From: Mastigias papua
Lineage: Eukaryota > Cnidaria > Scyphozoa > Rhizostomeae > Mastigiidae
DNA length: 64,000 nucleotides
Direction: 5' to 3'
NCBI GenBank assembly: GCA_964019165.1
Contig: OZ025273.1
Coordinates: 16,474,714-16,538,713, forward strand
Every line of letters starts with the position of its first letter. Positions within the stretch are counted from its first letter, which is position 1. The position numbers and the translations under genes are program-made. This document shows, piece by piece, positions 1 to 64,000 of the stretch. The notes beneath the pieces were generated by a model. The model did no database searches, was not told the DNA's origin, and saw only the letters and a list, made by a program, of their open reading frames with translations.

Positions 1-388
1 AGAAATAGTGATAAGTTCTGTACTGTGATAACGCTACATTATATATTGTGGAAAGCATGCAATAAGCACCAAAGAAAGCCTGAATGCACTATTTAGTTGA
101 TATGAAAACTATGGTAAATAAAAGTAAAATATTGTGTCCCGGGGCAAAGCCTCGGAAAGATTTTTTGTGACCACACCCTTCAGACTCTCGGAAAATGAAG
201 GAAACGTGTTATTTGTATGTCTATATTATTGGGCAAAGAACTATCTGAATTAACATCTTTCGTAGCAGTGGCCGAATTCGCAACGTCATTTTTTATCTTC
301 AAGAAAAAACTTAAGTAAATAGTATCGCTCACAATATAGTTAGTCTAAACAAAATACAAACAATCGCATAATATCATGGATAAAATGT
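1..388. other. Non-coding flank, nothing recognised
   Basis: AT-rich sequence downstream of the MULE transposase gene. No long reading frame, no RNA gene and no clear terminal inverted repeat is visible. It probably contains the 3' UTR and perhaps the end of the MULE element. Confidence 0.4.
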
Positions 389-1801
389 TCAATTATCAAG
401 AGTCAAATGTGAAACTGCTCTCCAATAATTGCTGATATCTATTTCTCCCTGGCTGTACAGCCTTTTTTGGGTGTTAATGCGGTCTTCCAAAACTCTCCAC
501 TTTCGTTTTCTTCTTGGTGCATCGTCACCATTCCTTATAGCTCTGATGGTCACATTGTTGACAGACTGCTGGTCTTTTAAGACACGAATGAATTTCCAAA
601 TTGATGGATGGCGCACCCCTACAGCTTGATTCCATCGACTATGATACGATTCGACTGAGTTGTTAGTACGAATATCCATAGTTCGGTTAAAAACGTTCCA
701 TGTGCATGGAGGAAAATTTCCATCTAAATAGTTCCTTCTGAAATAATCAAAAAACTCTCGTAGGGCAGGAAAGCGGTTAAATAATCGACGTGTCCTTCGG
801 CTAACAGAGAGTGCGTTGAAATTCAAGCGTACGACAGCAAGTGGTAAAAAGCCAAGAGACATTATCTTCTTAACACATTTTTTTAGTAGACGATTATTTC
901 GATATGCGTTGACCAGGCCAAGTCTTTGCACAGCTCTCCAAAGTGATTGGTTGTAATGGAAATAGCAACCTTTGACAGATATATTGGGAAACTCTGTTTG
1001 AAAGGCAGCGATAGATGCTTGTTCAAAATCAACGACGACAACGGTTGGTGCCCACCTTCTCCCGGTAACATTGCGAATGGTCTCTTTCAAGACCCGTAAA
1101 ATTTCTCTATAGGAACCAATGTCCTTGTTCAGCATTAAACATGTTATTGTGCAGAGAACATGCCCGTTTATTTGCACATGTATTGTGAACATTTCATTAT
1201 ATGGGTGTGGACAAGTTCTAAAAGTACCATCCGCATAGATGATATCCCGACCTTGAAGTAGACGAAGATTTCTGTTGGTACCAAATATCAAAATCCCCCA
1301 ATCGTTGTATTGGTGTATCAAATTGTTTCTTCCCTGCCAGGTCTGACTCCAAACACCATCTATCACAACATCGTCAACATTATGGGGTATTTCAGGAACA
1401 TTTGCATATTTTGCCCGTTTTAACTGGCTTTCAATACAATGGAAAGTTGGAATATCATCGATAGGTATGGGATTTCCATGTCTTTCTTCGTTCGCAATTG
1501 CCGCATCATAGACTCTCTTTATTGGAGCAGATGGATTTGTTTCGACATCTGCTTTTATCTGTGAAGTAATATACTGTCGGTTTATTATTTCGTCCATAGC
1601 TGGATGATCGTGAGGGGTGAAGTTCTGCACGACAATTTCTTCAGGTGGATCGTTGACGTCGAAAAATGCGGTCTGTATAGTAGAGCGACATTCCGAACAA
1701 CGCCAGTATATAACATTTTCTCTAACTTTATTTCTCTGGTATAAGTACCCTTCAAAAACCAAAACTTTCCCTCCTCGTCGACCAGGAATTATCGTGGCCA
1801 T
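389..1801 (-). CDS. FLYWCH zinc-finger / MULE-type transposase
   Basis: An uninterrupted 470-aa frame from the ATG at 1801 (a longer in-frame extension upstream lacks an ATG). The N-terminus is a FLYWCH-type zinc-binding domain (about residues 8-68: aromatic core IYWRC, second Cys in SEC, then HDHP). A MULE-type RNase-H-fold DDE domain follows. The first Asp lies in YADGTF (D191). The second lies in VVDFEQA (D258), followed by the family's GCYFHYNQSLWR block. The catalytic Glu lies in NNSVESYHSRW (E384). Known role of the family: cut-and-paste transposition of Mutator-like elements in the nucleus. No frameshift or stop is present, so the protein could be functional or recently active. I could not find convincing terminal inverted repeats, so the element borders are unknown. 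A domesticated host gene is less likely in this transposon-only context. Confidence 0.9.
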   Translation of the reverse strand: MATIIPGRRGGKVLVFEGYLYQRNKVRENVIYWRCSECRSTIQTAFFDVNDPPEEIVVQNFTPHDHPAMDEIINRQYITSQIKADVETNPSAPIKRVYDAAIANEERHGNPIPIDDIPTFHCIESQLKRAKYANVPEIPHNVDDVVIDGVWSQTWQGRNNLIHQYNDWGILIFGTNRNLRLLQGRDIIYADGTFRTCPHPYNEMFTIHVQINGHVLCTITCLMLNKDIGSYREILRVLKETIRNVTGRRWAPTVVVVDFEQASIAAFQTEFPNISVKGCYFHYNQSLWRAVQRLGLVNAYRNNRLLKKCVKKIMSLGFLPLAVVRLNFNALSVSRRTRRLFNRFPALREFFDYFRRNYLDGNFPPCTWNVFNRTMDIRTNNSVESYHSRWNQAVGVRHPSIWKFIRVLKDQQSVNNVTIRAIRNGDDAPRRKRKWRVLEDRINTQKRLYSQGEIDISNYWRAVSHLTLDN

Positions 1802-2564
1802 AGTGTAGCGCTCTTCCTTTCTGAAACTCGGAGAGAGTATTATAGAAAACACCAGAGCCGTAGCTACAGAAGGTGTGACCCCCCCCCACTCTTAGCAGCG
1901 AGCTTGTCGGAAAATCTACCACGAACTAAGGTGTTGTCGGCAATTTTCAGAAACTGAATATTGTCGCTAGAATTGATTTCTTAATAATATTCACTGACTT
2001 CACGACAAAGCTTGTACAGGAAGTGTGCTCTCTCATCAGGAAATGTAGCCTCAGAGCTTTCGTAACTTCACAGTTTTACTCTTTATTTCGGAAAGGGTTT
2101 TAACACATTATTCACAATAGCAATAAGGATCGGAAATAGACACGTTCCTTTTGATCACATGAAATGGTTTCAAAGTACCACGTTGAGCGCTAGAGCTGGG
2201 AGCTGAAGTTTAGTGCACTCTAAAAAACACTGACCTATGTATACTAACTGAAAAACGACAAAAACCGCTTTTCTTCAGCTCTCTTTATTCAATATTAAAA
2301 ATGAACAGACTAAGAAAAAAATTATCTTTCTCTGAAGGATGTTTTTAATCATTCGAATAGTGTCGCGAATATTGTCAAAACAGAAAAGAGAAAAGAATCA
2401 ACAACTAGTTAGCTCGATTAACTAAGAAAGGAAAAAAACGAAGAAGCTTGAGCCAAAATCATTGTTTCAAATTAATAGATAGTAGCAGAAAAATATTTTC
2501 TAATCCTACTGTAAGACATTTCCTTCATTTCTGGTATTTTTCGGGAAATTAACGTTTATTGTCC
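1802..2564. other. Non-coding AT-rich spacer
   Basis: No credible gene. It includes the region upstream of the MULE gene and a short C homopolymer near 1880. Function not seen. Confidence 0.4.
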
Positions 2565-2644
2565 AACTGTCGGAATATCGAACTGTCGGAATATCGAACT
2601 GTCGGAATATCGAACTGTCGGAATATCGAACTGTCGGAATATCG
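2565..2644. repeat. 16-bp minisatellite, five perfect copies
   Basis: The unit aactgtcggaatatcg occurs five times head to tail (2565-2580, 2581-2596, 2597-2612, 2613-2628, 2629-2644) with no differences. It lies at or near the left edge of the Polinton-derived block. The open frame crossing it on the minus strand is a by-product of the repeat. Confidence 0.95.
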
Positions 2645-2680
2645 ACCTGGCCCCAAGAATTCACCTTGACTGATTTGATA

Positions 2681-3091
2681 ATGCATACGTTAGTCAACAA
2701 GAGTGCCGAATATTGTAATGGCTGTCAAGATGTTATTGGTGCTATATATGATCTAACATATATAACCAAAGAGAAGGATATGTTATATCATCTGAAATAC
2801 CTTTCACATAATGTCACCGATGTCCCACATCGAAATGATTGTTTGGTGGAAAACATGTTAAAATTCATACTACATCATTTCACAATGGTGTGTCAAGACA
2901 TTGCCATATCAACTATTCCCTCGGATGAATGGACAGAAGCTATTTTGCAGTTGAGAGAGTACGCTGTCAATCATAGTATGGATCCAAAAACACTCACTTA
3001 TCCTCAAGAGAAGAAAGTAGAACTGTATTGTAATACTCAAAGATGTTGTATGCAGTTGTTGAACACTATTATAGATATTTATTTTTCATAG
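2681..3091 (+). CDS. Hypothetical 136-aa protein, unrecognised
   Basis: The first ATG of this open frame is at 2681 (the frame opens at 2666). The product is rich in His and Cys, including an early CNGC motif and later QRCC. It has no signal peptide or membrane segment and I cannot assign a family. It sits immediately upstream of the Polinton integrase remnant on the same strand. It may be a Polinton accessory gene or part of a decayed neighbour. Low confidence that it is expressed. Confidence 0.3.
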   Translation: MHTLVNKSAEYCNGCQDVIGAIYDLTYITKEKDMLYHLKYLSHNVTDVPHRNDCLVENMLKFILHHFTMVCQDIAISTIPSDEWTEAILQLREYAVNHSMDPKTLTYPQEKKVELYCNTQRCCMQLLNTIIDIYFS

Positions 3092-3207
3092 AAGAACATT
3101 AACAGAGAGGTTTCTGAGGAACATTGTTATTAACAGCTATTGTTGGAGAAAAATATATTTTTATAGTTTAAAAAAGTTCTTTATAAATGTAATTCTTTAT
3201 AAATGTT

Positions 3208-3932
3208 GAGGAAACCGCAAATGCTTTCCTCAACATTCTAACTGATGGTAAAAGAACACCGTCAAATATACGATATGATCAAGGCACAGAGTTCAAGAAC
3301 AAAGACTTTCAGCACCTGCTAAAGTTAAAAAATAGTAATGCATATGAAGCAATCAATGATACAAAGGCTGCAATTGTAGAGGGATTTAACAGAACATTCA
3401 AAAACAAGATGTATAGATATTTCACTACCTCAAACACATTAAGATACATAGATGTATTGGAAAAGTTGGTCAAGTCATACAACTCAACAAATCATAGATC
3501 TATTAAAATGAAGCCGATACAGGTAAATGAAGAGAATTCCGACATCCTGCGATGAAATATTTTTCCATTATCCAAAGTAAGAATGGATAAAACCCCTCCA
3601 TTGCTGTTTGGTGATTATGTAAGCATCAGTCGCCATAAAAGAACATTTCAAAAAGAGCATGCCCCCACCTGGACTGAGGAAATATTTAAAATAAAAAGAA
3701 TCGTAAAGAAGAGTACACCAATAACATATATAATAGAGGATTTATTAGATGAAGAGATTAGTGGAAAAGTCTATAAAGAGCAGTTACAAAAAGTAGATTT
3801 ACCACTCACGTTTGTTATTGAAAAGATACACAAAAGATGTACGCGTAAAGGAAAGAAGTTTTAGTAAGTTGGAGAGGTAATCCCGCACAAGTCACACAAT
3901 GGATTCCTCAGGAGGATATACAAGAAATACCC
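3208..3932 (+). pseudogene. Polinton integrase, C-terminal part with chromodomain-like tail (5'-truncated, frameshifted)
   Basis: Frame 3208-3555 encodes the end of a retroviral-type (rve) integrase core. The second catalytic Asp is in RYDQGTEF and the Glu is in IVEGFNRTFKNK, followed by the Polinton-typical block around MYRYFT and the YNSTNHRS motif. The N-terminal part with the first Asp and the HHCC zinc finger is missing. A TGA at 3553 and a frame change lead into 3583-3864, which encodes the SH3/chromodomain-like tail (FGDYVSISRHK, WTEEIFKI). After two stop codons the last part of that domain continues near 3864-3932. In intact Polintons this enzyme integrates the linear element DNA. Here it cannot be functional. 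Confidence 0.85.
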
Positions 3933-3963
3933 CATTCCACTTAATACTAACTCCACCTCTTAG

Positions 3964-4242
3964 GATGAAACAACAAGGGATGAAAAGAGGAGGACTAAAG
4001 GTCTTGACATTGAGTGCATTTTTATTGAAACTACAAGACTTGGTAGTATAGACAGAGGGACAAAAGTACTAGATATTGTTAATGGATACTCACATGAGAA
4101 TACTAATCTTACATATATAAAGTTGGAATCAAATGTTATTAATTCTATCTCTGCAAATGTTGTAGATTCCATTACAAAAATATCTATTAATATTACTGGA
4201 AGACTTTATGTTGTTGTTCAGTTTAGACCCAGATTGTTTTAA
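3964..4242 (+). pseudogene. Penton/minor-capsid-like C-terminal domain, fragment A
   Basis: An open 92-codon frame without its own ATG. It contains a LDIECIFIE motif and ends in a hydrophobic strand finishing with QFRPRLF. The block resembles the piece encoded at about 16744-16853 / 21194-21370 in this window (IDIECSIIE and a downstream YLPIELHEF). That resemblance suggests a duplicated jelly-roll C-terminal domain of Polinton minor capsid proteins. It follows directly after the integrase remnant. The family assignment is inference from motif likeness. Confidence 0.45.
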
Positions 4243-4410
4243 TTATTATTGTTTGAGAAGAAACATTGAAAAAGAGCATTTTTGTGCTGTTTCTACGGGT
4301 TTTTATAAATATAAATTCAGAAATAAACCAAACAGTGTTCATGAAATAATTTAAAAACAATTAAAAACAAGTAAAACAGTGTTCATGAAATAAATTAAAA
4401 ACAACCTACA

Positions 4411-4743
4411 TTACAGCCAACCATCACCTTCATCATCTCCATCATAATAGTAGTCCTGCATCCACCATAGTGTGTCATCATCATCTTCACCATCATCTTC
4501 TACATAGTATAATGAGCCATCTTGCTCTTCGGTTTTGAGTGCAATGTCGTCGTCTTCCATCATGTTGCTCCAGTCTTTTTCTAGCTCATCAGCCTCCTCC
4601 TCTTCATTTATTATAATTTTGTCTTTATTTTCCTCTTCATGTATGTTTTTGTTATTAGCATTGTTAGAATAAGACATCTGTTTTGCTCTTCTTAACTCGT
4701 TTCTTCCTTCTCTTGTTTCTTTATGATTTTGATGTAATTTCAT
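4411..4743 (-). CDS. Highly acidic 110-aa protein, unknown function
   Basis: An intact frame from ATG 4743. The N-terminal 25 residues are basic. The rest is dominated by Asp and Glu (residues about 36-110), with aromatic residues near the C-terminus in an acidic setting (DTLWWMQDYYYDGDD). It is transcribed away from the gene starting at 5000, and the two are separated by the TGACGT repeat array at 4778-4892. Acidic plus aromatic composition is compatible with a transcriptional activation segment or a DNA mimic, but no domain is recognised. Probably a Polinton accessory gene. Confidence 0.5.
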   Translation of the reverse strand: MKLHQNHKETREGRNELRRAKQMSYSNNANNKNIHEEENKDKIIINEEEEADELEKDWSNMMEDDDIALKTEEQDGSLYYVEDDGEDDDDTLWWMQDYYYDGDDEGDGWL

Positions 4744-4777
4744 TAGTAAAAAAGTTTTATTTATAACATCGATGAGT

Positions 4778-4892
4778 CATCTCCTGACGTGATCTAGCGT
4801 CATCTCCTGAAGTGATCTAGCATCATCTTCTGACGTGATCTAGCGTCATCTCCTGATGTGATTTAACGTCATCTATTGACGTAAATGTCCAC
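4778..4892. promoter_or_regulatory. 23-bp tandem repeat carrying CRE-like TGACGT sites between divergent ORFs
   Basis: Five copies, the last degenerate, of catctcctgacgtgatctagcgt start at 4778, 4801, 4824, 4847 and 4870. Copies 1, 3 and 5 contain TGACGT, the core of ATF/CREB sites; copies 2 and 4 have TGAAGT and TGATGT. The array lies 35 bp upstream of the minus-strand acidic ORF and about 110 bp upstream of the plus-strand ORF at 5000. TATA-like sequence (tctataagaatatttaaa) lies near 4899-4916. The regulatory role is inferred from position. Confidence 0.5.
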
Positions 4893-4999
4893 GCCATCTA
4901 TAAGAATATTTAAAGAGAGATTTTTGATAATCAGTCATCACATCGCTTTCACCACACTCAAGAAATCATCTTCAAAGTCAAGAAATATTTACAGTCACA

Positions 5000-5182
5000 A
5001 TGGTATCCAATGCTAAAATACCGGCAATTTATAACAGCAGAACCGTATTCAATAAAGCAAAGGCAAAATTCACAAAGGCAATAAGATCGAATATAGAGCG
5101 GACTATATCAGCCCAATTGTGGGAAGTCTACCAGGATAATCCTAGCATGCATGGCAATCCAATGCTGCAAAGTTTAATTTGA
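5000..5182 (+). CDS. Small 60-aa ORF, unknown
   Basis: Starts at ATG 5000, about 85 nt downstream of a TATA-like stretch (4899-4916) and the TGACGT repeats, so it has plausible promoter context. The product is basic in its first 35 residues (several Lys and Arg, predicted helical) and ends in MLQSLI. The following frame (5338-5565) with KEECP repeats may be the 3' part of the same broken gene, because only short shifted frames lie between. No family recognised. Confidence 0.35.
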   Translation: MVSNAKIPAIYNSRTVFNKAKAKFTKAIRSNIERTISAQLWEVYQDNPSMHGNPMLQSLI

Positions 5183-5337
5183 TGATTCAAAAGATGAAAG
5201 ATATGGTGTCTAGCCGAGAAGTTGGCAGCATGCTATAAAAGATTTCCTTCCAAATGTTAAGGAAATGAAACTTCAAGAAGAAGTGGACATTCAAGATGAA
5301 GAAGTGGAAAAGGAAGAATATCCTTCGATGGTGGTAA

Positions 5338-5565
5338 AATGTAGAGCCTGCTGAGATAAAAGAAGAGTGCCCTGTCTTGGTAAAAGAAGAGTGCCCTTTC
5401 ATGGTAAAAGAAGAGTGTCCTCTCATGGTAAAAGAAGAGTACCCTGCCATGTTAATAGAAGAGTGCCCCCCACCTGACTTTGAGAACTTTCTTAATTTTA
5501 ATATTGATGAGGGCGATGTTCCCTCTTATAATGATATAATGGCTTTTCTTAATAGTGTCAATTAG
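5338..5565 (+). CDS. KEECP-repeat acidic ORF fragment
   Basis: An open frame without an ATG at its upstream limit. It encodes five tandem octapeptides of the type VKEECPFM (DNA repeat 5356-5475, period 24 nt). An acidic, hydrophobic tail follows, with FENFLNF and a PSYNDIMAFLN motif near the stop. The amphipathic acidic tail resembles activation-domain composition, but that is only a compositional remark. It probably belongs with the ORF at 5000 as one decayed Polinton accessory gene. Confidence 0.35.
   Translation, partial: NVEPAEIKEECPVLVKEECPFMVKEECPLMVKEEYPAMLIEECPPPDFENFLNFNIDEGDVPSYNDIMAFLNSVN
5356..5475. repeat. 24-bp coding tandem repeat, five copies
   Basis: Copies at 5356, 5380, 5404, 5428 and 5452, consensus gtaaaagaagagtgccctttcatg. 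The period is a multiple of three and differences fall mostly in the last third of the unit. Expansion therefore kept the reading frame. Confidence 0.9.
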
Positions 5566-6242
5566 TGCGATGTATACTTAATAGTTTGTTTTTAATGAGG
5601 TTTATTCACCTTCTTATGATGGCATTTCGTTTTTTCTTTAATATCTTCATATATAGTGTGACCAAGGAATCTGGAAAGACCTTTCTTCTAAGAAATATCG
5701 TTCCTTTTTAAATAATCTTTATCATAAAGGATCTTTTATAGAAAAAATCTTTCTATTAAAACCAAAATTTATCATAAAGGATCCTGTTTGGAAAAATCTT
5801 TCTATTGAAACCAAAAAATTTGAAGCAAATCATTTGCTTGGTTATCCATTTAGTAGGATTCAGGGTATATATCACTTGACTTATACCGAGCAAAGTTTTT
5901 GGCGGGATTGGTGTCAAACCAAATGTTACCTCCATTCAGTATAGATTGGATGTATAAGTCATGTGACCTCCTTTTACGTCAAACCAAATGCTACCCATTT
6001 AGTTTAGATAGGGTGTATAAGATATTCAATTTTGAGGGGCCCGCTTGCATTATATAATTATGTAATTGTACACATTCAAAGATTTTTAAACTTATGTCAC
6101 ATGCGTTTAATATGATTGGATAATTCAGTTTTATAAGAATCTTATTGGATGAATGCTATCATAGAATCGAAATATTCCTTATATTACTTGTTAAACAATT
6201 TCGAGAAAAAATATTACCTGCGAACAACATCAATTAGCAAAC
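5566..6242. repeat. Non-coding stretch with two short direct-repeat pairs
   Basis: No gene seen. One pair starts with tttatcataaaggatc at 5718 and 5768 (50-bp period). Another starts with gtcaaaccaaatg at 5913 and 5978 (65-bp period) and includes a following tgtataag motif. The stretch may hold promoter or terminal sequence of the accessory genes. Confidence 0.6.
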
Positions 6243-7060
6243 ATGCAGCAGCAACAGTCCATAAATGTTAGCAGAGTGCCAATGCATGCACTATATGTTG
6301 ACACAATAGAAGATGGTAGAAGAGTCATAGTTGATTTAATTGAGCTGAGCTCAGCAGATTTTATTTTTATAAATTCAGGGGGTATGTATTTTTTCCTCAT
6401 CTCATGTTCTATATACTTTTGATGTTCATCTTTAAGGTCAGATATAAAATGTTGTAAATACTATATTAAATTAACTTCTTCTACTTTATAGCACCTGCAA
6501 GGCTATTACAAGCCAGAGGTCGCTGCCAAGAGAGAATTCGTGTTATGTACGAAAATGAAAGGAGATGATTTCATGCTCAACAAACTGTAAGTCTTAACTT
6601 TCAACCCCTTATGATAATGTTCATAACATGAGACTGAACCACATCTTTTTGTGTTGATTAAAAAAATATAGCTGTTTTGATATTTAAAAAATGACTTTTC
6701 ATTACTTTAAAATCGATTAAGAAGAAGGTGCGCACTAGAGAGGAGAAGAGAGAGACAAAGAGACCAACTGGCAAATGAGAGAAAGGAAAGGATAGAACTA
6801 GGAAGAAGAAGATCTAATGAGGAGCAGGACTGCCTCATCTGCGTTGAAAATGTTTCGAGGGACTTCCGCTGCCAACAATGTGGGAAGGACGTCCACTTCG
6901 CTTGCACCCTTCAGTGGGTAGCTTTTTCAAGCGAAAGGGGGATTGTTTCTTCCCCCATTTCAGACATATGCTTGCACCTTTTGTCCCTGCATAGGGAGCA
7001 AGAAACAATCCACCTTTCCACATTATTGACAACGAAATTCTTTCTCAATGTTGTGAGAAA
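6243..7060 (+). pseudogene. RING-finger protein gene, probably spliced and damaged
   Basis: The first exon starts at ATG 6243 (MQQQQSINV...) and ends at a GT donor at 6382. Exon 2 (6492-6586) follows a TATAG acceptor in matching phase and ends at GTAAGT. It contains an in-frame TGA at 6566. Further on, an Arg/Glu-rich helix (from about 6714) leads into a RING-like motif: CLIC at 6831-6842, RCQQCGKDVHFAC, then a last Cys pair (CTFCPC, about 6974-6991) that is in another frame. Known role of RING domains: E3 ubiquitin ligases. Large DNA viruses and their relatives often encode them against host factors. The order and strand fit the Polinton accessory block. The splicing model is tentative, and as it stands the gene looks inactive. 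Confidence 0.55.
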
Positions 7061-7324
7061 CATTTTGAGGTTTGTTTATCTTCATTGGGTCTTATGGTGA
7101 TTGTTCAAATGTTTAATAATTCATCAAAAATAGTTCAATTTCTGTAATAGTTCACTTGTAAAATAGTTCAGTTTGTAAATAGTTCAATTTTATAAGATAG
7201 TTAAATAGTTAAATAATTATTCATTCACCACGCACATACACCAACAGTTCTTGTAAGAACTAAACCAATACCAAGGCTTCATTAACAGACTCCACACATG
7301 TTACAAATAAACTGTATTTGTGGT
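7061..7324. other. Non-coding spacer
   Basis: AT-rich, with several close variants of atagttcaattt and atagttaaat around 7120-7210. No gene. Confidence 0.4.
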
Positions 7325-7732
7325 CTATAATATGTGACATGAACCATGATATGCATTTATATACATTTTATTCCATACATCATTACTATCCAGCCATGGT
7401 TTTAATCGTCTCTTATAAAAGTCATTGAATTTATCCAAGACTTCCGTCTTCCCATCAACATTGTAAACCACTGCATAAACAATGTAACCATAGGCAGAAA
7501 TACTTCTTCCTAAAGTGTTGTCATCTCGGAACACCTCTTCCAGTATATTTTCGATAATGCCAGATGCACTGCATTTTGCTAGTTTCTCGTAAACATTACT
7601 TCTCAGAACGTCTTCATTTCTTATCTCGGTAGTGATGGCTTTTGCAATTCTTCTTTCTTTAGCCGACTTTTGTCTCACATTATTGTTGTTCATTAAATCG
7701 ATAACACATGCTATAAGCTTGTATTCATCCAT
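7325..7732 (-). CDS. Bcl-2-like protein (135 aa) in the Polinton accessory block
   Basis: An intact frame from ATG 7732; an in-frame extension upstream has no ATG. Residues about 65-82 (EEVFRDDNTLGRSISAYG) match the BH1 pattern of Bcl-2 family proteins, including the Gly-Arg pair whose Arg contacts BH3 peptides in known members. Residues about 112-124 (PWLDSNDVWNKMY) match the BH2 pattern. Spacing between them and the length fit a compact Bcl-2 fold. There is no C-terminal membrane anchor. Family knowledge: viral Bcl-2 proteins block mitochondrial apoptosis by binding BH3 ligands. A TATA box (7770-7776) lies about 40 nt upstream on the same strand, suggesting its own short transcript. The assignment rests on motif likeness only; an unrelated helical protein is the alternative. 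Confidence 0.55.
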   Translation of the reverse strand: MDEYKLIACVIDLMNNNNVRQKSAKERRIAKAITTEIRNEDVLRSNVYEKLAKCSASGIIENILEEVFRDDNTLGRSISAYGYIVYAVVYNVDGKTEVLDKFNDFYKRRLKPWLDSNDVWNKMYINAYHGSCHIL

Positions 7733-7769
7733 GGCTGGCTTCTGAAACAACTAAACATAGTTGCACTCA

Positions 7770-7776
7770 TTATATA
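7770..7776 (-). promoter_or_regulatory. TATA box for the Bcl-2-like gene
   Basis: The minus strand reads TATATAA about 38 nt before the ATG at 7732, the expected place for a core promoter with a very short leader. Confidence 0.5.
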
Positions 7777-7950
7777 TGCGAGTGGGATTTTTTTCTTACA
7801 CTAACTTTATTCATATGATGGTGCTCGTAATGCGAGTAGAACATGTGAATCTTCCTCTGAGACATTATTAACTAATTTAGTTGAAAGATTTGTTATCAAC
7901 AGCCTGAAATCTGTTGTTGCAGTGACAAGTATTCTCTTCCATCTAAGTAT

Positions 7951-8184
7951 CTACACAGTTGATAACTGTCCTCTATTTGACACATCTTCAAGAAGATGCG
8001 GCTGTCGCAAGACATGATCAACATCAACTAAATTGCATTTTAAGCGCAATACTTTTTGCTTTTCCCCATTAATAACTATGTAATAACTATGTACACAGCA
8101 TTCCCAGTTTGTATTAAATCCTGGTAATAGCCGGGATACATCAATAGATTTATTAAACAATTTCTGTTCAGATAATAGATTCAA
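7951..8184 (-). CDS. Unrecognised ORF fragment, 77 codons
   Basis: An open minus-strand frame without a usable ATG. A possible acceptor (cctttttcag, about 8195) precedes it and a TATA-like element lies at 8215-8223, so it may be an exon. The product has a central NTNWECCVHSYYIVI stretch, loosely like the WEVAL strand at the start of penton-like proteins, and the segment LRLKCNLVDVDHVL. I do not recognise a family. It is oriented opposite to the structural genes and the same way as the Bcl-2-like gene. Confidence 0.3.
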   Translation of the reverse strand: MNLLSEQKLFNKSIDVSRLLPGFNTNWECCVHSYYIVINGEKQKVLRLKCNLVDVDHVLRQPHLLEDVSNRGQLSTV

Positions 8185-8214
8185 CTCATACTGAAAAAGG
8201 CATCTGCTTATTGG

Positions 8215-8223
8215 CTATATATA
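8215..8223 (-). promoter_or_regulatory. TATA-like element
   Basis: The minus strand reads TATATATAG about 30-40 nt upstream of the open frame 7951-8184. Between it and the Bcl-2-like gene the minus strand has two promoter-like starts. Confidence 0.35.
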
Positions 8224-8295
8224 CTTTTTTGTTGACAAAAATGTTTTTGAAAAACTTATTGTAAATAGACGTTACTGTACTATCAAGAATTAATC

Positions 8296-9481
8296 ATGAA
8301 TTCGTGTTTTGCGAGAGCTAACATTTCCAATAATAGATTTTCCCCCCAACTTAAATTAGATGGACAATGGGAGGTCGCATTATATGATATGGCATTACAT
8401 AATAGCAAACCGAATAAAAACACCTGGTTGAGAAAATAATTACAAAGAGTGACTTTTCCACATTATCAGAAGTAGGAAAAGAATGGTCTGACCAGCATGT
8501 AGTACTATTTATGGTGAGGATTAAATTTGATAGAATGGTGAGACGATCATTTCTCGGAGGGGAAAGAGAGGTTGACTTCTTAGAGCCAGGAGATGTGGAC
8601 GCAACAGTTAAGCTTAGGAAGGCTTTAAAGCGTGTCAATATGGTAATAATCGGGGAATTGGTACACAAGCATCACCGTTTGATAAATGGAGTTATCAATT
8701 ATCTCCTAAAACACTTCTAGACACGCAAGAACAATATTTAGCTGTATCTAGCCAGTCGCTAATAGATTATTGGAAAATAGACTCAAACAGGAAACTAACA
8801 TTAACACACATTTGTGATTTATTAACAAAGTCTTTCAAACCAAAACGTGTAAAGGGAAGAAAATACATTGAGACAATATTCAAAAACACAACAGGAAAAC
8901 TGATTCTTATGCAACCACCATATTTCTATGTGCCAGAAATAAAGTATGTAAATGGATTTGTAAATATAACAACTCCCTGGTATGTGTATAAAGTATATCC
9001 TCATCCAGAGTTTCAAGCTATAGTTAATTTTCCATCACTCGACAGATGGGGTGACTGGTATACTATTTTTGAGAGAGAATTAATTAGGGTGCCACATTAT
9101 TTAAGAGGAACACAATACCTTACAGAGGGTGAAGGAGGAACATTGTATGAATTTAATACAGAGAAGTATTACATACGCACACCAACAACAGTGTTGCAAC
9201 ATTATATAGTAGATGATAATTTGGATGATGATAGTATGCAGTTACTTAAGATAAAGGTGCCCCATATTTTAGATGAAACAAAGGTTGGAGAAAATAGTGA
9301 ATCTTTGTTATGCATAACTAGGTGGGATGCTAGACAAGTATATAAAGAGTTCAAGGTTCCGTTATATATAGCACTCAGATATGTCACTATTGATGGTATT
9401 AATGTCGAAGTAACTAATTCGGAAGGAGATAAATTAATTGATGGTTTTGTGATTTTGCATTTCCGGAAAAAATATGAGTAG
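8296..9481 (+). pseudogene. Polinton penton/minor-capsid-like protein 1 (frameshifted)
   Basis: Starts at ATG 8296. The early strand LDGQWEVALYDMALHN is typical of the N-terminus of Polinton penton-like jelly-roll proteins. Shifted frames (stops near 8420) lead into 8511-8720, then about 8721-9481 carries the long C-terminal part. Its end (DGFVILHFRKKYE) matches the usual last strand of this family (compare LVLHFRK at 22380-22403). Known role: vertex/minor capsid component of the virion that Polintons are thought to make. The stop at 9479-9481 overlaps the ATG of the next ORF (9474), as in compact viral genomes. The first third is broken. Confidence 0.6.
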
Positions 9482-9653
9482 TAAATTGCGGAGCAATGTG
9501 TTCTATATGACTTTAACACCAACAGTACAATCAACAACACGGTCCCAATATGGATAAATGATGAGCGATCTCAGTACTCAGCTGCGAACACCTGTAAGAA
9601 TTAATCCTGCCAAGAAATGGAGAGCAACTCTGGCAAATATATCTATACCATTA
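9474..9653 (+). pseudogene. Second structural ORF, 5' piece (cut by Gypsy-1)
   Basis: ATG 9474 overlaps the preceding stop codon (ATGAGTAG). A short open frame is followed by a stop and a shifted frame with KKWRATLANISIP, again like the W-x-A-L strand of minor capsid proteins. Gypsy-1 inserted at 9653 and duplicated CATTA. The gene appears to resume at 14184 and, after the LINE and Gypsy-2, at about 16466-16853 and 21194-21370. That gives four pieces separated by three insertions (inference). Confidence 0.5.
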
Positions 9654-9791
9654 TGTCATGTATTGTGCAAGTAGAACTCCATTTTATATGCCCTTAGGGA
9701 AAACAATGATTGTATTAAGTTGAAGTTATTGAATTGAAGACTTAGTTGTTTACGCGGGAGCTAGGCCTGTTTACTGCGTCTGATCTACTCA
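9654..9791 (+). repeat. Gypsy-1 5' LTR
   Basis: 138 bp, starts TGTCATG and ends CTACTCA. I find no difference from the 3' copy at 14041-14178. Confidence 0.97.
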
Positions 9792-9793
9792 AC

Positions 9794-9806
9794 TGGCGAC
9801 GAGGAT
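9794..9806 (+). other. Gypsy-1 primer-binding site (tRNA-Ser GCU type)
   Basis: tggcgacgaggat, 2 nt after the LTR. It is complementary to the 3' end of metazoan tRNA-Ser(GCU) including CCA. The LTR end plus the start of the site (ctactcaactggcga) is repeated at 9817-9831. Confidence 0.75.
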
Positions 9807-9846
9807 AACCTAACAACTACTCAACTGGCGAGTAACTACGAAAGTT

Positions 9847-10746
9847 ATGATGTCTATGTTTGGTAATTTGGAACCATTCGAAGGAGGTGAATTTACAACG
9901 TACAAGGAGAGATTGGAAGCATTTTTTGTAGCGAATAATATTGGTATAGTGCCTGGTGGTGCGAATGATGCGGCTGTTCAAGCTGCAGACCGAAGAAAAG
10001 TTGCAGTTACAATTTCACTGATTGGGAAAAAAACGTATGCTACATTGAAAGATTTGTGTTTACCCGATTCGCCTGTTGGCAAGTCGTATAAGGTATTATG
10101 TGATCTACTGAGTGATTACTTCAAGCCAAAAGTTTCGGAGGTCGCTGACACTTACCGTTTTCATCAAGCTGTTCAAAACGAAAATGAGAGCGTTTTGGAA
10201 TATGCATATCGTTTGAAACATTTAGCTGTTCATTGCAATTTTGGCAATTTTTTACCTCGTGCGTTACGAGATCAATTTGTCGGAGGAGTAAGGAATCCTA
10301 GTACAAGAACAAAGTTGCTGTCCGAAGACAGAACTTTCGACCGTGCTGTACAAATTGCTACTGCAGATGAAGCTGCACAGAAAGAGGTAAAATTACTGCA
10401 ATCTCATTCCGCTACTGTTTCTGCTAACGTGAATTATGCGAAAGGAAGGCAGTTTCAAAGGAATTCAAAGGATAACAAAGGAAACACTACACGCAATGCG
10501 TCTGTTAATGAAAGACGTGTTCAAACAAAAACAACAGAATGTTATCGTTGTGGGTCTAAGAGCATTTTGCAAATCGATGCAAATTTATCAAATCTACTTG
10601 CCATTATTGCCGTAAGGAGGGGCATTTACAAAAAATGTGTCAAAAGAAAAAACGTGAGAGAAAAACCGTTTGCCAAGTTGATAAAGTGGATGGTTTCAAA
10701 GAAGAAGAATATGAATCAGACCAATCTGTGTATATGTGTCATGTGA
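9847..10746 (+). pseudogene. gag: Gypsy-1 Gag with frameshift in the zinc-knuckle region
   Basis: ATG 9847 opens a capsid-like helical domain (residues about 1-175, including FHQAVQNENESVLEYAYRLKHLA, typical of Gypsy capsids). A basic segment rich in Asn, Lys and Arg follows. The nucleocapsid should carry two CX2CX4HX4C knuckles. The first begins in frame (CYRCGS at about 10540), but a single-base loss near 10557 moves its second half, and the whole second knuckle, into the frame that continues into pol. The last 60 codons of the Gag frame are therefore out-of-frame sequence. Gag would form the virus-like particle and bind RNA. Confidence 0.9.
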
Positions 10747-13700
10747 CTACAAATGAAATTATTGGACCACAAGGAGTTTCTAATTATTCAATTAACGTCA
10801 ATATTGAAGGAGTAGCAATTCCAATGGATATTGACACTGGAAGTGCAGTCACCCTTCTCAAAAAGCAAGATTTCTTGAGATTACGAAATGCAAATTTGTC
10901 TACATTGGACCGCCCAAGTTTAATACTGAAGAGCTATACAGGAGATCTAATCACATGTTTTGGAGAAAAGAGTATGAAAGTTAAAATTGAAGATCAGGAG
11001 GCTGACGTCTTGATTCGTGTTGTTGATGGTCCAGGACCGTCATTGCTGGGAAGAGATCTGATGGAGAAAATTACACTACCTTGGAAAAGTATCTTCAAAA
11101 TCAGAGTGACAGTTGAAGACGTCATGGAAGATTGCGCTGATCTTTTTGACACTACAACTGTAGGAAAGCTTGAGGGAGTACAAGTCTCACTAAGAGTTAA
11201 TGACGAAAACCCAGTGTTTATGAAAGCAAGAACTGTACCGTTTGCCATACGTGAACGGTATGAAAAAGCTTTAGATAAATTAGAAGAAGATGGTATTATC
11301 GAGAAAGTGGAATTTTCTGAGTGGGCATCACCTACAGTTCCAATAGTGAAAGCTGATGGGAGTATACATATCTGTGGAGATTATTCATGCACTAGTAACA
11401 AGTTTTCTGTGTTGGAACAGTACCCTGTACCAATGTTAGAAGAGCTCATGGGAAAGTTACAAGGAGGAAAGAAGTTCACAAAGCTTGATTTATCAAAGGC
11501 ATATCATCAGTTGGAGTTAACACCCGAAAGCAAGAAATTTACTACAATCAATACGACAAAGGGATTGTATCAGTACAATCGCCTACATTTGGAGTTACAA
11601 GTGCTGTTACTATTTTCTAGCGCACAATGGAAAATCTTTTAAATGACGTACCCGGTTGTGTGGTGTATATTGATGACATCCTGATCACTGGAAGTTCAGA
11701 TGAGGAACATTTGCAAAACCTACGTCAAGTTTTAAATCGATTACAAGAGAAAGGCCTCAAACTGAAGAAGGACAAGTTTGATTTCATGTTGGACAAGGTT
11801 AACTACTTGGGGTTTGTTATCTCATCTACTGGAATCTCACCTACACAAGACAAAGTTAGAGCTATGCAAAAGGCCAAAGCTCCAAACAACGTTACAGAAT
11901 TACAAAGCTTTATTGGAATGGCTAACTACTTACGTCAGTTCATTCCTAACTTTGCTGAAATTATGTCACCATTGTACAAGTTATTACGAAAGAATATAAA
12001 TTGGAGATGGGGAGATGGAGAAGAACAAGCTTTTGTCAAGATTAAAGCATCTATTACGTCAGAGCAAGTATTACGTCACTACGACCCAAGTGCACCATTA
12101 GTGCTATACAAGTTGATGCATCATCACTTGGAGTTGGAGCTGTTATTTTGCAACCAGAAGATAGAACTTTGAAACCTGTAGCATATGCATCAAGGATACT
12201 TACAAATGCTGAAAAGAAGTACTCTCAGATTGAGAAAGAATCACTAGCAATAGTATTTGGAGTAACTAAGTTCAGGCAATATCTACTCGGAAGACATTTC
12301 ACTTTGAAAACGGATCACAAACCATTGATAACACTGTGTGGGGAACACAAGCCAATACCTCAGATGGCATCGTCTAGAATTAAACGCTGGACATTGCTAT
12401 TGACTGCTTACGATTATACAATTGAATCTGTACCAGGAAAGGAAAATTGCTGTGGTGATTTTTTGTCTCGAAATCCTGTTGAAGAACCACCTACAACTGA
12501 AGAGAAGGAAACTGTGCAAGTTCTTTTCACCCAAGAAGGAGTAATCAAATCTGATGTTGTTTCAGTTGAGACAAAAAGAGATCCTGTGCTTAGAAAAGTA
12601 CTATTTTACACGAGATTTGGCTGGACTGAAACACCCACTGAGGAATTATTTCCTTATTACAGTAAGAGGATAGATATTACTACTGAGGATAATACGTTAA
12701 TATGGAACGATCGTGTAATCATTCCTACTTCACTGAGGGAAATTCTACTAAATGATTTACATGCTGAGCATCTTGGAATAGTGAAAACCAAACAGTTAGC
12801 TAGGAAGTATGTTTGGTGGCCAATGATTGATCGAGACATTGAAAGCAAAGTAAAAGAATGTGTTGTCTGCCAAGAAACAGCTAAGAAACCATCTGACACA
12901 CAACAAGCCAAATGGTCATGGCCTGTAGGGCCATGGAAACGTCTGCACCTTGATTTTGCTGGCCCTTTCGAAGGAGTTTAGTGATCGTAGACGCGTATTC
13001 AAAGTATTTGGAGATTGTTCCTATGACAACCATTACTTCAAGTAACACCATTGCTGCACTACGACATTTATTTAGTCATTTTGGTCTACCAGATCATATT
13101 GTCACGGATAATGGAACACAATTCACAAGTAATGAATTTGGAACATTCCTATGTTTGAACAACATACTTCACACAAAGACAGCACCTGCACATCCTGCAA
13201 CAAATGGAATAGCCGAACGCTACGTGGGGCACTTCAAGGAAAAAATTACACAGATGAAGATAAGTAATGAACCATTACCAGTCAGATTGGATAAGTTTTT
13301 ATTCACGTATAGAGTAACGCCTACAACGATTGGAAAGTCACCTGCAGAACTTTTAATGAATCGACAACCCAAGACAAGATTCGATTTACTAAGACAGAAG
13401 AGTTTCCAAGAGACAAAGCAACAAGTTAAGATTTTCCAAGATAACTCAGAGTTCAAAGCTGATTTCAAACCGAGTCAAGCTGTATTTGTTTTAAATTTTG
13501 GTAAAGGGGCAAAGTGGTTACCTGGAATAATATTGAAAGAGATTAGCCCAAGAAATTTTGAAGTCCAAGTCGAGGACGTAGTTTGGAAAAGACACTGCAC
13601 ACAAATTAGACCAAGGTACATACCAACAACTTTACTAGATAGGAGAAAAGAGGAAGTTCAACCAACAGAGATTCCAACTACAACAGAAGAAAAAATTCCA

Positions 13701-13928
13701 GCTCCTGCCCCAGAACAAGAACCGAGTAACAAACCTACCATGTCAATACCTACACTGAAAGAAAAGAAGGACAAGGAAATGACAACTGAACAACCAATGG
13801 AAGCAAAAAATAGATCAATCACAAACAGAGATGCAGTAACAGAACCTAACATGACAGAAATTGCATCCGAACCAAGATACCCTCGCAGAGAAAGAAGAAA
13901 ACCAGATAGATTGGTGATAGAACATTAA
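10635..13928 (+). pseudogene. pol: Gypsy-1 Pol: protease, RT, RNase H, integrase (several lesions)
   Basis: Order along the sequence: aspartic protease (DIDTGSAVTLL, about 10830); RT fingers and palm (LDLSKAYHQLEL); a lost base near 11586 and TAG at 11618 just before the YIDD box (about 11666); a lost base near 12113; RNase H (DASSLGVGA, TDHKPL); integrase zinc finger (HAEH...CVVC, about 12760-12872); and integrase core (LDFAGPF; TDNGTQF; NGIAERYVGHF). A frame change at about 12978 splits the core after its first Asp. The tail (about 13640-13928) is rich in Pro, Glu, Thr and Lys. Family function: copying element RNA into DNA and inserting it. This copy cannot make an intact polyprotein. Confidence 0.93.
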
Positions 13929-14026
13929 ACTAATGATATTTGTTGTGATAGCTATACTGATCTGATTAAGTTTGTGTTAGTTTTTTATTTAAGGAAAAAA
14001 AGGAAAAACAATTGTGTGGAATATTT

Positions 14027-14040
14027 AAAAGGGGAGATAT
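14027..14040 (+). other. Gypsy-1 polypurine tract
   Basis: aaaaggggagatat directly before the 3' LTR, the usual plus-strand primer. Confidence 0.8.
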
Positions 14041-14178
14041 TGTCATGTATTGTGCAAGTAGAACTCCATTTTATATGCCCTTAGGGAAAACAATGATTGT
14101 ATTAAGTTGAAGTTATTGAATTGAAGACTTAGTTGTTTACGCGGGAGCTAGGCCTGTTTACTGCGTCTGATCTACTCA
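14041..14178 (+). repeat. Gypsy-1 3' LTR
   Basis: 138 bp, same sequence as the 5' LTR; followed by the CATTA duplication. Confidence 0.97.
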
Positions 14179-14530
14179 CATTAGATACAAAATTTAAATC
14201 ATGGAATATATAAACATCATTGGTTTCAATATATATGATGTGAAGCAGAACAGGATGGAGTTTTTGAGGAAAACCATTACTTTCTAAATACCAATGAATG
14301 GGATGATGTTACAGAGGTTGAGAAGGAATTCAATCGTAATCGAATTATTGGACATGATATATCCTTATGTAAAGTTGAAATTCCTATTGAGCTGGGTATA
14401 ACTGCTAATGAATTCATATATATTTTTTTAATAATAATTAATAATAATAACGAATTTTTTACCAGGATAAAACCTTCAACAATTATAAAATTGCTGTTAT
14501 CAATGTTTGTCATGTAAGAAGAAAGGTGCT
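14179..14530 (+). pseudogene. Second structural ORF, middle piece
   Basis: Resumes the Polinton sequence after Gypsy-1. A readable frame (about 14255-14516) contains NEWDDVTEVEKEF and a segment ending near VCHVRR in the adjoining frame. Its position and style fit the interior of the minor-capsid-like gene begun at 9474. It is interrupted by the LINE at about 14530. Confidence 0.4.
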
Positions 14531-16465
14531 TAAAAATAAAACATAAATATATTACAAATTGGAGGTCTAAAAAGCAGTTACATTATTATAAAATCTTATA
14601 CATATATATTTGTCATAATCCCTCTAAAGGCAAATACATTGCCAGACATCCTTGCAGTACGTGGTAGTTCATTAAAAGTCTTTCCACCCATGTAGAAGAA
14701 GCCCTTCCTCGCGTATTCAGTTCTTATCTGTGGAAGGCATACACTACATTTATTGTTCCTTGTGTCCTTGCAGTGATCTTGATATGTAAAGTATTGGCTC
14801 AAAGCATGACAGACATTGTTCTGTAGGACATTGTGTACTAACATGTAGGCTCTCCTTTTGATGGCATTTACTGCTGATATAACTTCGCATGTTCGCTTTT
14901 TTGCGATTATTTGCACTGCGCGATTGTGAAACGAGTTTAGCTTATTGTCTTGTGTCCTTGTCAGTTTCAGATTCAATATGCTGCAATAAGTGAGCACTGG
15001 TAATACCATTGAGCGGTAGATGGCTTTTACTGACTCTATGTCCCGATGATTTCTGATCTTTGCTAAGAGTCATAAATGACCCGAGGCCTTCTTATATTTG
15101 GCATCAAAATCACTGTTAAGATTTAGTGTAGAGTCTAGCTGCACACCAAGATACTTGTATGTTGGAGTGATGTTGATTTGACCATTTTCGTGTAATATGC
15201 ATAAAGGCTCTGTACATTTACGTATTCTCTGAGCTGTTCCAAATAACAGGGCTTCGGTTTTTCCTGTTTTCAGGTTGAGGATTAATTCATTGTCACTGAA
15301 CCAGGCAGAAAGTTCTGCCATGGCATTCAATACTCTTGTATTTATTTCTTTGATCTCTTTGCCAGCTACATAGATAACGGTGTCGTCTGCGTATTTTGTT
15401 ATGCTGGCACCTTTGGTGGAATAAGCGATATCATTGAAGAAGATAATGAATAGGAGAGGGCCTAGGATTGATCCCTGTGGCACCCCACTTATCATCTTTT
15501 GTGGACTAGAGAGAGAGCCATTGAACGATACTTGAGCATTTCGATTGAACAGATACTTTGTAAACCACTCAAGCTCAAGTCCATCTAGTCCATAGCTATG
15601 GAGCTTCGCTGTTAGCTTTGGATGGCTGATCGTATCGAAAGTCTAGCTGAGGTCAATGAACGTAGCACCAACCATGTATCCTTGATCAACGTTTTTGCGG
15701 ATATTATCGAGAAAAAGTGTTGCTGCCAGCTCCGTAGACATTTTCAGTCTGAAGCCAAATTGGAACTCAGACAACAACCTGTTTTCATCAAGGAATGTCA
15801 TGAGCTGCTGATGAAACAGTTTTTCAATAGTTTTAGATAGAACTGGCAGTATCGATATTGACCTATAGTTGTCGAGGCTTGATTTTGATCCCGATTTGTG
15901 CACTGGTATGATTCTTGCATTTGTCCATTGAGTAGGGAAAACGCCAGTGGAAAACGAGAGATTTATGATATGTGTTAGGGGCAACGATATGGCTGCTGCA
16001 GAGTCCGTTAATATCAAGCCCAGTCGATTTCGAACGTTTAACACCTTTGAGACACTTCTCAACGTCAGCACTGGTAACAGGTTGAAAAGTGAACCATTTT
16101 TCACTTTTATCTCTATCTTGCTTGGATTTTGCCATATGAAATCTCGTAAAGGGAACGCTTTCCATTTTATTTCGCTTATAACATTTGTGAAGAAAGAGCA
16201 GAAACCATTTGATATAGTGCTAGGATTATTTACCTGCTCTTCATTAATTTCGAAATTAATGATTACGTGTGAATTTTTTGGCTTTGACGGATAGATCGGT
16301 TTAATAGTTCTCCAGAATCTATTTGGATTTCCTGCATTTTCACTCAACAGCTTTCTATGATAAGAAGACTTTGCCTTCCTCACTGCTACATTGACTGCAT
16401 TTTGCTTCTCTTTATATGCTGCTAGGTCACTTTCTGCTCTTGTCTTACGAAACTTGTGCAATACC
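14530..16465 (-). mobile_element. LINE (CR1/L2/Jockey-like non-LTR), 5'-truncated, minus strand
   Basis: A minus-strand reverse-transcriptase gene of the non-LTR type, lacking its 5' part (endonuclease and ORF1). The junctions are judged from where Polinton reading frames stop and resume, so they are accurate to about 10-15 bp. No clear poly(A) or microsatellite tail and no target duplication were found. Confidence 0.8.
14596..16461 (-). pseudogene. LINE reverse transcriptase (C-terminal ORF2)
   Basis: Reading from 16461 downwards: linker with NPNRFWRTIKPIYPSK; RT fingers (STGLDI, then NYRSISILPVLSKTIEKLFH and FQFGFR); palm (VPQGSILGPLLFIIFFNDI, about 15490-15430); catalytic YADD (about 15392); thumb (YKYLGVQLDS). 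A C-terminal region ends near MGGKTFNELP. Most of it lies in one frame, but there are in-frame stops at 15640-15642 and 15070-15072 and two compensating frameshifts between about 16165 and 16000. The motifs place it in the CR1/Jockey group in the broad sense. It is dead. Confidence 0.88.
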
Positions 16466-16853
16466 TTATCTTATATATTTCAAGCAAGATATAGCAAAGG
16501 GAAGCACAGTGGGGTTTTGGTTGCACGGAAGAGTGGGTTATAAACTCCTTGGCATTAATACTGCTCAATTCAGAGGATCGATGTTTAATGGTTTTTTGAA
16601 TGAAACTCCAGTTGATAACATACCATACACGATACCAGTTAATGATGATGATGATACAATGGATATCTTAGTCACTGCAACTGATGATACAATTATGAAA
16701 AACAACCGCAACATCGAGATTTAAATTCATTAGACATAGAGAGGAGGATGGAAGTCGCATGATTGACATTGAATGCAGTATAATTGAAAACAATAAAATA
16801 GCTGGCATAAGCGGGAGGACAGGGCGATGTGTTGTTGATAATCTGCTAGATGG
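16466..16853 (+). pseudogene. Second structural ORF, third piece (before Gypsy-2)
   Basis: Frame 16470-16724 encodes GSTVGFWLHGRVGYKLLG and an acidic DDDD stretch before a stop. A neighbouring frame from about 16735 encodes IDIECSIIE and runs into the Gypsy-2 insertion, resuming at 21194. The IDIEC block resembles fragment A at 3964-4242. Interpreted as the C-terminal half of the minor-capsid-like gene. Confidence 0.45.
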
Positions 16854-17017
16854 TGTAAATTTGATGTCTTGTTATAGATCACGCAGGAAACAAAAACAAC
16901 GAGTATGCTTAGGCCATGCGGCTTTCTCACGCCAACAAAACTTGTATATAAAAACGATTACGTAATAATTCCCATAGAGAGTCTGGGTTTTAGTTCATGC
17001 AATGTCACTTTATTACA
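16854..17017 (-). repeat. Gypsy-2 3' LTR (left in the window)
   Basis: 164 bp; four substitutions against the right copy (I count aaac/aaaa, cacg/catg, aaacg/aaccg and aattc/aagtc contexts), about 97.6% identity. Confidence 0.97.
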
Positions 17018-17035
17018 TCACTCCCTTTTCTTTTA
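17018..17035 (-). other. Gypsy-2 polypurine tract
   Basis: The minus strand reads aaaagaaaagggagtga immediately before the 3' LTR. Confidence 0.75.
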
Positions 17036-17041
17036 GCATCC

Positions 17042-20000
17042 TTAACTTGGCAATATGTTGGAAGGTATTGCACGTCCGAATCTATCAGGTGGATTTCTTT
17101 GTCTTGTTGATCTCCGCACTATCGCTGGTGAAGAATGTCCTTGGTCTCTTTGTTCAGAATTATAACTTGGCAAATCATCATCATCATCAGAATCTGTATC
17201 CCAGTTTTCTGGTTTTGGTATTCTTTTGAAATGTGATATGTTGCGCTTGACTTTACGTTGATCTTTATTTACTGCAATTACCTGTGTTCCTTTCCTTTCA
17301 ACGACAATATACGGGTTTGTATCAAATCGTGTGGTCAGCTTGTTTTTCTTTTGCTGTTTTACCAATACAAAATCTCCGACTGCTATATCGCTATCTTTGA
17401 CCCGTCTTTTGACATCACTGTACTCTTTGTTGTAGTGCTGTTTCTTTTGGTCATTATTGCAGGCTTCTCTATGTCTATCAACGATCGATTTCCTTGGTAA
17501 CGTTGGCAATTTACCACAAATAGTACGATTGAAAAGAAGTTCTGATGGTGGAACTTTGGTGGTGCAGTGTGGCGTTAATCTGTATTGCAAGAGAAAACGA
17601 GACAACTCTTGTTGCCACACCCTCCCTTCTGCTCGTGCTGTTTGAATAGCTCTGCCAAGGGGCTGCATAAAGCGCTCAACTTCGGCATTGCCTTGAGGCC
17701 ATTGAAGAGTTGCAGGGATGTAATCAATGTCCAACAGTGACAGATATTTCTTAAATTCGTCAATGCTAAATGGGGGCCCATTATCTGTTGTTATTTGATT
17801 GGGTAAACCATGAACTGCAAAAGTTTTATCTAACTTTGGAATTATAGTTTTTGCTTTGGTTGATTTCACTATTTCTACAATTGGAAAACGAGAATATCGA
17901 TCAACAATTACTAACAGATATTCACCTGTTGGCATAGGTCCATAGAAATCAATGTGAATCTTTTGCCAGGGTCCAGTGGGCATTTTCGACATTTTCAGAG
18001 GTTGTGGGGGAGCTGGTTGTCCTACAGCTTGGCAAGGAATGCAACGATCAAGTGTATCTTTTGTAAGCTTGTCAATATCTGGAAACCAGACTTTCTCTCT
18101 CATCAAGGCTTTAGTCTTTGACAGTCCTTGGTGAGACTCATGGGCAATGTCGATAGCTCTTTGTCTAAGTGGAGCTGGTAGAACAATTCGTGTTCCACGT
18201 AATATAATGTTGTTTGGACCGATAGTTAGTTCATCTTTGACACTTTTAAATGGCTTGACATTGTCCATGTCCCAGCGATTTAGCTTTATTGCTGCTCTGA
18301 GACCTTTCATTTCTCTATCATCAATACATGCTTTGAGGATTTCCTCCATGGACATAGCTTTAGGGACGGCATTCATTGCGAGAAATTGAACATATTCTTC
18401 TGTGATCTTTTCTTGCGCTGAAACGCTTGCTTTTGTGGGATGCCTGGACATGTAATCAGCTGGGTTTGATGCACCTGATTTATAAACAACCGAGAAATCA
18501 TATGGTTGTAGGCGAAGAATCCAACGTTCAATTCTGGCAGATGTCTTGGCTTTATTGTGTCCATATATTGTCTCTAGAGGCTTATGGTCCGTTATCAAAG
18601 TGAATGAATGACCAAACAAATATAGGTGAAAGTGTTCAACAGCCCAGACAATACTCAGAGCCTCTTTCTCAGTTTGAGAATATCGTTTTTCTACTGAGGT
18701 TAAAGCTCTACTGGCATAGGCCAAAACACGATAATCTCCTGAATCTTTCGATTGTTGTGCCAAGATTCCAGAAACTCCAACTGGGCTTGCATCAACAGTG
18801 AGTATGGTATCTTTTGACTTGTCAAAATACGACATCACTGGAGCAGTTGTGAGGGCTGCTTTCAATTTGTTGAAGGCTTTCTGATGACTTTGTCCCCATT
18901 GAAAATATGCATTTTTCTTTGTCAGCTCTCGCAGAGGGCTAGTTATAGTTGCAAAATTTGGTATATACTTGGCGCTTTAGTTGGCCATGCCGAGTAAACT
19001 ACGCACCTCTTGAATGTTGGTTGGCACTGCAGCATTGCTGAGATCTTCCACTCACTTAGGGTCTGGTCGTGTGCCCTTGTCTGAAAAGATTTGTCCAAAA
19101 AATGAGAGTTCTGTTTGAAGAAAACTGCATTTGGAACTGTTCAGGACAAGACCCTTTTCTGACAATCTCTCTAGGCATGCGTCAAGTGCTCTGTCATGAT
19201 CTTCATGTGTGCTACCAAACACAAGAATATCATCAGCTATATTCTTAACTCCTTTGATACCCTGCAAGTGTTGTTGTAAGGTATGTTGGAACAACTCTGA
19301 AGCTGCATTCGTGCCATAATTCAAACGAGTATACCGGAAAAGGCCTAAATGAGTGCTGAAGGTTGTTATATGTCGACTTTGCTCATCAAGCTCAAGCTGA
19401 TGGTATGCTTGAGAAAGGTCAAGTTTGGAGAAGAGTTTGGCTCCATTTAGCTCATAGCTGATATCTTCGACAGTTGGAATCAAATGTCTTACACGTTTGA
19501 TGGCCATGTTAGCCATTCGCATATCCACACAAATACGAACTGACCCGTCCTTTTTTGGAACTGCTACGATTGGAGAAATCCAAGGGGTTGGCTGGGTGTC
19601 AGGAACTGGTTCTATAATTCCGTCATTTTCGAGATCTTTTACCGCTTTTTCTACTTTGTCACGTATGTGATATGGAATTTTCCTTTGAGGCTGCGCTTGG
19701 GGAATCACCTCAGGATCTATGTTTAATGTCAGGGAATGACCTTTGAGCTTTCCAATACCGGTGAAAACTTCTGGATACTTGTTGACAATCTTTTGCACTG
19801 CTTTGTTGCTTGTCGTAGCTGAAAGTTTCTTCTGGATTTCATTCAAATGAAAACTAACAAGTCCTAAATCTTGAGCTGTTTGCGAAGAAAATAGGCATCC
19901 ACTGTTGTGATTATTTACGACATAGAACGTGCATGTCGTGTATCGTCTGGGTGTTTCCACGAGGGCATCGAATTTTCCGAGAAATCTTACTGGCTTGGTC

Positions 20001-21010
20001 GCATTGTATGTGTAGGCTTTCACGTTTGTTTTGTGCAATGAAATCCCTTTCAATTTTGAAAATGTCTCCTGATCCATGACATTTATACTTGCACCCGTGT
20101 CAACAGTAATTGCAAACGTATGACCAGCAACTGTAACCTTTGCTTTGGGTGTTTCCTTTCTGCGACTGTGTGAACAGTTTTCAAGCAAATATAGATAATC
20201 GTCAAATTCACTGGAATCACTTTCATTGTCAGCTTCAAGCGGTTTGATTTCTGTTGTTGTTTTGTTTTGTCGTTTGCGGGGTTTTCCCCCTCGGCACACA
20301 CTAGCATAGTGATTTAACTTTCCACATTTGTGACACTCCTTTCCCTTAGTGGGGCATGGGCCTTTATGAGGAAACGAACCACCACAATTATCACAGCTCT
20401 GTTTTTTAACTTTGTCCGCTGGAGGTTGAGTTTTGACTTGATGCGCTGTCGCGGTCGGGGCATCTTGTGATTCGATTTCACGAGCTTGATATTGGCTAGT
20501 TTCAGAATGACGACCATCGAGAAGCATGTCCTTTAACGTGTAGTTAGGATCCTTAAGAGCGTTTTTATGTATCCGTGAAGACGTACCTGCGATGATTATT
20601 TGTTCCTCGATCTGAAAGTCAGGATTAGCGAATTCACATGTTTCTGCAAATGACCGAAGACGAGTATGAAACTTGTCTAAGGATTCCCCTTGTTCTTGCT
20701 TGGCCTGTCGGAAACGAAACACTTCGTATCGACGGTTCTTCTGGGGCTCAAAATACTCTGTGAGCTTTGCTTTAGCTGTATCAAAAGCGTCTGCACCGCC
20801 AGTGTCAGGTATTTGTTTGAAAATTTCCCTGATACGTGGGCCAGCTTGATACAAAAGAAGTGCACGCTGTTGCTTTGTATCGGATATACCGCTTGCTACT
20901 AAGAAAGTATCAAAATCATCGAGCCACGTTTTCCAGCGTGTTGCTAAACTTGCACCTACAGCCGTGTCTGGATCAAACGAAGGCAGAGGTTGTAGAGGTA
21001 GCTGTGCCAT
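17042..21010 (-). pseudogene. gag-pol: Gypsy-2 Gag-Pol polyprotein, one frame with two TAA stops
   Basis: Start chosen at ATG 21010, just inside the primer-binding site; the upstream extension runs into the LTR. Order: Gag capsid region; cysteine motifs including a CX2CX4HX4C knuckle (CHKCGKLNHYASVC, about 20290-20335); protease with VDTGAS (about 20095); RT with LDLSQAYHQLEL and catalytic IADD (about 19230; Ala instead of the more common second-position residue, as in some Gypsy lineages). Then RNase H (VDASPVGVSG, TDHKPLE), integrase zinc finger (HESHQG...CIPC) and core (HIDFYGP; TTDNGPPF; GNAEVERF). The frame stays open for about 1,320 codons except TAA at 19052-19054 and 18977-18979, between RT and RNase H. 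No frameshifts. A fused Gag-Pol without a frameshift site is known in several Gypsy groups. Confidence 0.95.
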
Positions 21011-21015
21011 TGTGT

Positions 21016-21028
21016 ATCCTCGTCGCCA
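21016..21028 (-). other. Gypsy-2 primer-binding site (tRNA-Ser GCU type)
   Basis: The minus strand reads tggcgacgaggat one base after the 5' LTR, the same primer as in Gypsy-1. Confidence 0.8.
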
Positions 21029-21029
21029 A

Positions 21030-21193
21030 TGTAAATTTGATGTCTTGTTATAGATCACGCAGGAAAAAAAAACAACGAGTATGCTTAGGCCATGCGGCTT
21101 TCTCATGCCAACAAAACTTGTATATAAAACCGATTACGTAATAAGTCCCATAGAGAGTCTGGGTTTTAGTTCATGCAATGTCACTTTATTACA
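21030..21193 (-). repeat. Gypsy-2 5' LTR (right in the window)
   Basis: 164 bp, paired with 16854-17017. Confidence 0.97.
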
Positions 21194-21370
21194 GATGGAA
21201 TTACAGAAGTATCTGAAAGCAGACAAGACATGTATTTACCTATTGAATTACATGAATTCTCATATATATGATGCAGACTTCTTCATCATGGTACATTAAT
21301 ACCACTAGAGTATAAATACGAATCTTTAGTTGGCAGACCATATATTTGTCCTAAGATTGCACTGCAATGA
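21194..21370 (+). pseudogene. Second structural ORF, 3' end after Gypsy-2
   Basis: Continues the frame from before the insertion with DMYLPIELHEF, then after a stop and a shift ends ...RPYICPKIALQ with TGA at 21368-21370. That stop overlaps the ATG (21367) of the next gene as ATGA. Confidence 0.45.
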
Positions 21371-22406
21371 ATTTTCAAGAATATATGTAATTAGAAGTAA
21401 ACTCTACTGTAACAGAAAACAAAATAAATCTTAGACATATTGTGACTTTAGAAGATGATTATGAGGTTGCATTATTGGATATTATTTATAACCACTATCC
21501 TAACTCGATAAAGGAAAATAAGTATGACAATAGTATTGTGGGAGATGAGGTATTCGATATTCAGTTTACAATACATGTGCTGGAGGAGCGTGTCGACTCA
21601 ATACATTTACCATATGAGAGACAACATTTTTTTGAAAGCACAAAATATAATACACCAGATAGAGTACAAGTAACAGAGTTTGATATATGGAACTATCCGG
21701 CAAAGAAGGAAAATAGAATAACCGCTACAATCACTGTTACTATTATAGATTTATTGAAAGATCATCCGAATATCATGCTAACTCCGTTTGATCTTCTAAA
21801 CTTCTTAACTGCTGTTATTGTAAATGAAAAAGCTGCCTTCAAACGTGTGTTACAGCATACATTTAAAGCTACTAATGGATATTCTAAAATAATGTAAGAC
21901 AAATACCTCAAGTTTCCATTACTTAGTATAGATGCTGATAAACATACGGTGTAGTTATACTTACCCTATTATGTGTCACCAGTTAGACTATCCAATTGGT
22001 TGCATGATATAACACAGATATCATCTATATTTCAAAAGGACTTTATTGCTATGCATGAAGCGCCATTGAAAATAAGGCTATTCCCCTCAAGGAGTTTGAT
22101 CCATGCAGATATCTAACAGGATTTATAGATTCAAATAATTACGAGGGAGTAAACATATTTGTTTATTGCAGCCTTATCGAGTTTCAAATACTTGCATCAA
22201 TAACATCTCCCTTACTAAGACTCATGTCCCTGAATAGAAACAAAAAAGGTATAAATTGGAGACAGTTTTCGGAACATCAGTACATTCCATTGAGATTTCA
22301 TCAGTTTCAGGACTTCACTATTAGCATACTTGACGAGAATGGTAAACCCTTGCATTTTATCGATAAGATATATTTGGTATTACATTTTCGAAAAATAAAG
22401 AAATGA
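21367..22406 (+). pseudogene. Polinton penton/minor-capsid-like protein 2
   Basis: ATG 21367 overlaps the preceding stop. The N-terminal strand VTLEDDYEVALLDIIYNHYP is the family's signature region. The C-terminus has LFVYCSL-like and SPLLRL motifs (in the frame around 22160-22230), then FTISILDENGKPLHF and the final LVLHFRK strand. The main frame is interrupted by TAA at 21388, TAA at 21895, TAG near 21951 and a frame change near 22085-22120. The stop TGA (22404-22406) overlaps the next ATG (22403). Known family role: vertex or minor capsid jelly-roll protein of the Polinton virion. Assignment from motif pattern, good at both ends. Confidence 0.65.
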
Positions 22407-22957
22407 ATACACTGGGAACAATATACAAACCACCATTGAAGATGCCATCTACTATGAGCCCTGGAATTATTTCAAAATTTGATGGACAAGGGTTCCCTAT
22501 CTATATACAAACACCTAAACCGAAGCACATGAGGGGTGAGGGCATAATGTCCACCTTATCGAAGCGTGCTTGTGGTGTGGGAGGAAGAATGACAAAACGC
22601 GCTGGTGGAAGAGTAGGCAGTGCGGCAAGGAGAACAGTCAGTAGATCGGGTGGTAGATTATCTGCTTTAAAGAAAAAGGTGGGACCATCACTAAAACATA
22701 GAGTCACTAGCGCTGTAAATAGACGTGTAGGAGGAACAGGTAGAAAGCTTCAATCAGAGATTAATAAAAAGGTAAACAATCTTATGGCAAAACCTCCTCC
22801 AGCTGTAAGAAGGGAGATATGGAATGAGTTGAGTAGAGAGATTGCTAAATCTGTTCCAAAAGGAAGATGTATACGATCATCTATAAATGGAGGGTTATCT
22901 CACAATGAATTAGTTCGACACGCTGAGTGTGCACTTTACTCTGGTGCTAACTGTTAA
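22403..22957 (+). CDS. Basic Gly/Arg/Lys-rich 184-aa Polinton structural protein with adenain-type site
   Basis: Intact frame starting in an ATGA overlap with the preceding gene. Residues about 1-45 are neutral and Pro-rich. At about residues 43-47 is MRGEG, which fits the adenovirus-protease consensus (M/I/L)-x-G-x/G. Residues about 50-135 are strongly basic and Gly-rich (GGRMTKRAGGRVGSAARR). The C-terminal 45 residues are less basic. Layout resembles adenovirus core or cement precursor proteins cut by the viral protease; Polintons encode a related protease, though none is in this window. Likely role: DNA-binding core or internal capsid protein. It is the only undamaged structural gene here. 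Confidence 0.55.
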   Translation: MNTLGTIYKPPLKMPSTMSPGIISKFDGQGFPIYIQTPKPKHMRGEGIMSTLSKRACGVGGRMTKRAGGRVGSAARRTVSRSGGRLSALKKKVGPSLKHRVTSAVNRRVGGTGRKLQSEINKKVNNLMAKPPPAVRREIWNELSREIAKSVPKGRCIRSSINGGLSHNELVRHAECALYSGANC

Positions 22958-22958
22958 C

Positions 22959-23233
22959 ATGCCTAAGAAAGTAAAAAGGATGGGAGGACAGAGAAAGAGA
23001 AAGAGAATTAAATGAAAAACAAAGAAAACTCGTAGGAGGACTGACTTACGAGGCGGGGGATATTTGATAGTATTTAAAAATGGGTTGTAAAAACAGCTAT
23101 AAAAACAACTCCAGTAGCTACTATGCAGAGAGGGTTACAAGCCAGAGTGTATGATCCAAAGACGGGAAAGACAAAACCGATATCGTGGTTACCTAAAAGA
23201 GCGTGGCAAGAAGCTGGTGTTAATTTGATTTGA
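22959..23233 (+). pseudogene. Small basic Polinton protein with LRGGG site (broken)
   Basis: Starts 1 nt after the preceding stop. A Lys/Arg-rich N-terminus (GGQRKRKRIK), an in-frame TGA near 23013, then DLRGGGY, which fits the adenain pattern (L)-x-G-G-x. After a frame change near 23080 the product continues with RVYDPKTGKTKPISWLP and ends near 23233. A short, very basic precursor with a protease site resembles adenovirus pX/mu in layout. Inference only. Confidence 0.45.
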
Positions 23234-23268
23234 TAGCATGTTAATATCAAAAATTTAATTTGATAACA

Positions 23269-23986
23269 ATGGCTAGTGGCGAAGGTATCAATGTCTTTCA
23301 GTCTCCAACAATAGATACAACAAGTCAATCACGAGCTGATACGGATTATTATCCATCAGATGTGGTGCCTGATAATAGCAAAGAAACAATTACCATTGAG
23401 GTAATAAATAAATCGGAAGTTGATTTCATTGATTTAAATTCAAGCGAGATTATTGCAGATCTACAAATAGGGGATACATCAGACAATGGAAAAAACTATC
23501 TGGCAATCTAAAGGATGCCAAATATGGCATTTGCAATAATTTTGGGCATGCATTATTCAAACAAATAACATTGCAGGAGGGGGATACTGAAATGAATAAT
23601 TCAACTGGAACGTACCCATATCAGGTAGATTTTGAACATAGAAGTACATATGATGAGAGAGATTTAGAGGGGAGACCAAGACTAGAAGGTTATATTCCTG
23701 ACACTGCAAATGCCACAGTGCTAGCAAAGAAGTATGCAAATAATACTGGAAATCTCGGTCCTGTCGTTTGATCTGCTATGTTTGATGATGGAAAGATTTC
23801 CCAAGTAATTGTAAAACCTCATTTAGGTCCTCTTGCACAAAAAAGACTATTGCTACCAAACACATGAGTATGGTTCTAACTGATTCCTAATAGTGATGAT
23901 TTCCTATTAACATATGATGATAGTGATACAAAGAAAACATATGGAGTTTATATCAAGAGTAGTAAATTACGAATAAGAACTGTTAA
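23269..23986 (+). pseudogene. Polinton major capsid protein, N-terminal half (frameshifted, cut by Harbinger)
   Basis: ATG 23269. The sequence has the expected pattern of a double-jelly-roll MCP: SEVDFIDLNSSEI strand, a shift near 23505, then FGHALFKQITL with NNSTGTYPY (the loop before the first jelly-roll's later strands), and after stops LLLPNT and SDDFLLTYDD near 23840-23930. The last readable piece, KSSKLRIRTVK, ends where the Harbinger terminus begins. At least one frameshift and two stops (near 23771 and 23865) precede the insertion. The second half of the gene should lie beyond the right end of Harbinger, outside this window. Confidence 0.7.
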
Positions 23987-24179
23987 GGCGGATCTCCACT
24001 AGACGATTTTTGAGACGATCGTCTAATAACATCGTGACGACACATGCGCAGTAAGAAGCAGAATCGTTAATGAGATCGTCAGTGAAATCGTCAAGCGCTA
24101 GACGAAAAGTAGAAACCAGTTCGACTTTTCGTCAAGCACTGGACGATCGTCATAAGCTTTGACCATGTGTTGACTTGAA
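23987..24179. repeat. Harbinger terminal and subterminal repeats
   Basis: TIR-like start followed by many copies of GACGAT or its complement ATCGTC (for example agacgatcgtct near 24012, gatcgtcag near 24075, ggacgatcgtcat near 24142). There is also an inverted pair agacgaaaagt/acttttcgtc (about 24101-24135). Such subterminal motifs are typical binding sites for the transposase or its partner protein. Confidence 0.6.
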
Positions 24180-25209
24180 ATGGCAGCCATAGCAAGCGAA
24201 AGTGACTTGAGTAATACGAATGAAATTCACTTTCTGAACAAATTTGTTCCTCAAGAACGCACAGAACTCGATAAGGAACAGTTTTTGCAAGCCCTGAGAA
24301 ATTTTCCGTGTATATGGGACACGAGTGATGGGAACTACAAGAATAGAACAAAGAAGCTGAATGCATGGAATTGCCTATCCCAAATGTTCAATCACAAAGG
24401 TAAATACTTAACATACAGTTTGAAGCACAAACCTGTAGCCTGCAGTGTAGAGAATAGTGAACCGCTAGTTGTTGAAGTCTCCTATAAGGTATATATGATG
24501 CTTTGAAAATGTGCAACCAATGTCATATTATGTTCCCAATCTGTGAAGTTAAGAATAAATTGTAGGGGTCAAATTTTATGTCAGCTTAAGTTTCTCTCTC
24601 CGTACAAAACCCGAGGAACTTCCTCTGTGATATACATAGAATATCTTTTTTCCTTTAGTTCAATACTTGCAGAAAGTGACCAAGAACCTTAAAGATTCAT
24701 TTAAAAAATGCCTTGATAAAAGAAGAGCATTGTCAAGATCTCGGGCTGCTGCTTCAACCCTTCCAATGTGCAAATACTTTGACGTTATGAGATTCCTTCA
24801 TGAAAAGACTTCTAACTGGGACACCCATAGCAATGTAGAGTTGGAAGTTCATGAAGTGTCCAATAACTCTTTTGATTTACCATCCCCTGTGCAGTCTCAA
24901 TGTCATACACCACCCCCTTCCGGTTGTGCCAGCTTCTCCAATGAGGCAAAAGCTGTCAAAAGAAGGCGTACTACTAACAATGAGCCAAGTGATCCATTTC
25001 TAGATAAGGTGAAAATCATTGATGACAAAATGATCGACTATCTGGGGAAGGTACAAAAAGACGAAGCAGGAAAAACTGAGAAAGATGAAGCAGAGCTGTT
25101 CTGCAACAGCCTCATACCAGTCCTTAGGGAAATGGACAAAAAGCAGCTGCGACTAGCAAAATTGAAACTAGACCAGTTGTTATATGACATACAGTATGGA
25201 GATACTTAA
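24180..25209 (+). CDS. MADF/BESS-domain DNA-binding protein of Harbinger
   Basis: ATG 24180. The N-terminal MADF (Myb/SANT-related trihelix) domain runs from LDKEQFLQALRNFPCIWDT through the segment encoded at 24439-24488 to VTKNLKDSFKKCLDKRR. The C-terminal BESS motif is FCNSLIPVLREMDKKQLRLAK. Proposed exons: 24180-24399, 24439-24488 and 24673-25209 (268 aa). The first 39-nt intron is in frame and may be retained (281 aa); the second intron (24489-24672) has GT and AG ends and matching phase. MADF proteins accompany the transposase in insect and other PIF/Harbinger elements and are thought to help it reach DNA and the nucleus. No lesions seen. Confidence 0.8.
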
Positions 25210-25262
25210 GGAGGATTTTTATAAACATATACCATTACCTCACGTTGGCTTTGAATGTATCA

Positions 25263-28242
25263 TCTCTATATACTAAGATCCCTATATGATAATTTATGCC
25301 AAACCAATCAGATTGCTCGAAGTTGTACCACGTGACCCATTTTTTTGCCCGATTTTAATGACACTTCTCCTCCTAGGTCTGTTGGGGGATTGTAACCAAA
25401 CTCGGTTTAGGGGTTCTCCTTGGGGTCTATTTACTCACAAAGGAGGGATTTTTCTATATCTGTTCTTTTTGCTGAGATATTCCACTTTCAACTTATGGCC
25501 ATTGCTTTCCTATACCCTCCGACATGCTCACTTGACACCTCTGCGCAGGACTGTTGCTTTCACGTTTATGAATGTTCATGGAGGACGATGGTGCTGTGTG
25601 TGATTGCGAGGAAATTTTTGTCACTGTCTTTCCAGGTAAACCGACTCTGTTTTCCGTAGATGGATTGATTTAAGATTCCATGTATGTCCTTTGTCCATTT
25701 CATCTGTATTCTGCTGTTGCCAGCCATTTATTTCTATATCTTTCAACCAGATTCAACCACCTTCCCTCGAGGGTATTGCCGCCATGACAGTTCTTCTCCA
25801 AGTTGTTTCATTCTATGTGCTAAATCACCGTGCTTTTACTGCTAAATTGTGAAAACATATTCAACATATGTTTGACTTTCTATTCTGTGCTAGACTATGG
25901 CAGTTTGTTTGCCCTTTATGCATATTTTGATGACATGGAATGGCGTGCGTGCTGTTTTCAGTTGGGAATGTTTTGATATGCACTACCGTAATATTGCCGT
26001 GTGACTTGGAGGAGAATTTTGTCGTTCAGCTTTCAGTTTAGTGCTTTTTTCGCTTGATTTCATTCGCTAAGTTATCCTACTTTTCTTACTAAATTGTGAT
26101 GAAATGATTACTGTATGTTTACTGTTGTATTCCTTGGTAGCTTGGAATTTATTCATTGCTTTTACCTCATGTACGAATGGCATAGGATATGGTTATGTTT
26201 GGCGATAAAATATTGGTATGTGGAATGCTTTCACTGAAATGTGTATAGGGCTATTGCTGAATTTGGTTACACAAATTTTGCAGTTTTTACTTTCACCCTT
26301 TACTTTTGTCATAGTGTGTATGATGAAATGCAAGGGGATTCCCAAGTTCATCTCACGATCGCAGATACCTGTTGTCCTTTGGTTTGGAATTTAAATGCGG
26401 TCTTTTGAGGGTGATTCCATAACTTTGCTTCAGGGGCATTAAGATCATGGTAGTTCCCCTAAGTTTTTGCTTGATGTTCTGTTCTAAATTACCGTTTTGT
26501 TACTGCAGAAGTATCATTATGATATTCAGGAGGCATTTAATTCAATATTTGCTTATGTAGTAGGAGCTTTTAACTTGCTCTTAATTCTTAGTATATGCAC
26601 ATGACATGGATGTTAGGATGTCACAAGAGTTAGGCCACTTTGTTTACGTTTGAGATATTGCCCTTGAACTCGAATTTACTCCTTGATTTTATCATACATA
26701 TTTTACAGGCAAACACTAGGATGTCACCAACTTTATTCTCAGCTCAGTGACTCTCTTTTCATTTTGTAATCGCTCTATTTACAGTAGGCCTCATTGTTAT
26801 TTCCACTATAGATGGTAGAGTTATTTTGGTGAAGTCATATTAAAGGGGTTCTATTAAACTAAATATTCTTTTGTTGGCACACAGTTGCCCTTCTTTCTCA
26901 GATCACTTGATATAAATTCCATTACTGAATTCCATAGACCATTCTGCACGTGATGATATACTCTTAAGGGATGAATTTATCTTGCCCCCACTCAAGTAGT
27001 ACCTTCATTTGAAATCTTAGTTGGTAATGCAGGATATATATTATGACTCAATTCAAAGAATTACTGACTTCCATGGATCACTCTGCATATGATAGTATAG
27101 TTGTTTTAGGGATGAAGTAGTACTAGATAGCAACATTTTGATTTATGGAGCCACTGTCTTCAATCCAACTACCATTATTGTTTGAAATCTGAATTTTACA
27201 TGGTTGTAACAGATAATTTAGTACTGGATAGCTGCTTTATTTGTGTTGTATAGCCATAACCTATGACCTCCCCACAAGAACTTTGGTTGAAATCTAATAT
27301 GATGATTCATGCTGCTCAATCATGGGCTTTACACTCTGTTATATATATAAAGCTGTGATATAGGAATACTAAGCAATATTATTTTGTTTTATCACCTTGA
27401 ACTACACAGTCCTATCACAGATTCCAGTTGTATAACACCTACATTTATGGGTCAGACTTGATCCTTTACCTCTGTAGACAAGATTAGTGGTCACCTACAC
27501 GATAACAGAAACACTCATACCTGCCAATTCATGTGCTATATTGTATCTGTTAGGACATCCTAAAATTATATCACCAGATTTTACAAAACTCCTTAAGTTA
27601 GAATTGAGTGAAGCAGGAGACAATATGTAATGTAGTTTCATTAGCGCCTCATTGTAGAGAGCATTGTAAACAATTCTGTGCATAATTCATATAATATAGA
27701 CTAGCTTAGTACTGATAGCCCGCTAGAACGCGGGCTTCCCTAGCCCCAGTTGAAATGTTGCATATTAGCCTTGGAAAGACTAACGCTGTGCCCCCATGAA
27801 TGTTGCATGGTCTGGTCGCATAGGATCACGAGAAGGTTACGTTATGGGCCTCTGCGATGGAGCACGTGACTTTCGGCCTTGCATTGTGCAAATCGAAGAA
27901 AATTGCCAGAAAAAATTGTGCAAAAAATGCTCGGATACCTGCGCTAGGCTACGGGGCTTCTTGATTTTCATCCTTTCCCTTTACTGCCCCGTAGCCTAGC
28001 GCAGGTATCCGAGCATTTTTTGCACAATTTTTTCTGGCAATTTTCTTCGATTTGCGCAATGCAAGGCCGAAAGTCACGTGCTCCATCGCAGAGGCCCATA
28101 ACGTAACCTTCTCGTGATCCTATGCGACCAGACCATGCAACATTCATGGGGGCACAGCGTTAGTCTTTCCAAGGCTAATATGCAACATTTCAACTGGGGC
28201 TAGGGAAGCCCGCGTTCTAGCGGGCTATCAGTACTAAGCTAG
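25263..28242 (+). mobile_element. Helitron unit 1 (non-autonomous, type B)
   Basis: Starts TCTCTATATACTAAGATCCC after an A, as Helitrons insert between A and T. Its first ~220 bp closely match the autonomous unit 8 (shared atgccaaaccaatcagattg and an ACGTG motif about 70 bp in). No credible coding sequence. The 3' end is the 548-bp palindrome 27698-28245 and the unit ends CTAG at 28242, immediately joined to unit 2. It holds one copy of the CGCCATGACAGTT motif (about 25786) and a divergent copy of the aggggattcccaa block (about 26333). Confidence 0.8.
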
Positions 28243-28245
28243 TCT
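27698..28245. repeat. Giant palindrome 1 (arms 260 bp, loop 28 nt)
   Basis: Left arm 27698-27957, right arm 27986-28245. I see one mismatch (T/C within gcattgYgcaaatcg). The outer part contains the Helitron 3' end and its small hairpin (agcccgc/gcgggct). The inner ~210 bp carries blocks shared with palindromes 2 and 3: attagccttggaaagactaa, a CACGTGAC site, and cggatacctgcgctaggcta next to the loop. Confidence 0.95.
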
Positions 28246-31200
28246 CTATATACTAAGATCCCTAAAATGCAAATGAGCAAAGATCAAATGGGCCGCCGGT
28301 CAGCTCGTGGTAAAAACTCCTCCTTGGTCTTCTGCGTGATCGGTCTCAAACTTTTGCCGAGAGTCCAGTCCTATGTCTAATTGATATTCTAGATGTCATT
28401 TTAATTTTATCGATTTTTTTTGCAAAGATATTCGACTTTTTCTGATGGACTGCGTGCGCCTTTGTTGTGGCCTTTTGTTCTCCATTGTGTTCGTCCACAG
28501 GGCAAGCCTGCTCTCAGTGTAGTTTCTTCTCGCACTGGCTGAGGATGGTGGTAGATTCCGTGTGAAATTTCACTTTTTTTATGGCAGGTGAGTGACTGTT
28601 TTCGATCCAAAGTGGTCTTTTCATGTTTGCCTGTAACTCCTGCACTGAATATCGGTGATTTCTGTTGTGTTAGGCAAGGTAATCCCATGTTTTGAGCGAG
28701 AATCCAATGCCTACCCTCGGGGATATTATCGCCATGACAGTTGAAGAGCCAACTCAAGGAAAATTTCGTTGTTTTCCTGCCAGGTGAGTCACAATTTTTG
28801 TACAAAACATTTCGATTAGAGTGTGTCGATTAGTCCTTCATTGGATGTGTGCATTGCCTAGGATTATGAGCTAGGTATTTCAATGTTTTCAGCGAAATCC
28901 TCCCGCGAACCTCTCGCTGGATTAGCGCCATGACTGTTCCTTCCCAAGCCGTTCCACTCTCTTCCCTAGATCAACTTGCTGTTTGTGCTAAATTGTTAGT
29001 ATGTATTGACGAGAAGTGTACAGTTTTAGTCCCTGCTATTTAAGTGTGAATTTCATGTGCATATACTGGAGATGATTGCGATCGTGTAGCTTTTACTTTG
29101 GACACTTCCCTCAATGGTAGAGTTTGCCCTTTGACTTGGAAGGAACTATTATAGGTATTTTCTACCAGGTGAGTGGTTTTCTAATGCTATAACGTTTGAT
29201 TTCAAATTGCCTGTCTTCCCCCTGTCCTCTGTGTGCACTTTCTATGGTATTGTCGACACTTAATGTTCAATATTGCTAGCGAGATTGCAATAGCTTCCCT
29301 CGGGGGTTTTCCGCCATGACAGTTCATCTCCACCATGCTTGATGTTATTCTCTCTTGGTTGGTGAATTCAAGCGAACTTTCGTCCTTCTACTACTAGGTA
29401 AGTCGTTTTTACATATAATAAGGTTTGTTTTCAGATGGCCTATAATTTGTCTGTCTACTATACATGTTTCATTTTACACATGTTATATCAGTATTTTGAG
29501 CGAGCTTCCCTCAGTGGTATTTCGCCATTACACAGTCTCTCCGATCGGATGGATTTTATTCTCTGGATTGGTGTGGGTCTTTCACAATATTGTGATGAAA
29601 TACTTATGATATGTTTACTGTTGTATCCCTTGCTGGATTGCTATATTTATTCCTTGAAGTTAATGCGTGGATAGATGGCATAGGAGATCGTTATGTTTCC
29701 TGATGAATTATGGTACATGGGCTGCTTAATTTGGTCATTCCTGAATTCAGTTGGGCCTAGGTTTTCATGTTTTTATGTGACTTACTGATAAGAGTGTAAG
29801 TTTTTATGTGTGATATAACTGTTATCAGAAGTTCCCATTCCCCCCAGTTCAGCCAAGGAAGCACCTGCTCTGTGTGTTTGATTCTCATTGCCAGTAGTCA
29901 AGAAACATCTAAATACGTTTGAACAGAGATGTCCAAAGTGTGTATAATTTACTTGCTAACTGTTCTTAATATTATGCTGGTGATATTTTGGTATTCTTAC
30001 ACACTTTATTTTGTTGTATGTTGTAGATAGACATGCGAGGGGATTCCCAACTTCAGTTCACGATTGCAGAACCTCTCATCCTTTGTTTGCGAACAATAGT
30101 GTTTACACAAGGCCGCAAGTTTGCAGTTGAGGGCGTGTTTACAAAGTGGATGGATATCTTGCAATTCTTCGTGGAATTTCGTCTCTTCTCTATAAGGTAA
30201 GTGGCTTATTTCATTAACAAGGTTTCGATTTAGTTTTACCAGGATTATTTTGTTTAGGATGATCACTACTTTCCCAGCTAGACGAGATTTAGTGCGATAT
30301 TGTGAGGGAGATTCCATACGATTGCCTCTGCTCGGGGGTCATATGATCATGGCAATTCCTTTCATGTTCGCTTGATTTTCGCCTGTAACTTACCGTTGTG
30401 TTACTACGGAAGTTTCGGTATAATATTTAGGAGATCCTTACTGTATTATTTACTGATATACTAGGACTTTTAGCGTGCTGTTTGTACTTTGTCTTTGTGC
30501 GAGAGTTTCACTGAATTATAACTGGATAGTTAGGCCGCTTTGTGTACGGTTGAGATGTTGTCAGTCACTTCTGCTTAGCTCTTGCTTTTTATAATATACT
30601 TATTGTAAGCTGGAGCTAAGATATTGTTCAAATTATTCGTTTGAGTATTGGACTGTACTAGATCTCTTTCCCGTTCACTGTTCTTGCAGTATTTTGAGAA
30701 AAGTACTACGTGTACTCTCTCTCTCACACTTTGAGGGGCGGTTCTTATTCATCTCAGTCGCAGTGTGTTATTCCCATTAGTACACTTTTCTGTATCCTAA
30801 ATCATTCGGTTATTTATAGTTAAAGGTGCCAAGTCTTATACGGATATTTTATCTACTAATTCGTTGATAATTTCGTGTATAGTACTGGATGCATTGTCCA
30901 GTTGTTCCTTCTTGATTTATTTACACTGATATTGTGTTCTAACTTAGGTGTGTATTCAATACACTTAAGTAACTTATTCCTGAGGCTGTATTCGGTATAC
31001 TACTTTACTGATTGCCTATGTAGTTACAGCAGTTTAATACTCTTTATTTACAACAGTCTAATAAGTGTGTTCACTATAAATTTGACTTTTATTTTCCTTG
31101 AATCAGCATTTGGGTTCTTTTATGCTAAATATTCGTCTCCTGGCTACCCAGCTCTCTGCCTTTATCAGATCATTTGTTATAGACGCCATTAATGATTTCC

Positions 31201-32653
31201 ATGCCTCATTCTGCACATGATAACATGGTTTCAATGGATCTTTTAGTGTTAGATAACAAGCATTTGTATTGTCTTGGAGCCCCACCTTTGAGCTCCCACT
31301 CCACTTTACAGTATTGTTCATAGTCAAATGTTATAAGGGGCTTGCTATAAGAGATTATTATGTATAGAAGGTTGTTTCACACTCATATACAAGTTTGAAA
31401 TCATTGTTGAATATGTCATAGCATTGTTTAGGAATATTCTTTAGTTTCTATGCACTTGAATTATGGAGTATAATTAGACATTGTCATTTGAAACAACCTA
31501 CTTGAATGCAAGCGAGTACTGGGTGTTTAGGAAGATTAATGGTTACACTCAGCTGACAGTTGCACCCATGTATAGCAATTTATGTGCAATATTTAACCTG
31601 TAATACTGTAAGGCACATCTACCCTGCTAAAGTGAACTAGACTCCTTAGCTTAGACTTGATATCTATGCATATGCATATATGTAATTGTAGTATTTTGAG
31701 GCATTAAGTAATACACACTAGCACCGCAAATAATCATTTGGTAAACTTAATGACAATAGCAGTGTAGGTTCATGATTTTCATTAATACACAGCCATATAT
31801 GTAGTATATTATTTGTATTCTATAGAGACACATGATGTTATGAACAATTTCTACCCTTTGATACAATGTAAATTTACCCTACTACATTGTACTCGACTCC
31901 TTAGGTTGCAAGTGATTATCATGCTTAAGAATGCATTTGATTGTGGTATTTTAAGGAATTAGTATAGGACATAACCACACATTTCATTAGGTAAGTTTAA
32001 TTCAAATAGCTTGGAAAGTTATTCATTTTCATTCATACACAGCTGTATATGCAGTATATTATTTATATTCTATGGATACAAGTGATGTTATACACAATAT
32101 GTTATATGTTAAGCAATTCTATTGATATGACTAAGACTAGCAGTTTTTTGATAGCCCGCTAGACGCGGGCTCCCCTACCCCCGGTCAAAGCTGGAGATTA
32201 GCCTTGGAAAGACTAACGCAGTCGCCCATTGAAGCAGCATGGTCCGCATTTTCGATGAGGATCATGGGATGGTGACGTCATGGGCCTCTGCGATGGAGCA
32301 CGTGACCATCAGCATTGCATTGGTCAAATCGAAAAAACTGCGACTAAAAATTGTGCAAAAAATGCTCGGATACCTGCGCTAGGCTACGGGGCTTTCCACC
32401 TTTCCTTATACAGCCCCGTAGCCTAGCGCAGGTATCCGAGCATGTTTTGCACAATGTTTTCTCGCAATTTTTTCGATTTGACCAATGCAATGCTGATGGT
32501 CACGTGCTCCACCGCAGAGGCCCATGACGTCACCTTCCCGTGATCCTCATCGAAAATGCGGACCATGCTGCTTTGATGGGCGACTGCGTTAGTCTTTCCA
32601 AGGCTAATCTCCAGCTTTGGTTGGGGGTAGGGGAGCCCGCGTCTAGCGAGCTA
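28243..32653 (+). mobile_element. Helitron unit 2 (non-autonomous, type A)
   Basis: Starts TCTCTATATACTAAGATCCCTAAAATGCAAATGAGC directly after the CTAG of unit 1. The interior is non-coding, with several CGCCATGACAGTT / splice-donor modules and the conserved aggggattcccaac block (30031-30200). The 3' end is palindrome 2. Positions 28243-32159 are almost identical to unit 4 at +9410. Confidence 0.8.
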
Positions 32654-32655
32654 TC
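32150..32655. repeat. Giant palindrome 2 (arms 244 bp, loop 18 nt)
   Basis: Left arm 32150-32393, right arm 32412-32655, with about ten mismatches, including three in the cccccggtcaaag/cccccaaccaaag region and one in the outer gcgagcta. Same block order as palindromes 1 and 3 but clearly diverged sequence. Confidence 0.93.
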
Positions 32656-35600
32656 TATATACTAAGATCCCTAAAATGCAAATGAGCTCGCCATTGTTTA
32701 CATCAAAGGGACCAGCACCCTCCACTGTTATGAATTCTTTTTCTAGTGTTCTCTCTGGATGTGCCTGAGAATTATCACGGTAGTTGAAACTAGTGAGTTA
32801 TGGTGCTTTTTTGATTTTCAAGTCTGTATCTTCAAGTTTCGAGGAGATATCTCAGTTTCTCTATCGCGATTTTACTGGCTTTGTCTGTCCTCTTTTGTCC
32901 TCCATTGTATTCGTCCGCACGGAAGGCACTGCTCTCAGTACATGGCGTGTTCGATCGGTAGCTGGTTAACTGTTGGTGCTAGATGAATTCCGTTGGTTTC
33001 TACCAGGTTAGTAGCTATTTTTCCTCCCTAAATGCTCTACTTTAGTTGAGTTATAGTGCCTTGATCGATTGCCTGCGTTTTCTGCTGTTGCAAACGATTT
33101 GTTTTCACGTATCGAAGCACTTTCGTATGTCCTCCCTCGCGTGTGTTATTCGCCATGACAGTTGAGCAACCAATTCGTCGCTTCATTGCTGTCTGAAGAT
33201 TCGATTTATCATTACCAGTCTTTAGTCAATGAAATTATAGCACTGCTGCTGCTTTGTCGATTCGATGTACGGGTGATGTGAGCCCTATATTTGCCTCTTT
33301 TGTTAGGCCAGATTGGAACAGCTTCCCTCGGGGGCAATCTCGCCGCCATGACAGTTCTTCTCCATTCGTTCGATTCTGTTCGCCGGATTTCAATGCTTTA
33401 ACTGGTAAGTTGTGTTAACAGATTTAACTGATGTTGCATGTTGTATTCGTTGGTGTATTAGGTCAATGTTTAGTTGTTTTTCATCCCTGTTAAATAGGAT
33501 AAACCGAACGTGCAACTCTCAGTTCGGAGATGGTTTGAATGCGACTAATGGTCCAGTTGGAAGTTCAAGAAGATGTCGTGCTTCTGCTACCAGGTGAGTC
33601 GTTTTCTGATGCTAACACGTGTGATTTTAAATTGCCTGTCTGTCCCCTGTCCTCTGTGCGCAATTTCTATGTATTTTCGACACTAATGTACAATAATGCC
33701 AGCGAGATGAGATTGCAATAGCTTCCCTCGGGTGTTTTACGCCATGACAGTTCCTCTCCACAATGGTTGATGTTATTCTCTGTTGCCGGGTCAAGTCAAG
33801 TGAACTGTCGTCCTTCTACTACCAGGTAAGGTGTTGTTTCATGTAGTAGGGTTTGTTTTCAGATTGCCTGTAATTTTTCTGTCTACTATACATGTTCCAT
33901 ATTACACACGTTAGGTCAGTATTTTGAGCGAGCTTCCCTCAGGGGTATATCGCCATGACACTTCCTCGCCGATCAGATTTAGTTTATTCTCTAGATTGTC
34001 TTGAATCTATTACAATATTGGGATGAAATAGTTACTGACCTATTCGTTGCTAGATCGATGTTTATACCTTGAAGCTAATGCGAGCCTAAAGGAGATAGGA
34101 AGTCGTTACCTTTCCTGATGAAGTGTGCTACATGAAATGCTGAAGTTGAGCATTGATGAAGTGTGTTGGGTCTAAGTTTGTAGTTGTATATGTGACTTAT
34201 TGTGTGACTTATAATTAAGAGTTTAAGGTCTTTTCGGTAATATAACTGTAACAAGAAGGTTTCGTTCCCCCTCAGTTTAGTCAAGGAAGACACTACTCTG
34301 TGTGTTTCATTCTCATTGCCAGTAGCCACAAAATATCTTAACATGGTTGTACAGAGATGTCTACAGTGTGTATATTTTATTTGCTAACTGTCCGTCATAT
34401 TATTCCTATGATGTTTTGGTGTCCTTACGCTCATTATTGTGTTGTAGGTTGTAGATAGAAATGCGAGGGGATTCCCAACTTGAGATCAAGATCGCAGAAA
34501 CCTCTCATCCTTTGTTTGCGAACAATAGTGTTTACACAAGACCGCAAGTTTGCAGTGGAGGGCGTGTTTACAAAGTGGATGGATTTCGTTCAAGTCTTCA
34601 TGGAATTTCGTCCCTTCTCTCTAAGGTCAGTGGTTTATTTCATTGAGAATGTTTCGATATAGTTTTACCAGGATTTTTTTGTATAGATTGGTCGCTACTT
34701 TCCAAGGTGGACGAGATTTAATGCCATGTTTTGATCGAGATTCCATAAGATTGCACTGGGGCGGTATGATCATGCCAATTCCTTTCATGGTCGCTCGATT
34801 TCCGCCTGTAAATTACCGTTTGGTTACTACAGAAGTTCGGTACACTATTAAGTGGGTATTTACTGTATTATGTACTGATATATTATTACAGTGTATTGTG
34901 CTGTTCATACTGTGCATTTGCATGTGATTTTGAAGGAAGTATGTCTGAACAGTTAGGCCGCTTCCTTTACGTTTGATTTGTTGTCAGTCACTTCTGGTTA
35001 GCTCTTGGTTTGTACCATACACCTATTGTAGGCTGGAGCTAAGATGTTGTTCAACTTACTCCTTGACTTATTGGAGTGTAATAGCTCTCTGTCCCAGTTG
35101 GTTTTGTTACAGTATTTTCGAGAAGGTACTACGTGTATTCTCTCTGAAACCTTGAGGGGCGTTTCATTTTACTCTCAGTCACTAAAGCTGATTCCTTCCT
35201 TATTCTCAGTAGAACACTTAGTACTCTGAATCAGTGGTATCTTTATAATGAAAGGTGCAAAGACGTATACAGATATTATATGTACTAATTCGTTGATACT
35301 TTGGTGTATAGTACTATGCGTTGTCAGGTTGTTCTTTATTGATGTTGTTAGGCTTACATTGTGTTCTAAAGTATGATTGTGGTCAACACACTTAAGTAAG
35401 TTATTCATAGGGCTTTATTTTGTATAGTACTCTACTGATCACCTATGTATATACAACAGTCTAACAATCTTTATTATGTACAAGAGTCTAATCATTGTAT
35501 TCACTATAGATTTTTGTGTTATTTTGGAGGAATCAGCTTATGGTTGCTTTAGTCCTAGCTCTCTGTTGCTGGCAAATCAGCTCCCTCTTATCCTAAGATT

Positions 35601-37652
35601 ATTTGTTATCAAGACCATTCATGATTTCTATTCATCATTCTGCACATGATAATATGGTTTGACTGGATCAAGTAGTATTAGATCACAATGATTTGCGCTG
35701 TTTAATATTACTTCCTGCAGCCCCATCTTCCAGCCCGCATCCCAATTAACAGTATTGTTTGTAATCAAATGTTTTGAGGGACTTACTGTAAAAGAGTATT
35801 ATGTATAAGGGGTTTTGCCACACTCATGCACAATTTCTGAGTTTCAAATCATTTCTGACTAGCACACTTATAGGAATATTCTTTAGCTGTTATGAACTTA
35901 AATTATGAAGCATCCCTATACATTGTCATTGTATATTGCCTACTTCAATGCCTCAAGGTAGCTATTGTAGGAGTTTGAAAGATATTACTGGGTGTGCCTA
36001 GATGACAATGGTAGTCATACAATTGACTTGATATCCTTAGATGATACATGTACCAATATAGTACTTGATTGTCTGCCTGTAGGATTTTTGTCACTAGCCT
36101 ATTTCACTTTGAGATATCAGTTGTCACCATTACCATTACAACTTTTGATATTTCACTCTGTTTATGATGATATGTTGTTAAAGTTTCGTAATAGTTATAG
36201 CCAGCAACCTTATTTGTATTGTACTCAATTGCCACATCAGCCCCCCATCTGAAGTACAGCTATGATAATAAATTTGTTTTTATGATGCAAGCTCTACATA
36301 TTCTGTGTCATTGATATGATTTACAGCTTTATGTGGTTGACAAGAGGTTAGGACTCACATGATTTTGGTCCATAACATTGTTACTGTTGAGTTTGCTCTA
36401 GGATTATAAGGCACTATTATTTCAGGTTTTTACACTTATGGACCAGTCATTAAGTATCAGGGGGTGGGGGTTCAGGCACATGATACAATAGATTCAACAA
36501 TTTGTACCTGAGTTGGACATGCAAAAATATTCTAGAGTTCCAGATTAAGTACTTTGCGGAGCCCAACACTTAATTTTTGTTATTGATTGTATTACATCAG
36601 TTATTTTTGTCTTGGATATATTAGTTAGTGGTCCTTGGCAACAGCATAGGTAATAGTATATGTGACTGTGTTCCACCACAAGTTGATATGCAGTATTGTA
36701 GGATTGCTAAGAGGTTATGAGTTACTTATCTACATAAGCATAGGCATGATCTATGCACTTTATTTTGGAGTCTTTTCAAATAGTAGAATATTTTACAAGT
36801 GAATATAATGCCTCTGGATAAATTATATGGCAGTTTGGATAAGGTATTTGACTACAACCATCTATAGGATGCTAGGTCCTATAAGATATATTACTAAGTT
36901 GTACACCCCCCCCTCCCACTACCACCACCATAAGTACCTGTTATACTTGAAATCTGACTTTGCTATTTCAGGCTGTATAATATATCTCATTCATTGGCTT
37001 GCCAGCTTACTATGTAGAATATTATAAAGTGATGTTATATTACCAAGCGATATTCTTTTATTCTTATGAACTTGAAGTATAGGGCCTGTCAGGTATTGTA
37101 ATTAAATTCTATCTAATTTAGTTGGTCTTAGTATGTAGTACAGCAATTGGACAAGATTAATAGCTAAAACCAGATAGAGTTTACAGTCATACCTCTCATT
37201 TGATGTGACATACTATATGTTCTCTAAAGTATTTACATTATACAGCAACATTGTATAAGACTCATTACATTGGGATTGAGTGATGCATGAAATATTGTGT
37301 GATGTATATGGCCTGTCAGGTATTGCAATTGCATTCTATCTAATTTTTTGGGTCTTATTATGTATTATACCAGACTGGACAAGATTAATGGCTAATACCA
37401 GATAGAGGTTGCAGTCGCACCTCATTTGTTGTGACATACTAAATCGTCTGTGAAGTGTTTACATTATACTGCAACATTATTGTATAAGACTCATTATATT
37501 AGGATGTAATCATGCAGGAGATATTGTATGATGTATTTCCATTTATGCCTCATTGCACACACCACTTTAAAACATTATATGCTTAGTTCATGTAATAGAG
37601 ACTAGCTTAGTACTGATAGCCCGCGTCTAGCGGGCTATCAGTACTAAGCTAG
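32654..37652 (+). mobile_element. Helitron unit 3 (non-autonomous, type A)
   Basis: Starts TCTATATACTAAGATCCC overlapping the end of palindrome 2. The non-coding interior has modules around 33150, 33350, 33590, 33740 and 33950 and the conserved block at 34459-34630. It ends in the short hairpin (arms 37597-37624 and 37630-37657, loop gtcta) and CTAG at 37652. Confidence 0.8.
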
Positions 37653-37657
37653 TCTCT
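37597..37657. repeat. Short Helitron 3' hairpin, unit 3/4 junction (28-bp arms)
   Basis: A perfect 28-bp stem with loop gtcta. The stem extends through CTAG into the first five bases of unit 4 (tctct). Confidence 0.95.
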
Positions 37658-40600
37658 ATATACTAAGATCCCTAAAATGCAAATGAGCAAAGATCAAATG
37701 GGCCGCCGGTCAGCTCGTGGTAAAAACTCCTCCTTGGTCTTCTGCGTGATCGGTCTCAAACTTTTGCCGAGAGTCCAGTCCTATGTCTAATTGATATTCT
37801 AGATGTCATTTTAATTTTATCGATTTTTTTTGCAAAGATATTCGACTTTTTCTGATGGACTGCGTGCGCCTTTGTTGTGGCCTTTTGTTCTCCATTGTGT
37901 TCGTCCACAGGGCAAGCCTGCTCTCAGTGTAGTTTCTTCTCGCACTGGCTGAGGATGGTGGTAGATTCCGTGTGAAATTTCACTTTTTTTATGGCAGGTG
38001 AGTGACTGTTTTCGATCCAAAGTGGTCTTTTCATGTTTGCCTGTAACTCCTGCACTGAATATCGGTGATTTCTGTTGTGTTAGGCAAGGTAATCCCATGT
38101 TTTGAGCGAGAATCCAATGCCTACCCTCGGGGATATTATCGCCATGACAGTTGAAGAGCCAACTCAAGGAAAATTTCGTTGTTTTCCTGCCAGGTGAGTC
38201 ACAATTTTTGTACAAAACATTTCGATTAGAGTGTGTCGATTAGTCCTTCATTGGATGTGTGCATTGCCTAGGATTATGAGCTAGGTATTTCAATGTTTTC
38301 AGCGAAATCCTCCCGCGAACCTCTCGCTGGATTAGCGCCATGACTGTTCCTTCCCAAGCCGTTCCACTCTCTTCCCTAGATCAACTTGCTGTTTGTGCTA
38401 AATTGTTAGTATGTATTGACGAGAAGTGTACAGTTTTAGTCCCTGCTATTTAAGTGTGAATTTCATGTGCATATACTGGAGATGATTGCGATCGTGTAGC
38501 TTTTACTTTGGACACTTCCCTCAATGGTAGAGTTTGCCCTTTGACTTGGAAGGAACTATTATAGGTATTTTCTACCAGGTGAGTGGTTTTCTAATGCTAT
38601 AACGTTTGATTTCAAATTGCCTGTCTTCCCCCTGTCCTCTGTGTGCACTTTCTATGGTATTGTCGACACTTAATGTTCAATATTGCTAGCGAGATTGCAA
38701 TAGCTTCCCTCGGGGGTTTTCCGCCATGACAGTTCATCTCCACCATGCTTGATGTTATTCTCTCTTGGTTGGTGAATTCAAGCGAACTTTCGTCCTTCTA
38801 CTACTAGGTAAGTCGTTTTTACATATAATAAGGTTTGTTTTCAGATGGCCTATAATTTGTCTGTCTACTATACATGTTTCATTTTACACATGTTATATCA
38901 GTAGTTTGAGCGAGCTTCCCTCAGTGGTATTTCGCCATTACACAGTCTCTCCGATCGGATGGATTTTATTCTCTGGATTGGTGTGGGTCTTTCACAATAT
39001 TGTGATGAAATACTTATGATATGTTTACTGTTGTATCCCTTGCTGGATTGCTATATTTATTCCTTGAAGTTAATGCGTGGATAGATGGCATAGGAGATCG
39101 TTATGTTTCCTGATGAATTATGGTACATGGGCTGCTTAATTTGGTCATTCCTGAATTCAGTTGGGCCTAGGTTTTCATGTTTTTATGTGACTTACTGATA
39201 AGAGTGTAAGTTTTTATGTGTGATATAACTGTTATCAGAAGTTCCCATTCCCCCCAGTTCAGCCAAGGAAGCACCTGCTCTGTGTGTTTGATTCTCATTG
39301 CCAGTAGTCAAGAAACATCTAAATACGTTTGAACAGAGATGTCCAAAGTGTGTATAATTTACTTGCTAACTGTTCTTAATATTATGCTGGTGATATTTTG
39401 GTATTCTTACACACTTTATTTTGTTGTATGTTGTAGATAGACATGCGAGGGGATTCCCAACTTCAGTTCACGATTGCAGAACCTCTCATCCTTTGTTTGC
39501 GAACAATAGTGTTTACACAAGGCCGCAAGTTTGCAGTTGAGGGCGTGTTTACAAAGTGGATGGATATCTTGCAATTCTTCGTGGAATTTCGTCTCTTCTC
39601 TATAAGGTAAGTGGCTTATTTCATTAACAAGGTTTCGATTTAGTTTTACCAGGATTATTTTGTTTAGGATGATCACTACTTTCCCAGCTAGACGAGATTT
39701 AGTGCGATATTGTGAGGGAGATTCCATACGATTGCCTCTGCTCGGGGGTCATATGATCATGGCAATTCCTTTCATGTTCGCTTGATTTTCGCCTGTAACT
39801 TACCGTTGTGTTACTACGGAAGTTTCGGTATAATATTTAGGAGATCCTTACTGTATTATTTACTGATATACTAGGACTTTTAGCGTGCTGTTTGTACTTT
39901 GTCTTTGTGCGAGAGTTTCACTGAATTATAACTGGATAGTTAGGCCGCTTTGTGTACGGTTGAGATGTTGTCAGTCACTTCTGCTTAGCTCTTGCTTTTT
40001 ATAATATACTTATTGTAAGCTGGAGCTAAGATATTGTTCAAATTATTCGTTTGAGTATTGGACTGTACTAGATCTCTTTCCCGTTCACTGTTCTTGCAGT
40101 ATTTTGAGAAAAGTACTACGTGTACTCTCTCTCTCACACTTTGAGGGGCGGTTCTTATTCATCTCAGTCGCAGTGTGTTATTCCCATTAGTACACTTTTC
40201 TGTATCCTAAATCATTCGGTTATTTATAGTTAAAGGTGCCAAGTCTTATACGGATATTTTATCTACTAATTCGTTGATAATTTCGTGTATAGTACTGGAT
40301 GCATTGTCCAGTTGTTCCTTCTTGATTTATTTACACTGATATTGTGTTCTAACTTAGGTGTGTATTCAATACACTTAAGTAACTTATTCCTGAGGCTGTA
40401 TTCGGTATACTACTTTACTGATTGCCTATGTAGTTACAGCAGTTTAATACTCTTTATTTACAACAGTCTAATAAGTGTGTTCACTATAAATTTGACTTTT
40501 ATTTTCCTTGAATCAGCATTTGGGTTCTTTTATGCTAAATATTCGTCTCCTGGCTACCCAGCTCTCTGCCTTTATCAGATCATTTGTTATAGACGCCATT

Positions 40601-41592
40601 AATGATTTCCATGCCTCATTCTGCACATGATAACATGGTTTCAATGGATCTTTTAGTGTTAGATAACAAGCATTTGTATTGTCTTGGAGCCCCACCTTTG
40701 AGCTCCCACTCCACTTTACAGTATTGTTCATAGTCAAATGTTATAAGGGGCTTGCTATAAGAGATTATTATGTATAGAAGGTTGTTTCACACTCATATAC
40801 AAGTTTGAAATCATTGTTGAATATGTCATAGCATTGTTTAGGAATATTCTTTAGTTTCTATGCACTTGAATTATGGAGTATAATTAGACATTGTCATTTG
40901 AAACAACCTACTTGAATGCAAGCGAGTACTGGGTGTTTAGGAAGATTAATGGTTACACTCAGCTGACAGTTGCACCCATGTATAGCAATTTATGTGCAAT
41001 ATTTAACCTGTAATACTGTAAGGCACATCTACCCTGCTAAAGTGAACTAGACTCCTTAGCTTAGACTTGATATCTATGCATATGCATATATGTAATTGTA
41101 GTATTTTGAGGCATTAAGTAATACACACTAGCACCGCAAATAATCATTTGGTAAACTTAATGACAATAGCAGTGTAGGTTCATGATTTTCATTAATACAC
41201 AGCCATATATGTAGTATATTATTTGTATTCTATAGAGACACATGATGTTATGAACAATTTCTACCCTTTGATACAATGTAAATTTACCCTACTACATTGT
41301 ACTCGACTCCTTAGGTTGCAAGTGATTATCATGCTTAAGAATGCATTTGATTGTGGTATTTTAAGGAATTAGTATAGGACATAACCACACATTTCATTAG
41401 GTAAGTTTAATTCAAATAGCTTGGAAAGTTATTCATTTTCATTCATACACAGCTGTATATGCAGTATATTATTTATATTCTATGGATACAAGTGATGTTA
41501 TACACAATATGTTATATGTTAAGCAATTCTATTGATATGACTAAGACTAGCAGTTTTTTGATAGCCCGCGTCTAGCGGGCTATCAAAAAACT
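37653..41592 (+). mobile_element. Helitron unit 4 (near-identical copy of unit 2)
   Basis: 37653-41569 corresponds to 28243-32159 with a constant offset of 9410. I noticed one substitution (a T/G near 29483 / 38893). The 3' end differs: unit 2 has the giant palindrome, unit 4 has only a 17-bp hairpin (41553-41569 / 41575-41591, loop gtcta). Confidence 0.85.
41553..41591. repeat. Short Helitron 3' hairpin, unit 4/5 junction (17-bp arms)
   Basis: Perfect stem gttttttgatagcccgc with loop gtcta, followed by the start of unit 5. Confidence 0.95.
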
Positions 41593-44485
41593 TCTCAATA
41601 TACTAAGATCCCTATATGATAAGTTATGCCAAACCAATCAGATTGCTCTACATTGTACCACGTGTGCTGATTACGTGCACACAATCTCCTCCCAGGGCAT
41701 TCGTCCCATGGCCCCCAGATTTCTGTCAAGGGTAGCCATTTGGGTCTATTATTTACATACGAAGAGATCTGATTTTTATAATATTTTTTGGCCGAGTTAT
41801 TTAACTTTCTTGCCATCGCCTTTCACAGCAATACTGTTGCTCCTCCCTGCTGGACCGCGTGTTATCACTTTTGCGAGCGGTCCTGTAGGACGAAGTAGCT
41901 GTATGTGTTATCACGAGGAGATTTTAGTTGCTGTTCTTCCTGGTAAGCCTGCTCTACTTTCCTGAAATGGGTTTGATTTAAGATTTCCTGTATTTCCTTT
42001 GTCAATTTCATCCGTATTCTACTGTGGCGAGACATTACTACCATATAGTTACCGTGTGACTTGGAGGAGAATGTCGTCGTTCTGCTTCCAGTTTACTGGT
42101 GTTTTCGCTTGATTTCATTTGCCAAGGAATCCTACTTTTCAAGGGTGATATCGTCATGACAAATCGTCCCGAGCCGTTTGATTCTCTCTGCCAAATCATA
42201 GTGCTTTTGCCGGTATGTTGTGATAAACCATATAGAGGGTATTTCATGTTGTATTTTGTGGTATATTATGGTGTATTTCGCTTATTTCTTACGCTTTGTT
42301 GCCTGACATGGAATAACATTCGGGAATCCTTCAGATTGGGTTGTTTTTGCATGATTTGAAGTTCCAGTTTTATTTTGAGGAAAATAAATTAAGGCATGAT
42401 AAAATATTGACCAGTAGCGTACTGAAATTGTTTTTTCTAACTTCCAAAGTTTTGCCGTGTTTCTCCTGTATGTGGTTGTTCGTTGTGTTATCTATTATAA
42501 CTCTGAAAGGTTTGTAGCCCCCCCCCCCTTATAGTTTAAGCTATGAAGAGGCTGCTGTTCGTCTTTCATGTCAGGTGTTATTACAAGCAAACTACGTGAC
42601 TTGATAAGTGTCTTGAGTGTTAGCCATATAGCGTTTTGGTATCCTTCAATCTTCATTCTTGTGTAATTTGTCAGTAAACACGCGAGGGGATTCCTAAGTT
42701 CATCTCACGATCGCAGATACATTTGATCCTTTGTTTCCGAACAACTATATTATAGATTTGTGACTGCAAAGGGTTCTGGAAGTTGTTCGGCAGATTCCTA
42801 CTGGACTATTTAATAATTGCTAGGATTTTTAGCGTGCTGTTCACTTTCAGCTATGCTAGGCCACTCTGACATTGCTTACAGTTGAGACCGGTCTGAGTTG
42901 AGATGTTGTTTGTAACTTCTACAAAGCTCTTTATGTTTGCAACACAGTTATTTTAGGCTAGAGCTAGGATGTTATCCAATTTAGTCTGTGGATTATTGCA
43001 GTTTGATACTCTGTCTCTGTTTTTTTTCTTGCATTAGTTGAGGAAACAATCGTGTGCATTCTCTCCAAAATCGTGAGGGGCGTTTCATATTACTCTCAGT
43101 CCCCGTAGCTGATGCCTTACTTACTTCCAGTACAGTTTGTAGCTGAATCCCAGTACTCTTTACTTACAACACTTTTATAGTTCTTTTCACTATGGATCGT
43201 AGTGTAACTTTTGAGGAGTCAAATTAGGGGTTCCTGTATCCTGAATGTTTCTTTGCTGGAAAACTGTTGCTGTAAATTCCATTAATGATTTCCATAGATC
43301 ATTCTGTACATGATGATTCAGTTTAAAGGGATTAGTTACTATTAGATAGCACAATCATCGCTATTGTGTAGACTTGATTTTTCCGAGCCCCTCACCATCA
43401 ACTCCCCCCACCCCAAATACTGTAATTGAGAATACTGTAATTACTCGAAACCTGATTTGAAGATTAATATTCTATAGGATGTTACCTGTACATAGCAGTA
43501 TTCTATTATTTTTGTGAAGTAACACTATGGAGTCCTCTGAGCTATTATAATTCGATACAAGCTAATTTAGTAGCTAAAAACAGCTAATATACAAGTTACC
43601 AAAGGATTACTGGATGCAACCATATTACAGGTTTGTGGCTCAGATTTAATTGTGTACCTGTGTGGAGAAGATTTGTGATCACCCACTAGGTCATAGCCAT
43701 AGTCATTCCTGTCAGTTGATGGGCTATATTGTATATGTTATACACTGTTACAATTATACTATGAGATTTTCCAACACTCTCTATGTTAGAAGTGAAGTAT
43801 GCAAGAGACAATACTTGATGTAGCTCTTTAATGTCTGAATGTAAAGACAATTTTGAAGAATTATGCGCTTATATCATATACGGGAGACTAGCTTAATACT
43901 GAAAGCCCGCTAAACGCGTGCTCCCCTATCCCCAGTTCACAAGGTTACAGATTAGCCTTGGAAAGACTAATGCTGTGCCCCCATGAAAGCTGCATGGTCT
44001 GCATTTTTGAGGAGCAAGAATCCAAAAAGCTCGCATAGGATCAAGAGAAGGTGACATCATGGGCCTCTGTCATGTAGCACGTGACCTTCGGCCTTGCATT
44101 GTGTAAATCGAGGAAAAGTATGAGAAAAAATTATGCATAAAATGCTCAGATACCTGCGCTAGGCTACGTGGCTTCTTGACTTTCATCCTTGTTCTGTACA
44201 GCCCCGTAGCCTAGCGCAGGTATCCGAGCATTTTATGCATACTTTTTTCTCATACTTTTCCTCGATTTACACAATGCAAGGCCGAAGGTCACATGCTACA
44301 TGACAGAGGCCCATGATGTCACCTTCTCTTGATCCTATGCGAGCTTTTTGGATTCTTGCTCCTCAAAAATGCAGACCATGCAGCTTTCATGGGGGCACAG
44401 CATTAGTCTTTCCAAGGCTAATCTGTAACCTTTTGAACTGGGGATAGGGGAGCACGCGTTTAGCGGGCTTTCAGTATTAAGCTAG
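41593..44485 (+). mobile_element. Helitron unit 5 (non-autonomous, type B)
   Basis: Starts TCTCAATATACTAAGATCCC and shares the type-B 5' region with units 1 and 8 (atgccaaaccaatcagattg; CACGTG about 70 bp in). Non-coding. A divergent aggggattcctaag block lies near 42685. The 3' end is palindrome 3; it ends CTAG at 44485. Confidence 0.8.
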
Positions 44486-44489
44486 TCTC
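43884..44489. repeat. Giant palindrome 3 (arms 290 bp, loop 26 nt)
   Basis: Left arm 43884-44173, right arm 44200-44489, with only a few mismatches seen (such as acgtggct/agccccgt next to the loop). It includes a ~30-bp stretch (gcaagaatccaaaaagctcg) absent from the other two palindromes yet present in both of its own arms. Confidence 0.95.
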
Positions 44490-47400
44490 TATATACTAAG
44501 ATGCCTAAAATGCAAATGAGCTCCACCATTGTTCCCATCAAAAGTGCCGCCAGTTGCCGCGTGATGTATACTTCTTCTGCCCGTCTTCGTGGATTGGGTT
44601 GGAAGTTCTCCCAACGTTCCCATATGGTCTGAATGGGTGCCGAACTTTTTCTGTTAATTTTCCCATGTTTTTTCGCGGAGATATTCCACTTTCAATTTCG
44701 CCATCCTCTGGCCTTTGTCTTTCGCCTTTTGTCCTCCATTGTTGTCGTCCGCATGGATTGGCTGCTCTCTTGGTAGCACAGGCAGTTATCGCTTGAGTTG
44801 CTCTTGATGGCAGTTGTTGAGGAGAAATTGGTCGCTTCTCCTACCGGGTGAGTTGCTCTTTTCGTGCTGACAACGTTTCATATATATTTGCGTGTATTTA
44901 ATTCGTCTAATGTGTGCGTCTTCTACTGTTTTGGTCACTTTATGTCGAAGTTTTCGGCGATATTCCAAGACCATCCCCCGCGGGTTCATCACCACTACAG
45001 AATTTCGTTCTTTTGATGCCAGGTGAGTGGCTACTTTCGTACAAAACATTTCGACTTCAGTTTGCCAATTAGTCCTTTGTAGCATGTGTGCCTTGCCTAC
45101 GATTATAAGCTATATATCTCAATGTTTTCAGCGAAGTCGCACGACCCTAACTCGCTGGATTATCGCCATGACAGTTGCTTCCCATGCCGTTCTACTCTAT
45201 TCCCTAAATCACCGTGCTATTCGTGATAAATTGTTATTAAGCATCAAGGAGAAGTATACAGTTGTATTCTCTGCTATTTTAGTGTATATTTCGCTAGGAT
45301 GCACTGGAGATCACTGCAATCGGGTAGCTGTTACTTTGGACAGTGCCCTCAAGGTCACAGTTTGCCCTTTGACTTGGAAGGAACTATTGTAAGTATTTTC
45401 TACCAGGTGAGTGGTTTTCTAAAGCTATTAAGGTTGGTTTGAAATTGCCTGTCGTTGCTCTGTTCACTGTGTGTAACTTTTATAGTATTTTGGACGCTTA
45501 TGTTCACTAATGTCAGCGAGATTACTAATAGGTTCCCTCAGGGATTGTCCGCCATGACAGTTCCTCTCCAACACGATTGATGTTCTTCACTGTTGCTGGG
45601 TGAATTCAAGCGAACTTTCGTCCCTCTGGTACCAGGTGAGTCGTTTTTTCCTATAATATGGTTTGCTTTTAGATTGCCTTTATTTATTCTCTCTACTAAA
45701 TGCGTTTAATATTGCACAGGTTAAATCATTAGTTTGGGCAGCGAGATTCCTCAACCTTCCCTCGGGAGTAATTCGTCATGACACTTCCTCTCCGATCAGA
45801 TTGAATTTATTCTCTAGATCGTTGTGGGTCTTTTGCAACATTGTGATGAAATACTTATTATATGTTTACTGTTGTATTCCTTGCTGGATTGCTATATTTA
45901 TTGCTTGAATTTAATGCGTGCGTAGATGGGATAGGACATTGTTGTGTTTCCTGATGAATTGTGGTACAGGGGCTACTGAATATGGTCATTGCTGAATTCA
46001 GTTGGGCCTGGGTTTCTATTGTGTTATTTTATTGTGATAAGGGTGTAGGTTTTTATGGGTAATATAACTGTTATCAGACGTATCCATTCCCCTCAGTTCA
46101 GCCATGGAGGCAACTGCCCTGTGTGTCTGATTCTCATTGCCAGTAGCCAAGAAACATCTAAATACGGTTTGCACAGAGATGTCCAAAGTTTGTGTAATTT
46201 ATTTGCTAACTATTATTAATAGTATTCCTATGCCATTTTGGCAGTCTTACACTCTTTAGTTTGTTGTAGATTGAAGATAGAAATGCGAGGGGATTCCCAA
46301 CTTGAGATCAGGATCGCAGAAACCTCTCATCCTTTGTTTGCGAACAATAGTGTTTACACAAGGCCGCAAGTTTGCAGTTGAGGGCGTGTTTACGAAGTGG
46401 ATGGATATCTTGCAATTCTTCGTGGAATTTTGTCTCTTTTCTATAAGGTAAGTGGCTTATTTCATTGAAAAGGTTTCAATTTAGTTTTACCAGGATTGTT
46501 TTGTTTAGAATGATCACTACTTTGCCAGCTAGACGAGATTTAGTGCGATGTTTTGATGGAGATTCCATATGATTCCCCGGCTTGGGGGTCATATGATCGT
46601 GGCAGTTCCTTTCATGTTCGCTTGATTTTCGCCTGTAATTTACCGTTTTGTTGCTACAGAAGTTTCGGTATAATATTTAGGAGATGCTTACTGTGTTATT
46701 TACTGATATACTAGGACTTTTATCGTGCTGTTTGTACTTTGTCTTTCCGCGAGATTTTCACTGACTTATAACTGAATAGTTAGGCCGCTTTGTTTACGTT
46801 TGAGCTGTTGTGGGCCACGTCTGCTTAGCTCTTCCGTTTTAGGATACACTCATTGTAAGCTGGAGCTAAGACATTGTTCAAATTATTCGTTAGATTATTG
46901 GACTGTAATAGCTCTCTTTCCCGTTCACTTTTGTTGCAGTATTTTGAGGAAAGTAGTAGTAAGTGTATTCTCTCTAAAACTTCGAGAGGTTGTTCATATT
47001 ACTCTCAGTCGCCATAGCTGCCGCGGTACACTTTGTATTCTAAATCACTGGGTATTTATAGTTAAAAGTGCCAAGGCTTATACGGATATTTTATCTACTA
47101 ATTCGCTGATTATATGGTGTATAGTACCGTGCGTTTTACGGTAGTTGCGTCTTGATTTATTTACACTGATATTGTATTCTACGTTAGCGTTGTATTCAAC
47201 ACACATAAGTAACTTACTCACAAGGCTTCATTCAGTATAGTACTTTAGTAATTTCCTATGTACTAACAGCAGTCTACCACCCTTTATTTACAACAGTCTA
47301 TTATTTGTGTTCACTATATGTTTTAGTGTTTCGTTGACTTTGTATGTGGGCACTTTGATACTAAATGTTCTTTTCCTGGGAAACCAGCTCTGTGCCTTGC

Positions 47401-48437
47401 TGAGATGATTTGTTATAGACACCATTAATGATTTCCATAATCATTCTGCACATGATAACATTATGTTTGTTGGTGAAGTAGTTTTGGATAACAAGTATGT
47501 TTATTGTGTAGACTTGATTCCTGGAGCCCCCCCCATCCAGCCCCCACCTCACTTACCAGTATTAATCATAATCAATTATTATGTGGGGTGTGCTCTAAGA
47601 GGTTATTATGTATACAAGCTTATGCCACAGTCATACACAATTGTTGACTGTGAAGTCTTTGTGGAATACTCTACAGTATCTGTTAGGAATATTCTTCAGC
47701 TCTGATTCACTGAATTAAACAGTTATCATTATGCATTGCCATGTTACAAACCTACTTGAATCTAAATATTATAGGAGTTTGAAAGTGTTTACTATTACTA
47801 GGTGTGCCCAACTTATGTCCTTAGACCAGAGTTGTAGCAGTATATTACCTGAGTGCCTGCCTGTATGATTGTTTCACTAGCCTGTATCATTGTCAGATAT
47901 CAGTAGTTGCCACTAGCATTATCAGTTTTGATTTATCATTCTGCATTTTGTGATATGTTGTTAAACTTTTTTATTAGTTACAGCTAGCAACCTTATTTGT
48001 ATTGTATCAAATAGACATATAAAGCCCCCGTCCTATCTAACACAAAACTATTGTTTAAATTTTATTTGATGATGCAATCTCTAAAATTTTATCACTCATT
48101 CTTAAGAGTTAGAACTTTATATGTTTGACAAGAGTTTAGCATTCACTTACATGATTGTGGCCAATAGTATTGTGACCTTTGAGTATGCTGTAGGATTACA
48201 AAGGAATAGTATTTTAATTATGAACGCTTAGACTATAAACTTCTGAGGTAGTGTTATTGCATAAAGCCTACTTTAGTGCCTAGATGGTACTGAATGATAC
48301 TAAAGACTATACATTATGTGTTTCATTTAGTAGTTTATTGTAACAACCATTTGCGCTACTTAACTACTATATTTATATACTGGAGACTAGCGGTTTTTTT
48401 TGATAGCCCGCGTCTAGCGGGCTATCAAAAAAAACCG
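44486..48437 (+). mobile_element. Helitron unit 6 (non-autonomous, type A)
   Basis: Starts TCTCTATATACTAAGATGCCTAAAATGCAAATGAGC immediately after CTAG. Donor-like CAGGTGAGT sequences lie near 45021, 45407 and 45635; the conserved block is at 46281-46450. Non-coding. Ends in a 21-bp hairpin. Confidence 0.8.
48391..48437. repeat. Short Helitron 3' hairpin, unit 6/7 junction (21-bp arms)
   Basis: Arms 48391-48411 and 48417-48437, perfect, loop gtcta. Confidence 0.95.
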
Positions 48438-50355
48438 TCTCTATATACTAAAATGCCAAAATGCAAATGAGCTCCACCATTGTGTACATCAAACGGGCCG
48501 GTACCTGGTGTTGTGACGAATACTTCTTCTAGAGCTGTGCGATTATTAGGCTCAAACGTTGGTCAGAGGCCCCAGTTGTCGAGTAGGCCAATTACTTTTT
48601 TTTCAAATTTTTATCTCTTGATTTCGCCGAGATATTCCAATTTCTATTTCGTGAATTTGAGGCCTTTGTGTGTTGCCTTTTGTCTTCCATTGTTATCATC
48701 CGCATGGAAAGCACTGCTCTCACTCCAAGGCGTGTTCGATCGGGATCAAGTTTGCTGCTGTTTTCAGGAGACTTCTGTTGGGTTTCTACCAGGTTAGTAC
48801 CTATTTGTCCTATCAAACTTCTATTCTTTAGTTCGCTTATATATTCTTCCTCGATTGCGTGCGTTTTCTGGTATTTTAAACGATTTGTTTTTATGTATTG
48901 AAGCAGTTTCCCATGCCCTCCCTCGCGTGTGTTATTCGCCATGACAGTTGGGCAACTAATTCATCGCTGCATTGCTATCTGGAGATTCGATATGTGATTG
49001 CCAGTCTTTATTCAATGGAATTATAGCACTGCTGCCTTTTAGATGTGATTTATGGGTGATGTGAGCCCTGTTATTTACCTATCTTTTTAGGGCAGAGTGG
49101 AAGAGCTTCCCTCGGTGGCTTTCTCGCCATGACAGTTCTTCTCCATCCGTTTGATTCTGTTCACCAGATTTCAATGCTTTAACTGGTAAGTTGTGCTAAC
49201 AGATTTAGCTGATGTTTTATGTTGTATTCCTTTGTGTATTAGGATGGTGTTTAGCTGTGTTATCATCCCTTTTAAATAGGATAAACCGAACGTGAAACTC
49301 TCAGTTCGGACATGGTTTGAATGCTCTAATTGTCCAGTTGGTAGTTGAGGAACATGTTGTAGGTCTGCTACCAGGTGAGTCATTTTCTAATGCTATAACG
49401 TTAGATTTCAGATTGCCTGTCTTTCTCCTGGCCTCTGTGCGTACTTTCTATAGTATTTTGGGCACTTATGTTCAATATTGCCAGCGAGATTGCAATAGCT
49501 TCCCTCGGGGGTTTTCCGCCATGACAGTTCCTCTCCACCATGTTTTATGTTACTCTCTCTTGTTGGGTGAATTTAAGCGAACTTTTGTCCTTATACTACC
49601 GGGTAAGTCCATTTTTCATGTAACTAGGTTTGTTGTCAGATTGCCTGTAATGTATCTGTCTACTTTACATGTTTCATTAGACACATTATGTCAGTATTTT
49701 GAGCGAGATTCCTCTAGCTTCGCTCGGGGGCACTTCGCCATGACACCTCCTCTCCGATCAGATTGATTTTGTTCTCCAGATTGTCTTGGGTCTTTTAGAC
49801 TATTGGTATGAAATGTTTACTATCGTATTCATTGCTGGATTGCTGTTTATACCTTGAAGTTAATGGGTGCGTAAAGGAGATAGGAAATCTTTATGTTTGC
49901 GTATGACTTGTGCATTATGACATGCTGAATTTGGGCATTGATGAAGTCTTCTGGGTCTATGTTTATAGTTATAAATGTGACTTATTGTTAAGAGTTTAGG
50001 GTCTTTTCGGTAGTATACCTGTAATAAAAATGTTGCGTCCCCCCTCAGTTCATTCAAGGAAGCCACTGCTCTGTGTTTCATTCTCATTGCCAGTAGCTAC
50101 AAAATACCTTAACACGGTTGTACAGAGAGGTCTATAGTGTGTATATTTTATTTGCTAACTGTCCTTGATATTATTCCTATGATGTTTTGGTGTCCTTACA
50201 CTCTTTATTTCGTTGTATGGTTTAGATAGAAATGCGAGGGGATTCCCAACTTCAGATCACGATCGCAGAAACCTCTCATCCTTTGTGTCCGAACAATAGT
50301 GTTTACACAAGGCCGCAAGTGTGCAGTTGAGGGCGTGTTTACAAAGTGGATGGAT

Positions 50356-51315
50356 GTCTTACATTACATCTTTAGTCGAGTGGCTGTCATCAAATAAACT
50401 CACACTGAATGTTGGAAAAACAGAATTTATGCTGTTTGCAAATAAAAGAAAGCTAAATTTAGTAAGAAATTTTGACTTGTTCATAAATGAGACCAAGATC
50501 AATAGGGCTGAAAAGTTTAAATATCTTGGAGTATACTTTGATTCAACACTATCATGGAAGGAGCACATAACAAGTATCGCTAGTAAATTGAAAAGCAAAC
50601 TAAACAGGATTGGAAGTGCTCTACCATACTTGACAGATGATACTAAAAATCTTCTGCTTAATTCTCTAATACTACCTCACATAGACTACTGCAGTGAGGC
50701 TTGGAGTTCTGCTTCAAACACATACTTGAAAAAGTTGGCAAGTATCCTTAAGCGTTCAGTTCAAATGTTATGCAGGGTGAATAAGGAACATTGTAATCTG
50801 AATACTAGATTGGAGAAGAATATGCTAAAAATGATGTTTAAGATCGTAAACAAGACCAGTCCAGTTTATCTGCAAGAGCGATTAAAGCTAACAAGTGAAA
50901 TACACTCGAAAACTACAAGAAGTGCATTATCAAAGAAGATATTCATCGAGAAAATAAAAACAAAGTCAGATGCTAAACTCTTTACCACATGGGCAGCAAG
51001 TCTATGGAACTCTTTACCATATAAATTGACCTCCATGGAAAGTTTTTTACAATTCAAGAAGGGTGTAGAAGTCTTCTACAAGAAATGAATCCAGGATGCC
51101 ACAGTTAAATTATAAAGAATTTTATTCCTTCACTTTATTACAAACTGATAATTATAAGATACTTTATTTAATATAAGATATAAGATTCTTTATGTTCTTT
51201 AAATTTTTGTTGACAGTGGGCCCTTTTGTAAAGAACTGCGCATAACGGTTATCAAAGGCTACCCACTATAAATATGATATATTATTATTATTATTATTAT
51301 ATTATTATTATTATT
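50356..51315 (+). mobile_element. 5'-truncated LINE with (TTA)n tail inside unit 7
   Basis: Compared with the intact block in units 2, 3 and 6, foreign sequence begins after ggatggatgtctta and ends in an ATT/TTA microsatellite (about 51277-51315). About 20-25 bp of the target (the ttgcaattcttcgtggaat part) is missing, so the insertion removed rather than duplicated target DNA. Plus-strand orientation. Confidence 0.85.
50370..51088 (+). pseudogene. LINE reverse transcriptase C-terminal fragment
   Basis: An open frame that begins within the RT palm after the catalytic site (VEWLSSNKLTLNVGKTEFML), through FKYLGVYFDSTLSWKEHI, to the conserved C-terminal region (WAASLWNSLPYKL). It contains no stop before 51086. 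Because the catalytic YADD and everything upstream are missing, it cannot be active. It is a different family from the LINE at 14530-16465, which has no microsatellite tail. Confidence 0.88.
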
Positions 51316-54142
51316 TCGTCCCTTCTCTATAAGGTAAGTGGTTTATTTCATTAACAAGGTTTCGATTTAGTTTTACCAGGATTGTGTTGTGTAGAATGGT
51401 CGCTATTTTCCCAGTTGGACGAGATTTAATGCCATGTTTTCATCGAGATTCCATACGATTGCCTCGGGGGCCCTATGATCAAGCGAATTCCTGTCATGTT
51501 CCATGGATTTCTGCCTGTAAATTACTGTTTGGTTACTACTGAAGTTTCGGTATAATAATCAAGGGATATTTACTGTATTATTTACTGATATACTAGGACA
51601 GTTTAGCGTGTGCTGTTCATGTTTTACATTTGCGCGTGATGTTGAACAAGTACCTATGAACAGTTTTGCCGCTTTCTTTATGTTTGATATGTTGTCAGTC
51701 ATTTCTGGTTAGCTGTTGGTTTTTATCATACACTTATTGTAGGCAAGAGCTAAGATGTTGTTCACATTATTCCTTGGATTATTGGAGTGTAATTGCTCTC
51801 TTTCCCAATTAGTTTTCTTGTAGTATTTTGAGGAATGTACTACGCATATTCTCTCTAAGAACTTGAGCGGTATTTCATATTACTCTCAGTCACTAAAGCT
51901 GATTCCTTCCTTATTCTCAGTAGAACACTAAGTACTCTGAATCAGTGGTATATTTATAGTTAAAAGTGCAACGTCTTATACAGATATCTGATGTAGAAAT
52001 TCCTTGATTCTTTGGTGTATAGAACCGTGCGTTGTCATGTTCTTCCTTCTTGATTTATTTACGCTACTATTGTGTTCTAAATTAGCTTTGTAGTCAACAC
52101 ACTTCAGTACCTTATTCACAAGGCTGTTTTTTCAGTATAGTACTCTACTGATTGCCTATGTATTTACAATAGCCTAACAACCTTTATTTACAACAGTCTA
52201 ATCCTTGTGTTCACTATAGATTTTTTGTATTATTTTGGGGAATCTGCATGTTGTTGCTTTAGTCCTACCTCTCCGTTTCCTGACAAACCAGCTCCCCTCT
52301 ATCCTAAGATCATTTGTTATAAAGACCATTAATGATTTCTATACATCATTCTGCACATGATAATATGGTTTTACTGGATCAAGTAGTATTACATAACAAT
52401 GATGTGTATTGTGTAGACTGGATTCCTGGAGCCCTATAGTCCAGTCTGCACCCCAATTAACAGTATTGTTTCTTATCAAGTTTTATGAGGGACTTACTGT
52501 AACAAGAATATGATGTATGAAGGGTTATGTCACACTCATACAGAATGTTTGGGTTTGGAATCACTTTTCTCTAGAACATTTTATGAATATTCTTTAGCTT
52601 TTATAAACTTGACGTATGGAATATCTCTAGACATTGTCATTGCATAAAACCTACTTGACATTCCTCATGCTAACTATTATAGCAGTTTGAATGAGATTGC
52701 TGGATGTGCCTAGATGACAATGGTATTGATAAATTTCAGTTCATGTCCTTAGATGGCACATGTACCAGTACAGTACTTGATTGCCTACCTGTATGATTTT
52801 TCTCAATAGCCTGTTTCACTGTGAGTTATAAGTTTTTACCACTAATAGTACTACTTTAGATATATCATTCTGTATGTGATATGTTGTTAAAGTTTTGTAT
52901 TAGCTATAGCTGGCAACCTTATTTGTGTTCTACCTAATTGATATATCAAGCCCCCCCCCCCTCTCAAATACAGTTGTTGTTATTAATTTGATTTCATGAT
53001 GTAAGCCATATTTCATTTCACTGGGAAGATTTACAGCTTTGTGTGTGTGACAAGAGGTTAGGACTCACTTACATGATTTTGGTCCATAGTATTGTTACTT
53101 TTGAGTTTGCTGTAGGATTACAAGGGAATATTATTTCAGTTTTTGTGCACTTAGGGAGAAGTCATTAAGTATCAGGGGAGGGGGTCAAGGCAAATGATAT
53201 AATAGGTCCAAAAATTGTGTACCCCTGTAGACATGCAAAAATATTCTAGAGCCCCAGTCTGAGGAAGCAGAATATTAATTTTTGTTATTGATTTTATTAT
53301 GTCAATCATTACTTTCTCAGCTATAATAGTTTGTGATCCTCAGCAACAGGATAGGTAGTAAAATATGTGCCTTCATTCTACCACAAGTTGATATGCAACT
53401 TTGTAGGATTACTAAGACATTATGATTCACTTATTTACATAAGTGTAGGCATAATGTATGCTTTTATGCTTTCTGTTGTATGATGTAGGAATAGCAACCA
53501 GTACATATTAGGTTTGATAAACTAGAACTATGGAGTCTTCTCAGATTGTAGATTTCTTTACAACTAAATCTAATAAATATGGATAAATTATATGACAGTT
53601 TGGAAAAAGTATGTGATGACAAACATGTATATGATGCTAGATTTAAGGTATGTTACTAAGTTGTACTTGAGTTATGCACCCCCCCCCCAACATAATTATT
53701 GTTAATGTGTGAAATCTGACTTTGTGATTTCAGACTGTATACTATATCTCATTCATTGCCTTTATATCTTAATATGTAGGCTATGAGAGAGTGATGGGGT
53801 ATTCCCAAGCAATATTCTTTTATTTTTATGAACTTGAAGTATGTATCCTTTGAGGCATTATAATTGCATTCCATCTTACTTATTGGGTCATATTACGTAG
53901 TATACCAGATTGCAGAAGATTAATGGCTAAAACCAGATAGAGGTTGCAGTCATACCTCTCAGTTAATGTGTAATAATATATCTTCTTTAACATGTTTGCA
54001 TTATACAACCACAGTGTACAAGACTCCCTACATTAGGATTCAACCATGCAGGAGATATTGTGTTATGTATGTCCATTTATGCCTCATTGCACACACCACT
54101 TTAAACAATTATATGCTTAGTTCATGTAATAGAGACTAGCTT

Positions 54143-54179
54143 AGTACTGATAGCCCGCTAGACGCGGGCTATCAGTACT
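54143..54179. repeat. Short Helitron 3' hairpin, unit 7/8 junction (16-bp arms)
   Basis: Arms 54143-54158 and 54164-54179, perfect; loop tagac, the reverse complement of the gtcta loop in the other short hairpins of the array. Confidence 0.95.
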
Positions 54180-56591
54180 TCACTATATACTAAGATGCCT
54201 ATATGACAATTTATGCCAAACCAATCAGATTGCTCGAATTTGTACCACGTGACCCATTTTTAGTCCGATTTTAATGACACTTCTCCTCCTAGGCCTGTAG
54301 GGGGATCGTGACCAAACTCGGTGTAGGGGTTCTCCTTGGAGCCCTCTTACTCACAAAGGAGCGATTTTTCCATATCTGTTCTTTTCGCCGAGATATTCAC
54401 CATCTCATGTACGGCTATGCTTCCATGCTCCTCTGGCAATGGAAGGTATGCTCCTTCGTGTAGGGTCATGCGCACCTTCTTCTTTCTTTAACGGGGGTCT
54501 CACTCTATTATGCCTTCACTTTACATGGTTGTGTTTCATTGGCACTGTCTTCCTCTTTTGTTCGCGGTTTACCTCCGTCGTGAAGTTTGCACAACTGCAT
54601 GGTTAAGTTTGCCATGATCTTCCACTGGCTTTGTTCTTGAGCGAGCTTTGAGAGCAACGAAGGTCTCCGAAAGCGAAATCAAAAACTTCACCGTGTTATT
54701 CGAGTTTTGAGTACTTTTTATTTTATTCTATTACCTTTATTCGTTTACTACTTTCCGCTACTGGACCTGATCATGTATTGTTGGCGAGGAGTTCTACATA
54801 AGATCTTTGTTTGACTGAATGAATGAATGAATGGATTTCTTTTCCTACGGATAAGTCGTTTGCTTTATTCCTTCATTGTTTAAGCATTATCTGCTAGCTA
54901 CCGGTTGTTTAATCATGTATTTTAAGCCTATTAAGTAGAGCAAATTCTTTTACGGCTATTAAGTAGAGCACACAAGTTCCTTCTAAGATCATTTGTAAAC
55001 ATTAGGCTTGCTGTTGAGTCCTAACTGTACCTCCCCTTCATAGTTATCTTAAACGCATTATTTTTTTATCTTTCATAAGGTTATTCCACTTAACTTACAG
55101 TGTTTTGTTGTTGTAGGCTGTATGTTCAATCCCTTTGCGTGCGTTTTCACTATTTCAGTCATAGGAGACATTCCTTTTGTCGGCCATTTTGTCTCCTTTG
55201 GCATGCTTCTTTCCCCTCACAGTTGACCCTTTCGTTCAACTCCCTTTGTATGTGTTATATACAGAAATAGTTTGTGGTAGTTGTTATAAGAGTTTGATAC
55301 CCTTATTCCACCCATTTTTGTGTTTTTCATTGTTTTGCGATCCCCATTAATTCATAAGATCGAGGCATTCCTTCCTCGGCCATTTCCTGTCCGTCCCGTC
55401 ATGTTTGACCCCTTCATTCAAATCCCTTTATAAACAGAATTTTATTCTCCTTCTCGAGGATTCCTTGATATTATTCTACTTTACTTAAGTGTTTTGTGTT
55501 GCTTAAAGGTATGCATTATTTGCTTTAAGGTATTCATTTATTTTCGTCAATTACCTCCTAATATATTCATCCTCCTGCAATTGTGTACCATTAAGCATCC
55601 TTTCTGTCCCGCGCGGTTGACTCAATCTTTCACCTCCCCTTAGTATTCCTCATATTACCAGAAATTTTGCTGCCTTTGTCATGGGAATCTGATAATTGTT
55701 TAGTTATATACATATAGTTCTCTTCAATATCACTTAACACATTTACTGATTTCAAGTTAGGTTCAGATCTGTGGCTCTACCATGATTCTTAGTGACAGGC
55801 CCACGTATTAGTTATACTTGGGACCTGAGAGGGTGCACAAAAGTCTTTGTTTACACTCACATTATAGGTTGCACCAGATTTTAGTCTTATCTTTTAAGTA
55901 CACATTTTGAGTTTAGTGTGTAGATAATTCATGATGTTTCTAAATTGTGCTGTACATACACGTGACATATATTCTGCTAATAGCTTCAGTTCAATTATTT
56001 GACCTACATTTGTGTGTAGAGGAGTGGTCATGTTTTCACAGTGTGTGCTACATTCACATGGTATTCTGCTAATAATTGCACTTTCTCTTTAATACAAATG
56101 TTCAGCTACAATTTTAGTGTCTTCCTTTTTTATTGACTGTATTGCCACTCTCTATTGTCAATTTGTTACCTTTCTCTTTGCTCCATTACTGCACTCTTCT
56201 AAAGAATGTCTTAGCATAATATTTGAGTATGCATACCACCGCAGCATTTTGCAAACATATTAGCACTACACATAGATAACAGACATATATTGTATGTAGT
56301 ATATTATGTATATTATCACAAGGCCTCTATGGACAATATCTTACTAATTCCCACAACATTGCTATTATGCAAGCTTAATACTAAATTACATGTTATTCAC
56401 CTGGTATTTCTGTCTCAACCTTATACATTTCTTCTACATCTACCTTTAGAAGATCAGTTTCTACTTTCAAATGTCAGATCATTTACCCCCACTGCCTATT
56501 CTCTTTTTTAACTATTACCACTACTGTCTCCTACTTAGCTCTAATTCCTTCTTATCCATTTATTTCTTTACTACTCACAGCTATTTTCAGC
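54180..56591. other. Helitron 5' non-coding region
   Basis: About 2.4 kb without a credible gene. The first ~220 bp are shared with unit 1, including TACCACGTGACCC. A short (TGAA)n run lies near 54815-54832. The rest is T-rich. It presumably holds the RepHel promoter and perhaps 5' UTR exons. Confidence 0.5.
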
Positions 56592-59500
56592 ATGCCACGT
56601 TTAAGACGCACAAATGTAGAAAATAGACGGAGAAGGGCACGAAATCTAAACTATCAACACCAAGTAGTGCATCAACCTGCAGTAGACAATAATGGTCCTC
56701 CTGTCATTGCTGCAGTGAATGACCTGGCACAATTACAGCTCCAACATCCAGCTGTAAATGCTCCCATGCCACAAGGGGCACAACAGCCAAATCTCCCTCT
56801 GCAGGATCACGTCATTCACTTACCAGCACCACATCGCCTAGGTGACATGAACAACAGGTGTCCCCACTGTGCAGCACGATATTTCCAGGAAGAGTGCACT
56901 ACACAGCACATCTTCACAAGATGCTGTTTCCAAGGAAAAGTCACCTTACCACCAATTCGGCTCCCATCAAACAACATTGTGGAGCTTTTCAGCGGTGACA
57001 CAGCCCATTCACGTCACTTCTTGGAACACATTCGTCACTACAATGCAGTGATGGCAATGGCTTCTTGGAATGCAACAGTTACTGAGCATGCAGGTAGGGG
57101 ACCAAGAGTTGTTACAATTCATGGTCAGCCCTACCATCTCACAGCTGCACAAGAAGCTCCGCAGGGTATGCCACCTCAGTATGCACAGTTATACATCCTT
57201 GACACCAATGAAGCAATGCACCAGAGGACCAATGATCCACGCAATCACAACCTGCGTCCTGAAATTATGCAGCTTCTGCAGGATGAACTTCTTGCTGTCA
57301 ACCCATATGCACGGCAATATCACAATATGGGCCACATCCTTCAGAGGGAAAGGCAAATTGCTGCTGCAAACAATCAACCTATTCGGCCTGTCAAAATGAT
57401 CATTGCAACACGGCCATTTCAAGATAGGCGATATGCTAATCCCACAGCAACAGAGATTGCAGCAGTGTATGTCGGTAATGATGGTACTGCACCCAATCCA
57501 GCAGACCGAGATCTTGAAGTGTATCCTGCTCAACCCAATGCACCACACACAGTCAAGATCAAGGTGACTTAGATGTATTCCTCCTTAAGACTTTGTGACA
57601 CCTATTTAATAGTTGACCTTGCCTTAGTAATGATCAATTATTCAATATATTCTTCCCTTTCACTACCTTGCAATTTCAACTCAAAAAATTATGTAATGAT
57701 ACCCATGTATAGCAAGATATTGAATTATATTTTCCTGGTTGAATTGTTTTCCTCAGATTATTGTAATATAGTGTTTGTTGTTGTTGTAAATGTTATGAAT
57801 TTAAATTAATTAATTTAACTCATCTTCAATTCAAGGCAACATCACCAAATGCCGATCCTATGACCTACCCATTGCTGTTCTTCCATGGAGAAATGGGCTG
57901 GAATGTCAACATTCAACGTCATGTTGTAGCCACTGAAAGACAGCGAGATGTAAGACGTAGAGCACGACTCACATTAAACGAGTTCTATGCTTTCAGAATT
58001 GCTGTGCGGGACAACTTCTCCACCATTCATCGTTCCCGTTTATTGCTTCAACAGTACCTGGTTGATGCATTCACAAAAATTGAAGGGAATGAATTAGCCT
58101 ACATCAGGACACACCAGCAACAACTGCGTGTTGAATCATACCAAGGCTTGATGGATCATTTAGGCAGACGTGCCCAAGCAGAAAATGTGACTGTAGGCCG
58201 CATTGTCATTTTACCATCAAGTGTTGAAGGCAGTCAGAGAAACATGTACCAAAAGTACCAAGATGCAATGACGATTGTAACAAAGCATGGAAAGCCAGAC
58301 ATTTTCCTCACAATGACAGCAAATCCAAAATGGCCTGACATTCAGGAGAACTTGCTTCCACATCAAAATGCAAGTAACAGGCCAGACATTGTCAGCCGTG
58401 TCTTCAACTTGAAACTCAAGGAACTTCTTGATGATCTTCTTGAGAGACATGTACTTGGACATGTTACTGCATTTGTATATACCATTGAATTTCAGAAAAG
58501 AGGTTTGCCACATGCACACATGGTCTTATTTCTCGCAGATGCAGACAAACCACGGACAGCACAGGATGTTGATCAGTTGGTTTCTGCAGAAATTCCAGAT
58601 CCACAGCCAGAATTTCATGAGACTGTAAAAAGACACATGATGCATGGCCCATGTGGTGAATTAGACCCTCACTGTGTCTGCATGGAAAATGGAGAGTGCA
58701 AAAAGAATTTTCCAAAACCTCTTCAACAGCAAACAGAATTCAATGTCAATGGATATCCACTGTACAGGCGACGTGGACAACATAGAGCACAACTACGTCG
58801 CCATACAGTAAATGACTCATGGGTGGTACCACAAAATCCTCACCTACTCATGAAGTTTAATTGCCATATGAATGTGGAGGTGTGCACAACTGTCAGGAGT
58901 GTGAAATACATTTTCAAGTATATCCATAAAGGCAATGATGCTGCACATGTTGAAATCAGACAGAACCATCTCAACCATGATGAGATTTTGCAGCATCTCA
59001 ATGCACGCTATGTTGGACCACACCAGGCAGTTTTCAGACTCATGCAGTACAAGATGCATGACAGAAGCCACATCATCATCAGGCTTGCAATTCACCTACC
59101 ACTTCAGCACAATGTATATTATCAGAGTGGTAATGAACAAGGGGCAGTTGATCGCAATCAACGCACAACACTGACAGCATTTTTCAAACTCAATGAAGAG
59201 GATCCAAATGCACATCAGTATTTGTACCATGAGATTCCACAACATTACACATTTGATCAACGAGCAAAAAAATGGAATCCTAGACGACGACAGACCGCCC
59301 CAATCATCGGTAGAATTTATCAAGTTCAACCCTCTGATCCGCAACGATTTGCTCTTCGCTTACTCCTTCTACACCGAACAGGAGTTACATCATTTGAGGA
59401 CCTTAGAACAGTTCAGGGTCACATTCATGCCACATTCAAAGATGCAGCAAGAGCAATGGGATTGCTTGAGGATGATGCAGAGCATAGGCGCTGTTTACAG

Positions 59501-61541
59501 GAGGCTGCAGTCATGAACATGCCCTCACAGCTGCGCCAATTGTTTGCTACATTAATGGTATTTCAAACACCATCTGACATCAGAGCCCTTTTTGATGAAT
59601 TCAAGGAAGCTATGTGTGAAGATTTTATCAGACATGACCACCTCCATGACCCAGAAGCTGCACTGCAGGACAGACACATTCATCTCTGTCTCTGGAACAT
59701 TGACACATGCCTCAGGGTTCATGGTAAGTCAATTTCAGATATTGAGTTTTCTGATCTTCCACAGCTTCCATGCAATTTCATCCATCCACAAAATCACAAT
59801 GACCAAATTGACATTGTTCATGAAAGACAGCTCGGTGAGCAAATGCTACATCAGCTGAACAATGATCAACGCCACATTCATGACACCATTGTCAATGCAA
59901 TCACATCAGATTGTCATCAGAATTGCTACTTTGTGGATGGACCAGCTGGCACAGGTAAGACCTTTCTTTACAATACTGTAGTTCACAACCTTCAGGCTTT
60001 GGGAATACAGGTGAAGTGTATGGCATATTCAGGAATTGCCAGCACATTGCTCATCAATGGAGCAACTGCACACTCCACATTTCAAATACCTATTCCTCTA
60101 TTGCCTAAGTCTACATGTAACATTAAAAGGCAAAGTGCCAGAGCTCAAATGCTGAGAGACACAACAATCTTTATCTGGGATGAAGCATCAATGATCCCAG
60201 CAAATGCATTAAAGGCTGTTGATATCCTTCTCAGAGATATTACCCAGGTTGATAGACCATTTGGGGGTAAATTCATGTTTCTTGGTGGTGATTTTAGACA
60301 GGTTCTCCCAGTTGTTCCCAGAGCAGGTAGAGAACAGACTGTCCGCCAATGCATTATCAATTCATACCTGTGGCATCATTTTCACCAATTCCAACTGGTG
60401 ACAAACATGAGAGCTGCTCGAGATGACACATACAGAGAATTCTCTGAATGGCTCCTCAGAATTGGCACAGGTGATGAAGCACACGATGCAAATGATCACG
60501 TCACCCTTCCAGACGAGATCATGACAGAATCACTGCAAGAAATGATCAACTTTGTTTACCCACCAACTCAGCCTGGTGATGCAGATCTAATGCAAGATCC
60601 TACATACATGTCAGAGCGTTGCTGCTTAACACCACTGAATGAGAACTCACATGAAATCAATGATCTCATTCTACGCCAACTCCAAGGACCAGTGCACACA
60701 TATCTGAGTACAGACAGAGTTGTCACTGATAATCCAGAGGAAGCAGCAGCATATCCAATGGAGTTCCTCAATGCACAGACACCCAGTGGACTACCAAAGC
60801 ATAAACTGGAACTCAAGGTACACCCTTCACTGTATTCAGTTTATGAATTCTACACAGTTTCTACTTCTGTCTAGATATCTTTCATATAAATTGTTCTCTT
60901 TTCATGCTATCCGTACTTTCCCTACATGACATACACAATATTTTGGTACATGACATATTGCGTAAACAGTCTACTTATTTTCACAGGTGCAAATATTCAG
61001 AATAGTCATAGCCCTTATACATATCTGATTGCCATATTTCAATCATATATGCTACACTTGTAGTTAGACATGCATAGCAGTTTCATATGTAATCTCTTAT
61101 TTAAATTTAGTTACCTTCCTACAGGTTGGTGCTACCATCATTTTGTTGCGGAACATCAACCCAAAAAAGGGACTCTGCAATGGCACCCGTCTCATTGTAC
61201 GGGACCTGCAACGCCATGTCATATGTGCTGAAATCATCACCAGTGAGCACAGAGGCCAGTATGTCATGCTACCAAAGATAGCACTGTCATCACAAGATTC
61301 TGCTCTGCCAATCAACATTGTCAGGTGCCAATTTCCTGTCAGACTTGCATACTGCCTTACAATCAACAAAGCACAGGGACAGTCATTGAGGTATGTTGGT
61401 GTTTACCTTCCAAAACCTGTGTTTAGTCATGGTCAGTTGTATGTGGCAGTGTCCAGAGCAAAATCATTTGCTGGCCTCAAAGTGTTCACAACAACTGGTA
61501 GACAGACACAGAATGTTGTTTACCGGGAAGTTCTCACATAA
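56592..61541 (+). CDS. Helitron Rep/helicase (RepHel), three exons, apparently intact
   Basis: Exons 56592-57563, 57836-60817 and 61125-61541, with GT/AG introns of 272 and 307 bp, all in phase 0, give 1456 aa without a stop. Exon 1 has a basic start and the Cys-rich N-terminal motif ([14 protein letters not shown]...CCFQGKV). The exon 1/2 joint falls just before [16 protein letters not shown], a hallmark of the family. Rep domain: [11 protein letters not shown], the HUH motif HAH at residues 550-552 (58511-58519), and the two-tyrosine motif YIFKY (Tyr 682 and 686). PIF1-like SF1B helicase: Walker A GPAGTGKT (1026-1033), Walker B with WDEAS (Asp1106), [10 protein letters not shown], then in exon 3 [17 protein letters not shown] and the final INKAQGQSL and YVAVSRAKS motifs. 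Role: nicking, rolling-circle strand transfer and unwinding. An upstream exon is possible because TTTTCAG directly precedes the ATG. Confidence 0.93.
57564..57835 (+). other. RepHel intron 1
   Basis: GTGACT donor and TTCAAG acceptor, 272 bp. The downstream exon restores the family motif across the joint, which supports the call. Confidence 0.8.
60818..61124 (+). other. RepHel intron 2
   Basis: GTACAC donor and CTACAG acceptor, 307 bp. The joint continues with [10 protein letters not shown], conserved in RepHel helicases. Confidence 0.85.
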
Positions 61542-63085
61542 GCACATGGTTCATTCAGTTTTATGTACACCCCACTTGCATTGCATCACAACACCACATG
61601 CAACCACCCTGCTAGATGTCATACACACATTTTGTATAAGACTATAACCCATAACACTGTATAGACTAATTCCCTGAACCGTACAAAAGTTCAGGAATAC
61701 TTCAAAGTTACGGTTTCATCACCATTTCACTTTTGTCTTTATTTTTAATGGTTCTTCACACCAGAGCACATTTGACTTTAAATTGTCTCTACAAGTAGCT
61801 GTTACCTTATGTGACTCAACACCTTTGTGAGATGTGTGCATTACACTATATTTTGAGCAATGAGCAACTGTTACTGCTCCATATTAGACACTTGATTATA
61901 CTTTTTGTGATACTTTGCATGAAAGTCAAGCACATTTTAGATTATTTACACACAGTGAACATGGCATATTCTTATAACATATGTGTATATGTACATCAAA
62001 GGTAGGTATCTTCACTTTTCGTTATTGCACATGCCTTTTAAGTAGGTTAGGATAACACATTCTTATTTTCCATCTGCTATTATAAGGTAAGATCTTTTAA
62101 GTAGAGCATATATGACAGTCAGTGGACCAGCATTCAAACAGGTCATGCTATCACAGTCACAGTTAGTGCACACACCATGTAAGTCACTGCACCAGTACTC
62201 TCGCTCAGTGCATGTGCACACAGGCATTCACAGGCCCCATCAGTGGCCATGAGTGTAACCATCACATCTACACTCACAGCATTGCCAATCAGTGCACACT
62301 CAACCTCCACTCAGTGGACATAGAGCTGCAGAGTACATGCACACTTACAGTCAGTGCAACCTGTGACAGCATGATAGCTCACTGTCAGTGCATGTACACT
62401 AATTGTCAATGTATCCTTTTCTTTTTTATATCTATGCCATTTCAAACTTTTATACTCTGCACAGGATAGTTTCATATAATGTTACCCACATCTTACTTTC
62501 ACTGTGTTTACCACATATACCTCAGAGCTTCCTGCATAACCTTACTTTTTAGAATACTTATCATGGAACTGTAACATTGTATTCTTCACACTTTCCAATT
62601 TTTATGTTACATTTTTGTTAGATTTAGTTACCTGGGTTATGCGTTTTCAGGTTCACTTGTGTGTTGTTGCCAAGGGAACTTGTTATGCTTCCCCCAGTGA
62701 GTTTTGTACTCCAACATATTTGGCTACTTCAACCACCCTACCTGTGTATTTTCAGCTCTGTCCCCAATAATAAGTATACATGTTTCTAAAGGTCTTTTTC
62801 TTAGACACTACAAAACTACTATACACCCTCCCACTTCGTAAAACTGTGTTCTATTTTATCCCACAAAACTCACTGAAATAAGGATTACCCAAACAAAGGA
62901 TGCAACCTTGACGTGGTGTTTGGGCTTACAACCAATGCATCTAGCAACAGCACAGTATGCACATACTATATACAAAACTTCATTTCATGCTCTCATTCGT
63001 CTCCACAGATTACACTATTAACAGCCTTTCAAATCTTCATGGTGGTATTCTCAATTTTTTTACACCATATTGTGGCACAGACTAG
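61542..63085. other. Helitron 3' non-coding region
   Basis: No gene. Mostly AT-rich; contains a cluster of TCAGTG-type repeats (62111-62410). Confidence 0.5.
62111..62410. repeat. Cluster of TCAGTG(C/G) motifs
   Basis: About nine dispersed copies of tcagtgca / tcagtgga variants in 300 bp, for example ctcagtgcatgtgcacac near 62207 and gtcagtgcatgtacac near 62384, mixed with short GTGCAC palindromes. Irregular spacing. Possible protein-binding sites in the 3' part of the autonomous Helitron. Confidence 0.6.
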
Positions 63086-63128
63086 CTTAGTATTGATAGC
63101 CCGCTACACGCGGGCTATCAATACTAAG
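63086..63128. repeat. Helitron unit 8 3' hairpin (19-bp arms)
   Basis: Arms cttagtattgatagcccgc and its perfect complement, loop tacac; marks the right end of the Helitron array. Confidence 0.95.
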
Positions 63129-63225
63129 TTTATTTTACTAAGCTACCTAATGACATTTATTATGGTCATATGAGGCACTTGTTCTCGCACAAACAAACAG
63201 ATGTCACAACTAGCCCTGAGATACT

Positions 63226-64000
63226 CTATCTTGATCTATGCACTATTTGCCATTGCCAATCAACAGCCCCTTCATTGTTGAAATAAGTGGTAAATTGTTG
63301 ACGAACCACTTTTGCATCTTCACCATATGTATTAGATGCGCCACCATTTCTTATCTCTGTCAACCCATTGATATTATTGACGTCTTGCCTCCACTCACCG
63401 GGCCTAAGTCCTTCAGACCCATCCTGATCTACAACTGTTTGTAGACAGTAGACATGTGACCCATCAACACTATTTGTATGCATGAGAAAGGTGTGCAATG
63501 CAACAACAGATTTGGTTATAGCAATAACATTTTGCACTTTAGCTATAATTGGCCTGTGAAATACACGAAACCGACTAGCGCATATGCCAAAAGTATGTTC
63601 TATTACTCTCCTGGCTTGACTCAGCCTGTATGTATATACTAGTTTGCTTTCACTACGGTTTGAAAATGGGTACGGCTTCATCAGGTGCCTTTTCAGACCA
63701 AACGCATCATCCCCTACAACAACATAGGGTAGTACCTTTGTTGAGCCAGTAATCTTTGCATCTGGAGGTATATTTAGAAGCTTGTTTTCAATGGCATAGC
63801 CTACATTGCTATTTGCATATACGCTGCCATCGCTTTGCCTTCCACTATCACCAATATCAACTAGTGTACATTTATAGCTTGCATCACAAACTCCCAGTAG
63901 CACAATGCTATGTGTTTTGTTGTAAGTGAAAAAGCTTGATGCCTGACCAGGAGGAGCAAACATTTGCACGTACTTTCCATCAATAGCTCCAACCATATTA
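63226..64000 (-). CDS. PIF/Harbinger DDE transposase (N-terminus outside window)
   Basis: An open minus-strand frame running off the window edge; the M at 63996 is internal (an Asn codon precedes it in frame). It contains GAIDGKYV with the first catalytic Asp, LVDIGDSGRQSDG with the second Asp, the family block VVGDDAFGL, and RRVIEHTFGICASRFRVF with the catalytic Glu, followed by the C-terminal tail to a stop at 63226-63228. This is the DDE_Tnp_4 type nuclease that cuts and pastes Harbinger elements with its MADF/Myb-like partner (24180-25209). No lesion in the visible part. It probably starts several hundred bases to the right. Confidence 0.92.
   Translation of the reverse strand, partial: NMVGAIDGKYVQMFAPPGQASSFFTYNKTHSIVLLGVCDASYKCTLVDIGDSGRQSDGSVYANSNVGYAIENKLLNIPPDAKITGSTKVLPYVVVGDDAFGLKRHLMKPYPFSNRSESKLVYTYRLSQARRVIEHTFGICASRFRVFHRPIIAKVQNVIAITKSVVALHTFLMHTNSVDGSHVYCLQTVVDQDGSEGLRPGEWRQDVNNINGLTEIRNGGASNTYGEDAKVVRQQFTTYFNNEGAVDWQWQIVHRSR

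Follow-up and report, generated by a model that had tools for sequence, protein, structure and literature searches.

A giant palindrome at the 3′ end of a Helitron family in the scyphozoan Mastigias papua

Why should a Helitron end in a palindrome of ~550 bp, when canonical Helitrons carry a short hairpin 10-12 nt from their 3′ end? The question is raised by a stretch of 64,000 nt from the genome of the scyphozoan Mastigias papua (assembly GCA_964019165.1, contig OZ025273.1, our C10:16474714-16538713; hereafter the window), which holds a head-to-tail array of eight Helitron units at 25263-63128. The first unit, U1, is closed by a giant palindrome on the + strand (G1, 27698-28245, 548 nt), which forms its 3′ terminus. 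On alignment, the dimensions given in the original prediction are exact: two arms of 260 nt each (27698-27957 and 27986-28245) with a single internal mismatch (27887/28056) enclose a 28-nt loop (27958-27985), and a small GCCCGC-TAGAAC-GCGGGC hairpin sits at the base of each arm, as had been claimed. The giant also stands where a short Helitron 3′ hairpin was said to be replaced; the element end CTAG of U1 lies at 28239-28242, and the last three bases of 27698-28245 belong to the next unit.

All eight units are on the + strand and start with TCTCTATATACTAAG or close variants of it (at 25263, 28243, 32655, 37653, 41593, 44486, 48438 and 54183), and the 8-mer AGACTAGC occurs eight times on this strand of the window, once before the 3′ hairpin of each unit. 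U1 (25263-28242, 2980 bp) is non-autonomous, has an A before its 5′ TCTCTATATACTAAG and ends in AAGCTAG. Giants also terminate U2 (28243-32654; G2, 32142-32663, 17 mismatches in 250 aligned pairs, 18-nt spacer) and U5 (41593-44485; G5, 43884-44489, 5 mismatches in 286 aligned pairs, with a block of ~28 bp in both arms that is missing from G1). The other five units end in short hairpins with perfect stems of 16-30 bp: U3 (32655-37652; 30-bp stem at 37595-37659, loop GTCTA), U4 (37653-41592; 18-bp stem at 41552-41592, loop GTCTA), U6 (44486-48437; 21-bp stem at 48391-48437, loop GTCTA), U7 (48438-54182; 16-bp stem at 54143-54179, with a loop, TAGAC, that is inverted relative to those of U3, U4 and U6) and U8 (54183-63128; 19-bp stem, hairpin at 63086-63128, loop TACAC). 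In several units the 3′ hairpin is immediately preceded by part of the 5′ motif TACTAAG in inverted orientation. Inverted pairs less than 1.5 kb apart in the 64 kb (blastn, E<=1e-3, a threshold that would miss smaller hairpins, any small 5′ hairpin included) are found only at the eight unit 3′ ends, and a search for structured RNA or tRNA found none.

U8 contains a RepHel coding region (56385-61541, + strand; ORFs 56385-57572, 57767-60874 and 61068-61541) with Helitron_like_N and PIF1 domains (Pfam PF14214 and PF05970), HAH, the Y2 motif KYIFKY and Walker A. Its product is a homolog of Helraiser (chain 7lcc, E 7.8e-264), and no endonuclease domain was found in the three ORFs scanned.

The host assembly (347 Mb, 172 contigs) was searched with the 3′ end of U1, the palindrome being taken together with 98 bp of the body before it and the 55 bp that follow. 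This returned 1238 candidates—a first-look number, as are all candidate totals given here, and not a copy number—and all of the best 40 that were scored have flank and palindrome at 93-100% identity, so that the long terminus is present in the other family copies to which the original prediction had pointed (40/40). Thirty-nine of these places lie outside the window and have differing right flanks; all were fetched, 20 with 7 kb and 19 with 0.7 kb of sequence. A full-length U1-like element of 3 kb (TC...CTAG) is present at 19 of the 20 long loci, with a TC 5′ end and 85.8-99.7% identity, while at L009 the copy at the match is 5′-truncated and a full-length copy lies upstream. A second query was confined to the U1 body (27000-27690) and so carried no information on the 3′ end; it gave 395 candidates. 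Among the best 40 scored, the giant is retained in 33 (27 known, five new and complete, and one that is cut by the next unit and ends 17 nt early). The remaining bodies comprise one with a deletion in the right arm (L057), four that stop inside the palindrome (L049 and L050 in the loop, L055 just beyond it, L054 in the left arm), one with a short and truncated end (L053), and one with a short hairpin (L060), whose loop is GTTCTA and whose end is CTAG followed by T, the right-arm loop being kept and the interior gone. The exact palindrome-tip pattern had no match in viral_contigs or genome_contigs, and neither the short-hairpin pattern nor RepHel relatives were found in viral_contigs.

As to their placement, the closest copies are grouped in a small number of chromosome regions of megabase size (C10 15.8-17.4 Mb, C13 0.5-5.1 Mb, C18 9.6-15.0 Mb and C21 0-3.5 Mb, with further clusters on C6 and C23). 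Three U1-like bodies (G000:C13:516822, 557880 and 598938, those of L050, L049 and L019) are spaced exactly 41,058 bp apart, which suggests segmental duplication; those of L050 and L049 end in the loop, and the giant of the third is complete.

A similar picture is obtained for the RepHel-bearing type. The 3′ end of U8 (62380-63130) gave 473 candidates, and among the best 40 scored, ten places besides U8 itself are 96-100% identical to it. In all ten the match ends at query position 737, directly after GATAGCCCGC-loop-GCGGGCT, which is the point where giant and short forms part, and the left arm of a giant is present in 10/10. The right arm runs to its end in eight, with CTAG, CTA or CTAA before T; L129 is without a right arm, and that of L137 is cut by the next unit. 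The last RepHel exon is found at the expected upstream distance in 9/10 copies (96-100% identity; eight without stops and one with two), and in one copy there was no match. The giant is thus the ordinary terminus of the RepHel-bearing type and the short hairpin of U8 the exception, and these ten copies overturn the view, suggested by U8, of an autonomous element restricted to a short hairpin. Within 600-bp stretches around three TACAC/GTGTA short hairpins, no RepHel exon was found.

Six further palindromes met by chance in the fetched loci bring the set to 46 including G1, and the right junctions of the 45 outside the window locate the end of the element. A regular expression called 23 of these tandem and 22 host, but reading shows a unit start beyond L016_1 and L046_0 and a U1 body beyond L009_0, so that 19/45 adjoin unrelated DNA. 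The next base is T in all 19, and the ends are CTAG in 15, CTA in two and AAG in two, the cut in the four shorter ends (1-4 nt earlier) having been placed where the mirrored arm stops before T. At the other boundary, the base before TC at the ten long loci with an unrelated 5′ flank is A in seven and G in three, canonical Helitrons inserting between A and T without a target duplication. Of the other canonical Helitron traits, RepHel, a TC 5′ end (19/20) and a 3′ end of the CTRR type (CTAG in 15/19) are found in this family, with the canonical short hairpin replaced by the palindrome in giant forms. The palindrome is part of the element: at many sites it ends with CTAG, followed by T, at the Helitron 3′ border. 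It is probable, all in all, that a near-perfect palindrome of ~550 bp is the ordinary 3′ terminus of the family, in non-autonomous and RepHel-bearing types alike, that its arms are copied onto each other, and that it would act as a terminator.

A 260-bp stem in DNA is normally unstable and a strong block, yet here the elements of a Helitron family with RepHel members and hundreds of palindrome copies usually end in one. The original prediction saw in the palindrome a cruciform able to stop a replication fork or a rolling-circle helicase. A block of the rolling-circle machinery is not supported: near-identical elements carrying the giant (up to 99.7%) stand at many sites. The giant could still act as a terminator. 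On the peeled-off plus strand, the palindrome would fold and act in place of the customary terminator hairpin, and the cut would come a few nucleotides after the stem, with T as the next base. By analogy with Helraiser, in which the hairpin acts as a terminator and its deletion lowers transposition and gives read-through (PMC4778049), the giant may be a rolling-circle terminator.

A single substitution separates U2 from its twin U4 in the 3917 bp that precede the hairpin; exactly where GATAGCCCGC ends (32160) the two diverge, U2 continuing into the giant and U4 into the short form. As comparison of such forms shows, a giant can apparently shrink to a hairpin of 16-30 bp, the simplest route being a deletion between the basal repeats, GCCCGC or GCGGGC. 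A deletion between the two GCCCGC copies would leave the right-hand loop (GTCTA or GTTCTA), and one between the GCGGGC copies would leave the left-hand loop TAGAC; forms with either loop exist. L060 is a GCCCGC-type deletion form in the U1 lineage, and loop inversion by template switching would also explain the short forms.

The main rival is that the giant is a tolerated passenger in the loop of a short hairpin, the work being done by the base hairpin and CTAG. We regard this as unlikely but credible. The short-hairpin ends of L060 and L072 adjoin unrelated DNA and U8 has a short hairpin, so that a short hairpin may suffice. Moreover, G1 and G2 are 78-92% alike in the palindrome while their left flanks are unrelated (46-52%), indicating a module-like interior that moved between unit types, and the palindrome core is common to the units, with outer stems that vary according to the host unit (U2 and U4 both having AGTTTTTT). 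What speaks against a mere passenger is the retention of the giant, which is the rule in both types (33/40 bodies; 10/10 left arms) although deletion is easy, and its higher conservation, being 84-89% conserved between the U1/U2 and U5/U6 junctions as against 63-69% for the immediate flanks. In G5, furthermore, the base mini-hairpin has one mismatch while the long stem is still paired.

It is also conceivable, if quite improbable, that the palindrome is kept for a long double-stranded RNA that would be processed to small RNAs, for self-regulation or as a trigger of host silencing. The predicted single-strand fold of G1 is extremely stable as RNA (-546.6 kcal/mol, z -56.5; mean of 100 shuffles -166.8 kcal/mol, SD 6.7, with 0/100 matching the real value), but such an energy is expected of any long palindrome.

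Galileo, FB and Tetris are fold-back elements with long, near-identical inverted repeats, a likeness that extends to the present palindromes, and a separate fold-back transposon with Helitron hairpins as its target would account for a palindrome interior common to unlike units; the difference between U2 and U4 can even be written as an insertion with a 7-bp direct repeat, AGCCCGC. This is highly improbable on the census of palindromes in the assembly. Exact copies of a 24-mer from the palindrome tip number 335 in forward and 340 in reverse orientation (0 for the reversed pattern), and because each palindrome yields at most one forward and one reverse tip, at least 340 whole or partial palindromes are present. 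Exact matches to the short hairpin with its 5-nt loop number 40, a count that is comparable with the former only roughly, the two patterns differing in stringency. The first 20 distinct places among 100 tip matches listed (on C1, C3 and C4), selected solely by the tip, were scored for the Helitron terminal stem with loose patterns and checked by eye: 11 have it at both edges, nine at a single edge, with the opposite side truncated, and none lacks it altogether. The palindrome occurring alone, which the original prediction had considered as the contrary case, is thus seen in 0/20, and unlike in the fold-back elements it is not independent in 20/20 and stands at the end of a rolling-circle element. 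In addition, the loops TAGAAC and GTTCTA are inverted and not direct copies, and hence give no target duplication. Set against the main reading are the one-edge places, the two RepHel-type ends lacking all or part of the right arm and the four U1 bodies ending inside the palindrome, which represent premature ends or later deletions.

Finally, although long palindromes are difficult to sequence (PMC4057610), a fold-back artefact of assembly or sequencing is exceedingly improbable and was ruled out by the 39 other places with differing right flanks and the hundreds of tip matches, as well as by loops that are homologous and in one orientation in 44/46 palindromes, by private changes, and by right sides that in 45/45 cases run into a unit start or other DNA and never back into the left flank.

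The near-identity of the arms within a palindrome is maintained. In the window, arms group by element with high support (0.998-1.0 in FastTree, 100 in IQ-TREE), within-palindrome mismatches amount to 1/259 in G1, 5/286 in G5 and 17/250 in G2, and the comparison of G1 with G5 shows 29 substitution and 31 indel columns common to both arms, as against 6 one-arm columns. Over the 46 palindromes, leaving out the outer 25 pairs, the arms of one palindrome mismatch at a median of 1.1%, and left arms of different palindromes diverge by a median of 4.7%. In 43 palindromes (L011_0, L020_0 and L023_0 having been dropped as divergent or mixed) there are 79 private alleles, of which 14 are in both arms, 22 in the left only and 43 in the right only, whereas parallel mutation would be expected to give ~0.04 in both. 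Such private mutations and indels in both arms show that one arm is copied onto the other. Correction is not universal, since in L023_0 (the first palindrome of L023, ~2121-2670) the arms are of two subfamilies, with 41/231 mismatches, evidence of recombination inside arrays. A directional copying from left to right was dropped: right-only alleles outnumber left-only ones (43 vs 22, p 0.01), but per palindrome the ratio is 14 vs 7 (p 0.19). Flip-flop of the whole hairpin was likewise ruled out by the single orientation of the 28-nt loop (two of the 46 palindromes have unrelated loops), both orientations being seen only for the 5-nt loops of short hairpins.

How the arms stay alike may be accounted for by polymerase template switching, or by repair synthesis in the folded form, either of which would copy one arm from the other. 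Template switching evens out inverted-repeat arms and inverts spacers (PMC8604942, PMC8794818), and the cases treated there (yeast genes, rRNA, microRNA stems) show the same homogenization and spacer inversion, comparable to TAGAC/GTCTA here; those are short arms or RNA stems, while here the arms are of 260 bp and indels are common to them as well. It is decidedly unlikely that the right arm is rebuilt from the left at or around transposition by a parvovirus-like self-primed end, the 3′ end of the displaced strand folding back and priming synthesis on the left arm, which would regenerate the terminus. Self-priming would explain the exactly mirrored short stems of 16-30 bp, the mirrored homopolymer runs and the mutations and indels in both arms, as well as 3′ ends that break off at varying positions in the mirrored arm.

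The flanks also point to a target motif. Of 25 unrelated right flanks, 18 have a CTA that begins 5-12 nt beyond the element end (17 being CTAA or CTAT), as compared with a mean of 2.9 and a maximum of 5 when anchors are shifted along the same flanks, and a mean of 4.0 and a maximum of 11 in 5000 shuffles, the counting script requiring T at +1. In a second flank set the script found the motif in 8/13, with one flank unparsed and one badly parsed. The 5′ end of the element itself, TCTCTATATACTAAG, contains the target motif, with CTA at +11, an observation that covers the right flanks L010-L060 together with window positions 25263, 28243, 37653, 44486 and 48438. This may explain the head-to-tail arrays, which would arise by self-targeting, i.e., insertion just before an existing copy. 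A literature search covering few subscription papers found no described target preference of this type, and, within the same coverage, no description of a giant Helitron terminus.

Compared with known systems, the family shares with canonical Helitrons (Helibat1/Helraiser of bats) a RepHel homolog, 5′-TC and CTAG-3′ ends, T after the end, a 3′ hairpin and head-to-tail junctions. The Helraiser palindrome, however, is of 19 bp and lies 11 nt from the end (PMC4778049), while the present one measures 548 bp, with a stem extending through the terminal CTAG. Helitron2/Helentron elements use TT or other sites and have 3′ palindromes of ~5-10 bp (PMC4067079, PMC5148889), in contrast with the TC..CTAG ends found here between A or G and T; a TT target was not encountered in the loci read. 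The partial inverted TACTAAG before the 3′ hairpin of several units is reminiscent of an asymmetric terminal inverted repeat. Head-to-tail Helitron arrays are described from plants, bats and others (PMC5876387, PMC5148889), from which the present one differs in its several unit types, its mixture of giant and short ends, and an insertion motif that resembles the element's own 5′ end. The giant, truncated and short forms, with both loop orientations, provide a natural series for testing what a Helitron terminator needs, and the family should be useful for studying the survival of long palindromes through replication, the homogenization of their arms, and self-targeting in the building of arrays.

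Some further features of the window may be noted. Nineteen strong splice-donor-like sites (AGGTGAGT or AGGTAAGT) lie on the + strand between 28586 and 51332, all within Helitron units; the - strand has none anywhere in the window. U1-U7 (25263-54182) are T-rich on the + strand, with an AT skew of -0.14 to -0.22, that of the left flank being +0.03. U3 contains a 227-bp tandem duplication (82%) at 37073-37536. Alignments of U7 with other units show a gap at ~50363-51313, a region containing an ORF (50300-51088) without a Pfam match, which we take to be LINE-like. Outside the array, a MULE transposase with a FLYWCH zinc finger is found at 389-1891 (- strand), and two retroelement-like stretches at 9654-14178 and 16854-21193, presumably Gypsy-like, lie between short direct repeats (138 and 164 bp) and have gag-pol-like ORFs.
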